Below are positions 1 through 57,387 of a stretch of 57,387 nt of DNA, in pieces. The number at the start of each line of letters is the position of its first letter. Position 1 is the stretch's first letter. Source of the stretch: Oceaniglobus roseus (GTDB lineage: Bacteria; Pseudomonadota; Alphaproteobacteria; Rhodobacterales; Rhodobacteraceae); contig NZ_PNOS01000034.1 in the NCBI RefSeq assembly GCF_002869745.1, positions 1 to 57,387 of the forward strand. The letters run 5' to 3'. The notes beneath the pieces are model-generated. The model was not told the DNA's origin. It made no database searches and was given only the letters and a program-made list of their open reading frames with translations. Both the position numbers and the translations under genes were made by a program.

Positions 1-240
1 TGCCTCGTCAACTTCTACGGCGAGGGCGCGCGGATGGGGCTGCACCAGGACCGCGACGAGGCGTCGTTCGACTGGCCGGTGATCTCGGTCTCGCTCGGCG
101 ACGAGGGGCTGTTCCGGATCGGCGGGGGCGGGGAGGGGGGGAGCACCGGAAGCGGCTGGGCGGCCCCCCGCGGCGGGGGGGGGGGAGCAGCAAGAGGCCC
201 CCGCCGCCGCCTCACTTCCGACAATCCTGCAATTTCCTGA
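1..240 (+). pseudogene. alkB: AlkB-like 2OG-Fe(II) dioxygenase, C-terminal part, truncated
   Basis: The frame enters from outside the window and reads CLVNFYGEGARMGLHQDRDE followed by a conserved SVSLGDEGLFRIGG stretch. This is the Fe(II)-binding HxD region of the DNA/RNA demethylase AlkB. In the family the chain continues for about 60 residues that carry the distal iron His and the Arg pair binding 2-oxoglutarate. Here, right after FRIGG, the reading runs into G-rich low-complexity sequence (bases 121-190) and a stop at 238-240, with none of those residues. No other frame downstream restores them. The protein should be inactive unless the G-run hides a sequence error. It could also be the junction of an old deletion just before the DUF484 gene. 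Confidence 0.6.
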
Positions 241-300
241 TGTCCGCGGCCCCGGTTTGCGCTTAAAAATGCACAAATCGAACAACGCCGTGAGGGCCCC

Positions 301-1008
301 ATGGGGGAACGAGCCTTGATCGCAGACGACCTGCGCAGCCGCATCATGTCCGAGCCCGACGTGATCCTCGAGGATCTGGACCTGATGCGCGCCCTGATCG
401 CGGGCAACGACCGCGCCAAGGGCAGCAACGTGGTGGACCTGCGGGCCATCGCGATGGAACGGCTCGAGAACCGGCTGGAGCGGCTCGAGGACACCCACCG
501 CAGCGTCATCGCCGCCGCCTACGAGAACCTCGCGGGCACCAACCAGATCCACCGCGCCGTGCTGAAGATGCTGGATCCGGTGGATTTCGAGGGCTTCCTG
601 CACGGGCTGGCCACCGATGTCTCGGACATCCTGCGCCTCGACGCGCTGCGGCTGGTGCTGGAAACCGATCTCGCCGACAGCGATCCCGACATCCGCAGCA
701 TGTCCGACGTGCTGTCGATCGCCCAGCCCGGCTTCATCAGCGGCTATCTCACCCGCGGCCGCAACACGCCCGAGCGACGCGTCACCCTGCGCCCCTGCGA
801 CGGCGGCGATCCCCGCGTCTACGGCGCGGCGGCGGGCGACCTGCGCTCCGAGGCCTGCCTCAGGCTCGACTTCGGCGACGGCCGCCTGCCCGGGCTGCTG
901 GCCCTCGGCAGCGAGGATCCGCACATGTTCACCCCGGCCCACGGCACCGACCTCCTCGGCTTCTTCGCCGGGGTGTTCGAACGCTCGATGCGCCGCTGGC
1001 TGGCCTGA
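301..1008 (+). CDS. DUF484 family protein
   Basis: This 235-residue protein is a soluble GAF-like DUF484 member. The N-terminal part contains the family pattern around PDVILEDLDLMRALI and DLRAIAMERLENRLERLEDT, then an amphipathic helical linker and a GAF-type C-terminal domain ending in FGDGRLPGLLALGSED and a short C-terminal helix. In many proteobacteria a DUF484 gene lies directly before xerC, and here xerC starts 10 bases after this stop, so the two are probably co-transcribed. The function is unknown; a small-ligand sensor role is only inferred from the GAF-like fold. The ATG at 301 matches the usual family N-terminus. Confidence 0.88.
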   Translation: MGERALIADDLRSRIMSEPDVILEDLDLMRALIAGNDRAKGSNVVDLRAIAMERLENRLERLEDTHRSVIAAAYENLAGTNQIHRAVLKMLDPVDFEGFLHGLATDVSDILRLDALRLVLETDLADSDPDIRSMSDVLSIAQPGFISGYLTRGRNTPERRVTLRPCDGGDPRVYGAAAGDLRSEACLRLDFGDGRLPGLLALGSEDPHMFTPAHGTDLLGFFAGVFERSMRRWLA

Positions 1009-1018
1009 TTCCGCGCCG

Positions 1019-1933
1019 ATGATCTCGCCCGCCGCCCGCGACGCGCTCCAGGCCTGGCTCGACGGCATGGGCGCCATGGGCGGCGCGGCGGACAACACCC
1101 TGACCGCCTACCGCGCCGACGTGCTCGGCTGGCTCGAATTCCTGCAGATGCACTTCGGCCAGGGCACCGGCATCACCACCATCGCGGGGGTCGGCATCTC
1201 CGACATGCGCGCCTGGATGGCCCACGAACGCGGCCGCGGCGTCCAGGCCCGCTCCCTCGCGCGGTCGCTTTCGGCGGTGAAGAGCTTCGCCCGCTGGCTG
1301 TCCGAGCGCGAGGGCTTCGACCCGACCGCGATCCTCTCCACCCGCTCGCCGAAGTTCCGCCGGAAGCTGCCCCGCCCGCTCTCGGAAGACGCGGCGCGCG
1401 AGATGATCTCGACGGTCGAGCTGCAGGCGACGCAGGGCTGGGTCGCCGCCCGCGACGTCGCCGTGGTCACGCTCCTCTACGGCTGCGGGCTGCGGATCTC
1501 CGAGGCGCTCGGCCTCACCGGCGCCGACCACCCCCTGCCCGATCCCCTGCGCATCCGGGGCAAGGGCGGGAAGGAGCGCATCGTCCCCGTCCTGCCCGCC
1601 GCGAGGAAGGCCGTCGCCGCCTATGTCGCCCTCTGCCCCCACCCGCTCGAACGCGACGCGCCGCTGTTCCGCGCCATCAGGGGCGGCCCCCTCGCCGCGC
1701 GCACGATCCAGAAGGTGATGGAGCAGTCGCGGATGCAGCTCGGACTGCCCGCCACGGCGACGCCCCACGCCCTGCGCCACTCCTTCGCGACCCACCTCCT
1801 TGACGCCGGGGGCGACCTGCGCGCGATCCAGGAGCTTCTGGGTCACGCCTCGCTTTCCACGACCCAGGCCTACACCGCAGTGGATACCGCCCGCCTGCTG
1901 GACGTCTACGCCCGCGCCCACCCCCGCGGCTGA
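1019..1933 (+). CDS. xerC: Tyrosine recombinase XerC
   Basis: A 304-residue site-specific recombinase that with XerD resolves chromosome dimers at dif. The N-terminal SAM-like core-binding domain spans about residues 5-95 and the catalytic domain about 115-300. All catalytic residues are visible: Arg in GLRISE, Lys in GKGGKER, HxxR in HALRHSFATH, His in LLGHASLSTT and the nucleophile Tyr in TQAYTAVD. The frame is open further upstream inside the DUF484 gene, but that part is out-of-frame shadow; ATG 1019, ten bases after the DUF484 stop, gives the usual length. This is a housekeeping Xer protein and not a phage integrase. Confidence 0.93.
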   Translation: MISPAARDALQAWLDGMGAMGGAADNTLTAYRADVLGWLEFLQMHFGQGTGITTIAGVGISDMRAWMAHERGRGVQARSLARSLSAVKSFARWLSEREGFDPTAILSTRSPKFRRKLPRPLSEDAAREMISTVELQATQGWVAARDVAVVTLLYGCGLRISEALGLTGADHPLPDPLRIRGKGGKERIVPVLPAARKAVAAYVALCPHPLERDAPLFRAIRGGPLAARTIQKVMEQSRMQLGLPATATPHALRHSFATHLLDAGGDLRAIQELLGHASLSTTQAYTAVDTARLLDVYARAHPRG

Positions 1934-1981
1934 GGCCTGAGGGGCAACACCGCCGCCGCCCGCAGCGCCCTCGCTCCCTCC

Positions 1982-2050
1982 CCCGCACCCCCTCCCATCT
2001 TTGCTTATATAAATATCCCGGGGTCCGGGGCAGAGCCCCGGTCCCGCACT
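1982..2050 (+). repeat. Intergenic repeat family 1, copy A
   Basis: In the xerC-pcs gap. It holds the motif CATCTTTGCTT, then an AT-rich stretch and AAATATCCCGGGG, followed by a GC hairpin (ccggggcagagccccgg). The same core recurs near 9261, 18266 (reverse), 35911 and 39272. No other feature is visible in the 1934-2104 gap. Confidence 0.65.
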
Positions 2051-2104
2051 CTCCACCCGCGCGCCCCCCCGGACAAAAGGGAACCGTTTGCACCCCCGCC
2101 CCGT

Positions 2105-2815
2105 TTGCGCCATGACATGTGGATGCTTCCTGCGACGCGCGCCCTTCTCGTACATCTCCTGACCGCCACCGGCGCGGTCTTCGCCATGCTGGCCATGCTG
2201 GCCGCCGTCGAGGAGGAGTGGAGCATGATGTTCCTCTGGCTCGTCGTGGCTTTCGGCGTCGACGGGATCGACGGGCCCCTCGCCCGCAAATACGACGTTA
2301 AGACCCACGCGCCCCAGTACGACGGGGTGCTGATGGACCTGATCATCGACTACCTGACCTATGTCTTCATTCCCGCCTACGCGCTGTTCAAGTCGAACCT
2401 GCTGGAGGGCTGGACGGGCTGGACCGCGATCATCGTCATCACCTTCACCAGCGTCGTGTACTTCGCCGACACCCGGATGAAGACGAAGGACAACTCCTTC
2501 TCGGGCTTCCCGGGGTGCTGGAACATGGTGGTGATCGTGATGTTCGCGCTCGCGCCGAACTTCTACGTCATCCTCGGCATCGTCGTGCTGCTCGCCATCG
2601 CGATGTTCCTGCCGCTGAAGTTCGTCCACCCGGTCAGGACCGAGCGCTGGCGCGCCGTCACGCTGCCCATGGCCCTGTTCTGGACCTTCTGCGCGGGCTG
2701 GGCCGCCTGGGTGGACTTCGACCCGGCCTCCTGGGCGCACTGGGGGCTGATCGTGACCTCGATCTACCTCGTCCTCGCGGGCATCGCGCAGCAGATCATC
2801 CCTCAGCCCGACTGA
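2105..2815 (+). CDS. pcs: Phosphatidylcholine synthase (CDP-diacylglycerol:choline O-phosphatidyltransferase)
   Basis: This 236-residue integral membrane enzyme condenses CDP-diacylglycerol with choline to give phosphatidylcholine and CMP, the one-step PC route of many host- or DMSP-associated alphaproteobacteria. The CDP-alcohol phosphatidyltransferase signature is present as DGIDGPLARKYD, followed by YDGVLMDLIID, giving the paired Asp residues that bind Mg2+. Around six to eight hydrophobic segments follow. The length matches Pcs (about 235-250) and the sequence is closer to Pcs than to PgsA or PssA. It stands alone: the next gene is convergent and overlaps its 3' end by 13 bases. Start chosen at ATG 2105; ATG 2117 is an alternative. 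Confidence 0.93.
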   Translation: MRHDMWMLPATRALLVHLLTATGAVFAMLAMLAAVEEEWSMMFLWLVVAFGVDGIDGPLARKYDVKTHAPQYDGVLMDLIIDYLTYVFIPAYALFKSNLLEGWTGWTAIIVITFTSVVYFADTRMKTKDNSFSGFPGCWNMVVIVMFALAPNFYVILGIVVLLAIAMFLPLKFVHPVRTERWRAVTLPMALFWTFCAGWAAWVDFDPASWAHWGLIVTSIYLVLAGIAQQIIPQPD

Positions 2816-3054
2816 GCCAGCCGCAGCCGGATCGGCCCTTTCGCATCCCTCGCGTTGACCCGCTCCCCTTTCTGCACCGCCTCGATATCCTCCAGGCCGT
2901 CCGCCACGCGCCGCACGTCGTCCATCAGCGGCCGCCAGTCCTGCGCAAGGGCGCGGGCGGCTTCGGACGGGCAGAACGTCTTGTCCGCCCCCCGCCGGTG
3001 AGCGAGGTCCAGGAGCGTGTCGCGGATCCGGGCGTCGGTGATGGGCATTCTCAT
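2803..3054 (-). CDS. DUF3253 family small protein
   Basis: An 83-residue protein with the DUF3253 pattern: an N-terminal helix (ARIRDTLLDLAHRRG), then CPSEAARALAQDWRPLMDDV and a C-terminal GERVNARDAKGPIRLRL. The family is predicted to fold as a small winged helix; no biochemical role is established. The gene ends convergently inside the last 13 bases of pcs. The start at 3054 has nothing further upstream in frame that looks coding. Confidence 0.85.
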   Translation of the reverse strand: MRMPITDARIRDTLLDLAHRRGADKTFCPSEAARALAQDWRPLMDDVRRVADGLEDIEAVQKGERVNARDAKGPIRLRLAQSG

Positions 3055-3112
3055 GGACCTGGTTTGGACACGCTACACATAGCGCCCGCCCGACACTTGT
3101 CTTGAACGAACC

Positions 3113-3250
3113 CGTTTCGCACCGAGGGCAGCCCCCGACCGCCGGCGGGAGAGTAGCCCCCGGTTGTCATTGTCGCGCCATTGATGCGAGAGACAATGGC
3201 GACGAGGGCGGTCGGGAGTTGCCCGGGGTGACACCCGGGCGCGTCGTCCG
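3113..3250. repeat. Structured intergenic element (family 2), copy 1
   Basis: A 10-bp perfect stem (cccgaccgcc 3134-3143 with ggcggtcggg 3207-3216) encloses a variable inner region with its own hairpin (cattgtc 3168-3174 with gacaatg 3192-3198). Four bases later comes a second hairpin, gcccggg-gtgaca-cccgggc (3221-3240). The same architecture and flanks recur at 31133-31255. Nothing coding is convincing in the 3055-3332 gap. Confidence 0.7.
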
Positions 3251-3332
3251 AGCTGCAGCACATCGCACCGCAGCTCGGAAAACACTTCAGCTTGTCAGGC
3301 CAACCCGTTCGCAAGAAACGGGAAACCCTGCA

Positions 3333-6300
3333 TCATCCCAGCGCCGCGTCGCACCGCCCGCACACCCCGGGATGGGCGTGCGTCCCGACGTCGGGCAGGA
3401 TCTTCCAGCACCGCTGGCACTTCTCCCCCTTGGCCAGCGCGAAGACCACGCCGATCCCCGGCACGTCCGGCAGGCGGAACGCCGACCCGGGCGCGGGATC
3501 GCCCGAGAGGGTCATTCCCGAGGTGATGCAGATGTCGTCGAAGGCCACCGTGCCGAGGTCGGCAAGCAGCCGCGCATCCTCGACATGGACCACCGGCGCC
3601 GCCTCGAGCGAGGCGCCGATCACCTTGTCCCGCCGCTGCACCTCCAGCGCCGCCGTCACCACGCGGCGCGCGCGGCGGATGCCTGCCCACTTCTCCGCCA
3701 GCGCCTCGTCCCGCCAGGCGGCGGGCGTCTCGGGGAAATCGACCAGATGCACCGAGGAGTCCTCGCCCGGGAACCGCTCCAGCCAGACCTCCTCCATGGT
3801 GAAGACCAGCACGGGGGCGAGCCATGTGGTGAGACGGTGGAACAGCAGGTCCAGCACGGTCAGCGCCGCGTTGCGCCGCTCCGACGGCCCGTCGCAGTAC
3901 AGCGCGTCCTTGCGGATGTCGAAATAGACCGCCGAGAGGTCCACCGTGGCGAAGGTGAAGATCGCCTGGAACACCCCCTGGAAATCGTAGGCGGCATAGC
4001 CCTCGCGCACCACCTGGTCGAGTTCCGCCAGCCGGTGCAGCACCCAGCGCTCCAGCTCGGGCATCTCCGCGGCCTCCACGCGATCGGCCTCGGTGAAGCC
4101 CGCAAGGTTGCCGAGGATGAACCGCATGGTGTTCCTGAGCCGCCGGTAGCTATCGGCGGTCCCCTTCAGGATCTCGTCGCCGATCCGCTGGTCGGCGGTG
4201 TAATCCGCCTGCGCAACCCAGAGCCGCAGGATGTCGGCGCCGTACTGCTTCACCACCGTCTCGGGCTGCACCACGTTGCCGAGCGACTTGGACATCTTCA
4301 TGCCCTTCTCGTCCAGCGTGAAGCCGTGGGTGACGACCGCCTTGTAGGGCGCGCGCCCCCTGGTCCCGCAGGCCTGCAACAGCGACGAATGGAACCACCC
4401 GCGGTGCTGGTCGGTGCCTTCCATGTAGACGTCGGCGATCCCGTCCGGCGCCCCGTCCGCGCGGTCGCGCAGGACGAAGGCGTGGGTCGAGCCGGAGTCG
4501 AACCACACGTCGAGGATGTCGAACACCTGCTCGTAGTCGTCGGGATTCACGATCCCCGACAGGAACCGCTCCTTCGCGCCCTCGACGTACCAGGCATCGG
4601 CGCCCTCCTTCTCGAAGGCTTCGACGATGCGGGCGTTCACCTCTTCGTTGCGCAGCAGGAAATCCGCCGCGTCCGGCTTGGCCCCGACCCTGGTGAAACA
4701 GGTCAGCGGCACGCCCCAGGCACGCTGGCGCGACAGCACCCAGTCGGGCCGCTGCTCGATCATCGCGTGCAGCCGGTTGCGGCCGCGCGGCGGCGTCCAG
4801 GTCACCAGCTCGTCGATCGAGGTCAGCGCCCGCTCGCGGATCGTGCTGCCGTAACGGTCCTGCCCGTCACCCACGGCACGGTCGATGGCGGCGAACCACT
4901 GGGGGCGGTTCAGGCGGATCACCGGCGCCTTCGACCGCCACGAATGGGCGTCCGAGATCGTGATCCGCTTCAGCGCGAACAGCGCGCCCGGCTCCTTCAG
5001 CTTCTCGATCACCGCCTTGTTGGCGCCGCCGGGCTTGCCGTTCGGCTTCAAGACCGCCTCGCCGCCGAAGAACGGCAGGTCCGCCCGGAAGGAGGAATCG
5101 TCGAGGATGTTGAAGGTCATGGGCAGCCCATGCTTCAGCCCGATCTGGTAGTCGTCGTCGCCGTGGGACGGCGCGGTGTGCACGAAGCCCGTCCCCGCAT
5201 CCGCCGTCACATGTTCACCCGGGAACAGCCGCACGTCGAAGTCCCACTCGCCGTGCGCGCCGTCGAGCCCGCGGAACGGATGGGCGCAGACCACCCCGGC
5301 CAGCTCCTCGGGATGGACCGGGCGCAGCCGCCGCACCATGTCCTTGTCCAGACGCCCGGCGGCGAAGACCTCCTCGGCCAGGTCGTCGGCCACGACGAAC
5401 AGCTCGCCGATGGCCGCCCAGCATTCCTCGGGCCGCCCGGTGACCTCGTAGAGGCCGTAGGAGATCGACGGGCCGAAGCAGATCGCGCGGTTCTGCGGGA
5501 TCGTCCAGGGGGTCGTCGTCCAGATCAGCACCGCCGCGCGCTCAAGCTGCGCCTGCCGGGCGGATCCCGCCGCCGCCACCGCCTCGCGCGTCTCCGGCGT
5601 CTCCTCCTCGAAGGGGATCACGTTCTCGCGGTCGTAGATGTCGGACTGCGCGCTCGCCACCGGGAAGCGCACCCAGATCGCCTCGGTCTGGCGGTCGTGA
5701 TACTCGACCTCGGCCTCGGCCAGCGCGGTCTTCTCGACCGGCGACCACATCACGGGCTTCGATCCCTGGTACAGCGTCCCGTTCATCAGGAACTTCTGGA
5801 ACTCCGCCGCGATCACCGCCTCGGCGTGGAAGTCCATGGTCAGGTAGGGATCCTCCCAGTTGCCGGTGACGCCCAGCCGCTTGAACTCGTCGCGCTGGAT
5901 GCCGATCCAGCCCGCGGCGAATTCCCGGCACTCCTTGCGGAACTCGACCACCGGCACGGCGTCCTTGTCCTGCCCCTTGGCGCGGTACTTCTCCTCGATC
6001 TTCCACTCGATCGGCAGGCCGTGGCAGTCCCATCCGGGCACGTAGCGCGAATCATGGCCCATCATCTGGCGCGAGCGCACTATCATGTCCTTGATCGTCT
6101 TGTTCAGCGCGTGGCCGATGTGGAGGTGCCCGTTGGCATAGGGAGGACCGTCGTGCAGCACGAAGGGCACGCGACCCGCGGCGGTCGAGCGCAGCCGGCC
6201 ATAGACGCCGATCCGGTCCCACCGCGCCAGCCACTCGGGCTCGCGCTTCGGCAGGCCCGCGCGCATCGGGAAATCGGTCTGCGGCAGGCGCAGGGTGTCC

Positions 6301-6344
6301 TTGTAGTCGTGGGAAACGGTCTCGGAGGAGGTGTCGGAGGACAT
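3333..6344 (-). CDS. ileS: Isoleucyl-tRNA synthetase
   Basis: A class Ia aminoacyl-tRNA synthetase of 1003 residues that charges tRNA-Ile and edits Val. The HIGH motif is seen as NGHLHIGHALNK near residue 72, the KMSKS loop as GMKMSKSLGN, the CP1 editing domain lies between them, and the anticodon-binding domain follows. The C-terminus has the zinc-finger tail (CQRCWKILPD ... CGRCD), so this is the bacterial zinc-containing type. The length agrees with alphaproteobacterial IleRS. The start MSSDTSSE at 6344 gives the expected short N-terminal extension. The gene is monocistronic here: the upstream gap (6345-6538) separates it from the next minus-strand gene. Confidence 0.98.
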   Translation of the reverse strand: MSSDTSSETVSHDYKDTLRLPQTDFPMRAGLPKREPEWLARWDRIGVYGRLRSTAAGRVPFVLHDGPPYANGHLHIGHALNKTIKDMIVRSRQMMGHDSRYVPGWDCHGLPIEWKIEEKYRAKGQDKDAVPVVEFRKECREFAAGWIGIQRDEFKRLGVTGNWEDPYLTMDFHAEAVIAAEFQKFLMNGTLYQGSKPVMWSPVEKTALAEAEVEYHDRQTEAIWVRFPVASAQSDIYDRENVIPFEEETPETREAVAAAGSARQAQLERAAVLIWTTTPWTIPQNRAICFGPSISYGLYEVTGRPEECWAAIGELFVVADDLAEEVFAAGRLDKDMVRRLRPVHPEELAGVVCAHPFRGLDGAHGEWDFDVRLFPGEHVTADAGTGFVHTAPSHGDDDYQIGLKHGLPMTFNILDDSSFRADLPFFGGEAVLKPNGKPGGANKAVIEKLKEPGALFALKRITISDAHSWRSKAPVIRLNRPQWFAAIDRAVGDGQDRYGSTIRERALTSIDELVTWTPPRGRNRLHAMIEQRPDWVLSRQRAWGVPLTCFTRVGAKPDAADFLLRNEEVNARIVEAFEKEGADAWYVEGAKERFLSGIVNPDDYEQVFDILDVWFDSGSTHAFVLRDRADGAPDGIADVYMEGTDQHRGWFHSSLLQACGTRGRAPYKAVVTHGFTLDEKGMKMSKSLGNVVQPETVVKQYGADILRLWVAQADYTADQRIGDEILKGTADSYRRLRNTMRFILGNLAGFTEADRVEAAEMPELERWVLHRLAELDQVVREGYAAYDFQGVFQAIFTFATVDLSAVYFDIRKDALYCDGPSERRNAALTVLDLLFHRLTTWLAPVLVFTMEEVWLERFPGEDSSVHLVDFPETPAAWRDEALAEKWAGIRRARRVVTAALEVQRRDKVIGASLEAAPVVHVEDARLLADLGTVAFDDICITSGMTLSGDPAPGSAFRLPDVPGIGVVFALAKGEKCQRCWKILPDVGTHAHPGVCGRCDAALG

Positions 6345-6538
6345 GGGTAAAGCCTCGGTCAGTCAGTCGGTGAAGGGGCAGAGGAAGGGCGGCGCGGGTC
6401 CATACGCCTTGTCCCGGCAGCTCGGTTGGTCAGAGCGCCGGGCCGCTAATTCGGGCGATGATCGCACGAGGGCTCCACATGGGCAGGGGTATAGGCCGCA
6501 CGCTGCGCGGAAACAAGCCGTCCCGACCGTCCCATGGC

Positions 6539-8161
6539 TCACCGGGGCGCGTTCACATGCTCCCACACCGCCGAGATCACGACCGACCCCTCGCCGACGC
6601 CCGAGGCCACCCGCTTGACCGACCCCGCCCGCACGTCGCCGACGGCGAAGATGCCGGGATGCGAGGTGGCGAAGAAGCTGGCACCGCCCACCTCCGTCCC
6701 GGTCCTGACGAAGCCCTTTCCGTCCAGCTCGACCAGCCCCGAGAGCCACGCGGTATTGGGCGCCGCCCCGACCATGACGAAGACGGCGCCGGTGCGGATG
6801 TTCCAGTCCTGCCCGCCGACACGCTCGTGAACGGTGATCCCCGTCAGGTGCTCATCGCCATGGAGCGTGGTCATCTCGGTGCAGTAGTGCAGCGTGATCT
6901 GCGGGTTCCGCTCCAGCCGCGACAACAGGTAGTCGGACATGGAACTCGCCAGCGAGTCGCCGCGCACCAGAACGTGCACATGCCGGGCGGTCCGGGACAG
7001 GAACATCGCCGCCTGCCCGGCCGAATTGCCGCCGCCGATCACAACCACCTCGGTATCCCGGCAGTACCGCGCCTCGACGTCCGTCGCGGCATAATAGATC
7101 CCCGCCCCCTCGAAATGCTCCAGCCGCTCCAGCGGCAGCCGCCGGTACTGCACCCCCGTCGCCACCACCACCGCGCGCGCGCAGACCACGCGGCCGTCGT
7201 CGAGCGTGACGCAGAACAGCCCGTCCTCCCGCTTCTCCAGCCCCACGGCCCGGCGCGGCATGGCGAAACGGGTGCCGAACTTCATCGCCTGCACCTCGCC
7301 GCGGAAACACAGGTCGGCGCCGGAGATGCCCGTGGGAAACCCCATGTAGTTCTCGATCCGGCTCGACGTGCCGGCCTGCCCGCCGATCGTCAGGTCCTCG
7401 ATCACCAGCGACGAGAGCCCCTCGGCCCCGGCATAGACTCCGGCGGAAATGCCCGCGGGCCCGCCGCCGACGATCAGCACGTCGAACACCTCGTCCGTCC
7501 CGATGCCGAGGTCGAGCCCGAGGCGCGCCGCCACCCGCGCGGGCGTCGGATCGCGGATCACCTCGTCCTTGCCGAACAGCACCGCCGGTTCGGTCACGGA
7601 CAGCGAACAGGCATTGGCCAGCGCCTCGGCCTCGTGCTCGCCCAGGGTCAGGCTGCGGCAGGGGATGCGGTTGCGCCCTGCGAAGGCGGCGATCTGGCGG
7701 ATCTCGCGGCTGACCTCGGCCCCGATCAGCGTCAGCGATGAACTGCCCGATTCGAGCGCCCGCCGCCGCCGCGCCGCCAGCACCGTCACCACGATGTCGC
7801 CCATCTCGGGCACCGCCGCCATCAGCGCCAGCATCCGCTCCCGCGGCACGCAGAGCAGGCGCGAGGGCTGCACCGTCCGCGCGCCCAGCATCGCCTTGCC
7901 GCCGTGCAGGAAGGTGATCTCGCCGAAGAACTGCCCGGGCCCGAGCGAGGCGTTGCCGTAGCGCCCGCCGGTCTGCGGGTCGATCGCCTCCAGCTCGCCC
8001 TCCAGCACGTAATGGAAGGTCTCGACAGGGGCGCCGACCTCCTGGATCACCTCGCCCGCGCCGTGAGCGGTCTCGACCCCGACCTTCGCCATGGCCGCCA
8101 CGTGCCCGGGCAGCAGCGGCGTGCGGATCATCGTCGCGAGATCGGCCGCCATGCTCTCCAT
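6539..8161 (-). CDS. Cyclic-nucleotide-binding domain fused to thioredoxin-reductase-like FAD oxidoreductase
   Basis: A 540-residue two-part protein. Residues about 15-130 form a cNMP-binding beta-roll (GEVIQEVGAPVETFHYVLEG, then FFGEITFLHGG). After a thioredoxin-fold-like linker, residues about 220-540 form a class II pyridine nucleotide-disulfide reductase: FAD motif LIVGGGPAGISAG, GGQAGTSSRIENYMGFP, NADPH motif VVVIGGGNSAGQAA, and a C-terminal GDVRAGSVKRVASGVGEG that closes over the flavin. Where thioredoxin reductase has its CxxC, this protein reads YYAATDVEARYC, so the redox-active disulfide is absent. It therefore probably does not reduce thioredoxin. The gene starts two bases after the ycjF-like gene and appears to be the third gene of a ycjX-ycjF unit. 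Confidence 0.88.
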   Translation of the reverse strand: MESMAADLATMIRTPLLPGHVAAMAKVGVETAHGAGEVIQEVGAPVETFHYVLEGELEAIDPQTGGRYGNASLGPGQFFGEITFLHGGKAMLGARTVQPSRLLCVPRERMLALMAAVPEMGDIVVTVLAARRRRALESGSSSLTLIGAEVSREIRQIAAFAGRNRIPCRSLTLGEHEAEALANACSLSVTEPAVLFGKDEVIRDPTPARVAARLGLDLGIGTDEVFDVLIVGGGPAGISAGVYAGAEGLSSLVIEDLTIGGQAGTSSRIENYMGFPTGISGADLCFRGEVQAMKFGTRFAMPRRAVGLEKREDGLFCVTLDDGRVVCARAVVVATGVQYRRLPLERLEHFEGAGIYYAATDVEARYCRDTEVVVIGGGNSAGQAAMFLSRTARHVHVLVRGDSLASSMSDYLLSRLERNPQITLHYCTEMTTLHGDEHLTGITVHERVGGQDWNIRTGAVFVMVGAAPNTAWLSGLVELDGKGFVRTGTEVGGASFFATSHPGIFAVGDVRAGSVKRVASGVGEGSVVISAVWEHVNAPR

Positions 8162-8163
8162 GC

Positions 8164-9186
8164 TCAGTCCTCCTTGCTGCCGGGGAACAGCCCGCTCAAC
8201 GCCCGGCTGACGAGCCGCGAGACCGAGGGCCGCGGCGCCCCGTGGAACGGCAGCGGCCGGCAGACCTCGATCGCCGCGACACCCACGCGCGCCGTCAGCG
8301 CCCCGTTCACCACGCCCTCGCCGAACCGCCGCGACACCCGCGACAGGATCCCGCCGCCCGCGAACGAGCCGATCAGGTCGTCCCCCACGGCGACCGCCCC
8401 GGTCGCCACGAGGTGCGTCATCACCGCCTTCGTCAGCCGCCAGCTGCCCAGCGTCCCGCCCCGCCCGCCGTAGATCTCGGCGATGCGCCGGATCATCCGC
8501 AGGTTCGATGTCAGCGCCGTGACGACGTCGGCCAGAGCCAGCGGCACCAGCGCCGTGACCATGGCGACCTGCCGCGCCGCCGCCTCCACCTCCAGCCGCG
8601 CCCGCGCGTCGAGCGGCGCCAGCAGCTCGACCTCGGCCAGGTCGAACAGCCCGTCGGCATCGAAGCTGTCGCCCCGCCGTTCGGAAAGCCGCGTCCGCCC
8701 CCAGTCGAGCTCGGCCCGCCCGGAATAGAGAGACACCAACCGGTCCACGACGTCGCGCGCCGCCTTCAGGTCGCCCGAGGCCCGCGTCGCCACGGCGGCC
8801 TTGTGGACCCCGTCGAGGCGCTGAAGACGCGCCAGCGCCGCCCATTCCTTCAGGGCGATCAGCACCAGCACCAGCACGAAGGCCCCGACCAGCCCCATCG
8901 CGGTATAGCCCAGCACCGGGTTCGCCGCGATCAGGGAGGTCACGATGTTCCAGGCCGCGAGCGACAGGAAGAAGCCCAGCATCGCGACCAGCGTCCGCCA
9001 GAACCACCGCGCCAGCGCCGAGGGCTTGCGCGCCGCCAGCGCCGCCATGGTCCGCATCGCCTGCCCGCTTGGCAGGTCCATGTCGGTGTCGGGTACCGGC
9101 GGCACCTCTCCGGGTCCGGGGCGCGCGGTGGCCATGACCGTCACCTCGTCCTCGATCAGCACCGGCCCCCGCTTCGGCTCACGCAT
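8164..9186 (-). CDS. YcjF/TIGR01620 family inner-membrane protein (DUF697)
   Basis: A 340-residue membrane protein related to E. coli YcjF. Two hydrophobic segments lie near residues 67-90 and 98-117 (TLVAMLGFFLSLAAWNIV and MGLVGAFVLVLVLIAL), followed by a long soluble DUF697 domain containing DVVTALTSNLRMIRRIAEIYGG. The partner YcjX gene lies directly upstream, the usual arrangement of this envelope-stress pair. A family 1 repeat sits in the 156-base gap between them. Start MREPKRGP at 9186; an upstream in-frame extension to 9306 runs through the repeat and is not coding-like. Confidence 0.85.
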   Translation of the reverse strand: MREPKRGPVLIEDEVTVMATARPGPGEVPPVPDTDMDLPSGQAMRTMAALAARKPSALARWFWRTLVAMLGFFLSLAAWNIVTSLIAANPVLGYTAMGLVGAFVLVLVLIALKEWAALARLQRLDGVHKAAVATRASGDLKAARDVVDRLVSLYSGRAELDWGRTRLSERRGDSFDADGLFDLAEVELLAPLDARARLEVEAAARQVAMVTALVPLALADVVTALTSNLRMIRRIAEIYGGRGGTLGSWRLTKAVMTHLVATGAVAVGDDLIGSFAGGGILSRVSRRFGEGVVNGALTARVGVAAIEVCRPLPFHGAPRPSVSRLVSRALSGLFPGSKED

Positions 9187-9260
9187 TGCATCCCTCCCCG
9201 CGCGCAACAAGGACGGCGCCACCACCCGGCACGCGCCGGTCCGCAACCCCGGAGCGCATC

Positions 9261-9330
9261 CCCTGCTTCTTCTTTGCCCAAATACTCCCGCCGGAGGCAT
9301 CCGCACCCTCGACCGGCGCGACGCCGCACA
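9261..9330 (+). repeat. Intergenic repeat family 1, copy B
   Basis: Between ycjX and the ycjF-like gene. The core reads TTCTTCTTTGCCCAAATACT followed by CCCGCCGGAGG and a GC-rich palindromic tail. It is a close match to copy D (35911) and shares the TTTGC-AAATA core with copies A, C and E. Confidence 0.62.
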
Positions 9331-9342
9331 AGACGCGCGCGC

Positions 9343-10758
9343 TCACAGCCGGTCCCCGATCAGGAACTGCGCCGCCCGGTCCAGCCGGATGTGCGGCGGC
9401 CCCTCGCCCGGCTTCAGAGTCAGCGGCTGCGGCGCGAAGGACATCACGGCATAGTCGCCGTCGAGCCACGCCTCCGCCCCCTCCCGCGCCGGGGCGAGAA
9501 GATGCATCGGGTCGGCGGGCAGCTCGCCCGGATAGAAGGCCGCCCGCTTGCCCGAACCCAGAAGCTGCCCCCGCACGACGTCGAGCGTGCCGCCCTGGTG
9601 GTCCACGGTATCCTCGGTCGTGGCGCGCAGGGCGGCGATGGCCATGGCCTCGGTCCGCGCTCCGGCGAAATCCGCGCGCCCCTTCGCGTCCGCCACCAGC
9701 GCCGTCATGATCGCCGCAAGCCGCGCGTGCTGGGTGTGGTGCAGGTGGTCCGCCTTGGTCGCGGCGAAGAGGATCCGCTCGACCCGTCGTCCGAGAAACA
9801 GCTGGCTCAGGAAGGCGTTCCGGCCGGGACGGAAGGCCGACAGGATCTCGGCCATGGCGCGGCGCAGGTCCTCGACCGCCTGCGGCCCGGCGTGGATCGC
9901 GCCGAGCGCATCGACCAGCACCACCTGGCGGTCGATCCGGGCGAAATGGTCGCGGAAGAACGGCTTCACCACCTCGCGCTTGTAGGCCTCGAACCGCCGC
10001 TCCATCTCGCGCCAGAGCGCGCCGCGCGGCACCGTTTCGGGCTTCGCCAGCGGCGCGAAGGTCAGCACCGGGGAACCGGCGAGGTCGCCGGGCAGCAGGA
10101 ACCGCCCCGGCGTGCAGTCGGAGAACCCCTCCTCCCGCGCCGCGTTCAGGTAGGCGGTGAAGACCGCCGCCAGCCGCTGTGCCACCGGCTCTTCCAGACG
10201 CGCCGTGCCGTCGGTCGTCCCCGCCAGCGCCAGGTACTCCGCCGCGAGGGGGCGCGCGGCGATCCGCGCCAGCGTCTCCTCCGCCCAGGTCGCGTAGTCC
10301 TTGTCGAGCAGCGCGAGGTCCAGCAGCCACTCGCCCGGGTAGTCGACGATGTCGAGATGGACCGTCCGCACCCCCCTCAGTCCCGCCATCAGCCCCGTCG
10401 GCTGCACCCGGAGCGACAGGCGCAGCTCCGATACGGCGCGCGTGCTCGCAGGCCAGCGCGGCGTCGGCCCCGTGAGGTCGGCGAGGTGCGTCTCGTAATC
10501 GAAGCGCGGCAGCGTGTCGTTCGGCTGCGGCTGGAGATAGGCGGTGCGGATCGAGCCGTCCGCCGCCGCGGCAAGCTGCGGCATCCGCGCCCGGTTGATC
10601 AGGTTCGCCACGAGCGAGGTGATGAACACCGTCTTGCCCGCCCGCGACAGGCCGGTGACGCCAAGGCGGATGACGGGGTCCGAGAAGGCCCCTGTCACGC
10701 TGGACCCGACCGAGCCGATGCTGCGGCTCAGCCCTTCCGCGATGTCGCCGATGATCAC
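9343..10758 (-). CDS. ycjX: YcjX family GTPase-like protein
   Basis: A 471-residue P-loop protein of the YcjX (DUF463) family, a stress-induced GTP-binding ATPase-like protein usually paired with YcjF. The Walker A loop is [11 protein letters not shown] near residue 30 and the DxxG-like site is DIVDYPGEW. The remaining length matches the family. Start: GTG at 10758 is preceded by AAGGAGG eight bases upstream, which decides it over the longer frame beginning at 10851. First gene of the ycjX, ycjF-like, cNMP/TrxR-like run on the minus strand; the divergent truA begins about 120 bases away. Confidence 0.9.
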
Positions 10759-10880
10759 GTCTGCCGCCTCCTTCACTCGTCCGCAACATAGGGGCGCCCC
10801 CGTGCCGCCGCCAGTGCGATCGCCGCGCGACCGCCGCCCTCCGATTGCCAAGCCCGGCCGCCCGCGCTAAAGCGCGGCCC

Positions 10881-11681
10881 ATGCCCCGCTATGCCCTGAA
10901 GGTCGAATACCACGGCGCCCCCTTCGCGGGCTGGCAGCGCCAGAAGGACCAGCCGAGCGTCCAGGGCGCGATCGAGGACGCGCTGCGCCGGATCGACCCG
11001 GACCACCCCGGCATCGCCGCCGCCGGACGAACCGACGCCGGAGTCCATGCCACGGCCCAGGTCGCCCACTGCGACCTCGCGCGGTCCTGGGATCCTTTCC
11101 GCCTCTCCGAAGCGGTCAATTACCACCTGAAGCCCCTGCCCGTGGCCATCACCGCCGCCGCCGAGGTCGCACCCGACTGGCACGCCCGCTTCTCCGCGAT
11201 CCGCCGCGACTATACCTTCCGCCTGATCGCCCGCCGCGCGCCGCTGGTCCACGAGAAGGGCCTCGCCTGGCAGGTCCGTCATCCCCTCGCCCTCGTGCCG
11301 ATGCAGGAGGGCGCGCGCCACCTCGTCGGCCACCACGACTTCACCACCTTCCGCTCGACCCTCTGCCAGGCCGCCTCCCCGCTGAAGACACTCGACCGTC
11401 TCGACATCGAGGAGAGTGCCGTCCCCGGCGGCCGCCTCTTCACCTTCCGCCTCTCCGCCCGCAGCTTCCTGCACAACCAGGTCCGAAGCTTCGTCGGCAC
11501 GCTGGAGCGGGTCGGCGCGGGCGCCTGGGCGCCCCGGGACGTGGCGACCGCCCTCGCCGCCGGCGACCGCGCGGCCTGCGGCCCGGTCTCTCCGCCCGAA
11601 GGACTGTACCTGACCGGGGTCGGCTACCCCGGGGACCCCTTTGCAGATGCACAACAGTCGCAGGCCGAAGCCAAATTGTGA
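10881..11681 (+). CDS. truA: tRNA pseudouridine(38-40) synthase TruA
   Basis: This 266-residue enzyme converts U38-U40 in the anticodon arm of many tRNAs to pseudouridine. Family hallmarks: N-terminal [17 protein letters not shown], the catalytic Asp in [11 protein letters not shown] near residue 55, RDYTFRL, FTTFRS and the C-terminal [17 protein letters not shown]. The length is standard. ATG 10881 precedes the conserved [12 protein letters not shown]; an in-frame ATG at 10845 would add a non-conserved stretch. In other alphaproteobacteria truA often follows fmt/def, but those are not here. Confidence 0.96.
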
Positions 11682-11778
11682 TTTGCCCGGCGCAGGGAGA
11701 GATGACAGTCTTGCAGCCATGGCAGACACGCCGGACTCACCGTAAAAATGCGGGATCCGGCCAGATACAGACAAGGCA

Positions 11779-12096
11779 ATGCAGATGAAATCCATTTCGC
11801 TGATGGCCGCGCTCGTGCTGGGCGCCTCCGTGCTCACCCCCCTGGCCGCCGAGGCCGGCATGATCGAACGCGCCTGTCTCGGCTCCGAGCGCAAGGCGGC
11901 GAATCGCGCGCTCTGCGGCTGCATCCAGCAGGTCGCTGACCTGACCCTCGACCGGCGCGACCAGCGCATGGCGGCCCGCTTCTTCCGAGACCCCGACCGG
12001 GCCCAGGTCGTGCGCCAGTCCTCCAGCCGCCGGGACGAGGACTTCTGGAAGAAGTACATCCAGTTCGGCTCCACCGCCGAGGCCTACTGCCGGTGA
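11779..12096 (+). CDS. Small secreted Cys-containing protein (often misnamed 'arginine transporter')
   Basis: A 105-residue precursor. Residues 1-26 form a Sec signal peptide ending in AAEAG. The mature part has four Cys (RACL, ALCGC and a final AYCR) and a charged helical body including RRDQRMAARFFRDPDRAQ. Proteins of this kind occur throughout Rhodobacteraceae and have no established function; the name 'arginine transporter' in databases is not supported by any transporter feature, since there is only one hydrophobic segment. ATG 11785 is an alternative start six bases downstream. It is followed directly by four tandem hairpins. Confidence 0.75.
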   Translation: MQMKSISLMAALVLGASVLTPLAAEAGMIERACLGSERKAANRALCGCIQQVADLTLDRRDQRMAARFFRDPDRAQVVRQSSSRRDEDFWKKYIQFGSTAEAYCR

Positions 12097-12100
12097 GCCA

Positions 12101-12220
12101 GACGGACTTCTCGAGAAGTCCGTCCCGCTTTTCTGAAGAAAAGCGGGCCTGCCGCACCCGACCGTCGACGCCGAACCGGACTTCTGAAGAAGTCCGGTCC
12201 GCTTTTCTTCAGAAAAGCGG
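12101..12220. repeat. Cassette of four hairpins, a duplicated two-hairpin module
   Basis: Hairpin 1 is a perfect 24-base palindrome (12101-12124, centre ttctc/gagaa). Hairpin 2 is cccgcttttc-TGAA-gaaaagcggg (12124-12147). Hairpin 3 is ccggacttc-TGAA-gaagtccgg (12176-12197). Hairpin 4 is ccgcttttct-tc-agaaaagcgg (12199-12220). Hairpins 1 and 3 share the ggacttc stem and 2 and 4 share the gcttttc stem, so the pair looks duplicated about 75 bases apart. The cassette fills the gap between the secreted-protein stop and the sirtuin start. It could terminate the first gene or shape the second gene's leader. Confidence 0.8.
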
Positions 12221-12223
12221 CGC

Positions 12224-12913
12224 GTGATCTTCGTCCTGACGGGCGCGGGGCTGTCGGCCGAAAGCGGACTCGGCACGTTTCGCGACGAAGGCGGCCTCTG
12301 GTCGCGGTACGATCTGGCCGACGTGGCGACTCCCGAGGGTTTCGCCCGGGATCCCGCCCGCGTCCACGCTTTCTACAACGCCCGCCGCGCGAACTGCCGC
12401 GCCGCCGAGCCCAACGCGGCACACCTCGCCCTTGCAGGGCTCGAAGCCGCCCTCGGCGACCGCGTGGAGATCGTCACCCAGAACGTCGACGATCTCCACG
12501 CCCGGGCGGGCAGCCGCCGCGTGATCGCGATGCACGGGCACCTCATGCAGGCCCTGTGCCACGCCTGCGCCGCCCGCTGGCCGGCGCCGGAGACGATGTC
12601 GCCCGAGGACAGCTGCCCGCGGTGCGGCGCCACCGCGACACGACCGGACGTGGTCTGGTTCGGCGAATTTCCCCATCACATGGAGCGGATCGAGGCCGCC
12701 CTCGCCCGCGCCAGCCGCTTCGTCGCCATCGGCACCTCAGGCAGCGTTTACCCGGCAGCGGGCTTCGTGGCCGAGGCGCAGCGCCGCGGCATCCCCACGC
12801 TCGAACTGAACCTCGAGCGCACCGGAAGCTCCGCGCTGTTCGACGAGACCCGCGAGGGCCCTGCAACCCGCGTGGTGCCCGCCTGGGTGGAGGAGATGCT
12901 CGCCACCGCCTGA
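12224..12913 (+). CDS. cobB: Sirtuin, NAD-dependent protein deacylase (CobB type)
   Basis: A 229-residue class III sirtuin that removes acyl groups from Lys using NAD+. Motifs: NAD-binding GAGLSAESGLGTFR at the N-terminus, TQNVDDLHARAGS with the catalytic His in MHGHL, zinc Cys pairs CHAC and CPRC, GTSGSVYPAAG, and ELNLERT. Tyr and Arg of YNARR match the SIRT5-like pocket that prefers succinyl/malonyl-Lys, so desuccinylation is likely (family knowledge). The start appears to be GTG 12224, only four bases after the last hairpin of the upstream cassette and with no clear Shine-Dalgarno; no ATG lies in frame upstream. Confidence 0.93.
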   Translation: MIFVLTGAGLSAESGLGTFRDEGGLWSRYDLADVATPEGFARDPARVHAFYNARRANCRAAEPNAAHLALAGLEAALGDRVEIVTQNVDDLHARAGSRRVIAMHGHLMQALCHACAARWPAPETMSPEDSCPRCGATATRPDVVWFGEFPHHMERIEAALARASRFVAIGTSGSVYPAAGFVAEAQRRGIPTLELNLERTGSSALFDETREGPATRVVPAWVEEMLATA

Positions 12914-13000
12914 CGCCGCGTCCGTGCGGACGACACGGGATGGCCCGCGCGACCGGAGGCGGGCGAACTGCCTCTGCCCCGACTCAGGGCGCAAACGCGA

Positions 13001-13025
13001 AAAGCCCCGCTGCACCAGCGGGGCT
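13001..13025 (-). terminator. Rho-independent terminator of rpmB
   Basis: The inverted repeat agccccgct (13003-13011) with agcggggct (13017-13025) has a five-base loop. Read on the minus strand it ends in GGGGCTTTT, 25 bases beyond the rpmB stop. It may also stop sirtuin transcription from the other side, though without a T-tract in that direction. Confidence 0.8.
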
Positions 13026-13049
13026 CGGCCATCCGGGAGCCGTATGCGA

Positions 13050-13337
13050 TCAGGCCGCGGCGCGGGCCTTGGCGATCTCTTTCTTCAGCTTCAGCGCATC
13101 GGGCGACAGCTCCGAGTCCTTCGCCTTCGCCATGAAGCCGTCGATGCCGCCGCGGTGGTCCACGGTGCGCAGGGCGGCGGCCGAGATCTTCAGCTTGACC
13201 GTACGGCCCAGCACTTCGGACATCAGCGAGACTTCGTTCAGGTTCGGCAGGAACCGGCGGCGGGTCTTGTTGTGGGCATGGCTGACATTGTTGCCAGACA
13301 TCGGGCCTTTTCCGGTCAGTTCGCAACGGCGCGACAT
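13050..13337 (-). CDS. rpmB: 50S ribosomal protein L28
   Basis: A 95-residue ribosomal protein. The N-terminus [20 protein letters not shown] is followed by [13 protein letters not shown], the L28 signature, and the C-terminal [16 protein letters not shown]-like region with an alphaproteobacterial extension ending in basic and Ala residues. The start is at 13337, because the open frame beyond has no conserved residues. It is monocistronic with its own terminator. Confidence 0.97.
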
Positions 13338-13527
13338 GGGTACATCCTCGATCTGTCGCCGCAGCGCGCCCGGAGGCGCGACCTGCGGCACTGCTTGACG
13401 GCGCCGCCGGGGCAGCACCATGAATTCCGTCCGCGCGTCTTAGTGGCGCCTCCCACGGGCGTCAAGCGATTCATCGCCGTCGCGCTTCCCGGGAAGACCG
13501 CGCGGGTATCGCCGCCGCCCCCCGGCG

Positions 13528-14532
13528 CTACCTTCCGCCGGTCAGCAGCGCCAGCACCTCCGCCGCCGCCGCCGCCGGGGGCCGGTCCCCCGCCCCCACG
13601 GCGTCGCCGAGCCGCGCCATCGCCTCCCGCGTCGCGGGATCGGCGCGCAGGTGGGCGAGCATCCCCTGCCGCACCTCCTCCTCGAACCAGTGCCGGTTCT
13701 GCTCTGCCCGCCGCTTGTCGAAATGCCCCTCGGCCCGCCGCCAGTCCGCCAGCGCGCTCATCTTCCCCCAGGCCGCCTCCAGCCCCTCACTGGTCTCGGC
13801 CGAGACGGTCATCGCCAGGGGAAACCCCTCGGGATCCTGCGCACGCTTGCGAAGCAGTCGCAGCGCCCCGGTATAGTCGGCCGCGGTCCGCACCGCCGCC
13901 TGCCTGAGCGCGCCGTCGGCCTTGTTGACCAGGATGATGTCGGCCATCTCCATGATGCCGCGCTTCACCCCCTGCAACTCGTCCCCGCCGCCCGGGGCCA
14001 GCAGCAGCACGAACAGGTCGCTCATCTCGGCCACCATGGTCTCGGACTGGCCGACCCCCACCGTCTCGATCAGCACCACGCCGAAGCCCGCGGCCTCGCA
14101 GAGGCTCACCGCCTCGCGGGTGCGCCGGGCGACGCCGCCAAGCTCGCTCTGGCTGGGCGAGGGGCGGATGAAGGCGTTCGGGTGGCGCGACAGCCGCTCC
14201 ATCCGGGTCTTGTCGCCGAGGATCGAGCCGCCCGAGCGGGACGAGGACGGATCGACCGCCAGCACCGCCACCCTCTCTCCCGCCTCGCAGAGCCGCATCC
14301 CGAAGGCCTCGATGAAGGTCGACTTGCCCACGCCCGGCGTGCCCGACAGACCGATGCGGAGCGCCTGCCCGGCGCCGGGCGTCACCCGGTCGAGCAGCGC
14401 CACCGCCTGGTCGCGATGGTCGGCGCGGCGGCTTTCGACCAGCGTGATCGCCCGGGCCAGCGCCCGCCGTTCGCCTGCGACCAGCGCCTCGGCCAGGGAG
14501 TCGGCCTGGGCTTCGGGATCTCGGACGGGCAT
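13528..14532 (-). CDS. meaB: Methylmalonyl-CoA mutase-associated GTPase MeaB
   Basis: A 334-residue SIMIBI GTPase that protects and reloads adenosylcobalamin-dependent methylmalonyl-CoA mutase. Walker A is [13 protein letters not shown] near residue 52, then [21 protein letters not shown], the switch region [10 protein letters not shown] and the base-specificity motif VNKADG. The C-terminal dimerisation part is present. ATG 14532 is preceded by AAGGAGAGG. The mutase itself is not in the window, but mcd at 32234 belongs to the same ethylmalonyl-CoA route, so the enzyme pair fits acetate or propionate metabolism. MeaB is sometimes annotated ArgK; the mutase role is better supported. Confidence 0.93.
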
Positions 14533-14639
14533 CGGCACCTCTCCTTCGGGGCGTCCTTTCTGTGCCCGCCGCACCCCGGCTTGTCCAGTCTCCTCCGCCG
14601 CCGCTGGAAACCGCGCGCCGCTTGCGCGATACCCCCGCC

Positions 14640-17075
14640 ATGCCTGCGCCCCTGCCCATCGACGACGCCCTGCCCGCCCTTCTCGACGCCCTGCGCGCCG
14701 GGCGGCAGGCCGTGCTGCAGGCGCCGCCCGGCGCGGGCAAGACGACGCGGGTGCCGCTGGCCATGCTCGACGCGCTGGACCTGCCGGGCCGGATCCTGAT
14801 GCTGGAACCCCGCCGCCTCGCCGCCCGCGCCGCGGCCGAGCGGATGGCGGAGACGCTAGGCGAAACCGTGGGGCAGACGGTGGGCTACCGCATCCGGGGC
14901 GAGGCGCAGGTGTCGAAGGCGACGCGGATCGAGGTCGTGACCGAGGGCATCCTGACGCGGATGCTGCAGTCCGACCCCGACCTGCCCGGTGTCGCCGCGG
15001 TGATCTTCGACGAGTTCCACGAGCGCTCGCTGAACGCCGACCTCGGCCTCGCGTTCTGCCTCGAGGTGCGCGAGGCGCTGCGCCCGGACCTGGTGCTGGT
15101 GGTGATGTCGGCGACCCTTGACGCGGGGTTCGTGGCCGAGCTCATGGGCGGAGCGCCGGTCGTCACCTCGGAGGGTCGCAGCTTCCCGGTGGAGACCCGC
15201 TGGCTCGACCGCCCGCTCGACCGCAGCCTCAGGTTCGAGCCCACCATGGCGGGGCTGATCGAACGGGCGCTTGGCGAAACCGAGGGCGGCCTCCTCGCCT
15301 TCCTGCCGGGCGAGCGCGAGATCCGCGCCGTCGCCCGCCTGCTGGAGGGCCGCCTGCCCGCCGGTGTCGCCCTGCGCCCGCTTTACGGCGCGCTGCCGTT
15401 GGCCGAGCAGCGGGCGGCCATCGCGCCGGCCGCTTCGGGGCGCAAGCTGGTGCTGTCGACGGCCATCGCGGAGACCTCGCTGACCCTCGCCGACGTGCGG
15501 GTGGTGGTGGACGGCGGGCGGGCGCGGCGCGCGCGGTTCGATCCGGGATCGGGCATGTCGCGGCTGGTGACGGAACGGGTGACGCGGGCCGAGGCCGACC
15601 AGCGGCGCGGCCGCGCGGGACGGGTGGCCGACGGGGTCTGCTTTCGCCTCTGGGCGAAGGCCGAGGAAGGCGCCCTCGCCGCCTATCCCCCGGCGGAAAT
15701 CGAGGCGGCGGACCTTGCGGGCCTCGTCCTCGACCTCGCGCTCTGGGGCACCGCCGATCCGGCCGCCCTGCCCCTGCCGACCCAGCCCCCCGCGGGCGCC
15801 TTTGCCGAGGCGCAGGCGCTGCTGGACGGGCTCGGGGCGCTGCGCGACGGGCGGATCACCGATCACGGCCGCGCGCTGGCGGCGATGCCGCTGCACCCCC
15901 GACTTGCACATATGCTGCAACTGGCAGGCCCGAAGGCAACGGAACTTGCCGCGCTCCTGTCCGATCGCGACATTCTCGTGGGTGCCCCGTCCGACCTGTC
16001 GCTGCGGCTCAGGGCGCTGCGCCGATCGGGCGCCGACCAGCCCCACGTCGCCAACCGCGCCGCGGTCGACCGGGTGCGCAAGGAGGCGCAGCGCCTCTCC
16101 CGCCTGGCCGGTCCCGAGGCCGGCCTCACGCCCACCCAGGCGCTCTCGCTCGCCTTCCCCGACCGCATCGCGCAGCGCCGCCCGGGCGAGGCGGCGCGCT
16201 TCGTCATGTCGGGCGGCAAGGGCGCGGTGATGGATGCCGCCGACCCGCTGGCCGATGCGCCGCTCCTCGTCCTCGCCGACACCGACGGCAACCCGCGCGA
16301 GGCGCGGATCCGCCAGGCCCTGCCGCTGACCGCTGCCGAACTGCGCGAGGTCCACGGCGAGGCGATCCGCTGGGAAGACCTCTGCCAGTGGGACCGGCGC
16401 AGCCGCCGCGTCCTTGCCCGCCAGCAGGGGCGTTTCGGCGCGCTGGTGCTGGACGACCGCAGCTGGAGCGACGTGCCGCCCGAGGATATCGCCCGCGCCA
16501 TGCTCGACGGCGTGCGCGACCTCGGCTTCGCCTTCCCGCCCGCCGCCGAGCGGCTGCGCGCCCGGGTGGCGCTGGTGCGCTCCGAGGGCCACGCCCTGCC
16601 CGACATGTCCGACGCGGCGCTGATGGAGGGGCTGGAGGACTGGCTGCTGCCCTTCCTCGCGGGCGTCAGGAGTGCCGGGGACTGGAAGGCCTTCGATCCG
16701 ACCCCGGCGCTGGCGCAGATGCTCGACTGGGAGCAGACGCAGCTTCTGGACAGGAGCGCCCCCTCGCATCTCGTCACGCCGCTGGGGCGCAAGGTGCCCA
16801 TCGACTATTCGGGCGAGCACCCGGAGGCCGAGCTGCGCCTGCAGGAGATGTTCGGCACCACGCGCCACCCGCTGGCCGCGGGCCGCCCGATCCGCCTGAC
16901 GCTGCTGTCGCCCGCGAACCGCCCGGTGCAGACCACGCTGGACCTGCCCGGCTTCTGGGCCGACAGCTATGGCGACGTGCGGAAGGACATGCGCGCCCGC
17001 TATCCCCGCCACCCCTGGCCCGAGAATCCCGCCGAGGCCGCGCCGACCCTGCGCGCGAAGCCCCGCGGCACCTGA
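14640..17075 (+). CDS. hrpB: ATP-dependent helicase HrpB
   Basis: An 811-residue DEAH-type helicase of the HrpB group. RecA domain 1: [16 protein letters not shown] (motif I), [14 protein letters not shown] (Ia), [13 protein letters not shown] (II, the DEFH variant) and MSATLD (III). RecA domain 2: [11 protein letters not shown] and the QRRGRAGRV motif VI. A winged-helix/HA2 region and the HrpB C-terminal domain ([20 protein letters not shown]) follow. The cellular substrate is not established; RNA is assumed. ATG 14640 gives a conserved start. DUF6280 follows 25 bases after the stop. Confidence 0.95.
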
Positions 17076-17100
17076 TGCCCCGCCCAAGGAAGGAGACGAG

Positions 17101-17328
17101 ATGAAGCTGCTCGAAGACCTGGCCGACGAACTGGCCCTCGAAGCCCTGGCCGCCGCCGACAACAGCGGCGACGCGACCATCGTCGACCAGATCGGCGAGG
17201 TGCTGGGCGCCTCCTCCCAGACCCTGCAGGAAGCCTACCTGACGGCCGTCCGGGTGCGCCGCGCCGAGCGGCGGGCACGCGAGATCCTGGCGCCCTACAA
17301 GGCCAGGACAGCACCCAAGGCGGGCTGA
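17101..17328 (+). CDS. DUF6280 family small protein
   Basis: A 75-residue, mostly helical, acidic protein (MKLLEDLADELALEALAA, then DQIGEVLGASSQTLQEAYL and a basic C-terminal tail). It resembles DUF6280, found mainly in Rhodobacteraceae with no known function. GGAAGGAGACGAG precedes the ATG, a strong ribosome site. It ends seven bases before the convergent argF stop. Confidence 0.8.
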   Translation: MKLLEDLADELALEALAAADNSGDATIVDQIGEVLGASSQTLQEAYLTAVRVRRAERRAREILAPYKARTAPKAG

Positions 17329-17335
17329 GACCGCC

Positions 17336-18241
17336 TCAGACCCCGAGGCACCAGCGCATGATCGCCTTCTGGGCGTGCAGCCGGTTCTCGGCCTCGTCGA
17401 AGATCACCGAGTGCGGCCCGTCCATCACCGCGCTCGTCGCCTCGTCCTCGCGGTGCGCGGGCAGGCAGTGCATGAACAGCGCCTCGGGCTTCGCCTTCGC
17501 CATCAGCTCCTCGTTCACCTGGTAGCCGCGCAGCTGGTTGTGCCGCCGCTCCCGCGCCGATTGCGGATCGTGCATCGACACCCAGGTGTCGGTGACGACC
17601 AGATCCGCCCCCTGCACGGCCTTGTGGGGATCGCGCTCGATCGTGATGTCGCCGAGCAGCTCCGGCTCGGGGTCGAGCGTGGGGGGGCCGGTGAAGGTCA
17701 GGTCGAACCCGAACTGCCTCGCCGCGTGCGCGAAGCTTGCGAAGACGTTGTTGCCGTCGCCGGACCAGACGACCTTGCACCCTTTGATCGGACCGTTCCG
17801 CTCCTCGAAGGTCATCACGTCGGCCATGATCTGGCAGGGATGGGTGCGGTTCGTGAGGCCATTGATCACCGGCACCGTGGCGTGTTCGGCCATGTCCAGA
17901 AGCGTCTGCTCCTCGAAGGTCCGGATCATGATGAGGTCGACATAGCGCGACAGCACGCGGGCGGTGTCGGCGATGGTCTCGCCATGGCCGAGCTGCATGT
18001 CGGCGCCCGAGAGCACCATGGTCTCGCCGCCCATCTGCCGCACGCCGACGTCGAAGGAGACGCGGGTGCGGGTCGAGGGCTTCTCGAAGATCAGCGCGAC
18101 CATGTGGCCCTTCAGCGGCTGTTCGTCATCGGGCGTGCCCTTGGGGCGGCCGCCCCGCGCCGTCTTCATCGCGCGGGCGTGGTCGATCATGTGCCGCAGG
18201 TCTTCGGGCGCGGTCTTGTGGATATCGAGGAAATGGTTCAT
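17336..18241 (-). CDS. argF: Ornithine carbamoyltransferase
   Basis: This 301-residue enzyme joins ornithine and carbamoyl phosphate to make citrulline in arginine synthesis. It shows the carbamoyl-phosphate loop [12 protein letters not shown], the HPCQ motif ([11 protein letters not shown]), the ornithine-binding region VSMHD and the catalytic HCLPAHR near the C-terminus. Standard trimer-forming length. argD lies upstream on the same strand, the usual argD-argF pair, but here a family 1 repeat separates them (about 105 bases). Confidence 0.97.
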
Positions 18242-18265
18242 TTCACTGGCTCTTTTCTGAGAGCG

Positions 18266-18320
18266 CCGGGGGCTGTCTGCCCCCGGACCCCCGAGGATAT
18301 TTGGAAAGCAAAGATGAAGC
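18266..18320 (-). repeat. Intergenic repeat family 1, copy C (reverse orientation)
   Basis: Between argD and argF. Read on the minus strand it has CATCTTTGCTTTCCAAATAT followed by CCTCGGGGGTCC and a GC hairpin (gggggctgtctgccccc, 18268-18284). It is the best copy of the family consensus. It could act as an intercistronic hairpin in the argD-argF transcript. Confidence 0.68.
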
Positions 18321-18346
18321 GGTCCGGCTTCCGTCCGGGAAGCACG

Positions 18347-19534
18347 CTATTCCGCGGCGTGTCGCGCCTGGGCGGTGGCGGCGGCGCGGTCGAGGCGGGC
18401 GACGGCCTCGGCGATGTCGCCGTCGGTGAGCGTCAGGGAGGGCAGCAGGCGCACCACGTTGTCGGCGGCGGGGACGGTCAGGACGTGTTCGCCATAGCCC
18501 GCCTGGACCACCTCGGCGTTCGGGATGTGGCACTTCAGGCCCAGCATCAGGCCGGTGCCGCGCACCTCGGCGAAGACGCCCGGGTGGGCGGCGACGAGAC
18601 CTTCGAGGGACTGGCGGAACAGGCCCGCCTTGCGGTTCACCTCGTCGAGGAAACCGTCCCGCGTCATGATCTCCATGACCTTCGCGCCCACGGCGCAGGC
18701 CAGCGGGTTGCCGCCGTAGGTCGAGCCGTGGGTGCCCGCGGTCATCCCGCTTGCCGCCTCCTCGGTCGCCAGCACGGCGCCGAGGGGGAAGCCGCCGCCG
18801 ATGCCCTTGGCCACCATCATGATGTCGGGCGCGATCCCCGCCCATTCATGGGCGAAGAGCTTGCCGGTGCGGGCCATGCCGCACTGCACCTCGTCGAGGA
18901 TCAGCAGGATGCCGTGGTAGTTGCAGCGTTCGCGCAGGCCCTTCAGGCACTGGTCGGGAACGGGACGGATGCCGCCCTCGCCCTGGATCGGCTCGATCAG
19001 GATCGCGGCGGTGCTGTCGGTGATGGCGAGGCCGAGCGCCTCGTGATCGCCGAAGGGGACGTGGGTGAAGCCCGGCAGGAGCGGGCCGAAGCCCTTGGTC
19101 ATCTTCTCGGACCCCGCCGCGGCGATGCCGGCGGCGGAGCGGCCGTGGAAGGAGCCGGTGAAGGTGACGATGTCGGTCCTTTCCGGATTGCCGCGCTCGT
19201 AGTGGTACTTGCGGGCCATCTTGACGGCCAGTTCGCAGGCCTCCGTCCCCGAGTTGGTGAAGAAGCAGGTGTCGGCGAAGGTGTGTTCGACCAGCAGGTC
19301 CGCGAGCTTCTGCTGGGCCGGGATCTGGTAGAGGTTCGAGACATGCCAGAGCGCCTGCGCCTGTTCGCTCAGCGCCGCGACCAGTTCGGGGTTCGCGTGG
19401 CCGAGGGCGTTCACGGCGATCCCGGCGCCGAGATCGAGGTATCGCGTCCCGTCCGCCTCGGTCAGCCAGCTGCCTTCCCCTTTCGTGAAGGAGAGGGGGG
19501 CGCGGTTGTAGGTGGGCAGGATGGATGGGATCAT
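18347..19534 (-). CDS. argD: Acetylornithine aminotransferase
   Basis: A 395-residue class III PLP aminotransferase that makes N-acetylornithine from the semialdehyde; it may also work on succinyldiaminopimelate. Visible motifs: DLGAGIAVNALGHANPE near the start, FFTNSGTEACELA, SFHGRSAAG, LDEVQCGMARTGKLFA and the PLP Lys in VAKGIGGGFPLGA. Start MIPSILPTYNRAP at 19534, as in homologues. It is the first gene of the argD-argF pair. Confidence 0.95.
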   Translation of the reverse strand: MIPSILPTYNRAPLSFTKGEGSWLTEADGTRYLDLGAGIAVNALGHANPELVAALSEQAQALWHVSNLYQIPAQQKLADLLVEHTFADTCFFTNSGTEACELAVKMARKYHYERGNPERTDIVTFTGSFHGRSAAGIAAAGSEKMTKGFGPLLPGFTHVPFGDHEALGLAITDSTAAILIEPIQGEGGIRPVPDQCLKGLRERCNYHGILLILDEVQCGMARTGKLFAHEWAGIAPDIMMVAKGIGGGFPLGAVLATEEAASGMTAGTHGSTYGGNPLACAVGAKVMEIMTRDGFLDEVNRKAGLFRQSLEGLVAAHPGVFAEVRGTGLMLGLKCHIPNAEVVQAGYGEHVLTVPAADNVVRLLPSLTLTDGDIAEAVARLDRAAATAQARHAAE

Positions 19535-19564
19535 GGTTCTGGTCCTTGCACGGGCGAAGCCCAT

Positions 19565-19836
19565 TGAGTGGCGCGGGTGGCCGGGGCTGTCAATATTCGG
19601 GCGGAAAGGCGTGTCATCTTCGCGGAGGATAGGCGCATGACACGGGGATGCACAGATGCGGCGCGGACGAAGGACGTCGCCCCGCGGGATCGGGTCAGCG
19701 TCGGCGTCGGAGGATGGGGCGCGAAGCGGTGTGCATGACGCGTCGTTAACCGCTCGGCACGGGCTTGGGAAGCGGAATCTGCGCCGGACCGCCGATTGGC
19801 CTTGCGGCCCCCCGCCCGCTTGCCCATGGATCGGCC
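19565..19836. other. Intergenic gap with no recognised feature
   Basis: The 272 bases between argD and the divergent EamA transporter gene. Promoters for both must lie here. I see no convincing ORF, hairpin or repeat. Confidence 0.4.
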
Positions 19837-20739
19837 ATGACTCCGCGCGCGCCGAACCCCCTCCTTGCCGTCCTGCTGATGATCCTTGCCACCGCCTTCA
19901 TCGCGGCGACGACGGTGCTGGCGAAGGCGCTCGGCACCGAGGCGCTCGGCCCGGCGCTGCATCCGCTCCAGATCAGCCACGGCCGCTTCGTCTTCGCCTT
20001 CCTGGCCTTCCTCTCGCTCGCCGCGGTGATGCGGCCGAAGATACGCCAGCCGAACCTTCCCGTGCACGCCGCGCGTTCGTTCCTGGGCTGGTCGGGGGTG
20101 ACGCTGATGTTCGCGGCCGTGGCCCTCATCCCGCTCGGCGACGCGACGGCGATCAGCTTCCTGAACCCGGTGTTCGGGATGCTGCTGGCGATCCCGCTGC
20201 TGGGCGAGAAGGTGGGGCCCGTCCGCTTCGGCGCGGCGGGAATTGCCCTGCTCGGCGCCATGGTGCTGCTGAGGCCCGGCAGCGGCACGATCCAGCCCGG
20301 CGCGCTGCTGGCGCTGCTGGCGGCGGTGCTGATGGGCTGCGAGATCATCTGCATCAAGCTTCTGAGCGGGCGCGAGCCGCCGCTGCAGATCCTGCTGATC
20401 AACAACGCCATCGGCCTCGCGATCTCGAGCCTCGCCGTGATCTGGGTCTGGGCGGCGCCGACCCTGGCACAGTGGGCGGCGCTGGCGGCGCTCGGGGTGC
20501 TGATGGCCTGCGCGCAGAGCTTCTTCGTCAACGCCATGGCGCGGGCCGACGCGAGCTTCGTCGCGCCCTTCAGCTATGGCACGCTGCTGTTCGCGACGCT
20601 CTACGACTTCGCGGTGTTCGGCGTGGTGCCCGGCGCCGCCTCGTGGCTCGGCGCCGGGATCATCGTGTTCGGCGGTGTCGTGCTGGCGGTGCGCGACGGG
20701 CGGAAGCGCGCTCAGCCGGTGACGACGGCGCGCCTGTAG
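19837..20739 (+). CDS. EamA/DMT family transporter
   Basis: A 300-residue integral membrane protein with about ten hydrophobic helices in two EamA halves. Typical motifs are the ARSFLGWSGVTLMF and IPLGDATAISFLNPVF regions in the first half and the FVAPFSYGTLLFATLYDF region at the end of the second half. The family exports metabolites and amino acids; the substrate is not predictable. ATG 19837 chosen because the sequence before it is not hydrophobic or conserved. The 3' end overlaps the convergent DUF2189 gene by 28 bases. Confidence 0.87.
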   Translation: MTPRAPNPLLAVLLMILATAFIAATTVLAKALGTEALGPALHPLQISHGRFVFAFLAFLSLAAVMRPKIRQPNLPVHAARSFLGWSGVTLMFAAVALIPLGDATAISFLNPVFGMLLAIPLLGEKVGPVRFGAAGIALLGAMVLLRPGSGTIQPGALLALLAAVLMGCEIICIKLLSGREPPLQILLINNAIGLAISSLAVIWVWAAPTLAQWAALAALGVLMACAQSFFVNAMARADASFVAPFSYGTLLFATLYDFAVFGVVPGAASWLGAGIIVFGGVVLAVRDGRKRAQPVTTARL

Positions 20740-21569
20740 AGGTGCCAGGTGGCGTGGCCGAGGACCGGCATCGCCACGATCAGCCCGATCAGCGCCGGCA
20801 GCGAGCCGAGGGCGAGGCAGACCGCCACCACGAGGCCCCAGGCGGCGATCACCTTCGGGTTGGCCTTCGCCACGCGGACCGAGGTGACGATGGCGGCCAC
20901 CAGCCCCACGTCGCGGTCGACGAGCAGTGGAAGCGACACGACGCTGACCGCGAGCACCACGGCGGCGAAGACGAAGCCGACCGCGAAGCCGACGACGATC
21001 ATCGTCCAGCCCGCCGTCGTGGTCAGGGCGTCCCGCACCAGCGCGACGGCCGAGGCGGGCAGCGCGGGCCCGAGCGTCGCCTCGTAGATCAGCCCGGCGG
21101 CGCCGAGCCAGCAGAGGAACAGCAGGAACAGCACCGCGCCGACGCCGACGATGGGCGCGAGCGAGGGCGAGGCCAGCAGCGCGAAGCCGTCGGACCAGCG
21201 CGCCTCGAGCCCCATGACGCGGCGGCGGCTCATCTCGTAGAGGCCGATGGCGGCGACGGGGCCGAGCAGCGCAAAGCCCGCGACGAGCGGGAACAGGAGC
21301 GGCAGCAGCGCCTGGTGGAAGGCGAACCACGCCAGCACCAGGCCGATCACGGGATAGAGCAGGCAGGCGAACATGACATCGGTGCGGAACGCCGCGAAAT
21401 CGTCCCAGCCGTCCCTCAGCGCGGCCCTGAGGTCGTCGAACGTCAGGCGGCGCGTCTCGGGCATGACGCCCGTGCCGCCGATCCGCCCCAGCCGCGGCGG
21501 CACCGCGCTGGCGCCGTCGCCCAGCGCGCGGGCCGTCCAGGACAGGGGGTTGCCGATGGTCTTGACCAT
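20712..21569 (-). CDS. DUF2189 domain integral membrane protein
   Basis: A 285-residue membrane protein matching DUF2189. A soluble N-terminal stretch of about 50 residues precedes LRAALRDGWDDFAAFRTDV, followed by six or so hydrophobic helices with internal GLYEMSRRR and KANPKVIAAWG. In Rhodobacteraceae such genes are sometimes described as cytochrome c oxidase-like subunit I, but no heme or copper ligands are visible. GGAGG lies seven bases before ATG 21569, which decides the start over an upstream in-frame ATG. Confidence 0.8.
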   Translation of the reverse strand: MVKTIGNPLSWTARALGDGASAVPPRLGRIGGTGVMPETRRLTFDDLRAALRDGWDDFAAFRTDVMFACLLYPVIGLVLAWFAFHQALLPLLFPLVAGFALLGPVAAIGLYEMSRRRVMGLEARWSDGFALLASPSLAPIVGVGAVLFLLFLCWLGAAGLIYEATLGPALPASAVALVRDALTTTAGWTMIVVGFAVGFVFAAVVLAVSVVSLPLLVDRDVGLVAAIVTSVRVAKANPKVIAAWGLVVAVCLALGSLPALIGLIVAMPVLGHATWHLYRRAVVTG

Positions 21570-21678
21570 GGTGAAGTCCTCCGGTTTTCGGCGCCCCGCG
21601 GGCAGCGCGAGGCGCTTCACCGGGCCATCCTAGCACGAAAAGCCGCGGGTGTGCACAACCGTGTGGACGTCGCGCCGA

Positions 21679-22482
21679 TCAGGACTTCAGGCGGTATCCC
21701 TTGCGGAACCAGTGCCAGCACAGCGCCAGCACCAGTGCGGTGCAGAACAGCACGATCACGAGGCCGAGCCAGGGCGAGCTGTCGGAGCGGCCGATGATGC
21801 CGAAGCGCACGCCGTCGATCAGGTAGAAGACCGGGTTGGCATGGGTCAGGTAGAACATCGCCGGCGGCAGCGTCTCGATCGAGTAGAAGGTACCGGAGAG
21901 GAAGCTGAGCGGCGTGATGATGAAGTTGGTGATCGCCGCCATCTGGTCGAACTTGGTGGCGAAGATCGCCGCGACGATGCCGAGCCCGCCGAGGAAGGCC
22001 GCGCCGAGCACCACGAAGGTCAGCGCCCAGAAGGGATGCGCGAGCCCGGTGCCGAGGAAGACCGCCATGACCAGCCAGATCGCCACGGCCACGAACAGCC
22101 CCCGCCCAACGGCGCCGGCCATGTAGCCGACGACCAGCTCTCCGGCCGAGAGCGGCGGCATCAGCGTGTCGACGATGTTGCCCTGCACCTTGGCCACCAT
22201 GATCGAGCTCGAGGTGTTGGCGAAGGCGTTCTGGATCACCGTCATCATCAGGATGCCCGGGGCCAGGAACTGCACGAAGGGCACGCCCATGACGTCGCCG
22301 CGGCTGGGCCCGATGGCAAGCGAGAACACGGTCAGGAACAGCCCCGCGGTGATCAGCGGCGCCAGCAGCGTCTGGGTCCACACGCCGAGGAAGCGGCGCA
22401 CCTCGCGCTCGGCCAGGGTCTGCACCCCCAGCCAGTTGACGCGGCCGAACCTGCGGCTGCCCATCTCGAACGTCTTTTCCAT
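21679..22482 (-). CDS. ABC-2 type transporter permease
   Basis: A 267-residue permease of the ABC-2 family with six hydrophobic segments and the family signature in the last third (ITPLSFLSGTFYSIETLP, then NPVFYLIDGVRFG). Such permeases export polysaccharides or drugs, or act in lipid transport together with a separate ATPase. No ATP-binding gene lies next to it, which is unusual. The start is the second ATG of GGAGGATGAGCATG, because only that one has proper spacing from GGAGG. The divergent gcrA starts about 140 bases away. Confidence 0.88.
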   Translation of the reverse strand: MEKTFEMGSRRFGRVNWLGVQTLAEREVRRFLGVWTQTLLAPLITAGLFLTVFSLAIGPSRGDVMGVPFVQFLAPGILMMTVIQNAFANTSSSIMVAKVQGNIVDTLMPPLSAGELVVGYMAGAVGRGLFVAVAIWLVMAVFLGTGLAHPFWALTFVVLGAAFLGGLGIVAAIFATKFDQMAAITNFIITPLSFLSGTFYSIETLPPAMFYLTHANPVFYLIDGVRFGIIGRSDSSPWLGLVIVLFCTALVLALCWHWFRKGYRLKS

Positions 22483-22620
22483 GCTCATCCTCCGGCCTTG
22501 TCCGCGGCGGTCCTTGTATCCGCGACACGGGTGACTACAATAGGGCCTCAAGCCAAACCTCAAGGCCGGGCGTCGTCATTCGCACCCGGGCCTCTTCCTT
22601 TACTGCAAGGAACCTGCGCC

Positions 22621-23202
22621 ATGTCCTGGAACGATGAACGAGTCGAGCTCCTGAAGAAGATGTGGGGCGAAGGCCAGTCGGCCAGCCAGATCGCCAAGGA
22701 ACTGGGCGGCGTGACGCGCAACGCCGTGATCGGCAAGGTGCACCGTCTGGGCCTGTCGAACCGCACCGCCGCCCCCGCCGCCGAGGCGGAGGCGCCCGAG
22801 GCCGCCGCCCCTGCCCCCGAGCCGAAGGTCGAGGCCGCGCGCCCCGCGCCGCAGCCCGAACCCGAGGTCGCCAGGGACGAGGCGGAGGAGGAAACGCCCG
22901 CCCCGTCGATCAGCGCCGCGCGCCGCGCGATCATCCCGGCCGGCCAGCCCCTGCCGCCGCAGCCCTCGGCCAACGAGATCTCGCCCGAGGCGCTGGCCTC
23001 GGTGCGCGAGGTCGAGAAGACCAGCAAGAAGATCAGCCTGATGGAGCTGACCGAGCGGACCTGCAAGTGGCCCGTCGGCGATCCGGCGACCGAGAACTTC
23101 TGGTTCTGCGGACTCGCCGTGCAGCAGGGCAAGCCCTATTGCGAGGCCCATGTCGGCGTCGCGTTCCAGCCGATGAGCTCGCGCCGCGACCGGCGGCGCT
23201 GA
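22621..23202 (+). CDS. gcrA: GcrA family cell-cycle regulator
   Basis: A 193-residue transcription cofactor of alphaproteobacteria that binds sigma70-RNA polymerase and favours promoters with CcrM-methylated GANTC sites. The N-terminal DNA-binding part MSWNDERVELLKKMWGEGQS and GVTRNAVIGKVHRLGLSNR is highly conserved. A long Ala/Pro/Glu-rich linker (about residues 55-110) follows, then the C-terminal polymerase-binding part with CKWPVGDP and FCG near residues 145-165. The VOC gene begins one base after its stop, so the two are likely co-transcribed. Confidence 0.94.
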   Translation: MSWNDERVELLKKMWGEGQSASQIAKELGGVTRNAVIGKVHRLGLSNRTAAPAAEAEAPEAAAPAPEPKVEAARPAPQPEPEVARDEAEEETPAPSISAARRAIIPAGQPLPPQPSANEISPEALASVREVEKTSKKISLMELTERTCKWPVGDPATENFWFCGLAVQQGKPYCEAHVGVAFQPMSSRRDRRR

Positions 23203-23203
23203 G

Positions 23204-23629
23204 ATGGCCGCGCCCGGCGTCGAGGGCGTGCTGGAGGCGGCGGTCTATGCCGCCGATCTCGACGCGGCCGAAGCCTTCTATGGCGGCACGCTGGGGCTGG
23301 AGCGGATCCAGCGCGTCGACGGGCGGCACGTGTTCTTCCGGACCGGACACAGCGTGGTGCTGGTGTTCGACCCCGACGAGACGGATCAGCCGCCGCGCAA
23401 TCCGAAGATCCCGGTGCCGCCCCACGGCGCACGGGGGCCCGGGCATCTCTGCCTGAACGTCGCCGAGGCGGCGATGGACGCTTGGCGGGCGCGACTGGAA
23501 GCCGAGGGCGTGGAGATCGAGCAGGATTTCCTCTGGCCCAACGGCGTCCGGTCCATCTATGTCCGCGATCCCGCGGGCAATTCGGTGGAGTTCTCGTCCA
23601 CACGCCTGTGGTTCGGCGAGGACCGCTAG
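23204..23629 (+). CDS. VOC family (glyoxalase/bleomycin-resistance fold) protein
   Basis: A 141-residue protein with paired beta-alpha-beta-beta-beta modules: LEAAVYAADLDAAEAFYGGTLGLE at the start and GHLCLNVAEAAMDAW, then VRSIYVRDPAGNSVEFSS at the end. His and Glu residues in metal-ligand positions (GHL, VEF) suggest a metal-binding dioxygenase or glyoxalase, but the substrate cannot be told. It follows gcrA with one base between stop and start, and its last four bases overlap the convergent acyltransferase. Confidence 0.87.
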   Translation: MAAPGVEGVLEAAVYAADLDAAEAFYGGTLGLERIQRVDGRHVFFRTGHSVVLVFDPDETDQPPRNPKIPVPPHGARGPGHLCLNVAEAAMDAWRARLEAEGVEIEQDFLWPNGVRSIYVRDPAGNSVEFSSTRLWFGEDR

Positions 23630-24534
23630 CGCCCGAGCGCTAGCGTCTGCGCGCGAAGCCAGGCCATGAAGCCGCGCGGATTGCCCTTCCACGCCGCGAT
23701 CTCGGCCGGGTCGAACGGATGGCCCACGCGCGGCGCCTGGGGCCTGTTCAGGGCGTGGACGACCTCGTGCAGAAGAAGCCCCTGGCGCAGGGTCGCCGAG
23801 ATGCGGTTCGCCATCAGGTACCAGCGGGAGTTCTGGCCGGGAAAGTAGATCGGCAGCACCGTGGCGCCCGAGCGCTGGATCATCTTCGCGGTGAAGGGGT
23901 TCCACTCCGCCTCTTCCGCCGGGCCGAAGAGCGACCGTGACGACGCCACGACGCCCGAGGGGAAGAGCACGATCGCGCCCCCCTCCTCCAGATGCGCCAT
24001 GGCGCGGCGGCGCATCTCGAGGTTCTGCTCCAGCGCATCCGCCTCGTGGGCAAAGGGCACGGGGATCATGAACTGCTCGATCTCCCCCACCCCGGTCAAA
24101 AGCGAGCGGGTCAGGATCTTGTAGTCCGTGCGGACCCGCCCGATCAGCTCGGCCAGCACCATGCCGTCGACAAGGCCGTGGGGATGGTTGGCGACGATCA
24201 CCAGCGGGCCGGTCGCGGGGATGCGGGCGATCTCGTCGGCCGGGGTCTGGAGGTCGATCCCCATGACCTCCAGCGCCTGCTTCCAGAAGCCCTGGCCATG
24301 GGGCACGCCCATCCCCTCGAACTTCCGGATCAGCCGCAAGAGGTGCAGCTTGCCGGTCAGGAACTCCATCGCCTGGATGGTGCGGGCCTGGACGGGGTTG
24401 GTGAAGGTGCCCGCATAGGACAGGCGGCGGCGGTCATAGGGCTGGTCGGCCAGATTGCCGCCGTCGCCCTGGCCCTTCAGCGCCCGGGGCGGAGCATGCA
24501 TCAGACGGCCCCTGTGACGGCTGCTGTCTGTCAA
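23626..24534 (-). CDS. Lysophospholipid acyltransferase family protein (PlsC/OlsA-like)
   Basis: A 302-residue acyltransferase. Catalytic block I is VANHPHGLVDGMVL near residue 115 (the HxxxxD element) and block III is LFPSGVVASS, in place of the usual FPEG/FPAG. The later LPIYFPGQNSRWY region is typical of hemolysin-type or OlsA-like enzymes that acylate lyso-ornithine lipid or lysophosphatidate. The partner OlsB gene is not nearby, so OlsA is only a suggestion. A TTG at 24534 follows AGGAG at suitable spacing; ATG 24501 is a good alternative that drops 11 residues. Confidence 0.82.
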   Translation of the reverse strand: MTDSSRHRGRLMHAPPRALKGQGDGGNLADQPYDRRRLSYAGTFTNPVQARTIQAMEFLTGKLHLLRLIRKFEGMGVPHGQGFWKQALEVMGIDLQTPADEIARIPATGPLVIVANHPHGLVDGMVLAELIGRVRTDYKILTRSLLTGVGEIEQFMIPVPFAHEADALEQNLEMRRRAMAHLEEGGAIVLFPSGVVASSRSLFGPAEEAEWNPFTAKMIQRSGATVLPIYFPGQNSRWYLMANRISATLRQGLLLHEVVHALNRPQAPRVGHPFDPAEIAAWKGNPRGFMAWLRAQTLALGR

Positions 24535-24565
24535 ACCGCGTCTCTCCTGCCGGGTGGCCCGGGTG

Positions 24566-24844
24566 CTACATCTCTTCGCCGAAGCGGTCGGCCACCAGAG
24601 CTTCGAGCGCGTCGGCCAGCCGGTCGGCCTCGGGGCCGCTGGTCTGAACCTCGATAAAGGTTCCCTTGGAGGCTGCCAACATCAAAAGCCCCATGATGCT
24701 GTCGCCCGACGCGCTGAGTCCGTCCTTCGACACCGCCGCGCGGGCATCGTGCTGCTCGACCACCTCGACCAGGCGGGCCGAGGCGCGGGCGTGCAGCCCC
24801 TTCTCGTTCACGATCTTCAATCTGCGGCTGACCGTCGCGCTCAT
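24566..24844 (-). CDS. ptsH: HPr phosphocarrier protein
   Basis: A 92-residue phosphocarrier of the PTS. The active His is in NEKGLHARASARL (His about 18) and the regulatory Ser region is SASGDSIMGLLMLAASKG, the substrate of HPr kinase. It is the last gene of the chvI-chvG-hprK-rapZ-EIIA-ptsH run and overlaps the EIIA gene by four bases. In alphaproteobacteria this chain lacks sugar permeases and is regulatory (nitrogen PTS). Confidence 0.95.
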   Translation of the reverse strand: MSATVSRRLKIVNEKGLHARASARLVEVVEQHDARAAVSKDGLSASGDSIMGLLMLAASKGTFIEVQTSGPEADRLADALEALVADRFGEEM

Positions 24845-25257
24845 GTCCCGGTCTCCCTCCCCTGGACCTCGCCCTGGACCTCGAAGGCGTCGATATACTT
24901 GCGACCGGCGGCCAGGGCCATGCGCACCGCCTCGGGCACCGGAAGCTGGCGGGATTTCGCCAGCTTGATCAGCATGGGAAGGTTCACCCCGAAGACGATC
25001 TGCCGGTTCCGCGGGTTGCAGGCCAGGAGGCTGAGATTGCTGGGCGAGCCGCCGAACATGTCGGTGGCCACCACCACGCCCCCGCCGGTGTCGACCCGGT
25101 CGGCGGCGGCGCAGATCTCGGCCTCCTTGGCGGCGCGGTTGTCGTCGGGGGCGATGGCGATGGCCTCGATCCCCGGCTGGCGGCCCACGACGTGTTCGAC
25201 TGCCGACAGGAACTCCCGCGCCAGGCCGCCGTGTGCCACGATGACTATACCGATCAC
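24841..25257 (-). CDS. PTS EIIA component, mannose (EIIA-Man) type
   Basis: A 138-residue EIIA domain of the mannose class. The N-terminal GIVIVAHGGLAREFL carries the phosphorylatable His (about residue 9), and VVVATDMFGGSPSNLSL is the family signature. There are no EIIB, EIIC or EIID genes around, so it acts as a free regulatory domain receiving phosphate from HPr; in related species it is thought to affect HPr kinase or ChvG signalling. It starts seven bases after rapZ. Confidence 0.93.
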   Translation of the reverse strand: MIGIVIVAHGGLAREFLSAVEHVVGRQPGIEAIAIAPDDNRAAKEAEICAAADRVDTGGGVVVATDMFGGSPSNLSLLACNPRNRQIVFGVNLPMLIKLAKSRQLPVPEAVRMALAAGRKYIDAFEVQGEVQGRETGT

Positions 25258-25263
25258 GACACG

Positions 25264-26184
25264 TTACCCCGTCTTGACCGCCCCCGGAAAGGCGGCCCGT
25301 CGCTCCATCTCCCGGTGCCTAGTTGATACCTGCCACCCCTCGGCTGCAAGGGCCTTTGCCAGAAGTTCCGTAACGGCGACCGAGCGGTGTTGCCCTCCGG
25401 TACATCCGAAGCCGATGGCGAAATGGGTCTTGCCCTCGTCCGCGTAGGCCGGCAGCAGGCCGAGGCTGAGGTCGCGGACCCGCGCGAAGAAGTCGGCGAA
25501 GCGCGGATCGGCGATGACGTGGTCCGCCACCGGAGCGTCCAGCCCGGTCAGCGGGCGCAGGGCCGGGTTCCAGTGCGGATTGCGCAGGAAGCGGACGTCG
25601 AACACCATGTCGAGCCCCCGCGGCAGGCCCCGCTTGTAGCTGAACGACTGGACCGAGACGGCCAGGCGGCTGCCGCTCTCGGCACCGAACCAGCGGTCGA
25701 GTTCGGCGCGCAGGTCGTGGGGCGTGAGTTCCGACGTGTCGATCAGGATGTCGGCGCGGGCGCGGATCCCGGTCAGCAGGTCCATCTCGCGCTCGATCCC
25801 CTCGGTCGGGGTTTCCGCCGGGGCCATGGGATGACGGCGGCGGGTTTCCGAGAAGCGGCGCTGCAGCACATCGGGCGAGGCGTCGAGGTACAGCACCTCG
25901 GCCCGCACGTCCGGCAGCCGTTCCAGCACCTCGATGCAGTCGATCAGCGCCGCGGTGGAGAAGTCGCGGTTCCGGACGTCGAGCCCGAGCGCGAGCGGCC
26001 GGGTGAGCGGCCCGCCTTCCAGAAGGCGCGGCAGCAGGGTCAGCGGCAGGTTGTCGATGGCCTCGAACCCGAGGTCCTCCAGCACGTTGATCGCGCTGGA
26101 GCGTCCCGCGCCCGAGGGGCCGGTGACAAGCACAAGCCGCGGGCCCGTGGGGACCTGCGCCGGGATGTCGTCGGGATCGCTCAT
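25264..26184 (-). CDS. rapZ: RNase adapter / nucleotide-binding protein RapZ
   Basis: A 306-residue P-loop protein. Walker A is [20 protein letters not shown], then [15 protein letters not shown] and Walker B-like GLDVRNRDF; the C-terminal domain contains [14 protein letters not shown], the RapZ signature. In E. coli RapZ presents small RNAs to RNase E for amino-sugar control; in alphaproteobacteria its target is unknown, but the location between hprK and PTS genes is conserved. It overlaps hprK by four bases. Confidence 0.94.
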
Positions 26185-26633
26185 GGCGTGTCGGCCAGTC
26201 CGGCCTTGAGATACTGAATCAGCATGGCATCAAGATGGGGCAGATCGCCTCCTGCCAGAAGGGGCAGCGGCAGGCCCAGAATGTCGCAGGTCGCCGGGCG
26301 CGGCAAGCGGCCCTCGGACGCGCGGTCGAGGTCCACCACCGCGGCCAGCGCCGCCTGCGCCAGAAGGTCGGCCCGCAGCAGTCCCAGCCCCCGCGCCTCG
26401 ATCAGCGGCGGCAGCGTCGGCGGAGCAGAGGCGAAAAGGATGCCACCCTGCCGCGCGATCCGGGTGCGGTCGTCGGCGACCAGCGCGGCGCCATGGGCCA
26501 TGAGGCGCAGAGCCAGCGTGGACTTGCCGCGGCCTGCCGCGCCGCGGATCAGGAGCCCGCGCCCGTTCAGCGCGACGCAGCCGGCATGCAGGATGGTCCC
26601 GGGCGGGCCGTCGGCGGGGGGCGCCGGGCTCAC
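26181..26633 (-). CDS. hprK: HPr kinase/phosphorylase, short alphaproteobacterial form
   Basis: A 150-residue protein holding only the kinase domain. The P-loop is [17 protein letters not shown] near residue 35, followed by ALVADDRT and DILGLPLP. The N-terminal domain of Gram-positive HprK is absent, as normal in alphaproteobacteria. It phosphorylates a Ser on HPr. Four-base overlaps with chvG upstream and rapZ downstream show tight translational coupling. Confidence 0.92.
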
Positions 26634-28333
26634 ACCGGCAGGCCCACCACGAAGCGGGCGCCAAGGGGGTCCGAGGTGACGTCGGCGTCGGTCGGGCGGA
26701 TGTTCTCGGCCCAGATGACGCCGCCGTGGGCCTCAACGATCTGCTTCGAGATGGCGAGGCCGAGGCCCGAGTTGTTGCCGAACTGCCCCTCGGGGCGTTC
26801 CGAGTAGAAGCGGTTGAACACCTTCGTCAGCGCCGCCTCGGGGATGCCGGGGCCGGTATCCTCCACCACCACCAGCACGCGGTTCTCCCGCTTCCTCGCC
26901 CAGACGCGGATCGCGTCGCCGTCCTCGCAGAACGAGATCGCGTTGGTGATGAGGTTGACGAAGACCTGCGCGAGGCGGCTTTCGAGGCCGTCGATCACGA
27001 TGGGCTCGGCCGGGAGGTCCGAAATGAACTCGACCCCCTTCGCCTTCGCCTCCTCGCCGAGATAGTCGGAGAGGTTCGCCAGCATGTTCAGCAGGTCGAA
27101 CCGCTCTTCCTCCTCCTTCACCAGCTCGCTGTCGAGGCGGGAGGCGTTCGAGATGTCGCTGACCAGCCGGTCGAGGCGGCGCACGTCGTGGTCGATCACG
27201 TCGAGCAGGCGTTCGCGCTGCTCCTCCTTCTTGACGAAGCGCAGGCTGCCCACGGCGGAGCGGAGCGAGGCGAGCGGGTTCTTGATCTCGTGCGCCACGT
27301 CGGCCGCGAACTGCTCGTTCGCGTCGATCCGGTCGTAGAGCGCCGCGACCATCCCGCGCAGCGCCCCCGAGAGGCGGCCGATCTCGTCGGGGCGCGCGGT
27401 CAGGTCGGGGATGCGCACGCGCGAGGGCTTCACGGTCCGCGCGTTCCGGTCGCGCCCGATCTCGGCGGCGGCGGCGAGGTCGGACAGCGGGTTGGCGATG
27501 GTCGAGGCGAGGACCATGGAGAGACCGATGGAGACGAGGATGGCGATGACGAACATCTGCAGCACCTGCTCGCGCTCGATCCGAACCAGGCGGTCGATCT
27601 CGCCCGAGGCGGAGGTCAGCGCGACCACGCCGACCACCGTTCCCGCGACCTCGACCGGGCTGGCGACGGCGAAGAAGGTGGAGCCGCGGGCGTCGAGCCC
27701 GGTGCGCACCATCGTCGCGCCGCCCAGCGTCTCGGACACCATGGCGCGGGCCTGGTCCTCGGGCGTCTCGCTGGAGGTGTCGGGCCGCGCGGCCGATAGC
27801 AGGCCCGACAGCCCCTCCCAGAGGCTGTTCAGGAAGTTGGTCAGAACCGTGCTGCCGCCCTCGCCCTCCCCCGTCGGCTGACCGAGGCCGACGCTGGAGG
27901 CGGCAAGGCTGCCGTCGGGGGCGAAGAGGAAGATCTGGTTCGTCGCCGAAAGCGAGAGGTCGGCCAGAACGGCGGCCGCGGCGTCGCTCCCCGCGGCAAG
28001 GCTGCCCGCGTCCACGCCCGGCAGGCGCGCCTCGATCACGCTGGCGATCAGGCCCGCCTCCGTCACCAGCGCCTTCTCGCGCTGCTTCACCAGGCTGTCG
28101 CGAGAGGGATTGAGGTAGAGCACGCCGACCACCAGGATCACGATGGCCAGCAGGTTGAAGATGATGATCTTGCGCGCCAGGGGCGAGCGGTTGAGGAACA
28201 GCACGCCGCGCCGCTCGCGGCGGTCGCGAAGTTCCTGCTCGACCGTTGCGTGGGGACCGGTCCAGTCCTCGCCCAGCACGATTCCGCGCTGCCTGCCGGA
28301 TCCAGATCCGCCCGCCTCCATTCCCGGCGCCAT
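26630..28333 (-). CDS. chvG: Sensor histidine kinase ChvG
   Basis: A 567-residue membrane sensor. Transmembrane segment 1 is near residues 53-75 (IIIFNLLAIVILVVGVLYL), a periplasmic stimulus domain follows, segment 2 is near 275-295 (VLQMFVIAILVSIGLSMVLA), then HAMP, HisKA with VAHEIKNPLASLRSA, and the ATPase domain (NLITNAISF, DTGPGI, NNSGLGLAI). ChvG/ExoS with ChvI answers acid and cell-wall stress and, in related species, controls pckA and exopolysaccharide genes. The start is uncertain: 28333 (MAPG) has a weak ribosome site, and 28321 is possible. Confidence 0.93.
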   Translation of the reverse strand: MAPGMEAGGSGSGRQRGIVLGEDWTGPHATVEQELRDRRERRGVLFLNRSPLARKIIIFNLLAIVILVVGVLYLNPSRDSLVKQREKALVTEAGLIASVIEARLPGVDAGSLAAGSDAAAAVLADLSLSATNQIFLFAPDGSLAASSVGLGQPTGEGEGGSTVLTNFLNSLWEGLSGLLSAARPDTSSETPEDQARAMVSETLGGATMVRTGLDARGSTFFAVASPVEVAGTVVGVVALTSASGEIDRLVRIEREQVLQMFVIAILVSIGLSMVLASTIANPLSDLAAAAEIGRDRNARTVKPSRVRIPDLTARPDEIGRLSGALRGMVAALYDRIDANEQFAADVAHEIKNPLASLRSAVGSLRFVKKEEQRERLLDVIDHDVRRLDRLVSDISNASRLDSELVKEEEERFDLLNMLANLSDYLGEEAKAKGVEFISDLPAEPIVIDGLESRLAQVFVNLITNAISFCEDGDAIRVWARKRENRVLVVVEDTGPGIPEAALTKVFNRFYSERPEGQFGNNSGLGLAISKQIVEAHGGVIWAENIRPTDADVTSDPLGARFVVGLPV

Positions 28334-28343
28334 GGTCAAGGAC

Positions 28344-29045
28344 TTACTCTTCGTTATAGCGGTAGCCGATGCCGTAAAGCGTCTCGATCGCCGAGAAGTC
28401 GCTGTCGACGCTGCGCATCTTCTTGCGCAGCCGCTTGATGTGGCTGTCGATGGTGCGGTCGTCGACATAGACCTGGTCGTCATAGGCGACGTCCATCAGC
28501 TGGTCGCGGCTCTTCACGAAGCCGGGCCGCTGGGCCAGCGCCTGGAGCAGCAGGAATTCCGTCACCGTGAGCGAGACGTCCTGCCCCTTCCAGATCACGG
28601 CGTGGCGGGCGGGATCCATCGACAGGTTGCCGCGCACCATCATCTGGCTGGTCTCGGCCTCGGTCATCTCCTCGCCCGAGAGCACCTCCTGGCGGCGCAG
28701 CAGGGCGCGGATCCGCTCGACCAGCAGGCGCTGGCTGAAGGGCTTCTTCACGTAGTCGTCGGCGCCCATTCGAAGGCCCAGCACCTCGTCGATCTCGTCG
28801 TCCTTGGAGGTGAGGAAGATCACCGGCATCGCGGTCTTCTGGCGGACGCGCTGGAGCAGGTCCATGCCGTCCATGCGGGGCATCTTGATGTCGAACACCG
28901 CCATGTCCGGCAGACGCTTGTTGAAGGCGTCCAGGGCGGCCTGGCCGTCGTTGTACGTTTCAACCTCGAAGCCCTCGGCTTCGAGCGTCATGGCCACGGA
29001 CGTCAGGATGTTCCTGTCGTCGTCCACCAGTGCGATCCTCGACAT
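28344..29045 (-). CDS. chvI: Response regulator ChvI (OmpR type)
   Basis: A 233-residue regulator. The receiver has [12 protein letters not shown] with paired Asp, the phospho-Asp in [11 protein letters not shown] (about 52), Thr of FLTSKD and Lys of VKKPF; the OmpR/PhoB winged helix ends in HIKRLRKKM and [14 protein letters not shown]. It is the ChvG partner and the first gene of the six-gene run down to ptsH. pckA diverges from it across a 368-base intergenic region. Confidence 0.96.
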
Positions 29046-29413
29046 GGGTGTTCCTCGTGCTGCTCGATTGATACTTTTGTATTTACACCATATTCCGCGC
29101 GCGCCAGCGCCAAATCAACTGTTAACTGCGAATCAGCCGACCCGTCGCGCCACAATCTGGCCACATAATCGTTAGGGATGGCTAAATTACCTCACTTTTA
29201 GGGACAATCCCCGCCACCGCCCCGCGGACCCGGCGGCGGCGCGCCGATGGTTGCGCTAACCTGCGACGTGGTTGCGCTAACGGAGGTGCCCCCGCCTGTT
29301 CCTCTTTGGTTTCAATATGCTACACTGTCCTCACCCCCTGAGCCCGCCGGTTCACAGCCGCGTCGGCCCAACAACATGAACAACGGCCCTGCGGTCGGCG
29401 GAGGAGAGAACCC
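29046..29413. promoter_or_regulatory. chvI-pckA divergent control region with 12-base direct repeat
   Basis: The region carries promoters for chvI (minus) and pckA (plus). A perfect direct repeat GGTTGCGCTAAC occurs at 29249-29260 and 29270-29281, starts 21 bases apart, two helical turns. It resembles the centre of LacI-family operators (GTTAGCGCTAAC). A possible -10 (TATGCTACACT) lies near 29316. Pairing with a PckR-like or other regulator is inference. Confidence 0.5.
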
Positions 29414-31012
29414 ATGAGCATCGGACGGGTCAACAAGGCCCATACCCTCGAAACCCAAGGGATCACCGGGCTCGGCACGGTGCATTACAACCTGCTGGAA
29501 CCCGACCTGATGACCGAGGCGCTGGCGCGCAAGGAAGGCACGATGGGCCAGGGCGGCACGCTCCTGGTGACGACGGGCAAGTTCACCGGCCGCTCTCCCA
29601 AGGACAAGCACGTGGTCCGCTCCGCCAGCACCGAAAAGACGATCTGGTGGGAGAACAACGCGCCGATGGAGCCCGCCAAGTTCGACGCGCTCTACGACGA
29701 CATGATCGCCCACATGAAGGGGCGCGACTACTTCGTGCAGGACCTCTACGGCGGCGCCGACCCCGCGCATCGGCTGGACGTCCGCGTGGTGACCGAGCTC
29801 GCCTGGCATTCGCTGTTCATCCGCACCCTCCTCCGCCGGCCCGAGCGGGCCGAGCTGGACGAGTTCACGCCCGATTTCACGATCATCAACTGCCCCTCCT
29901 TCACCGCGGACCCGGAAAGGCACGGCTGCCGGTCCGGCACGGTGATCGCGCTGAACTTCGACCGGAAGCTGATCCTGATCGGCGGCACGGAATACGCGGG
30001 CGAGAACAAGAAATCGGTGTTCACGCTGCTGAACTACATCCTGCCGGAAAAGGGCATCATGCCGATGCACTGCTCGGCCAACCACGCGCCCGGCAATCCG
30101 GTGGACACCGCCGTGTTCTTCGGCCTCTCGGGCACTGGCAAGACGACGCTCTCGGCCGACCCGGCCCGGGTGCTGATCGGCGACGACGAGCATGGCTGGT
30201 CCGACCGGGGCACCTTCAACTTCGAGGGCGGCTGCTATGCCAAGACGATCTCACTGTCTCCCGAGGCCGAGCCCGAGATCTTCGCCACCACGAAGAAGTT
30301 CGCGACCATCATCGAGAACATGGTGTTCGACCCCGAGACGAAAGAGCTGGACTTCGAGGACGACAGCCTGACGGCGAACATGCGCTGCGCCTACCCGCTG
30401 CACTACATCTCGAACGCCTCGGCCAGCGCCCTTGGCGGGCATCCCAAGAACATCATCATGCTGACCTGCGACGCCTTCGGGGTGCTGCCGCCGATCGCCC
30501 GGCTGACCCCGGCGCAGGCGATGTACCACTTCCTGTCGGGCTTCACCGCCAAGGTGGCCGGGACCGAGCGCGGGGTGACCGAGCCGCAGCCGACCTTCTC
30601 GACCTGCTTCGGCGCGCCCTTCATGCCGCGCCGCCCCGAGGTCTACGGCGAGCTTCTGAAGCAGAAGATCGCCAAGCACGGCGCGACCTGCTGGCTGGTC
30701 AACACCGGCTGGACCGGCGGCGCCTACGGTACCGGCTCGCGGATGCCGATCAAGGCGACGCGGGCGCTGCTGACGGCGGCGCTGGACGGCTCGCTCGCCA
30801 GGGCGCCGTTCCGCAAGGACAAGAACTTCGGCTTCGAGGTGCCGGTGACGGTCAGCGGCGTGCCCGACATCCTGCTGGATCCGCGCCGGACCTGGGACAA
30901 TCCCGAAAGCTACGACCGGCAGGCGGCGAAGCTCGTCAGCATGTTCTCGGAGAACTTCGCGCAATACGCCGACCACATCGACGACGACGTGCGCGCGGTG
31001 ACGATCGGCTGA
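29414..31012 (+). CDS. pckA: Phosphoenolpyruvate carboxykinase (ATP)
   Basis: This 532-residue gluconeogenic enzyme turns oxaloacetate plus ATP into PEP, CO2 and ADP. Features: substrate region [14 protein letters not shown], metal/PEP-binding [10 protein letters not shown]-loop [13 protein letters not shown] (kinase-1a), DDEHGWSD, and the adenine-binding [11 protein letters not shown] region. The length is normal for the ATP-dependent type. The ATG is preceded by GGAGGAGAG. It is divergent from chvI, a gene order conserved in many alphaproteobacteria, and ends in a clear terminator. Confidence 0.98.
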
Positions 31013-31038
31013 GGCGCAGGCCGTCGGTCAGGATTTTG

Positions 31039-31070
31039 CGGCCCGGCGGCGATGTTGCCGGGCCGTTTTT
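31039..31070 (+). terminator. Rho-independent terminator of pckA
   Basis: Stem cggcccggc (31039-31047) with gccgggccg (31057-31065), nine-base loop, then five T (31066-31070). It begins 27 bases after the pckA stop. Confidence 0.88.
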
Positions 31071-31132
31071 CTTGTCCGGCGCGCCCGCAATTCCAGGCAC
31101 GGATTCGAACTGTTCCAGCTTCCACCGCCCCG

Positions 31133-31255
31133 TTCCGCACAAAGGGGATCTCCCGACCGCGGGCGGGGGTATCCCCCGCGTCGTGCCGGAGGCACGCCTT
31201 TGGCGTGACGGGGCGGTCGGGGGATGCCCGGGTTGACACCCGGGCAGTACATCGC
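31133..31255. repeat. Structured intergenic element (family 2), copy 2
   Basis: Same layout as 3113-3250: outer stem cccgaccgc (31152-31160) with gcggtcggg (31213-31221), a variable inner part with small hairpins, a four-base spacer, and the hairpin gcccggg-ttgaca-cccgggc (31226-31245). The left flank (cgttccgcac) and hairpin loop also match copy 1. It occupies most of the pckA/TSUP gap; nothing else is seen there. Confidence 0.7.
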
Positions 31256-31301
31256 CGCCGGTGCGCCCGGAATTTCCCAAATTCCGGAAACGGCAACGCC
31301 C

Positions 31302-32060
31302 CTACCCCATCAACCCCTTCCGCAGCAGGTTCGCCCCCGCGACCACCAGCACCACCAGCGTCAGCCGCCGGAACTTCGCCTGGTCCAGCCGGTCCTGCAT
31401 GGCGAAGCCCGCGACAAGGCCCAGCCCAGCGGGCAGCACCATCCAGAGCGACAGCGGCAGCGTCGCCGCGTTCAGCACGCCGGACTGGACATGGGCCGCC
31501 GTCAGCATCACCGCCCCCATGCCATAGACCACGCCCTGCACCCGGATCTGCTCGGCCTTCGGGGTGTCGAGCGCGGTGAGGTAGATCACCGTCGGCGGCC
31601 CCCAGACGCCCGAGATCCCGCCCACGAAACCCGCGAAGGCGCCGATCCCCACCTCGGCCCGCCGCCGCTGGTGGGGCAGGATGTCAAGCCGCCAGCCCGC
31701 AAGCTGCGCGAGCGAGAACAGCACCACCGGCACGCCGAGGATCAGGTACAGCGCCTGCGCGGGCAGCAGCGTGACGAGCTGCGCCGAGAACAGGATGAAC
31801 GCCATGACCATCGTGACGAACAGCCAGTGCACCTTCAACGAGTCGAGCGCCGCAGCGGGTCCGCCCCTCAGCGCCTGCCAGAGGTTCGACAGCACCGTGG
31901 GCACGATCAGCGCGGCAAGCGCCAGGTTCGGGGCCATCACCGAGCTCAGGAGCGAGATCATGATCATCGGCATGGCGAAGCCGACCGCGCCCTTGACGAA
32001 GCCGCCAAGCAGGCCGGCGATGACGAAGACGCCCCAGGTGAATGCCGTGAACGTGTCCAA
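31302..32060 (-). CDS. TSUP (TauE/SafE) family membrane transporter
   Basis: A 252-residue permease with about eight hydrophobic helices. Family motifs are GGFVKGAVGFAMPMI near the start and the internal repeat GFVGGISGVWGPPTVIY. Members export sulfite, sulfoacetate and other organic anions; the substrate here is unknown. The start is taken at TTG 32060 preceded by AAGGGGAG; the longer frame from 32138 has a non-hydrophobic, Arg-rich addition. It diverges from mcd. Confidence 0.85.
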   Translation of the reverse strand: MDTFTAFTWGVFVIAGLLGGFVKGAVGFAMPMIMISLLSSVMAPNLALAALIVPTVLSNLWQALRGGPAAALDSLKVHWLFVTMVMAFILFSAQLVTLLPAQALYLILGVPVVLFSLAQLAGWRLDILPHQRRRAEVGIGAFAGFVGGISGVWGPPTVIYLTALDTPKAEQIRVQGVVYGMGAVMLTAAHVQSGVLNAATLPLSLWMVLPAGLGLVAGFAMQDRLDQAKFRRLTLVVLVVAGANLLRKGLMG

Positions 32061-32233
32061 CCGCCGCGCTCCCCTTTTCCGGATGGGGCCGTTATACCGG
32101 GGCGGTGGGCAGGCACCAGCGCGAAGCGACTGCGTCATTTTCGTTCAAACGAACGCCCCAAAAGGAAATCTTGTTGCGTGACGGCCGGGATCGCCCTATG
32201 TCATGCTGCAACTGCACGATAGGGAGCCGCCCC

Positions 32234-33922
32234 ATGGCCCATGACGGACAAGACCTGCCCACCGCCGCCCCCACACCGATCCTGGAGGGGCTCCTCGGCC
32301 TGACCGCCGCCGCGGGCGACGCCGCCGGGACGCTGCTGGAGGCCGCCATCGCCACCCTGAAGCCGCGGGTCACGGCGGGCGGGCGGATCGACGCCGCCGC
32401 CATGGACGCCGACCAGCACGCCATGCACGGCCTCGCCTGGCTTGCCACCTATGCCGAGGCGCTGCGCCGGATGCAGGTCTGGGCCGAACGGCTGGAAAGC
32501 GCGGGCCAGTTCGGCGAGACCGAGCAGCTGATCCACCAGATCGCTTTCGGTGAGTACCTGAACCAGATCGCGGGCGGCCTGCCGATGAGCCAGGGCGAGA
32601 TGCTGCGCCTCCATGACCTCGGGCTCGAAGACGCGACGCAGGCGGCGTTCCGCACGCCCGAGGTGACGGAGCTCTGTCGGCGCGGCAACACGCAGACCGC
32701 CCGCGTCCGGCTGGTCGAGCTGATGCGCGAGCACGCCGCCAACATCACCGTGGGGCGCAGCGGGATCGACGAAGAGCTCGAGATGATCCGCGAGCAGTTC
32801 CGCCGCTTCTCCGTCGACAGGATCGAACCCCACGCCCACGAATGGCACCTGAAGGACCGGCTGATCCCGATGGAGGTGATCGGCGAACTGGCCGAGATGG
32901 GCGTCTTCGGCCTGACCATTCCCGAGAACCTCGGCGGCCTCGGCATGTCGAAGGCGGCGATGGTCGTGGTCAGCGAGGAGCTGTCGCGCGGCTACATCGG
33001 CGTCGGCTCCCTCGGCACCCGCTCGGAAATCGCGGCCGAGCTGATCCTCTGCGGCGGCACGGACGCGCAGAAGGAGAAATGGCTGCCGGGCCTCGCCAGC
33101 GGTGAGATCCTGCCGACGGCCGTGTTCACCGAGCCGAATACCGGCTCCGACCTCGGGTCGCTCCGGACCCGCGCGGTGAAGGACGGCGACACCTACCGCG
33201 TGACCGGCAACAAGACCTGGATCACCCACGCCGCCCGGACCCAGGTGATGACGCTGCTGGCCCGCACCGATCCCGCCACCTCGGATTACCGCGGGTTGTC
33301 GATGTTCCTGGCCGAGAAGACCCCCGGCACAGACGAAGCCCCCTTCCCCACCCCCGGCATGTCCGGCGGCGAGATCGAGGTGCTGGGCTATCGCGGCATG
33401 AAGGAATACGAGATCGCCTTCGATGGTTTCGAGGTGAAGGCCGAGAACCTGCTCGGCGGCGAGGAGGGCAAGGGTTTCAAGCAGCTGATGGAGACCTTCG
33501 AGTCGGCCCGCATCCAGACCGCCGCCCGGGCCATCGGCGTGGCGCAATCGGCGCTAGACGTCTCGATGCGATATGCCGAGGACCGCAAGCAGTTCGGCCG
33601 CGCCCTGATCGAGTTCCCCCGCGTCTCGGGCAAGCTCGCCATGATGGCGGTCGAGATCATGGTGGCGCGTCAGCTGACCTATTTCTCGGCCTGGCAGAAG
33701 GACCACGGCAAGCGCTGCGATCTCGAAGCCGGGATGGCGAAGCTTCTCGGCGCCCGCGTGGCCTGGGCGGCGGCGGACAACGGCTTGCAGATCCACGGCG
33801 GCAACGGCTTCGCGCTGGAATACACGATCTCCCGCATCCTCTGCGACGCCCGCATCCTCAACATCTTCGAGGGTGCCGCGGAGATCCAGGCGCAAGTGAT
33901 CGCAAGGAGGCTGCTGTCCTAG
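32234..33922 (+). CDS. mcd: (2S)-Methylsuccinyl-CoA dehydrogenase
   Basis: A 562-residue acyl-CoA dehydrogenase with an extra N-terminal domain of about 150 residues (ending near GGLPMSQGEMLRLHDLGL) before the standard fold. This long form is diagnostic of Mcd, which oxidises methylsuccinyl-CoA to mesaconyl-CoA in the ethylmalonyl-CoA pathway of acetate assimilation. Core motifs: FGLTIPENLGGLGMSK, TAVFTEPNTGSDLGSL, KTWITHAA, and the C-terminal ADNGLQIHGGNGF and GAAEIQAQVIARRLL. The last 42 coding bases are the first unit of a tandem array. A generic long acyl-CoA dehydrogenase is the alternative. Confidence 0.88.
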   Translation: MAHDGQDLPTAAPTPILEGLLGLTAAAGDAAGTLLEAAIATLKPRVTAGGRIDAAAMDADQHAMHGLAWLATYAEALRRMQVWAERLESAGQFGETEQLIHQIAFGEYLNQIAGGLPMSQGEMLRLHDLGLEDATQAAFRTPEVTELCRRGNTQTARVRLVELMREHAANITVGRSGIDEELEMIREQFRRFSVDRIEPHAHEWHLKDRLIPMEVIGELAEMGVFGLTIPENLGGLGMSKAAMVVVSEELSRGYIGVGSLGTRSEIAAELILCGGTDAQKEKWLPGLASGEILPTAVFTEPNTGSDLGSLRTRAVKDGDTYRVTGNKTWITHAARTQVMTLLARTDPATSDYRGLSMFLAEKTPGTDEAPFPTPGMSGGEIEVLGYRGMKEYEIAFDGFEVKAENLLGGEEGKGFKQLMETFESARIQTAARAIGVAQSALDVSMRYAEDRKQFGRALIEFPRVSGKLAMMAVEIMVARQLTYFSAWQKDHGKRCDLEAGMAKLLGARVAWAAADNGLQIHGGNGFALEYTISRILCDARILNIFEGAAEIQAQVIARRLLS

Positions 33923-34146
33923 CAGATATCGGAAAGCCTCCGGGGGAGGCTTTGCCTCCGCGGCACGCGGAGATCCAGGCGCAGGTGATCGCCAGAAGGC
34001 TCCTCGGCTGGCAGATATCGGAAAGCCTCCGTGGCGGCTTTCCCTCCGCGGCACGCGGAGATCCAGGCGCAAGTGATCGCAAGGAGGCTCCTGTCCTAGC
34101 AGATACCGGAAAGCCTCCGGGGGAGGCTTTCCCTCCGCGGCACGCC
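33881..34146 (+). repeat. Tandem array of three ~89-base units formed from the mcd 3' end
   Basis: Units begin at 33881, 33970 and 34058 (spacing 89 and 88, array end near 34146). Each unit holds the last mcd codons (EIQAQVIARRLL), the stop region, and two hairpins: aaagcctcc-ggg-ggaggcttt, then ctccgcg-gca-cgcggag. Only the first unit is in frame with mcd. Units differ by a few substitutions, so the amplification is not brand new. The hairpins may serve as terminators. Confidence 0.88.
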
Positions 34147-34209
34147 GCAGATCGCGCGCGGCGCTACGGCGGCCATAGGCAGGCCGGTCCGCGCCGCTGT
34201 CCGACCGGA

Positions 34210-34527
34210 TCAGGCCGCCGACAGGATATGGATCTTCCGGTCCGCCACCATGTCTTTCACCGCCTCGCCGAAGGCCTTCATGTGCGGCGCGGCGCCGTGG
34301 GCCTGGAGGTGGGCGAGGCTTTCCCATTCCTCGACCACCACCAGCACGTCCTCGCCATAGGGCGTCTGCGCCGCCCCCGCACCTTCGGTGTCGGTGCAGA
34401 CCACGTACTTGAGGCAGCCGTCCTCGGCATGGACCTCGGGCACGATCTTCGCGAAGGCCTCCAGATAGGCCGGTCGCATCCCCGGTTTCGCCGTCAGCAC
34501 CGCCACCACATGCACGCTCTCGGTCAT
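34210..34527 (-). CDS. ABM-domain (antibiotic biosynthesis monooxygenase-like) protein
   Basis: A 105-residue dimeric alpha+beta barrel-type protein: VVAVLTAKPGMRPAYLEAFAK at the start, then GCLKYVVCTDTEG and VVVEEWESLAHLQAHGAAPHMKAF. The family includes quinone monooxygenases and heme-degrading enzymes, and most members are unassigned. ATG 34527 follows GAGGGAGAG. It lies just beyond the mcd tandem array, convergent to mcd. Confidence 0.84.
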   Translation of the reverse strand: MTESVHVVAVLTAKPGMRPAYLEAFAKIVPEVHAEDGCLKYVVCTDTEGAGAAQTPYGEDVLVVVEEWESLAHLQAHGAAPHMKAFGEAVKDMVADRKIHILSAA

Positions 34528-34627
34528 GGTCTCTCCCTCAAATCTCCGTCGTCCGAGAGAACCACGCGGGCGCTCCGGGCACCACCCCCCTTGCGCCGCC
34601 GATGCCCAAGGGGCAAGCCTTGCCGCC

Positions 34628-35020
34628 ATGAGATCCGCCCTCCTGATCCCGATGCTCCTCGCGGCCGCCTGCGCCGGCAAGGACGAAACCGTGTCCGGCT
34701 ACATCGACCGCGAGGCGACTTTCCTGCTGGAAGAGCTCGACGGCGCCCCCTTTCCCGCCCGCGCCACCATCGCCTTCCCGTCGGAGGGCGCGGTGCGGGG
34801 CGAGGCGCCCTGCAACCGCTGGTCGGCGCGACAGACGGTGCCCTATCCCTGGATCGGGATCGAGGACATCGCGTCGACCCGGCGCACCTGCCCCGCGCAG
34901 GCGCAGGAAAACGCCTATCTGGCCGCCCTGCGCCAGATGACCCTGGTCGAGGGGCTGGGCGACGTCGTGATCCTGTCGAACGACGCCGGGCGCCAGATGG
35001 TGATCCGCGCTCAGAAGTGA
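34628..35020 (+). CDS. META-domain lipoprotein
   Basis: A 130-residue secreted protein with an N-terminal hydrophobic signal ending in [11 protein letters not shown], a plausible lipobox with Cys about 15, though Ala at -3 is less typical. The remainder is a META/HslJ-like domain with [28 protein letters not shown] and [19 protein letters not shown]. Its role in the envelope is unknown. Its last ten bases overlap the convergent recO. Confidence 0.78.
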
Positions 35021-35733
35021 CGGCGGAACAGCGTGATCAGCCGCTCCCGCGCCGCCGGAAGCGGTCGTTCGCCCAGGGCCGGGGCCAGGTGGTTCTCCAG
35101 GAAATGTCCCGTGGTGCGAAGCCCGTCGAGCAGCTCCGAGGCCGAGGCCGTCCCCTGCCCGAGCAGGCAGAGCGGAAGGGGCAGCAGCCGCCCGGCCCAG
35201 TCCCCGGCGCCCTCCCGGCTTACCGCCCGCCCCGTCCGGGGCGAGACATAGGCCAGGTCCTCGCGGCTGCCGGTCACCGCGCAGGCGGTCAGGTCCAGCC
35301 CGAACCCCGCCTCGTCCAGCAGCGCCTGCTCCCAGTGGAGATAGGCCAGCGGCCAGTCGTCGTTCGGGCCCAGCATGTCCAGAAGCCGGATCGACCGGGC
35401 ATAGAGCGCCGGATGCGCCTCCCGCTCGGGCAGGAGGAAGGCCAGCAGCGCCGCGACGGCGTTCAGCCCCGCCAGCGCCAGCCGGTCCTCCAGCACGGCC
35501 GTGCGGCTCCTCACCGGCTCGACGGTATAGGTGCCGAGGTGATCCTCCAGCCGCGCCCGCCAGGTCAGGTCCAGCTGCGCCCCGGGCTGGAGGATCGGAG
35601 ACAGCTTGCGCCCCGCCCCGCCGCGCACGATCCCGGCATGGCGGCCATGGGCGGCGGTGAAGGCCTCGACGATGGCCGAGGATTCACCGTGACGGCGGAC
35701 CGTCAGAACCACTCCCTGATCGCGCCAGTCCAT
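35011..35733 (-). CDS. recO: DNA repair protein RecO
   Basis: A 240-residue RecFOR-pathway mediator that loads RecA onto SSB-coated gaps. N-terminal OB-fold: [27 protein letters not shown]-like sequence and [12 protein letters not shown]; the C-terminal helical domain ends in [26 protein letters not shown]. The usual alphaproteobacterial zinc Cys are reduced: only two Cys are seen (TACAV and LCLL). It is normally downstream of era; here a 280-base gap with a family 1 repeat separates it from the DUF1491 gene. Confidence 0.94.
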
Positions 35734-35910
35734 CGCCTGCCCTCACCCCACACGCCCACCGCGCGCGACTAACCTAGTCTGCCGCACCCCGGCGGGCGAG
35801 CACGGTAACCCGCGCAGCCGGACGCGGTCCCGGCGCCGCACATGGAGCGCGCACGCAAGAACCCTGCGACAACGGCCCGGAGGAACCGAGCCGCAACGTC
35901 GCGGATCCGT

Positions 35911-35975
35911 CCCGCCCCCCTGTTTCTTCTTTTCACCAAATACTCCCGCCGGAGGCTCCCGCACCCGCAACCGGC
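35911..35975 (+). repeat. Intergenic repeat family 1, copy D
   Basis: In the recO-DUF1491 gap (35734-36013). Reads TTTCTTCTTTTCACCAAATA, then CTCCCGCCGGAGG and a GC palindromic tail, closely matching copy B at 9261. I see nothing else in this gap. Confidence 0.62.
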
Positions 35976-36013
35976 GCCGAGGCCGGATCAGGCCCCCGCG
36001 CCGCGAAACCGCG

Positions 36014-36346
36014 TTACTCCGCCAGACCGTCCTCGTCCAGCAGGTGACGCCCGGCGCGGTCCTCCACCTCGATCACCCAAAGGTCCGGATCGAAGCCCCG
36101 CTGCCGCGCGATGGCGGCGTCGCAGTCCGCCTCCGCCCCCTCCGCCAGTACGGTCCAGACGCGCGCCCCCGACATCAGGTCGAAGCTCCTCTGGAACACC
36201 GTCGCGCGGCCGTCGAGCGTGTTCGACTTCACCAGCACCGCCCCCGCCGTGTCGTCGCCATGGGCCACGACGAAGGCGGGAATGTCGTGCAGTTCCAGCC
36301 GCCTGCGATAGGCGGCGACCCAGAAGGCGGCGGTCAGCCGGGTCAA
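36014..36346 (-). CDS. DUF1491 family protein
   Basis: A 110-residue protein matching DUF1491: LTAAFWVAAYRRRLELHDIP, then GAVLVKSNTLDGRATVFQR and DPDLWVIEVEDRAGRHLL. Function unknown, common after era in Rhodobacteraceae. The start is TTG 36346, overlapping the era stop as TTGA, so it is translationally coupled; no ATG exists at the conserved N-terminus. Confidence 0.85.
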   Translation of the reverse strand: MTRLTAAFWVAAYRRRLELHDIPAFVVAHGDDTAGAVLVKSNTLDGRATVFQRSFDLMSGARVWTVLAEGAEADCDAAIARQRGFDPDLWVIEVEDRAGRHLLDEDGLAE

Positions 36347-37257
36347 TTGCCGTCCTTGAAGTCCAGCCCGATCTCGGTATAGCGCGCCGCCTCGTCCAGC
36401 CAGCCGGGGCGCACCTTCACCTGCAGGAACAGGTGCACCTTGCGGCCCAGGAACTCCTCCAGCTCCGCGCGCGCGAGTTGCGAGACGGTCTTGATCGTCT
36501 CGCCCTTCTTGCCCAGCACGATGCCCTTGTGCCCGTCCCGCTGGACATAGATGAACTGCTCGATCCGGGCCGAGCCGTCCTTCTTCTCCTCCCAGCTCTC
36601 GGTCTCGACGGTCAGCTCGTAGGGCAGCTCCTGGTGCAGCCTGAGCGTCAGCTTCTCCCGCGTCATCTCGGCGGCGATCATCCTGAGCGGAAGGTCGGCG
36701 ATCTGGTCCTCGGGATAGAGCCACGGCCCCTCGGGCAGCGCCGCCGCCAGCTTCGCCTTCAGCGTCTCGACGCCGTGGCCGCGCTCGGCGGATATCAGGA
36801 AGGTCTCGACGAAGGGAAAGCGCTCGTTCATCTCTTTCGTCAGCGCCAGCAGCACCGGCGCCTCGACGCGGTCGATCTTGTTGATGGCAAGGTACACGGG
36901 CCGCTCGCCCACATGTTCCTTCAGCGCGGCGAGGATCGTCTCGACCCCCTCGGTCAGCCCGCGATGCGCCTCGATCAGCAGCACCACGAGATCGGCATCC
37001 GCGGCCCCGCCCCAGGCGGCGGCGACCATGGCGCGGTCGAGCCTCCGGCGCGGGCGGAACAGGCCCGGCGTGTCGACGAAGACGATCTGCGCCGCGCCTT
37101 CCATGGCGATGCCGCGGATCCGGGCGCGGGTCGTCTGCACCTTGTGGGTGACGATCGACACCTTGGCCCCGACCATGCGGTTCAGCAGCGTCGACTTGCC
37201 GGCATTGGGCTCGCCGATCAGGGCGACGAAGCCGGCGCGGGTGGGCGTATCGCTCAT
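36343..37257 (-). CDS. era: GTPase Era
   Basis: A 304-residue ribosome-assembly GTPase that binds the 16S rRNA 3' end. G1 is [12 protein letters not shown] near residue 16, G3 is DTPGLF, G4 is NKID, and the C-terminal KH domain has the [15 protein letters not shown] loop. ATG 37257 overlaps the rnc stop by four bases (ATGA). It is the fourth gene of the acpS-lepB-rnc-era-DUF1491 series. Confidence 0.97.
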
Positions 37258-37940
37258 GTCTCGGGCTCCAGTCTGGCAAGGAGGGCGGCGGCGGCGGCCT
37301 GTTCGGCGGCGCGCTTGCTGGTGGCCTGGGCCGACTGCCGCTCGCCGGATTGCAGCCGCACCTCGATGGTGAAGAGCGGCGCGTGGTCGGGGCCGGACCG
37401 CCCCGTCTCGACGTAGACCGGCGGCGGCTGGCGGCGGGCCTGCGCCCATTCCTGCAGCGCGGTCTTGGCGTCGCGGGCGTCCTCGTCCACCGATTTCAGC
37501 GCCCCGTCCCAGTGGCGCAGGATCACGCGGCGCACCGCCTCGAGCCCGCCGTCGAGATAGACCGCGGCCAGCACCGCCTCCATCGCGTCGCCCAGCAGCG
37601 CCTCCTTGCGCCGCCCGCCCGACATCATCTCGGACCGGCCGAGCTTCAGCACCGCGCCAAGGTCGATCTCCCGCGCCACGGCGGCGCAGGCCTCCTTCCG
37701 GACCATCGCGTTGAAGCGGGGGGCCAGTTGCCCCTCGGCGGCCTTGTCGTCGGCCTTCAGCAGCGCCTCGGCGATGACGAGGCCCAGCACACGGTCGCCG
37801 AGGAACTCGAGCCGCTGGTTGTCCGGCCGCGAGGCCGAGGAGATCGAGGCATGGGTGACGGCGCGCACCAGGTGCTCGGGCGACGAGAAGCTGTGCCCGA
37901 GGCGCGCGGAGAAGGCGGAGAGGTCGGCGGAAAGCTTCAC
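37254..37940 (-). CDS. rnc: Ribonuclease III
   Basis: This 228-residue dsRNA endonuclease processes rRNA and mRNAs. The signature [15 protein letters not shown] is near residue 41, the metal-binding [16 protein letters not shown] follows, and a C-terminal dsRNA-binding domain includes [19 protein letters not shown]. The start is taken as GTG 37940, which overlaps the lepB stop as GTGA and gives the family N-terminus [12 protein letters not shown] 37949 three codons upstream is the alternative. Confidence 0.96.
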
Positions 37941-38716
37941 TGGATCCACTTGAAGAAGCGGTCGGGCCGCCAGGTCCAGAAGTACAGCATGGACTTGCCC
38001 GCGGACGAGAAGATCACCATGTCGGCGCGCCCGATCAGGTTCTCGTAGGGCACGAAGCCGACGCCGCCGGTGTTCTGCGAGAACCGGCTGTCGGTGGAGT
38101 TGTCGCGGTTGTCGCCCATGAAGAAATAGCTGCCTTCGGGGACGGTATAGACCGGGGTGGTGTCGGGGATGCCGGGGCGGTTCTCGATGTTCAGGATGTC
38201 GTGGGAGACGCCGTTCGGCAGGGTCTCGCTATAGCGGTCCTTGATGCAGTCGCCGCCGAGCGGCGCGTTGTTCTTGCAGCGCGGCAGGTTGCCCACGGGG
38301 CCCTGCTTGTCATAGGTCTCGACGAATTCGCCCGCCGGTTCCTGGGGCGCCTCCTCGCCGTTGATGAACAGCACGCCGTCCTTGACCTGGATCTGGTCGC
38401 CCGGCAGGCCGACCAGCCGCTTGATGAAATCGGTGCCCTGCACCGGATGGCGGAACACCACAACGTCGCCCCGCTCGGGCTCCGAGCCGAGGATGCGCCC
38501 CGAGAACGGGCACATGGAGAACGGACAGGAGTAGCGGGAATAGCCGTAGGCCATCTTGTTGACGAAAAGGAAGTCGCCGACCAGCAGCGTGTCCTTCATC
38601 GAACCGGAGGGGATCCAGAAGGGCTGGAAGAAGATCGTGCGGAAAATCCCTGCGATCAGAAGGGCATAGACCACCGTTTTCACGGTTTCCATGATGCCGT
38701 CTTTCTTCTCAGCCAT
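37937..38716 (-). CDS. lepB: Signal peptidase I
   Basis: A 259-residue membrane-anchored Ser/Lys protease that removes Sec and Tat signal peptides. One N-terminal transmembrane helix lies near residues 8-28. The catalytic Ser is in [16 protein letters not shown] and the Lys in [13 protein letters not shown]; box E is [14 protein letters not shown]. An insertion with Cys residues ([12 protein letters not shown] and later RCKNN, GDCIKD) is typical for the group. It overlaps rnc downstream and lies 59 bases after acpS. Confidence 0.96.
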
Positions 38717-38775
38717 GCCCTGCCCGCCCCTGTCCTCTTGGTATGGCCGCTAGATGCGGGAGGCCCGCGGGGGAG

Positions 38776-39201
38776 TCAAGTTGCCACCCGCCCCGCGCCC
38801 TGCGCCAGGGGCCGCGCCTCGATCACCACGAAGGCCTGCGCCCAGGGGTGGTCGTCGGTCAGGGTGACGTGGATCACCGCCTCGTATCCCGCGGGCGTCA
38901 TCGCCGCCAGCCGCTCGGCCGCCCAGCCGGTGACGGCCATCACCGGCTGCCCGGTCGCAAGGTTGCTCACCGCCATGTCCTTCCAGGCGATCCCCATCCT
39001 CAGCCCGGTGCCCAGCGCCTTGGAACAGGCCTCCTTCGCCGCCCAGCGCTTCGCATAGGTTCCCGCGACGTCGTGCCGCCGCTCGGCCTTCCTCTGTTCG
39101 ACCTCGGTGAAGACGCGGTTGCGGAAGCGGTCGCCGTGGCGCGCCAGCACCCCCGCGATCCGCTCGATGTTGGCAAGGTCGGTGCCGATGCCGAGGATCA
39201 T
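38776..39201 (-). CDS. acpS: Holo-[acyl-carrier-protein] synthase
   Basis: A 141-residue phosphopantetheinyl transferase that activates apo-ACP with CoA. Motifs: [15 protein letters not shown] at the start with the Mg-binding Asp, and [16 protein letters not shown] with the catalytic Glu and Lys. ATG 39201 matches the family start and follows GGGGGAG; the longer open frame upstream runs through a repeat. First gene of the acpS-lepB-rnc-era-DUF1491 series. Confidence 0.95.
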
Positions 39202-39271
39202 CGCACTCCCCCGCCCACCAGGACCGGGAGCCGCACCGCCCTCGCCCTGCCACCGCCGGATGCGGCAACGC

Positions 39272-39345
39272 TGCGGGGCTGTCCCCCCGCACCCCCCATC
39301 TTTGCTTTCCAAATATCCCCGCCGGAGGCACCGCGCCGCAAGGCG
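39272..39345 (+). repeat. Intergenic repeat family 1, copy E
   Basis: In the gap 39202-39415 between the ferredoxin gene and acpS. Reads gcggggctgtccccccgc, then CATCTTTGCTTTCCAAATAT, CCCCGCCGGAGG and a palindromic tail (ccgcgccgcaaggcgcgg). It shares the 20-base core exactly with copy C, in opposite orientation. Confidence 0.68.
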
Positions 39346-39415
39346 CGGACCGGCGCGCCACGCTTCGGCAGGCGCACCCGCTCCGCGGGGCCGCGGTGGT
39401 ACGGCGCCCCCCCGG

Positions 39416-39778
<363 letters not shown>

Positions 39779-39900
39779 CTAAAGGCTGGCGCGCCGGCGC
39801 ACCAGTGGCATTTGCGCGCGCCGTTTCCGCGGCGGGGCCGGCCGGGCCCGACCGCCGCGGGGGCTGGACAGGCACCGCGGATGTTCCATATCTGTTCTCC

Positions 39901-40275
39901 ATGACCGACCTGTCCCCCGAAGCCGGGCCCGCCCGCTGGGCCCGCCCGCCCTCCTGCCTGACCGCGGCCGAGCTCGAGCTGCCGCCGAGCGGCGCGCGCA
40001 TCGCCGTGGCCGGGCTCGTGCTGGTGCGCCAGCGGCCGGGTACCGCCAAGGGGGTGATCTTCCTCACGCTCGAGGACGAGACCGGGGTGGTCAACGTGAT
40101 CGTCTGGAAGAAGCTCTACGAGCGGTTCCGCCGCGCGGTGATCGCCGGGCGCTGCCTGCGCGTCACCGGGCGGCTCCAGCGCGAGGGCGGGATCACCCAT
40201 GTCATCGCCGAGGAGATCGAGGACATCTCGTGGATGCTCGACGGCCTGCTGCGCACCGCCGCCCCCGATCCCTGA
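39901..40275 (+). CDS. Stand-alone OB-fold protein resembling the C-terminus of DnaE2
   Basis: A 124-residue protein whose centre (RIAVAGLVLVRQRPGTAKGV, IFLTLEDETGVVNVIVWKK, then GRLQREGGITHVIAEEIED) closely follows the OB-fold at the C-terminal end of error-prone polymerase DnaE2. The polymerase, PHP and finger domains are absent and there is no imuA/imuB nearby. It may be a domesticated single-domain OB protein binding single-stranded DNA, or the surviving tail of a deleted dnaE2. The N-terminal 30 residues do not resemble DnaE2. ATG 39901 chosen; an in-frame start at 39805 exists. Confidence 0.75.
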   Translation: MTDLSPEAGPARWARPPSCLTAAELELPPSGARIAVAGLVLVRQRPGTAKGVIFLTLEDETGVVNVIVWKKLYERFRRAVIAGRCLRVTGRLQREGGITHVIAEEIEDISWMLDGLLRTAAPDP

Positions 40276-40705
40276 ACTGTGCCGGGCCCCGCGAGGGCCG
40301 GACAGGCGGAGCGGTCCGGCAGGGTCCTAGTCGGCAGCCCGAACGGCGGGCCGGCGGAAAGCGCTCCTTTCAGACGCCATCGCCCGATGTCATCCCGCCA
40401 GCCGGACACGGCCCGGCAGCGGGCATCGCTAGGACGACCCGGCGCCTTCCGCCGGAGCGGTCCGATCACGCCGCCGTCGAATCGGCCCGGCCCGGATTGC
40501 GTCCGGAGGGTTGCCAATGCCGCCCGCCCTCCGCCATCGTTTCCGAACAGCCTACTTGGCGCCCCCGGTCCGGCCCCGCCGTTGCGGTCGGGCGGCAAAC
40601 ACCGGACCCTTGCGGCGCCGAGCCGAGGATCCCCGCGCCGTCGCCGCGTCCGCGGCGCACCGGCCATCGCCGTCCCGCCCGCACCCCGCCCCGGAGCATC
40701 ACGCC
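40276..40705. other. 430-base intergenic region, no feature recognised
   Basis: Open frames cross this stretch on both strands but none has a recognisable domain or coding pattern. A promoter for the YdcF gene is expected near its right end. Several short GC palindromes occur, none with a T-tract. Confidence 0.4.
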
Positions 40706-41491
40706 ATGAGCACCCTCTTCTTCATCGCCTCCAAGATCGTCGGCCTCCTGATCCGCGGCGAGACCTGGCTGGTCCTGCTGCTGGCGCTCGCCCTTCTCGG
40801 CCTGCTGCTGAACCGCCGCCGCCTGGCGGGCGCGGCCCTCGCCCTGGCCCTCGCCGCCGTCCTCGTCCTCACGGCCCTGCCGGTCGGACCCTGGGCCATG
40901 CGCCCGCTGGAACGGCAATACCCGTTCAATCCGCCGCTCCCGGCGCCGCCGGACGGCATCATCGTGCTGGGCGGGGCGGTCGAGGCGGCAAGCTGGAAGG
41001 CCACCGGGCAGGTCCACCTCAACGACGCGGGCGAGCGGCTCACCGAGGCGGCGGTGCTGGCGCGCCGCTTTCCCGAGGCGCGGCTGATCCTGTCCGGCGG
41101 CGGCGCCACGCTGGCCGAGATCGGCGGCGCGATCCCCTCGGAAGCCGCGGCCATGGCGGCGCTGCTGACCGGACTCGGGATCGACCCGGCACGGCTGACC
41201 CTGGAGGAGGAGTCGCGCAACACCATCGGCAACGCCACCTATTCCTTCGACATCGTGCAGCCGCAGGAGGACCAGACCTGGCTTCTCGTCACCAGCGCCT
41301 CGCACATGCCCCGGGCGGTGGAGACCTTCGCCCGCGCGGGCTGGACCGGCATCGTGCCCTGGCCGGTCGACCTGTCCACCGCGCCCGGCCCCCTCGGCCT
41401 GACCTGGGATCTGCCCTGGAACCTCTACTACCTGAACCGCGCGGTGAAGGAGTACGTGGGACTCGTCGCCTACCGCCTCGCCGCGCGCTGA
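40706..41491 (+). CDS. YdcF/ElyC (DUF218) family membrane protein
   Basis: A 261-residue protein with two N-terminal transmembrane helices (about residues 18-36 and 42-62) and a DUF218 domain: DGIIVLGGAVEAASWK, then RLILSGGG, EEESRNTIGNATYSF and WLLVTSASHMPRAVETFARAG. ElyC-like proteins influence undecaprenyl-phosphate use in cell-envelope synthesis; this exact role is not proven here. ATG 40706 places the first helix correctly. It is the last intact gene before the IS3 remnant. Confidence 0.87.
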   Translation: MSTLFFIASKIVGLLIRGETWLVLLLALALLGLLLNRRRLAGAALALALAAVLVLTALPVGPWAMRPLERQYPFNPPLPAPPDGIIVLGGAVEAASWKATGQVHLNDAGERLTEAAVLARRFPEARLILSGGGATLAEIGGAIPSEAAAMAALLTGLGIDPARLTLEEESRNTIGNATYSFDIVQPQEDQTWLLVTSASHMPRAVETFARAGWTGIVPWPVDLSTAPGPLGLTWDLPWNLYYLNRAVKEYVGLVAYRLAAR

Positions 41492-41521
41492 AACCGCCCG
41501 CCCCCTGCGCCCCGGCCGGGC

Positions 41522-41682
41522 CGCGACGGCTGGACGACGCTTGCCCTCGTGATCGACTGCCACAGCCGCGAGCTTCCGGGCTGGCACCCGTCACGGTCCG
41601 GGAAGGCCACGACCGCTGCCAGGTCCTGGAACATGCCCTGATCAGCAGGTTCGGCACGCTCGGCAAGGTGCCAGGGAATTGA
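41522..41682 (+). pseudogene. IS3-family transposase (OrfB) fragment, frameshifted
   Basis: Translation gives GWTTLALVIDCHSRELPGWH and RSGKATTAA in one frame up to a stop at 41641; the continuation LEHALISRFGTLGKVP lies in the next frame to 41682. Together they match the DDE integrase core of IS3-group OrfB around the first catalytic Asp (VIDCH). Both ends of the gene are missing. It marks the left edge of the gene island. Confidence 0.75.
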
Positions 41683-41809
41683 ACGGTCCCGCCGATGCCC
41701 GGATGTCACCTGTAACCGGACCGCGCCCCGCCCGCCCGTCAGAGCGGCGCTGGACGCCATTTGGCGGCGCCTGCCTGCGCAGCAGGACCCGCCGCCGGAT
41801 CTGTATCGT

Positions 41810-41829
41810 AAAGGCCCCGTCACCGGGGC
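41810..41829 (-). terminator. Probable terminator of the ABC transporter unit
   Basis: Stem gccccg (41814-41819) with cggggc (41824-41829), loop tcac, followed on the minus strand by CTTTA. It lies 15 bases after the ATPase gene stop. The T-tract is short. Confidence 0.5.
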
Positions 41830-41844
41830 GGTCGGCATGTGGGG

Positions 41845-42927
41845 TCAGTTGTTCAGGACTGCCATGTTGTCCGCTTCCCAACCGATCCAGACCGGATCGG
41901 TGCCGACCGATCGGCCGGTTTCCGCGTCAACGTAGGCCTTCAGCAGCGCGTTGCCCTCGCCCACGGCGATCTGCATCGCCATGCGGCTGCCGAGGAAGGT
42001 CCTGCCCACCACGCGCCCCTGCACCGCGTTGGCGGTCTGCGGACGTTCGACGCTGAAGCCCAGCTTTTCCAACCGGACCGAGGCGGTGATCGGCTCGCCC
42101 TTGGCGGGCAGACCCGCCGGCGCCTTGCCCAGAAGGGTCGTGCCCTCCCAGTCCATCACCACCTTGTCGCCCTCGGTGCCGCGCATCCGGCCCGACAGCA
42201 GGTTGGTTTCACCGATGAACTCGGCCACGAAGCGGCTGGCCGGGCGGAAGTACAGCTCTTCCGGGGTGCCGTCCTGCTCGACCTTGCCCTTGTTCATGAC
42301 CACGATGCGGTCGGACATGGTCAGCGCCTCTTCCTGGTCATGGGTGACGAAGAAGAAGGTCTTGTTGGTGCGGCGCTGGATCGACTTCAGTTCCTGCTGG
42401 ACCTGACCGCGCAACTTGGCGTCCAGCGCCCCCAGCGGTTCGTCCAGCAGCAACAGCGACGGGTCGGGCGCCAGGGCCCGCGCCAGCGCAACCCGCTGCC
42501 GCTGCCCGCCCGAAAGCTGCACCGGGTAGCGCGCTGCGTAGGACTCGAGCTCGAGGAAGGACATGATCTCGTCGGAGCGGCGCCGGATCGCGGATTTGTT
42601 CATGCCCTTCAGTTCCAGCCCGAAAGCCACGTTCTGCGCCACGGTCATGTGCGGGAACAGCGCGTAGTCCTGGAACACCATGTTCACGTTGCGCTTCTCC
42701 GGTGGCTGGCTGGTCACGTCCTCGCCGTCGAGGATCACCCGCCCCGAGGTCGGACGCTCGAACCCGCCGAGGATGCGCAGGGTGGTGGACTTGCCGCAGC
42801 CCGACGGGCCGAGGAAGGTAACGAACTCGCCCCGAGCGATGTCCAGCGTCAGATTGTCCAGCGCGACGACTTTGCCGAAATGCTTGGACAGGCCTTCGAT
42901 GCGGACAAGCGGTGTCTGGTCGGTCAT
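41845..42927 (-). CDS. Spermidine/putrescine-type ABC transporter ATP-binding protein (PotA-like)
   Basis: A 360-residue ATPase. Walker A is LGPSGCGKSTTLR near residue 42, Q-loop region MVFQDYALFPHMTV, signature LSGGQRQRVALARAL, Walker B LLLLDEPLGALD and the switch His in VTHDQEEAL. A TOBE regulatory domain occupies about residues 280-360. The CUT1/PotA-like organisation fits import of polyamines, opines or related cations. Last gene of the unit; the permease stop is two bases upstream. Confidence 0.93.
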   Translation of the reverse strand: MTDQTPLVRIEGLSKHFGKVVALDNLTLDIARGEFVTFLGPSGCGKSTTLRILGGFERPTSGRVILDGEDVTSQPPEKRNVNMVFQDYALFPHMTVAQNVAFGLELKGMNKSAIRRRSDEIMSFLELESYAARYPVQLSGGQRQRVALARALAPDPSLLLLDEPLGALDAKLRGQVQQELKSIQRRTNKTFFFVTHDQEEALTMSDRIVVMNKGKVEQDGTPEELYFRPASRFVAEFIGETNLLSGRMRGTEGDKVVMDWEGTTLLGKAPAGLPAKGEPITASVRLEKLGFSVERPQTANAVQGRVVGRTFLGSRMAMQIAVGEGNALLKAYVDAETGRSVGTDPVWIGWEADNMAVLNN

Positions 42928-42929
42928 GC

Positions 42930-43733
42930 TCAGGTTTCCTTGTTCATGCGGCGGGTGAAGCGCTCGGCCCAGATGCCGATGGCGGCGGTCAGGATCAGCG
43001 CAATGGTCGCGATGGCGTTGATTTCGGGGCTCATCCCGGAACGAAGCTTGGCAAAGATCAGCACCGGCAGCGTCGGTTCGTAACCGCCCAGGAAGAAAGA
43101 GCGCACGAAGTCGTCGAAGGACAGCAGCAGGCAAAAGATCGAGGCGCCGAGGATCGCGGGCACCAGATAGGGTAGCGTGATCCGGATGAACGAGATCAGC
43201 GGATCGGCCCCCAGGTCGCGCGCGGCCTCGATCTGGCTCCTCGGCAACGTCGACAGCCGCGCCATGACCACCAGTACCACGAAGGGCACGTTGTGCACCG
43301 CATGGGCCCAGACGATCGCGCCCATGCCGGGTTCGATCCCCAGCCAGCGGGCATATATGCGGAAGGCAATGGCCGAGATGATGCCCGGCACCAGCGCCGG
43401 CAGCACCGTCATGCCGAAGACGGCGGTGCGGCCCCAGAACCTGCGCCCTTCCAGCATCACCGCGATCCAGATGCCGACAAAGACCGAGATCAGCGTCGAC
43501 AGCACCGCGATGGCGGTGGAATAGCCGAAGGTCGACAGGACTTCGGCATCGGCGAAGACCCCGGTGTACCAGTCCAGTGTCCAGGACCGGATCGGGAAGC
43601 CGATGAACTTGCTGTCCTTGAAGCCCATCACCACCATCAGGATCAGCGGCACGAAGACATAGAGGACAAAGGCCCAGTAGACGCAGGCAAGAAAGATCCG
43701 GTTGCCGCGGAACAGCTCGGGACGGTCGTTCAT
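42930..43733 (-). CDS. ABC transporter permease (PotC-like)
   Basis: A 267-residue permease with six hydrophobic helices and the EAA loop EAARDLGADPLISFIRITLP near residue 180. The closest pattern is PotC of spermidine/putrescine systems. Start at 43733 preceded by GGGAGAG; its first bases overlap the preceding permease stop by four. Confidence 0.92.
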   Translation of the reverse strand: MNDRPELFRGNRIFLACVYWAFVLYVFVPLILMVVMGFKDSKFIGFPIRSWTLDWYTGVFADAEVLSTFGYSTAIAVLSTLISVFVGIWIAVMLEGRRFWGRTAVFGMTVLPALVPGIISAIAFRIYARWLGIEPGMGAIVWAHAVHNVPFVVLVVMARLSTLPRSQIEAARDLGADPLISFIRITLPYLVPAILGASIFCLLLSFDDFVRSFFLGGYEPTLPVLIFAKLRSGMSPEINAIATIALILTAAIGIWAERFTRRMNKET

Positions 43734-44716
43734 TGCTTCTCTCCCTTTCGCAGGGCGCTCATCAGCTTCTGGAAGGTCGCCGTGAGGACCAGCGCCGCGG
43801 CGAACATGATCGTGGCAAAGGCCGCCCCGGTGGGCCATTCATCCCCCGCCACGTGGAAGAAGCCTGCGATGGTTTCGGCAAAGACCGTGGTCGAGGGCCC
43901 GCCAAGCAGGACCGGCGTGGCGTAGAAGCCGGTCGAGATCAGGAACACCAGCGTGCACCCCGACGAGATGCCCTCGATGGTCAGCGGCAGGGACACGCGG
44001 CGGAACCGGGTCCAGGCGCCCGCGCCCAGATCGGCGGCGGCCTCGTTCATGCTCTTGGGCAGCTTCTCCAGTGCCGAGTACAGCGGCAGCAACATGTACA
44101 GCGCGGTCAGGTAGACGATCCCGACCCCCATGGAAAAGCTGGTGTACATGAAGGGGATCGGCCGTTCGATCAGGCCGAGGCTCTTCAACAGAAGGTTCAC
44201 GGCGCCGGTATTGCCCAGCAGGATCATGATCGCATAGGTGCGCACGATCTCGCCCACCCAGAACGGGATCAGCAGCAGCAGCAGGAACAGCATCTGGTTC
44301 TTGCGGCTGACGTGCCGTGCCAGGAAATAGGCCACGGGATAGGTGATGATCAGCGTGCAGAAGGTGAACACGCCGGCAAAGATCAGCGTCCGGAAGAACG
44401 GCATCCAGAAGATGCTATCCCCGAAGAAGCGGGCGTAGTTGTCCAGCGTGAAGTTCTGCTCGACACCCTGAGCGACCGGGTACGCATCGGTCAGCGACAC
44501 GCGAATCATCTGCAACATCGGGCCAAGGTGCTGGGTCAGCACCCAGAGGATCGGGAAAGCGGCGAGGATCAGGAACTGGCGCCGGGGCGAGGCCGTGGTC
44601 AGCCGCATCAGCGCGTGATAGGGTCCCCATGCGGCCAGGCGGCCCCAAAATGTGCGGCCCGAACTCTCTTCTGTCATGGCTCGCTCGTCCTGCTGTGCGG
44701 AGGCGTCATACGTCAT
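43730..44716 (-). CDS. ABC transporter permease (PotB-like)
   Basis: A 328-residue permease with about six helices and the EAA loop NEAAADLGAGAWTRFRRVSLP. The N-terminal 45 residues are a soluble extension (MTYDASAQQDERAM and on). ATG 44677 is an alternative start that shortens it. It pairs with the following PotC-like gene to form the membrane channel. Confidence 0.91.
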   Translation of the reverse strand: MTYDASAQQDERAMTEESSGRTFWGRLAAWGPYHALMRLTTASPRRQFLILAAFPILWVLTQHLGPMLQMIRVSLTDAYPVAQGVEQNFTLDNYARFFGDSIFWMPFFRTLIFAGVFTFCTLIITYPVAYFLARHVSRKNQMLFLLLLLIPFWVGEIVRTYAIMILLGNTGAVNLLLKSLGLIERPIPFMYTSFSMGVGIVYLTALYMLLPLYSALEKLPKSMNEAAADLGAGAWTRFRRVSLPLTIEGISSGCTLVFLISTGFYATPVLLGGPSTTVFAETIAGFFHVAGDEWPTGAAFATIMFAAALVLTATFQKLMSALRKGEKQ

Positions 44717-44792
44717 GCGGTCGTCTTTCGAGTGTGCCTGTGCCCCTGCCCCGCACCCGGCGGGACAGGAACAGGTTCGTTGAGGATGGCGA

Positions 44793-45902
44793 TCAGGCGG
44801 CCTTGATCGCCTCGACCGCCGGGTCCATCAGGCTGTATTTCAGCTCGTTCTGCTCGGCGCGGAAGAATTGCAGTTTGGCCAGCTGTTCTTCGGGGAAAGA
44901 GGTGGATTTCCGCTCCAGCTCGGTCAGGTGCGGCGCCACGTCCTTGTAGGTCGAGATGAAGCCCGAGGCCTTGGTCATGGCCGCACCGATTTCCGGCGAG
45001 GACAGCAGCGCGTCGAGGAAGGTGTAGGCGTTGTCGGCGTTCGGCGCGTTGTTGGCGATGTTGAACGTGTAGACAAAGCCGTAAGAGCCTTCGCGCGGGA
45101 TGCTCATCCCCAGAGGGAAGCCGTCATTGATTAGCGCCGCCGCCGGGCCGTTCCACGAATGGCCGAGGACGATATCCTGGTTGATCATCATCTGCTGGAA
45201 TTCGGCGCCGCCGTCATAGTACTTCCGCACCAGCGGCTTCTTGTCGATCATGAACTGCTGCACCTCTGCCATGATCTCGGCCGCGCGTTCGTGATCGTTG
45301 GCATATTCGATGAAGTTGCCGTCATAGCCTTTCATCAGCATCACGATCGACAGCATGTCCTGGATGATATAGGCGTTCTGGCCCTTGTACTTCTCGCTGA
45401 AAAGCGTGTCCCAGGTCTGCGCCTCTTCCTCGCTGACAACCTCGGTGTTGTAGGACAGCACTTCCATGCCGGACAGGATCGGCACGCCCCACTTGTTGCC
45501 GTTGATCGTCGCCCAGTCGCCTTCCGAGAAGATCGGGTCGATCTTGCCCCAGTTGGTCAGCCGGTCCGCGTCCATCGGCGCCAGCAGGTCGTTTTCGATG
45601 AACTGCAGGAAACGGTGGCCGGCGACGGTCATGATGTCGACCGTCGGGTTCGGCTGCTCGGCGGCCAGCAGGTTGAACTGCTTGCCCTGGTCGTCGACCA
45701 GGCGAACGTTGACCTTGATGCCGGTGTCGGCCTCGAACTGCTCGCGGAAAGCCTCGGGAACGAAATCGTTGTAGGTCCAGATGTTCACTTCGCCGCCGGA
45801 CTGCGCCGAGGCGTGGCGCAGGTAGACGGGCGAGGCCAGTGCCGCGCCGGTGGCGGCGGCGGTGCCAAGAAAGCGACGGCGGTTGAAGATCAGTCTCGAC
45901 AT
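44793..45902 (-). CDS. ABC transporter substrate-binding protein (PotD-like), Tat-exported
   Basis: A 369-residue periplasmic binding protein. The N-terminus carries a twin-arginine signal (NRRRFLGTAAATGAALA) cleaved near residue 34. The mature part follows extracellular solute-binding family 1/PotD, with EVNIWTYNDFVPEAFREQFE early and YKGQNAYIIQDMLSIVMLM in the middle. PotD relatives bind polyamines, but some bind other cations. AAGGAGAAACACC precedes the ATG. It follows the opine-dehydrogenase-like gene, which suggests the ligand is that enzyme's substrate or product (inference). Confidence 0.92.
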   Translation of the reverse strand: MSRLIFNRRRFLGTAAATGAALASPVYLRHASAQSGGEVNIWTYNDFVPEAFREQFEADTGIKVNVRLVDDQGKQFNLLAAEQPNPTVDIMTVAGHRFLQFIENDLLAPMDADRLTNWGKIDPIFSEGDWATINGNKWGVPILSGMEVLSYNTEVVSEEEAQTWDTLFSEKYKGQNAYIIQDMLSIVMLMKGYDGNFIEYANDHERAAEIMAEVQQFMIDKKPLVRKYYDGGAEFQQMMINQDIVLGHSWNGPAAALINDGFPLGMSIPREGSYGFVYTFNIANNAPNADNAYTFLDALLSSPEIGAAMTKASGFISTYKDVAPHLTELERKSTSFPEEQLAKLQFFRAEQNELKYSLMDPAVEAIKAA

Positions 45903-45973
45903 GGTGTTTCTCCTTGTTGGTCCAGTGGTGGTTCTTCTTGTTGCCCCGGCGAGGGGTCTTCTCGGTTAGGTCT

Positions 45974-45994
45974 CCAGCGCGCGTCACGCGCTGG
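45974..45994 (-). promoter_or_regulatory. Intercistronic hairpin over the opine-dehydrogenase stop
   Basis: ccagcgc (45974-45980) pairs with gcgctgg (45988-45994) around a seven-base loop that contains the stop codon (45984-45986). There is no T-tract, so it is more likely an mRNA-processing or stability hairpin before the binding-protein gene than a terminator. Confidence 0.4.
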
Positions 45995-47081
45995 CTTGCT
46001 GACGCAAAAGCCCCGTCTTCGCGGCCGCCTTCAACTCGTCCAGGCTGAACCGCTTCAGGTCCAGCGCCGCGAGGATCTGGTTCTCGGCCTCGAAATCCCG
46101 CCCGTACATGGCGGAGAAGATCCGGATGCCGGCCTCGTGCAGCGGCGCGGGATGCCCCGCCAACCGGCCAAGCGCGGCGGTCAGCACCAGCCCGTAGGGC
46201 ACGTCTTCGGTAACATAGCGGCTGTCGGCGGTGGCCGGACCCGTGCCGCCGTTGCCCTGCGCGTGCATCTGCTGGTTCATCTCGGAGATCGTGGCGACCG
46301 GCACGTGGAAGGACAGGTGGAAATGTTCGAAGATCGTCCGGACCTCCAGACCCAGCGCCTGCGCGATCTCCAGCCGTTCGCGGTCCAGCTCTTCCAGCAG
46401 GCGGCCCACCTTGGGCGTGATGTTCTGGCCCTGGGACCAGGTTTCGCCGCGCTCCATCCGGGTGATGTTGCCCAGGGCGATGCCCATGTGGTTCTGCGGG
46501 TTGAGGTTCGACAGCGAGATCGCCAGCAGCCCGTCGCGCGGCTGGAAGCGGTCGCCGAACAGCGCCTGGCACAGCGCCAGCGCGTCCGCAGAGCGGTCTT
46601 CCGGCACGGTGCAAAGGTCGACCCGGCTGCGCACGGTGTTCACCTTGACCTCGGTGCCCGAGTGCCGCCGCCCGGTGCAGATCGTCGTGCCCCATGCGGT
46701 GATCGGCGCGACGACGCCGCGCGCCGCCAGAAGCTGCATCAGGTAGACCGCCCCCAGCGAGGCATGGGAGGACACGATCACGTGGTGCCGGTCCTCGATA
46801 TGCGGCGCCAGCGCGTCCAGCACGGTTTTGTGCCCATAGCCGGGCAGCGCGATGATCAGCACATCGTTCTCGCGCGCCAGGGTGGCCGCGCTGTCGGCAA
46901 TCCGCGGGGTCAGCGTGGTTTCCACCGCGCCGGTGGCGCGCAGCGCCGCCCCCTGGGCCAGCTCTGCCGTGCCCGCGCCCGACGGCGACCACAGCATCGG
47001 GTCGTGCCCCGCCTCGTGCAGCACCGCCGCCGTTCCGAACGCGACCGAGCCCGCGCCCGCCAGTCCTACCGTCTTGCCCAC
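45984..47081 (-). CDS. NAD/NADP octopine/nopaline dehydrogenase family protein
   Basis: A 365-residue oxidoreductase. N-terminal Rossmann domain: VGLAGAGSVAFGTAAVLHEAGHD with the GxGxxxxG pattern, then VLIIALPGYGHKTVLDAL and GAVYLMQLLAARG. The C-terminal domain of the opine dehydrogenase family follows, with SLSNLNPQNHMGIALGNITR, EELDRERLEIAQALG and a His-rich HFHLSFH stretch. Such enzymes join or split an amino acid and a 2-oxo acid through a secondary amine. Direction is unknown: in this context, splitting an imported opine-like compound is plausible. The first gene of its unit, 82 bases from the gene before it, with an inverted repeat upstream. Confidence 0.88.
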   Translation of the reverse strand: MGKTVGLAGAGSVAFGTAAVLHEAGHDPMLWSPSGAGTAELAQGAALRATGAVETTLTPRIADSAATLARENDVLIIALPGYGHKTVLDALAPHIEDRHHVIVSSHASLGAVYLMQLLAARGVVAPITAWGTTICTGRRHSGTEVKVNTVRSRVDLCTVPEDRSADALALCQALFGDRFQPRDGLLAISLSNLNPQNHMGIALGNITRMERGETWSQGQNITPKVGRLLEELDRERLEIAQALGLEVRTIFEHFHLSFHVPVATISEMNQQMHAQGNGGTGPATADSRYVTEDVPYGLVLTAALGRLAGHPAPLHEAGIRIFSAMYGRDFEAENQILAALDLKRFSLDELKAAAKTGLLRQQASA

Positions 47082-47139
47082 ACTTCCCCCTGATTCGCTA
47101 AGAGTCGTCTTCCGAACTCTACACCATTATTGCAGATTG

Positions 47140-47159
47140 AAATCCGTTATGGCGGATTT
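47140..47159 (-). promoter_or_regulatory. Candidate operator upstream of the opine-dehydrogenase unit
   Basis: A perfect 7-base inverted repeat, aaatccg-ttatgg-cggattt, lies 59 bases before the ATG at 47081. It contains atccgttatgg, which occurs again (as ccataacggat) in the kbl promoter at 55470-55480. The repeat ends before the CMD stop at 47164, in the only sizeable gap of the run. Confidence 0.55.
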
Positions 47160-47163
47160 TAAC

Positions 47164-47754
47164 TCAGGAGGTCGTTTCCGGCAGCCGCACCGGATCGCCC
47201 AGCACATGCATGAGGCGGTTCGCCCAGCCGAACAGCGAGGCCGACAGGATCAGGTCCAGAACCTCCGCCTCGTCCAGCCCCGCATCCTTCAGTGCCGCCA
47301 TGTGGTCCGGCCCGGCCTGCGACGGCGTTTCGGACAAAGCCACGGCAAAGTCGAAGATCGCACGGTCGCGCGGCCCGAGGTCCGCCCGGCGACCGTCGCG
47401 GAACAGCCTGTCCGTCACTTCGGTGGATTTCTCGAGCTGCGCATGCCGCGCCGCGTGGACGGCGGCGCAATAGATGCAATGGTTGACCATCGAGGCCCCC
47501 AGCGCACCCAGTTCCCGCTCGGCCCGGCTCATCCCGCCCTTGTCGTACATGATGCCGTTGAACAGCGGCGAACGCACCTTCAGGCTTTCGACATCATGCG
47601 CCAGCGTCAGCACGTATTCCGACACCTTGGTGTTCGAGGGCGTGACCTTCAGCGCATCCAGCTGCTCTGCGCTGGCCTCTTCCAGGTCGACCGGCTTCAC
47701 GCGCGGCTGCCAATGCGGCACGTTGCGGGTGAATTTCGTGATCACCTTGGTCAT
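47164..47754 (-). CDS. AhpD-like carboxymuconolactone-decarboxylase family protein (CxxC)
   Basis: A 196-residue helical protein. The alkylhydroperoxidase core reads SMVNHCIYCAAVHAARHAQ near residue 100, with the CxxC and following His that give peroxidatic or disulfide activity. Its N-terminal part (VITKFTRNVPHWQPRVKPVD) resembles the Avi_7169-type alkylhydroperoxidase-domain group. GGAGG precedes the ATG at 47754. Overlaps the other CMD-like gene by four bases, so the two probably work as a pair. Confidence 0.85.
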   Translation of the reverse strand: MTKVITKFTRNVPHWQPRVKPVDLEEASAEQLDALKVTPSNTKVSEYVLTLAHDVESLKVRSPLFNGIMYDKGGMSRAERELGALGASMVNHCIYCAAVHAARHAQLEKSTEVTDRLFRDGRRADLGPRDRAIFDFAVALSETPSQAGPDHMAALKDAGLDEAEVLDLILSASLFGWANRLMHVLGDPVRLPETTS

Positions 47755-48230
47755 GGATAGGCCTCCTTCAACAGGCGCAGCCCGGCAATCACCCGCAGCT
47801 GATAGGCCAGGAACGCGTTCAGTTCGCACAGCCGCACGATATCGGCATCGGCAATCCCCGCCGCCTGCAGGCCCGAGATATCGGGCGCCGCGACGTTGCG
47901 GGTATCGGCGGCCACCTTGTCCATGAAGGCCACGACCGGCGCCAGCCCCTGCCCTGCACCGTCGTCAGAGGGATCGGCCAGCGCGGCATAGTCGCCCGCA
48001 TCCGCCGCGTATTGGCCTGCCAGCGCCTCTTCGCCGTTCAGCACCGCGATGCGGGCCGCCAGCGCCGCGCGCAGCGCGTGCGACCAGGGCCCGCAATCCC
48101 GTGGCCGCAGCACCGCCGCTTCGGCCTCCTGGGTCATCTCGAAGATGCTCGCGCGCCCCTCGATGGCCGCCCCGGGCGCGCGGCCCGCGCCCAGCCCGGC
48201 GCTTTTCAATGCGGTCGTATCCAAAGCCAT
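47751..48230 (-). CDS. CMD-like partner protein, lacking CxxC
   Basis: A 159-residue protein similar to the Avi_7170-type CMD group that neighbours the CxxC gene. The core ALRAALAARIAVLNGEEALAG aligns with the helix before the active site, and DADIVRLCELNAFLAYQLRV follows, but only single Cys residues are present (RDCGPW, RLCEL) with no CxxC. It is likely a structural or regulatory partner. Start overlaps the preceding stop as TGATG. Confidence 0.75.
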   Translation of the reverse strand: MALDTTALKSAGLGAGRAPGAAIEGRASIFEMTQEAEAAVLRPRDCGPWSHALRAALAARIAVLNGEEALAGQYAADAGDYAALADPSDDGAGQGLAPVVAFMDKVAADTRNVAAPDISGLQAAGIADADIVRLCELNAFLAYQLRVIAGLRLLKEAYP

Positions 48231-49696
48231 CAGGCCACCTTCCCCTTCTTGTCCTCGCAGACAAGTTCCGACGGCACCCATTCGCTGCCGTCCAGTTCCG
48301 GCTTGTCGTAGGCCAGCATCGCCTGCCAGTGCTCGGCCACGTCCTCGGCATAAAGCTTCGACGCGACCGCGCGCGCCATCCATCCCGCCCCCTCGGAGAT
48401 CCCCGGGATATCGCCGCTGACCTTGCCCAGGCTGGCCGACGCCCCGTAGTTGAAACAATAGACATTGGCCAGCCACGGCGCCCGCCCGGGCACCTTCTCG
48501 CGGAAGGTGAAGTCCTCGTTCAGATAGGGAAACAGCCCCAGGTCGCGCGACGGCTCGTCCGCCGGCGGGGTATAGATGTCCCGCCACAGCAGGATATCGC
48601 CCGCCGCCTCGCCGAACTCGGTCCGCGACAGCGGGTCGATGGTGAAGCCGGTGCCCAGGATCACGAAATCCGCCTCGTAGGTCGTGCCATCGGCAAAGCC
48701 CACCCGCACCGCGCCGTTCCGCTCGACGGTGCTTTCCACCGCCTTGCCGAAATGGAAATGCGCATTGGGGTGGCGGCTGACCCGGTTGGTCGAGCCATGC
48801 GGCGGCGGCGTCTGGGTGGCAAAGGAATACTGCATGAACCGCCAGCGCCATTCGTCGGGCAGGCTGGCATAACCGGCAGTGAAGCCGAAAGAGCCGATCC
48901 CCATCATCTTGTTGACGGTGGGCATCTCCTTGCGGCGGATCAGGTGGCGGACCTCGGCGGCGCCATGCTCCAGCGCCTCGGCGGCATTGTCCACGGCAGA
49001 GGCGCCAACCCCCACGACCGCCACGCGCTTGCCTCTGAGCCGGTCGAAGTCGATCTCGTCGGCGCTATGCGCCCAGAAGGACCGGTCAAGCCCCTGCACG
49101 AACCCCGGAATATTCGGGCGGCCGGTGCCGTCGCGCCCGGTGGCAAAGACCAGCTTGCGGGTCAGGATCGACCGCTCGGCCGCGCCCGACAGGTGCAGGC
49201 GCAGCAGGTCACCCTCGGGCTCGACCCGGTCGACGGACACGCCGTTCTCGGTCGGGATCGCCAGCACCCTGCGATACCACTTCAGGTATTCCATCCACAT
49301 CGGCCGCGGGATCTTGTCCAGCTTTTCCCAGTTGGCGGTGCCGAACTGCGCGCGATACCACGCCTGGAAGCTCAGCGCGCCATGGCCGTAGGCCGGGCCG
49401 GTCAGCTCCTTGGGAGAGCGCAGCGTCTCCATCCGCGCATAGGTCAGCCAGGGGCCTTCCAGCCCCTCGGGGCTGCGGTCCAGCACCCGCATGTTGTGGA
49501 TGCCGCCGGTCTTCAGCGCCATCCAGGCCACCATGCCGCACATTCCGCCGCCGATGATCACGACGTCGCTGACCCCCTCGCGGGCGGGCACCCAGTCCTT
49601 GCCCGGCCAGCAGAGGAATTTCAGATCCTCGCGCAACCGCGCCTCCAGCACGGGCAGACCCTGGCCGTCGATCGGGGAAGCGGTGTCGTGTGTCAT
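48230..49696 (-). CDS. Flavin-containing monooxygenase-like oxidoreductase
   Basis: A 488-residue FAD/NAD(P)H protein. FAD motif VVIIGGGMCGM at residues 45-55, NADPH motif VAVVGVGASAVDNAAEAL near 230, and a C-terminal FVILGTGFTIDPLSR motif. The classical FMO identity motif FxGxxxHxxxY is altered; the corresponding region reads RSFWAHSADEIDFDRLRGK. It probably N- or S-oxygenates or desaturates a small amine or acid, but the substrate is not evident. AGGAAAGACGAC precedes the ATG at 49696. The gene lies 40 bases after the MFS gene. Confidence 0.83.
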   Translation of the reverse strand: MTHDTASPIDGQGLPVLEARLREDLKFLCWPGKDWVPAREGVSDVVIIGGGMCGMVAWMALKTGGIHNMRVLDRSPEGLEGPWLTYARMETLRSPKELTGPAYGHGALSFQAWYRAQFGTANWEKLDKIPRPMWMEYLKWYRRVLAIPTENGVSVDRVEPEGDLLRLHLSGAAERSILTRKLVFATGRDGTGRPNIPGFVQGLDRSFWAHSADEIDFDRLRGKRVAVVGVGASAVDNAAEALEHGAAEVRHLIRRKEMPTVNKMMGIGSFGFTAGYASLPDEWRWRFMQYSFATQTPPPHGSTNRVSRHPNAHFHFGKAVESTVERNGAVRVGFADGTTYEADFVILGTGFTIDPLSRTEFGEAAGDILLWRDIYTPPADEPSRDLGLFPYLNEDFTFREKVPGRAPWLANVYCFNYGASASLGKVSGDIPGISEGAGWMARAVASKLYAEDVAEHWQAMLAYDKPELDGSEWVPSELVCEDKKGKVA

Positions 49697-49736
49697 GTCG
49701 TCTTTCCTGTAACTCTGCTGTTCGGTCGCGGCACGC

Positions 49737-51083
49737 TCAAGCCGGCCGGCTGACGGACCAGTCCCGGTGGAGATCGTCGATATGGAAGGTATGGGCATGG
49801 CGCTGGCGCGGCCCATGCGCGGGGTTCTCGTGCAGGTGCGGGTGGTCACCCGGCAATTCGGGATGGTCGTGTGTGCGGATCAGCGGATCGCTTGCGGGCC
49901 AGACGCGCAGCGCCAGCGCCGCCACGCCAAGGGTCAGCGCCGACAGGATCAGCAGCGCCGGCGCCAGTCCGACGCGTGCGCCCAGCTCACCCGCCAGCGG
50001 GTAGGCCACCAGCCAGCCCGCATGCGACAGCGAGAACTGCGCCGCGAAGAGCGAGGCGCGGTCCCCTGCCCCGGCAGAGCGCGCGATCACCAGCCCGCCC
50101 GGCGTCAGCACCAGCGAGGCGGCCAGGCCGAAGCAGACCCACAGCCCCATGTACCCGGCATAGGCCAGCGGCAGCGCGATACCCAATCCCAGCACCGCGT
50201 GCAGCATCGCCCCCAGGGCCATCACGCGGCGTTCGTCCAGCGCCTCGATCAGGCGCGGCACCAGCACCGCGCCGGTCGCGGCGCCCAGCCCGTAGAAGGC
50301 CATCAGCACCGGGTAATGCCGCTCGGCATCGCCGAGCTGCGCACCGGCCAGCACCACCGAGTTGACCAGCACCCAGGCCATGCTCAGCGAGAGGGCAAAA
50401 TTCAGCAGGAACAGGCCGCGCAGCCGCGGAGTCCGACGATAGATCGACAGCCCCGTCAGCGCCCGGGCCAAAAACGGCCCCCGGCGCGGAGCGCCCGCCC
50501 CGGCGGGGAACCGCGTGACCAGCAGCGCCGCGATGGACCCCGAAAAGGCCAGCGCCGCGACCCAGAACAGGAACTCGGCCGCAACCACTTGCAGCACCAT
50601 GGCGGCGATCACCGGCGAGAGCACGGATTCCAGTGTATAGGCGATGCGCGACCAGACCAGCGCGCGGCTGTAGGCGCGCTCTTCGGGCAGCACGTCCGGG
50701 ATCACCGACTGGAAGATCGGCGTGAAGCCGGACGAGACCGCAAAGAAGACCAGTGCCAGCGCCGCGATCTGCCAGGTCTCGGTGGCGAAGGCCATCGGCA
50801 GCAGCAGCGCCATGCGGGCGATATCCAGCCCGACCATCACCCGCTTGCGCGGGCGCCCGGCGAAAAGCGCCTCGGCCAGCGGCGAGATGCCCACATAGGC
50901 CACCATCTTCACCGCAAGCAGGAAGCCCAGGATCTGCCCTGCCGCCGCCGTGCCGCCGATGCGATAGGCCGCCAGCGACATCGCCACGGTCATCAGGCCG
51001 ATCGCCAGAAGCGAACAGACCTGCGCGGCAAAGAGCTTCCGGAAGACGGGATTGGCAATCGGGTTGATCCGGGGTGCGGTCAT
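49737..51083 (-). CDS. MFS transporter with His-rich C-terminal tail
   Basis: A 448-residue permease with about twelve hydrophobic helices, starting IANPVFRKLFAAQVCSLLAI. The cytoplasmic end (last 40 residues) has ten His, including HDHPELPGDHPHLHE and RHAHTFHIDDLH. The His cluster suggests metal binding or regulation by a metal, as in some nickel or cobalt resistance exporters, but the main body is not specific. It sits between the aminotransferase (four-base overlap) and the monooxygenase. Confidence 0.85.
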   Translation of the reverse strand: MTAPRINPIANPVFRKLFAAQVCSLLAIGLMTVAMSLAAYRIGGTAAAGQILGFLLAVKMVAYVGISPLAEALFAGRPRKRVMVGLDIARMALLLPMAFATETWQIAALALVFFAVSSGFTPIFQSVIPDVLPEERAYSRALVWSRIAYTLESVLSPVIAAMVLQVVAAEFLFWVAALAFSGSIAALLVTRFPAGAGAPRRGPFLARALTGLSIYRRTPRLRGLFLLNFALSLSMAWVLVNSVVLAGAQLGDAERHYPVLMAFYGLGAATGAVLVPRLIEALDERRVMALGAMLHAVLGLGIALPLAYAGYMGLWVCFGLAASLVLTPGGLVIARSAGAGDRASLFAAQFSLSHAGWLVAYPLAGELGARVGLAPALLILSALTLGVAALALRVWPASDPLIRTHDHPELPGDHPHLHENPAHGPRQRHAHTFHIDDLHRDWSVSRPA

Positions 51084-52540
51084 GAAACGAGCGTATCCTG
51101 CGGGAGGCGGTTGGCGTAGAACCGGGCGGTACTGGTATCGACGCGGTACTGAGCGGCATAGTCTGGGGCGATCCGCGACAGATTGTCCACAGCCGCGATG
51201 ATCGAGTCCACCTTCTCGTCGCTCATCAGGGCGGAAAGGTTCAGCCGCACCCAGCCGGGCTTGGCGGTTTCCTCGCCCTGTTCCAGCGCCGCGATGGTGG
51301 CATCCGATTCGGCGCGGCCCAGCCCCAGCAGCCGGTGACCATAGGGCCCGGCGCAGGCACAGCCGCCGCGCGCCTGCACCCCGCTCAGGTCGCTGAGCAG
51401 TCGGGTGAAGAACTGGTGATGCACCAGCCCCCCCTGCCCGTCACGCACCCGCAAGGAAAAGATCGGCAGCGCCTCGGCGCCGGGAATGCCCAGCAGCTCG
51501 ATCCGGTCGTTGTCCGCCCAGACCTTCAGCGCCCGCGCCCGCAATTCGGCCTGCCGGCTGTCCAGCCAGCTCTGCCCCAGCGCCTCCTTGACCAGCATGG
51601 CCAGCGCGGCGCGGATATCGCCGGTCACATTCGGGGTGCCGCCCTCTTCCCGCGCCGCAAGGCTGCCGGAATAGACATGCCCCCAGGGCGACACGAAGCT
51701 GACCGTGCCGCCGCCGGGGATGGTCGGCGTGGCACGGAGGGCGATCCCGTCGCGGATCACCGCGACGCCACTGGAACCGGGACCGCCGGGAAACTTGTGC
51801 ACCGAGAACACGACGGCATCCTTCTGCGCATCGGTGCCCGCCTTCATGTCCATTGCGCAATAGGGACCGGCACAGCCGTAGTCCCAGACCGACAGCGCGC
51901 CATGCGCGCGCAGCATCCGCGTCACCGCGTCCACATCGGTCAGGATGCCGGTCACGTTGGACGCCGCCGAAAAGGTGCCGACGATCCGCGCCGCGCCCTG
52001 CGCCGCGATCAGGGCGCGCTCCAGCTCGCCCATGTCGACGCCGCCGGTCGGCGCCTCGGCGATCTCGATCACCTCGGCCCCGGTCTCGCGCCAGGGCAGG
52101 ATGTTGGAATGATGTTCGTAGGGGCCGGTCAGCACCACCACGCGCCGCCCCTGCCGGACCAGCGCCGCCAGATCCAGCAGCCCCGCGATGCGGTTGAGTC
52201 CGGCGGTAGAGCCCGACCCGGTGAACACCACGCTCATGCCCGCGGCGGCGCCGGTCAGCCGGGCGATCTCGGCCCGCGCCGCCTCGCGCAGCCTGGTCAT
52301 GTATTCGCCGCAGAAAGAGGCCTGCGTGTGGGTATTGGCGTAATAGGGCAGCACGCGGTCGCGGATGAAATCCTCGACCTGCGCCAGCGCCCGCCCCGAG
52401 GCCACGTAATCGGCATAGATCAACGGTCGCGCCCCGAACGGCCCGTCGACCTGCGCATCCTCGCCGATCAGCCCCTCGCGGATCCGGTCGTGAACGTCGG
52501 CGCCTTGCAGCACGGCCTTGAAATCGTCGAGCGCAGTCAT
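51080..52540 (-). CDS. Class V aminotransferase / cysteine desulfurase-like PLP enzyme
   Basis: A 486-residue fold-type I PLP enzyme. YADYVASGRALAQVEDFI at the start, GSGSTAGLNRIAGL, TGPYEHHSNILPWRE, the PLP Lys in VVFSVHKFPGGPGSSGVAV and a Cys-rich RGGCACAGPYGHR loop near residue 415. The class includes SufS/Csd desulfurases, selenocysteine lyases and isopenicillin epimerase-like enzymes, and the loop Cys could be mobile as in desulfurases. A simple aminotransferase or lyase role on the imported compound is equally possible. ATG 52540 follows AGGGGATGAC; a divergent asnC-type gene lies 102 bases away. Confidence 0.85.
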   Translation of the reverse strand: MTALDDFKAVLQGADVHDRIREGLIGEDAQVDGPFGARPLIYADYVASGRALAQVEDFIRDRVLPYYANTHTQASFCGEYMTRLREAARAEIARLTGAAAGMSVVFTGSGSTAGLNRIAGLLDLAALVRQGRRVVVLTGPYEHHSNILPWRETGAEVIEIAEAPTGGVDMGELERALIAAQGAARIVGTFSAASNVTGILTDVDAVTRMLRAHGALSVWDYGCAGPYCAMDMKAGTDAQKDAVVFSVHKFPGGPGSSGVAVIRDGIALRATPTIPGGGTVSFVSPWGHVYSGSLAAREEGGTPNVTGDIRAALAMLVKEALGQSWLDSRQAELRARALKVWADNDRIELLGIPGAEALPIFSLRVRDGQGGLVHHQFFTRLLSDLSGVQARGGCACAGPYGHRLLGLGRAESDATIAALEQGEETAKPGWVRLNLSALMSDEKVDSIIAAVDNLSRIAPDYAAQYRVDTSTARFYANRLPQDTLVS

Positions 52541-52608
52541 GTCATCCCCTGATTTGACCGGATCGAGTATGACGTAAATTCTGCAAAAATCTTCACAGTT
52601 GTTTGCCA

Positions 52609-52636
52609 TTGATTTCGTCTTTTTGTGTCATATGAT
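52609..52636 (+). promoter_or_regulatory. Putative promoter of the Lrp/AsnC gene (possible leaderless mRNA)
   Basis: A -35 TTGATT (52609-52614) and -10 TATGAT (52631-52636) with 16-base spacing. Transcription would begin about seven bases later, at or beside ATG 52643. The ATG lacks a convincing Shine-Dalgarno, consistent with leaderless translation. Confidence 0.45.
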
Positions 52637-52642
52637 CGAAGA

Positions 52643-53107
52643 ATGAAGCACAAACCAGATCAATTTGACTTTCGGATCCTCGAAGAGCTGCAGCGCGACG
52701 CGGGCCTGCCCCAGCGGGCGCTGGCCGAGAAGGTCGGGCTGTCTCAGAACGCCTGCTGGCGCCGGCTCAAGGCGCTCGAGGCGTCGGGCGCGATCCGCAA
52801 CCGCACCGTGGTGATCGACCGCGAAAGCCTCGGCGGCGGCTTTGTGGTGTTCTCGCTGATCAAGACGCGGCACCATTCCGCAGAGTGGCTGCGGCTGTTC
52901 CGCAAGCATGTCTCGGCCATCCCCGAGGTCATCGACTTCTTCCGCATCGGCGGCGAATACGACTACCTGATGAAGATCGTGGTCAGGGACATGGCCGGCT
53001 ACGACGACGTCTACAAGCGGCTGATCGAGAACATCGAGCTGGAAACCGTGACCTCCTATTTCGCGATGGAGGCGATCGAAGAGCAGCGCCCGATCCCCCT
53101 GCGGTAG
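52643..53107 (+). CDS. Lrp/AsnC family transcriptional regulator
   Basis: A 154-residue regulator with an N-terminal HTH (FDFRILEELQRDAGLPQRAL, AEKVGLSQNACWRRLKALEA) and a C-terminal RAM ligand domain (FFRIGGEYDYLMKIVVRDM). Divergent from the aminotransferase-led unit, hence likely its activator or repressor, responding to an amino acid or related ligand. No strong ribosome site; see the promoter entry. Confidence 0.92.
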   Translation: MKHKPDQFDFRILEELQRDAGLPQRALAEKVGLSQNACWRRLKALEASGAIRNRTVVIDRESLGGGFVVFSLIKTRHHSAEWLRLFRKHVSAIPEVIDFFRIGGEYDYLMKIVVRDMAGYDDVYKRLIENIELETVTSYFAMEAIEEQRPIPLR

Positions 53108-53114
53108 GGGCGCC

Positions 53115-53160
53115 GCCCGCGTCGCCGGGATCGGCGACGCCCGCGTCGCCGGGATCGGCG
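53115..53160. repeat. Two adjacent 24-base direct repeats
   Basis: gcccgcgtcgccgggatcgg, followed by cg and two more bases, is repeated directly (53115 and 53139). It lies just after the AsnC stop and before tdh (convergent). Probably a simple replication duplication. Confidence 0.6.
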
Positions 53161-53205
53161 CGTCCCCACCGCCGTCCGGCGACCGGGAAGCGCTCCCTGC
53201 CCCGC

Positions 53206-54252
53206 TCAGCGCCAGGTCAGCACCACCTTGCCGGACTGGCCGGATTTCATCGCGGCAAAGCCGTCACGAAAGGCCTCCACGCCCATCCGGTGCGTGATCA
53301 CCCGGCTGACATCCAGCCCGTTCTGCAACATGGCGATCATCTTGTACCAGGTTTCGAACATCTCGCGCCCGTAGACCCCCTTGATGGTGATCGCCTTGAA
53401 CACGATGCGCGACCAGTCCACCGGCGACTTGCCCGGCGGGATCCCCAGCAAGGCGATCTTGCCGCCCATGATCAGGCTTTCGACCATCTGGTCCAGCGCC
53501 TGCTGGCTGCCGGACATCTCCAGCCCGACATCGAACCCCTGCTTCATGCCCAGTTCGTGGATCACGTCGCGCAGGTCCTCGCGGGTCACGTCCACCGTGC
53601 GGACATTGCGGCAGACCTGTCGCGCCAGCGTCAGGCGGTCCGGGTTGATGTCGGTGATGACCACATGGCGCGCCCCGGCATGGCGCGCCACCGCCGCCGC
53701 CATGATGCCGATGGGCCCCGCGCCCGTGATCAGCACATCCTCGCCCAGCAGGTCGAAACTCAGCGCCGTGTGCACCGCGTTGCCCAGCGGGTCGAGGATC
53801 GCGCCGATCTCGTCGGGGATGTCGTCCGGCAGCGGCACCACGTTGAAGGCCGGCAGCTTCAGGTATTCCGCAAAGGCGCCCTGCACGTTCACCCCGATGC
53901 CGCGCGTGCCCGGATCCAGATGGAACCTGCCCGACCGGCTCTGGCGGCTTTCGGTCCCCACCACATGCCCCTCGCCGGAACAGCGCTGGCCGATCTTCAG
54001 CCCGGTCACGTTGCGCCCGATCTCGACGATTTCGCCGGCGAACTCGTGGCCGGTGATCATCGGCACGGGCACCGTGGCACGCGCCCAGTCGTCCCAGTTC
54101 CAGATATGGATATCGGTGCCGCAGATGCCGGTCGCGTTGACGCGGATCAGCACCTCGTCCGGGCCGATCTCGGGCACCGGCGCCTGCACCACCCACAGCC
54201 CCTCTTCGGGGCGCGATTTCTCCAGCGCTTTCATCGTGTTGGGCCGGGTCAT
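53206..54252 (-). CDS. tdh: L-threonine 3-dehydrogenase
   Basis: This 348-residue MDR-family zinc dehydrogenase oxidises threonine to 2-amino-3-ketobutyrate. Catalytic zinc site: [13 protein letters not shown] and [13 protein letters not shown]; cofactor motif [19 protein letters not shown]. The usual structural-zinc Cys quartet is missing: the stretch after SGEGH reads [21 protein letters not shown] 54252 overlaps the kbl stop by four bases, so tdh is translated with kbl. Confidence 0.95.
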
Positions 54253-55436
54253 TGGATCACTCCCAGCGCGCGGCCAACCTTGGCGAAGGCGGCCAGCGCA
54301 CGGTCAAGCTGGTCGTTGCTCAGGGCGGCGTTCATCTGCGTGCGGATGCGGGCCTGCCCATGCGGCACCACCGGGTAGAAGAAGCCCGAGACATAGACCC
54401 CCTCTTCGAACAGCCCGGCGGCCATCTTCTGCGCCAGCGGCGCCTCGCCCAGCATCACCGGCACGATCGGATGCTCGCCCGGCAGCAGGTCGAAGCCCAG
54501 CTCTGCCAGCCCCTTGCGCCAGTAGGCGGCATTCTCGACCAACCGCCTGCGCAGCGCGCCCCCCTCTTCCACCAGGCGAATGGCCTCCAGCCCGGCGGCC
54601 ACGATGGACGGCGGCAGCGCGTTCGAGAACAGATAGGGCCGCGCGCGCTGGCGCAGCAGGTCGATCACCGGCTGCGGACCGGCGACATACCCGCCCAGAG
54701 CCCCGCCAAGCGCCTTGCCCAGCGTCCCGGTCAGGATGTCCACATCCACCCCGAAGTGATCCGGCGTCCCGGCGCCCCTCGGCCCCATGAAGCCGGTGGC
54801 GTGGCAGTCATCGACCATGACAACCGCCTCGTAGGCCTTGGCCAGCCGCGTGATCTCGGGCAGGTTCGCAAGGTAGCCATCCATCGAGAAGACCCCGTCG
54901 GTGGCGATCATCACGTGCCGGGCGCCGCCCTCGCGCGCCGCTTTCAGCTTGGTCTCGAGGTCGCCCATGTCGTTGTTGGCATAGCGGTAGCGCTGCGCCT
55001 TGCACAGCCGGATGCCGTCGATGATCGAGGCATGGTTGAGGCTGTCCGAGACAATCGCGTCCTCCGGCCCCAGCAGCGGCTCGAACAGCCCGCCATTGGC
55101 GTCGAAACAGGCGGCGAACAGGATCGAGTCGTCCTTCTTCAGGAAGGCCGCAAGCTTCTGTTCAAGCGTGCGGTGCAGATCCTGCGTGCCGCAGATGAAC
55201 CGGACAGAAGCCATGCCAAAGCCCTTGTCGTCCATCACCTCGCGCGCCGCGCGGATCAGGTCCGGGTGATCGGCCAGCCCCAGGTAATTGTTGGCACAGA
55301 GGTTGATCACGTCGCGCCCGCCAACGGCGATCTCGGCGCCCTGCGGCGAGGTGATCATGCGCTCGCGCTTCATCAGGCCATCGGCCTCGATCCCGGCAAG
55401 CGTGGTTTGCAGATCGGCAATGAAACGGTCGGACAT
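54249..55436 (-). CDS. kbl: Glycine C-acetyltransferase (2-amino-3-ketobutyrate CoA ligase)
   Basis: This 395-residue alpha-oxoamine synthase splits 2-amino-3-ketobutyrate with CoA to glycine and acetyl-CoA. Features are [30 protein letters not shown] and the PLP Lys in [18 protein letters not shown]. With tdh it completes threonine breakdown. Upstream region holds two candidate inverted-repeat sites and the divergent neighbour is an XRE-cupin regulator in the same orientation (minus strand), 126 bases away. Confidence 0.96.
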
Positions 55437-55469
55437 GGGCGACTCCCCTATTGTGCGAGCTCATATCTA

Positions 55470-55528
55470 CCATAACGGATACGCTTCCGTAAACATGGAT
55501 TGCACCTTAGCGGATGTCTGTCTGCTAA
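55470..55528 (-). promoter_or_regulatory. Candidate operators upstream of kbl
   Basis: ccataacggat (55470-55480) is identical to the complement of atccgttatgg in the opine-dehydrogenase promoter. It begins an imperfect palindrome taacggatacgcttccgta. A second imperfect palindrome, ttagcgga...tctgctaa (55507-55528), follows. Both contain the half-site CGGA(T). They lie 34-92 bases before the kbl ATG. Confidence 0.5.
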
Positions 55529-55562
55529 ATTGTCATGACCCCGTTTTCCGGCCGCCCGCCGG

Positions 55563-56120
55563 TCAGCCGCCCTTCACGACCAGAAAGGCCCGCGCCCGCC
55601 CTTCTGCCCGCAGGCAGTGCGGGACATCGGCGGCATATCGGGCGGTTTCGCCGGTATCCAACCGGTCCGTGGCCTCGCCGCTGACCACCGTCAGCGCGCC
55701 TTCGATCACCGTCAGGTTTTCCTGCGTGCCATGGGCATGGGGCGCGGAATCCAGCACCCCGCCCTCGGCAAAGCGCAGCTCGTAGACCTCGTGATGCCCG
55801 GCGTCTTCGGGCGGCGACAGGATCCGGATGGTACAGCCCGCGCCGCGATTCTCGATGGTCGGAACCTCCTGCGCCCGCAGCACCTCGATCTGGCTGCCGG
55901 GCTGGTCCTCCAGCAATCCGGCGAAATCCACCTGAAGCGCGCGGGTCAGGTTCCACAGCGTCGAGACCGTGGGCGAGGATTCGCCGCGCTCGATCTGGCT
56001 GACCATGCTGCGGGAAACCCCCGAGAGCTTGGCCACGGCCTCCAGCGAAAGACCCTGCGCTTGCCGCGCCTGTTTCAGGCGGGCGGGAAGCAATGAGAGG
56101 ATGACGTCCGGCTTGTCCAT
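55563..56120 (-). CDS. XRE family regulator with cupin domain
   Basis: A 185-residue protein. The HTH is LKQARQAQGLSLEAVAKLSG, VSRSMVSQIERGESSPTVST at about residues 15-55, and a cupin sensor domain follows with APHAHGTQENLTVIEGALTV. Such regulators (PuuR/SutR-like) control amine and amino-acid catabolism genes. It probably acts on kbl-tdh and possibly, through the shared motif, on the opine-dehydrogenase unit (inference). Start MDKPDVILS at 56120; upstream in-frame sequence is not conserved. Confidence 0.9.
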   Translation of the reverse strand: MDKPDVILSLLPARLKQARQAQGLSLEAVAKLSGVSRSMVSQIERGESSPTVSTLWNLTRALQVDFAGLLEDQPGSQIEVLRAQEVPTIENRGAGCTIRILSPPEDAGHHEVYELRFAEGGVLDSAPHAHGTQENLTVIEGALTVVSGEATDRLDTGETARYAADVPHCLRAEGRARAFLVVKGG

Positions 56121-56267
56121 GATCCCGGAAGCTAAGACCGCAACACGCGGCAATCCAGAGGAAAATCCGCAATCACGGAGGACGCGGACCGGGAGGGGGG
56201 GACAATGCGCCGCCCCCCGCATGGGCCCCCTTGGTCAAAAACCGGCTCTGGCGCACACCGTGTGGTG

Positions 56268-56498
56268 TTCGTCGGCTTAAGGCGCCGTGATCCCGGCGGA
56301 AGTTCTCCTCGTTCGCATCAAGGATGACCCGCAAGGCTCGGCAGACCAGCCTCTGTCAGTCCGGGTCTGTCTCGTCGAGCGGGAGTCCGAGGCGGTCGGC
56401 CACTTGCCGGAGTGGATCCCGAGCCATGTCCCAATCCCGAAGCCGGATTGCATCACGGAAGATCGCAATCGCGGCGTCGACGGATGTTTCGGCTCTCG
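56268..56498 (-). pseudogene. Phage-type tyrosine integrase fragment with in-frame stop
   Basis: Minus-strand translation gives SVDAAIAIFRDAIRLRDWDM, then RDPLRQVADRLGLPLDETDP, D, a stop (TGA where homologues have Trp) and QRLVCRALRVILDANEENFR RDHGAL, the central part of DUF6538-type integrases of genomic islands. Catalytic domain and both ends are missing. It is cut at its 5' side by the truncated IS256 element. It is a likely relic of the integrase that brought in the island. Confidence 0.65.
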
Positions 56499-57337
56499 GG
56501 CATTTCGAAGAGCACGGTTTCAAAGCTCTGCAAGGACATCGACGAGCGCGTCGGCGAGTTCCTGAACCGCCCGCTCAGCGGCGAGTGGCCCTATCTCTGG
56601 CTGGATGCCACCTATCTCAAGGTCCGCCAGGGCGGGCGCATCGTGCCGGTCGCAGCCATAATCGCCGTCGCCGCCAACACCGAGGGGCGGCGCGAGATCA
56701 TCGGTCTGGGGATCGGACCTTCGGAGGCCGAGACCTTCTGGACCGAGTTCCTGCGCTCGCTGAAGGCCCGTGGCCTCGGCGGTATCAGGTTGGTCATCAG
56801 CGATTCGCATACCGGTCTCAAGGCCGCCATTGCCCGGGTCTTTGAGGGTGAGCTTGCGAACGGCAAAGATGTCGCGTTCACTGGATGAGGCACGCACTCG
56901 CGCATGTCTCCCGCGGTCAGCACACCGTCGTCGCCGCCGCGATCCGGCAGGTCTTCGACCAGCCCGACCGCGCCCATGCCGGCGAGACCTGGCGCAAGGT
57001 CTCCGAGCAGCTGCGTCCACGCTGGCCCAAGCTCGCCGACCTGATGGACGCAAGCGAACACGACGTGCTGGCTTACACGTCCTTTCCCCGACAGCATCGC
57101 ACGAAACTGCATTCGACCAACCCGATCGAACGCCTCAACAAGGAGGTGAAGCGCCGGGCAGACGTCGTCGGCATCTTTCCGAACGAGGCTTCCATCATGC
57201 GCCTGATCGGCGCGGTGCTGTTCGAACAGAACGACGAAAGGCAGACCGCAAGCCGCTACATGATGGTCGAGGCCTTCGCCCAGATCGACACCGAAGAGAT
57301 CGACCCCATTCTCAGCATCACAACAGAAGCCGCCTGA
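56499..57337 (+). pseudogene. IS256-family transposase, 5'-truncated and frameshifted
   Basis: From GISKSTVSKLCKDIDERVGE on, the sequence follows IS256-type Mutator transposases: WPYLWLDATYLKVRQGGRIV with the DDE Asp, GPSEAETFWTEFLRSL, then ISDSHTGLKAAIARVFEG. The first frame stops at 56888; the continuation RHALAHVSRGQHTVVAAAIR ... KLHSTNPIERLNKEVKRRAD ... GIFPNEASIMRLIGAVLFEQ is in the next frame to 57337. The shift lies near 56860. The N-terminal third of the gene is missing at the join with the integrase fragment. Confidence 0.88.
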
Positions 57338-57387
57338 TCATGCACTCAGGCCATCCGCGAAATTACACCAACTTGACGGACGTGACC
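56499..57387 (+). mobile_element. Partial IS256-family insertion sequence, runs to the window edge
   Basis: Consists of the transposase pseudogene plus 50 bases of right-end sequence (tgatcatgcactcaggcc ... ttgacggacgtgacc). The left terminal repeat is absent; the right one would lie at or past the window end. Confidence 0.65.

Follow-up and report, generated by a model that had tools for sequence, protein, structure and literature searches.

The window, which is the whole 57,387-nucleotide stretch of Oceaniglobus roseus DNA analyzed here, contains a co-directional run of ten minus-strand genes (41845-52609) with intergenic gaps of -4 to +82 bp. In coordinate order, these are potA, potC, potB, potD, odh, cmd1, cmd2, fmo, mfs and plp, followed by a divergent asnC gene whose start lies 15 or 84 bp from that of plp, depending on the choice of start codon. 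The first-pass annotation had placed all ten genes and the divergent regulator correctly, and its family calls (ABC importer, Octopine_DH, CMD, flavoprotein, MFS, class V PLP and Lrp/AsnC) were matched by profile searches. The end that it gave to the island is, however, too early for this clade, as tdh, kbl and xre continue beyond it at 53206-56222. The features are:

41845..42927, minus strand: potA-like ABC ATPase, 360 aa (ABC_tran/TOBE_2), present with odh in 59/60 full-flank loci
42930..43733, minus strand: potC-like permease, 267 aa (BPD_transp_1)
43730..44716, minus strand: potB-like permease, 328 aa (BPD_transp_1)
44793..45902, minus strand: PotD-like solute-binding protein with predicted Tat export, 369 aa (SBP_bac_8)
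45984..47081, minus strand: opine-type dehydrogenase odh, 365 aa (PF02317)
47164..47754, minus strand: cmd1, AhpD/peroxidase-related (TIGR01926)
47751..48230, minus strand: cmd2, CMD-like partner without conserved Cys (TIGR04029, under cut-off)
48230..49696, minus strand: fmo, flavoprotein monooxygenase (Pyr_redox-type)
49737..51083, minus strand: mfs, MFS exporter placed in the NirA/NcrA nickel-efflux family by sequence comparison, with a conserved His tail
51080..52540, minus strand: plp, SufS-like class V PLP enzyme (alternative start 52609)
52625..53107, plus strand: divergent Lrp/AsnC-family regulator (family profile)
53206..54252, minus strand: tdh, zinc-type L-threonine 3-dehydrogenase (NF003808, 536.9 bits; cut-off 380)
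54249..55436, minus strand: kbl, glycine C-acetyltransferase (TIGR01822, 616.4 bits; cut-off 493)
55563..56222, minus strand: xre, HTH_3/cupin regulator

The conservation and linkage of these genes were established directly from homologous loci. For the full-flank set, the 80 best of 148 relatives were taken and the 20 loci with a flank below 9 kb on one side were excluded, leaving 60; since only the top 80 were kept, distant relatives are under-represented in the counts. In 56 of these 60 loci, potABCD, odh, fmo, cmd1 and cmd2, the core of eight genes, all lie on one strand, and the gene set is therefore not a chance cluster. The first-pass annotation had pointed to unlinked homologous neighbourhoods as the result that would speak against it, and the comparison instead found a linked core. 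Individually, potABCD are present in 59/60 loci, fmo in 58/60 and cmd1/cmd2 in 57/60, while the accessory genes plp, mfs and asnC occur in 45/60, 44/60 and 43/60, with asnC on the opposite strand every time. A search of 41000-57387 returned no known RNA family at gathering score, and control by such an RNA was dropped. No description of this gene set was found in the available parts of the open-access literature (including PMC6733357, PMC10863075, PMC10041152, PMC4809877, PMC4575208 and PMC3557214).

The dehydrogenase matches Octopine_DH (PF02317) with 130.9 bits (cut-off 30) and shares this domain and a His/Asp pair with N-(1-D-carboxylethyl)-L-norvaline dehydrogenase (1bg6) and octopine dehydrogenase (3c7a). 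Its His198 and Asp293, which do not vary across 16 rows, align with H202 and D297 of 1bg6, which we take to be the catalytic residues, although these solved structures are distant (best solved match E 9.5e-32, phmmer). Identity amounts to 46-51% with the NAD-type odh of three Ti plasmids and to ~22% with two T-DNA opine synthases. Within the class, ODH was found at E<=1e-60 in 5 of 385 sampled genomes, its own genome counted. Altogether, 114 odh loci with 110 distinct odh DNA sequences were compared (identical pairs L030/L135, L034/L134, L055/L057 and L082/L130). The ODH tree has 76 rows, a thinned selection from one outgroup and 114 rows that include the window; it is rooted at the midpoint and has long branches on the outgroup and several rows, and L143 was omitted for a stop.

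On the Ti plasmids, odh adjoins ABC importers and flavin/2Fe-2S oxidoreductases, which carry noc gene names in L136 and generic names in L137 and L138. An ABC importer, a flavin oxidoreductase and the same odh family are common to the noc regions of nopaline plasmids, the sac region of pTiEU6 and the island. In addition, the noc region of L136 encodes arginase and ornithine cyclodeaminase for the freed amino acid, to which the tdh-kbl pair beside the island may be a counterpart. For pTiEU6, an asparaginase is named in the accessible part of one article, which also states that the role of the NAD-dependent odh of Ti plasmids is not clarified (PMC6733357). The importer families differ, being PotD-type in the island and the amino-acid-type Noc importer in L136, and the flavin opine dehydrogenase with its 2Fe-2S subunit (NoxABC/OoxAB) has no counterpart, as no 2Fe-2S protein is present among the ten island proteins scanned. 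In place of NoxABC, the island contains the FMO-CMD module, the NirA-type MFS, AsnC/XRE regulators and threonine/cysteine genes and, unlike the Ti plasmids, it lacks T-DNA.

Alignments of the FMO with eight Ti oxidoreductase genes cover short stretches only (best E 0.003 across 49 residues), and a Nox-type opine dehydrogenase was set aside as its identity on this ground. The closest fold matches of its predicted structure, a model of only fair quality (pLDDT 74.6), are N-hydroxylating monooxygenases. CMD1 exceeds the cut-off of TIGR01926 (189.9 bits; 81.8 needed) and retains C93-x-x-C96 and H100 in at least 97% of 89 rows. CMD2 is a weak CMD match (TIGR04029, 58.2 bits; cut-off 100.75) without any match in Pfam. 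The pair resembles TIGR04030/TIGR04029, the Avi_7169/Avi_7170 CMD families, each under the family cut-off.

The adjoining genes suggest threonine. TDH and KBL pass NF003808, TIGR01822 and NF005394, just missing TIGR00692 (446.6 of 458.35), and the kbl of the window is the sole KBL match above cut-off in its genome. After subtraction of six odh loci that end too soon downstream, 108 of the 114 could be inspected for the following gene: potD in 71, kbl in 7, threonine ammonia-lyase in 6 and no searched gene within 400 bp in 24, so that potD is not next in 37. In the seven kbl loci (Pseudochrobactrum, a Rhizobiales bin, Sinorhizobium/Ensifer and Agrobacterium), kbl starts 42-195 bp past odh on the same strand. 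Ensifer canadensis (L139) presents a single-strand run of potD-B-C-A-fmo-cmd2-cmd1-xre-odh-kbl-tdh, and in Agrobacterium 1D1609 (L097), potDBCA-odh-kbl is followed by an SDR-type TDH non-homologous to that of the window. In relatives, odh is thus seen linked to threonine enzymes of three kinds that are not homologous to one another. In the Rhizobiales islands, a relative of xre (41-46%) is situated between cmd1 and odh. Against a threonine link count six Aminobacter loci from the Rhizobiales clade of ODH, in which no searched gene comes directly after odh, and family f66, where a flavin oxidase and threonine ammonia-lyase are adjacent in 10/10 odh-less genomes checked, and odh is hence the variable gene. 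Because kbl or threonine ammonia-lyase follows odh in 13 loci and xre-kbl-tdh adjoin the island in the window's clade, threonine is the probable product, as judged from gene context. We know of no threonine opine. None appears in the open-access articles consulted on this point, and the available parts of two articles confine the word 'opine' to a transporter-family name (PMC10041152; PMC4809877).

The island is best read as serving import and oxidative catabolism of an opine-type compound. The full form of this reading, in which an opine-like compound is imported and split and its amino acid, in all likelihood threonine, is burned, we put forward tentatively, at slightly below an even chance. 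The first-pass annotation had proposed opine import and breakdown, which is supported in part, by the conserved import-oxidation island and the Ti-like ODH; threonine is now the likelier amino acid. The substrate, the direction and cofactor of the reaction, and the roles of FMO, CMD, PLP enzyme and MFS are inferred as follows. The Tat-exported PotD-like protein and PotABC would import a zwitterionic or anionic opine-like N-(1-carboxyalkyl) amino acid, the secondary amine of which ODH would oxidize with NAD(P), and hydrolysis would yield an amino acid and a 2-oxo acid. The best candidate for the released amino acid is L-threonine or a similar beta-hydroxy amino acid, which would be converted by TDH and KBL to glycine and acetyl-CoA, or elsewhere be degraded by threonine ammonia-lyase. 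FMO and the CMD/AhpD pair would be a second, separable oxygenase module: FMO may oxygenate an amine within the compound taken up, and CMD1 (CxxC) may handle peroxide or an oxidized by-product. The PLP enzyme, controlled by the AsnC regulator, may strip cysteine-like amino acids of their sulfur. The NirA-type MFS may export metal that is imported or released, as opines are chelators of the iminodiacetate type.

A serious rival, unlikely but with real weight, is that separate operons for opine (potABCD-odh, fmo-cmd), cysteine (asnC-plp) and threonine (xre-kbl-tdh) lie side by side at a hot spot for catabolic genes but do not make up a single pathway. The modules do come apart: importer-odh and fmo-cmd are separate in some loci (L140, L101, L081), odh lacks fmo/cmd in L077, L081, L097 and L117, and fmo-cmd stands beside amino-acid ABC importers without odh in L101 and L102. 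Ensifer adhaerens (L140) has two split units, each with its own importer, potDBCA-odh-kbl-tdh and LysR-potDBCA-fmo-cmd2-cmd1. Likewise, kbl-tdh-xre occurs with asnC-plp in L108, where the 15 kb covered contain no odh. Although tdh-kbl adjoin the island in the window's clade, they do so in 14/60 full-flank loci overall and are out of reach in 46/60. Among 18 odh-positive genomes checked, KBL is above cut-off in nine, close to odh in four of them, all from one clade, and on a different contig in five, and for this reason TDH/KBL may be ordinary threonine enzymes that happen to lie near odh. Against this stand the close same-strand kbl of seven loci, the unbroken run of L139 and the recurrence of two non-homologous TDH types.

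Organosulfur catabolism appears improbable. Here, an S-substituted cysteine would be imported, FMO/CMD would cleave or repair its sulfur group, the PLP enzyme would desulfurize cysteine and sulfite would leave. SufS is the best fold match of the PLP enzyme (TM 0.70/0.82), which carries the PLP lysine K249 and the desulfurase-loop cysteines C394 and C396, invariant in 20 rows. It scores below the curated SufS cut-off (115.1 of 475.1 bits) and is therefore a SufS relative, not a member. Its homologues lie beside a sulfur dioxygenase in 4/8 plp plasmid loci (with a weak match in a fifth) and beside a TauE-family gene in L113 and L102, and L102 combines fmo-cmd with plp-sdo-tauE in the absence of odh. 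Being SufS-like and paired with sulfur dioxygenase elsewhere, the PLP enzyme probably handles cysteine in the opine-type reading too, and the idea that it acts on the freed amino acid loses ground, because it is missing in 15/60 full-flank loci and so is not the general enzyme for this step. The same absence weakens the organosulfur reading, as do the N-hydroxylases nearest to the FMO model and an island gene set with neither sulfur dioxygenase nor TauE; the one strong dioxygenase match of the genome is on another contig. CmoO/CmoJ-type enzymes are presumably luciferase-like, in contrast to the FAD/NAD(P)-binding monooxygenase of the island. Import-coupled flavoenzyme salvage of S-alkyl cysteine (CmoO/CmoJ) is nevertheless known from the accessible part of one report (PMC10863075), and an import-coupled flavin monooxygenase would be common to it and the island.

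Opine synthesis and export, with a reductive ODH and the MFS exporting an osmolyte or metallophore, had been the weaker alternative of the first-pass annotation and is weaker still, to the point of being very improbable. Opine metallophores exist as a class, and the exporter is linked to odh even in loci without plp (L077, L082/L130). This MFS protein is, by its sequence, a member of the NirA/NcrA nickel-efflux family: it is 38.7-39.9% identical to E. coli, Klebsiella and Enterobacter records annotated nirA/ncrA, its tail is conserved in 60 rows (window included), and the tail end DDxHxxW is common to both. The likeness stands in a catabolic gene setting, with metal export as a putative role. 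The importer is retained in 59/60 full-flank loci and the MFS in 44/60, relatives of odh are located in catabolic regions of Ti plasmids, and threonine-degrading genes come next after odh in 13 loci; synthesis and export was rejected on the conserved importer and these genes. Biosynthesis of opine metallophores involves a nicotianamine-synthase-like gene beside the dehydrogenase, and metallophore synthesis was rejected because no such gene is present among the ten island proteins scanned.

Equally remote is uptake and oxidation of polyamines or simple amines, suggested by the PotABCD likeness, by potA passing TIGR01187 (359.2 bits; cut-off 355.6) and by a putrescine N-hydroxylase among the near fold matches of the FMO model, and set aside on pocket residues: the binding protein (Tat signal TIGR01409, 19.7 bits; cut-off 16.7) falls far under the cut-offs of PotD (65 of 582 bits) and PotF (51 of 636 bits), and at the positions of E. 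coli PotD D257 and Tyr85, presumably polyamine ligand contacts, it has Tyr278 in place of the acid (89/89 rows) and His96 (at least 97% of rows).

Returning to opine-type catabolism, a wider and doubtful extension is that a threonine-derived opine serves in nature as both nutrient and metal chelate, far beyond crown galls, and is eaten by marine and soil bacteria: ODH and FMO-CMD would dismantle the chelate, TDH-KBL would burn the threonine, and the nickel-efflux-type exporter would remove the metal. The odh of Ti plasmids would then be a recruit from an older chelate- or opine-eating family. What this NAD-dependent enzyme does on Ti plasmids becomes a testable question, as the importer, the regulators and the varied downstream amino-acid enzymes of the non-Ti islands lead to a short list of candidate substrates. 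If true, opine-type compounds would be an ordinary currency of sea and soil, beyond plant tumours.

The ten minus-strand genes (potA, potC, potB, potD, odh, cmd1, cmd2, fmo, mfs and plp) and the divergent AsnC gene lie where the first-pass annotation had placed them, and the measured spacing bears out the short gaps or overlaps described there: plp/mfs, fmo/cmd2, cmd2/cmd1 and potB/potC overlap, 2 bp separate potC from potA and 40 bp mfs from fmo, and the widest gaps (cmd1-odh, odh-potD and potD-potB) measure 76-82 bp. The protein families proposed at that stage agree with Pfam and NCBIfam assignments; the PotD-like importer protein carries a Tat signal and the MFS protein a histidine-rich end. 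A scan with the opine-type dehydrogenase (ODH), one genome per species, detected 148 relatives. The window proteins were mapped onto the best 80 of these loci, 60 of which have 9 kb or more on each side. The suggested linkage around odh is retained in 56 of the 60, with potABCD, odh, fmo, cmd1 and cmd2 all on the strand of odh; the exceptions lack cmd (L068), cmd and fmo (L077, L081) or nearby potABCD (L089). In the same set, plp is found in 45 loci, mfs in 44 and asnC in 43, the latter always on the strand opposite to odh. Judging by record titles, most hosts belong to Rhodobacterales and Rhizobiales, with a few others, e.g. Granulosicoccus bins. The distribution is patchy: ODH matches occur at E<=1e-10 in 15 of 147 relatives, the own genome counted (three of the 15 just 24-26% identical), at E<=1e-60 in 5 of the 385 genomes sampled from the class, and in 17 of 75 genomes of one family (f66). 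A locus titled Enemella evansiae, an actinobacterium (L022; JAFKDC010000009.1), carries an island 94-98% identical to that of the window; since the same coordinates (G007) fall in the window's own family, this title is probably wrong. Additionally, Aminobacter niigataensis (L089) holds a second, more diverged LysR-fmo-cmd2-cmd1 set (683-4147) a few kb from its first island. At the contig end of the window (56412-57337), a Mutator-family (PF00872) transposase is split over two overlapping reading frames that align with positions 130-246 and 258-377 of the profile; the first third is missing.

By sequence, the closest solved structure to the ODH is N-(1-D-carboxylethyl)-L-norvaline dehydrogenase (1bg6); His198 and Asp293, invariant in 16 rows, align with its H202 and D297, which we take to be the catalytic residues. 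A plasmid search with the ODH yielded 233 records, 117 of them from Agrobacterium, and three of the fetched ones are named Ti plasmids, with odh genes of the same family as the window ODH:

L136, 11995-13077, Ti-plasmid odh
L137, 11965-13062, Ti-plasmid odh
L138, 11995-13098, Ti-plasmid odh

Each of the three has genes for import and oxidation next to it. At L136 these are nocT/Q/M and genes for flavin and 2Fe-2S oxidoreductases, arginase and ornithine cyclodeaminase; at L137 and L138 they encode an ABC importer and flavin/2Fe-2S oxidoreductases, with T-DNA-type genes near. The window ODH is 46-51% identical to these proteins and ~22% identical to two T-DNA opine synthases, and the window's flavoprotein monooxygenase (FMO) resembles the Ti flavin oxidoreductases over short stretches only. 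Opine oxidases of the Ti-plasmid type cleave opines, and the three Ti odh genes sit by such oxidases despite this activity. For pTiEU6, the product of this gene is described as an opine dehydrogenase that depends on NAD; its part in opine catabolism, according to the same paper, 'has not been clarified as yet' (PMC6733357).

The PotD-like proteins present Tyr278 (89 rows, window included) and His96 (at least 97% of these rows) at the positions of Asp257 and Tyr85 of E. coli PotD, presumably ligand contacts, and polyamines are unlikely importer ligands because of these replacements. The window MFS protein is 38.7-39.9% identical to nirA/ncrA-annotated proteins of E. coli, Klebsiella and Enterobacter. 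Its tail, common to 60 rows, the window among them, holds eight conserved His/Asp/Trp positions (e.g. H429, H431, D436, H439, W442), and the C-terminal end of NirA carries the same DDxHxxW pattern; mfs adjoins odh or potD also at loci without plp (L077, L082/L130). Since opines are chelators of the iminodiacetate type, an exporter of metal would be chemically sensible in an opine island. The FMO, whose motifs we read as class B-like, was modelled with moderate confidence (pLDDT 74.6) and comes closest to L-lysine, L-ornithine and putrescine N-hydroxylases (5cqf, TM 0.59/0.68). At least 97% of the 89 CMD1 rows keep C93-x-x-C96 and H100; across 82 rows of CMD2 no cysteine is conserved to that level. 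The fmo, cmd1 and cmd2 genes move together as a unit: seven plasmid loci fetched by FMO include four with the CMD pair (L101, L102, L103, L105) and one with odh (L105), and the FMO homologues of the three loci without CMD are 34-45% identical. One of the distant homologues (L107, A. vitis; 34%) lies beside NtaA/DmoA-type monooxygenases and an S/N-oxide reductase.

The model of the PLP enzyme matches SufS (TM 0.70/0.82), and the window AsnC may resemble cysteine-sensing regulators. Among eight plp plasmid loci, plp has asnC as a neighbour in six and an MBL-fold sulfur dioxygenase gene (sdo) in five (L109, L111, L113, L114; L112 as a weak match), and a TauE-family gene accompanies it in a single one, L113. 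A further locus, L102, carries tauE-sdo-plp next to asnC and cmd. Three of these dioxygenases score 526-562 bits against the dioxygenase part of Blh in an NCBIfam scan; they do not reach the whole-protein cut-off of 625 because the other Blh domain is missing. The AsnC regulator, SufS-like enzyme and sulfur dioxygenase form a separate unit in L102, L109, L111, L113 and L114, with TauE in two, which looks like a cysteine-to-sulfite route, and no description of such a route was found in the open-access literature searched. Neither sulfur dioxygenase nor TauE genes occur in the window island, and the one strong dioxygenase match of the genome is on another contig. Rhizobium tumorigenes (L113) combines plp-sdo-tauE, odh (54% identical), cmd1, cmd2 and fmo with an amino-acid-type importer; the set therefore persists with an importer of another family.

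Among Rhizobiales, odh is often followed by the gene of a threonine enzyme. The survey comprised 114 odh loci (110 distinct sequences); six ended too soon, and in the remaining 108 odh is directly followed by potD (71), the glycine C-acetyltransferase gene kbl (7; gap 42-195 bp), threonine ammonia-lyase (6; 31-117 bp) or none of the searched genes (24). Ensifer canadensis presents a single run, potD-B-C-A-fmo-cmd2-cmd1-xre-odh-kbl-tdh; E. adhaerens Casida A has two adjacent import modules, potDBCA-odh-kbl-tdh and LysR-potDBCA-fmo-cmd2-cmd1; and in Agrobacterium 1D1609, which carries potDBCA-odh-kbl, the zinc-type L-threonine dehydrogenase is replaced by an SDR-type enzyme (its best solved matches are 3wmw and 7eps). 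The odh of family f66 has a flavin amine-oxidase-like gene on one side and threonine ammonia-lyase (NF005600, 623.3 bits; cut-off 496) on the other. In the window's clade xre-kbl-tdh adjoin asnC-plp; Pseudoruegeria (L096) also has tdh-kbl on that side of plp, but inverted and with no asnC in between. Every threonine-linked locus falls inside a 60-row group of the ODH tree to which the window also belongs; the Ti odh genes, all three, lie outside this group.

The chief rival explanation is a neighbourhood made of separate amino-acid operons. The only KBL match above the family cut-off in the window's genome is that of the window; among 18 chosen odh-positive genomes, nine have KBL above cut-off, in five of these on a contig other than that of odh. 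At L117 (8147-11899) and other f66 loci, odh sits exactly between two genes that are already adjacent in ten odh-less genomes of the family, each with a single ammonia-lyase at E<=1e-60, and in the Aminobacter islands that belong to the Rhizobiales ODH clade, no gene of the searched set lies beside odh. For these reasons, the link between odh and threonine enzymes recurs across genera yet is not general, and several of the linked cases may share one ancestor. The island itself is real and conserved and would serve import and catabolism; it is best read as an opine-type island whose product is probably threonine.
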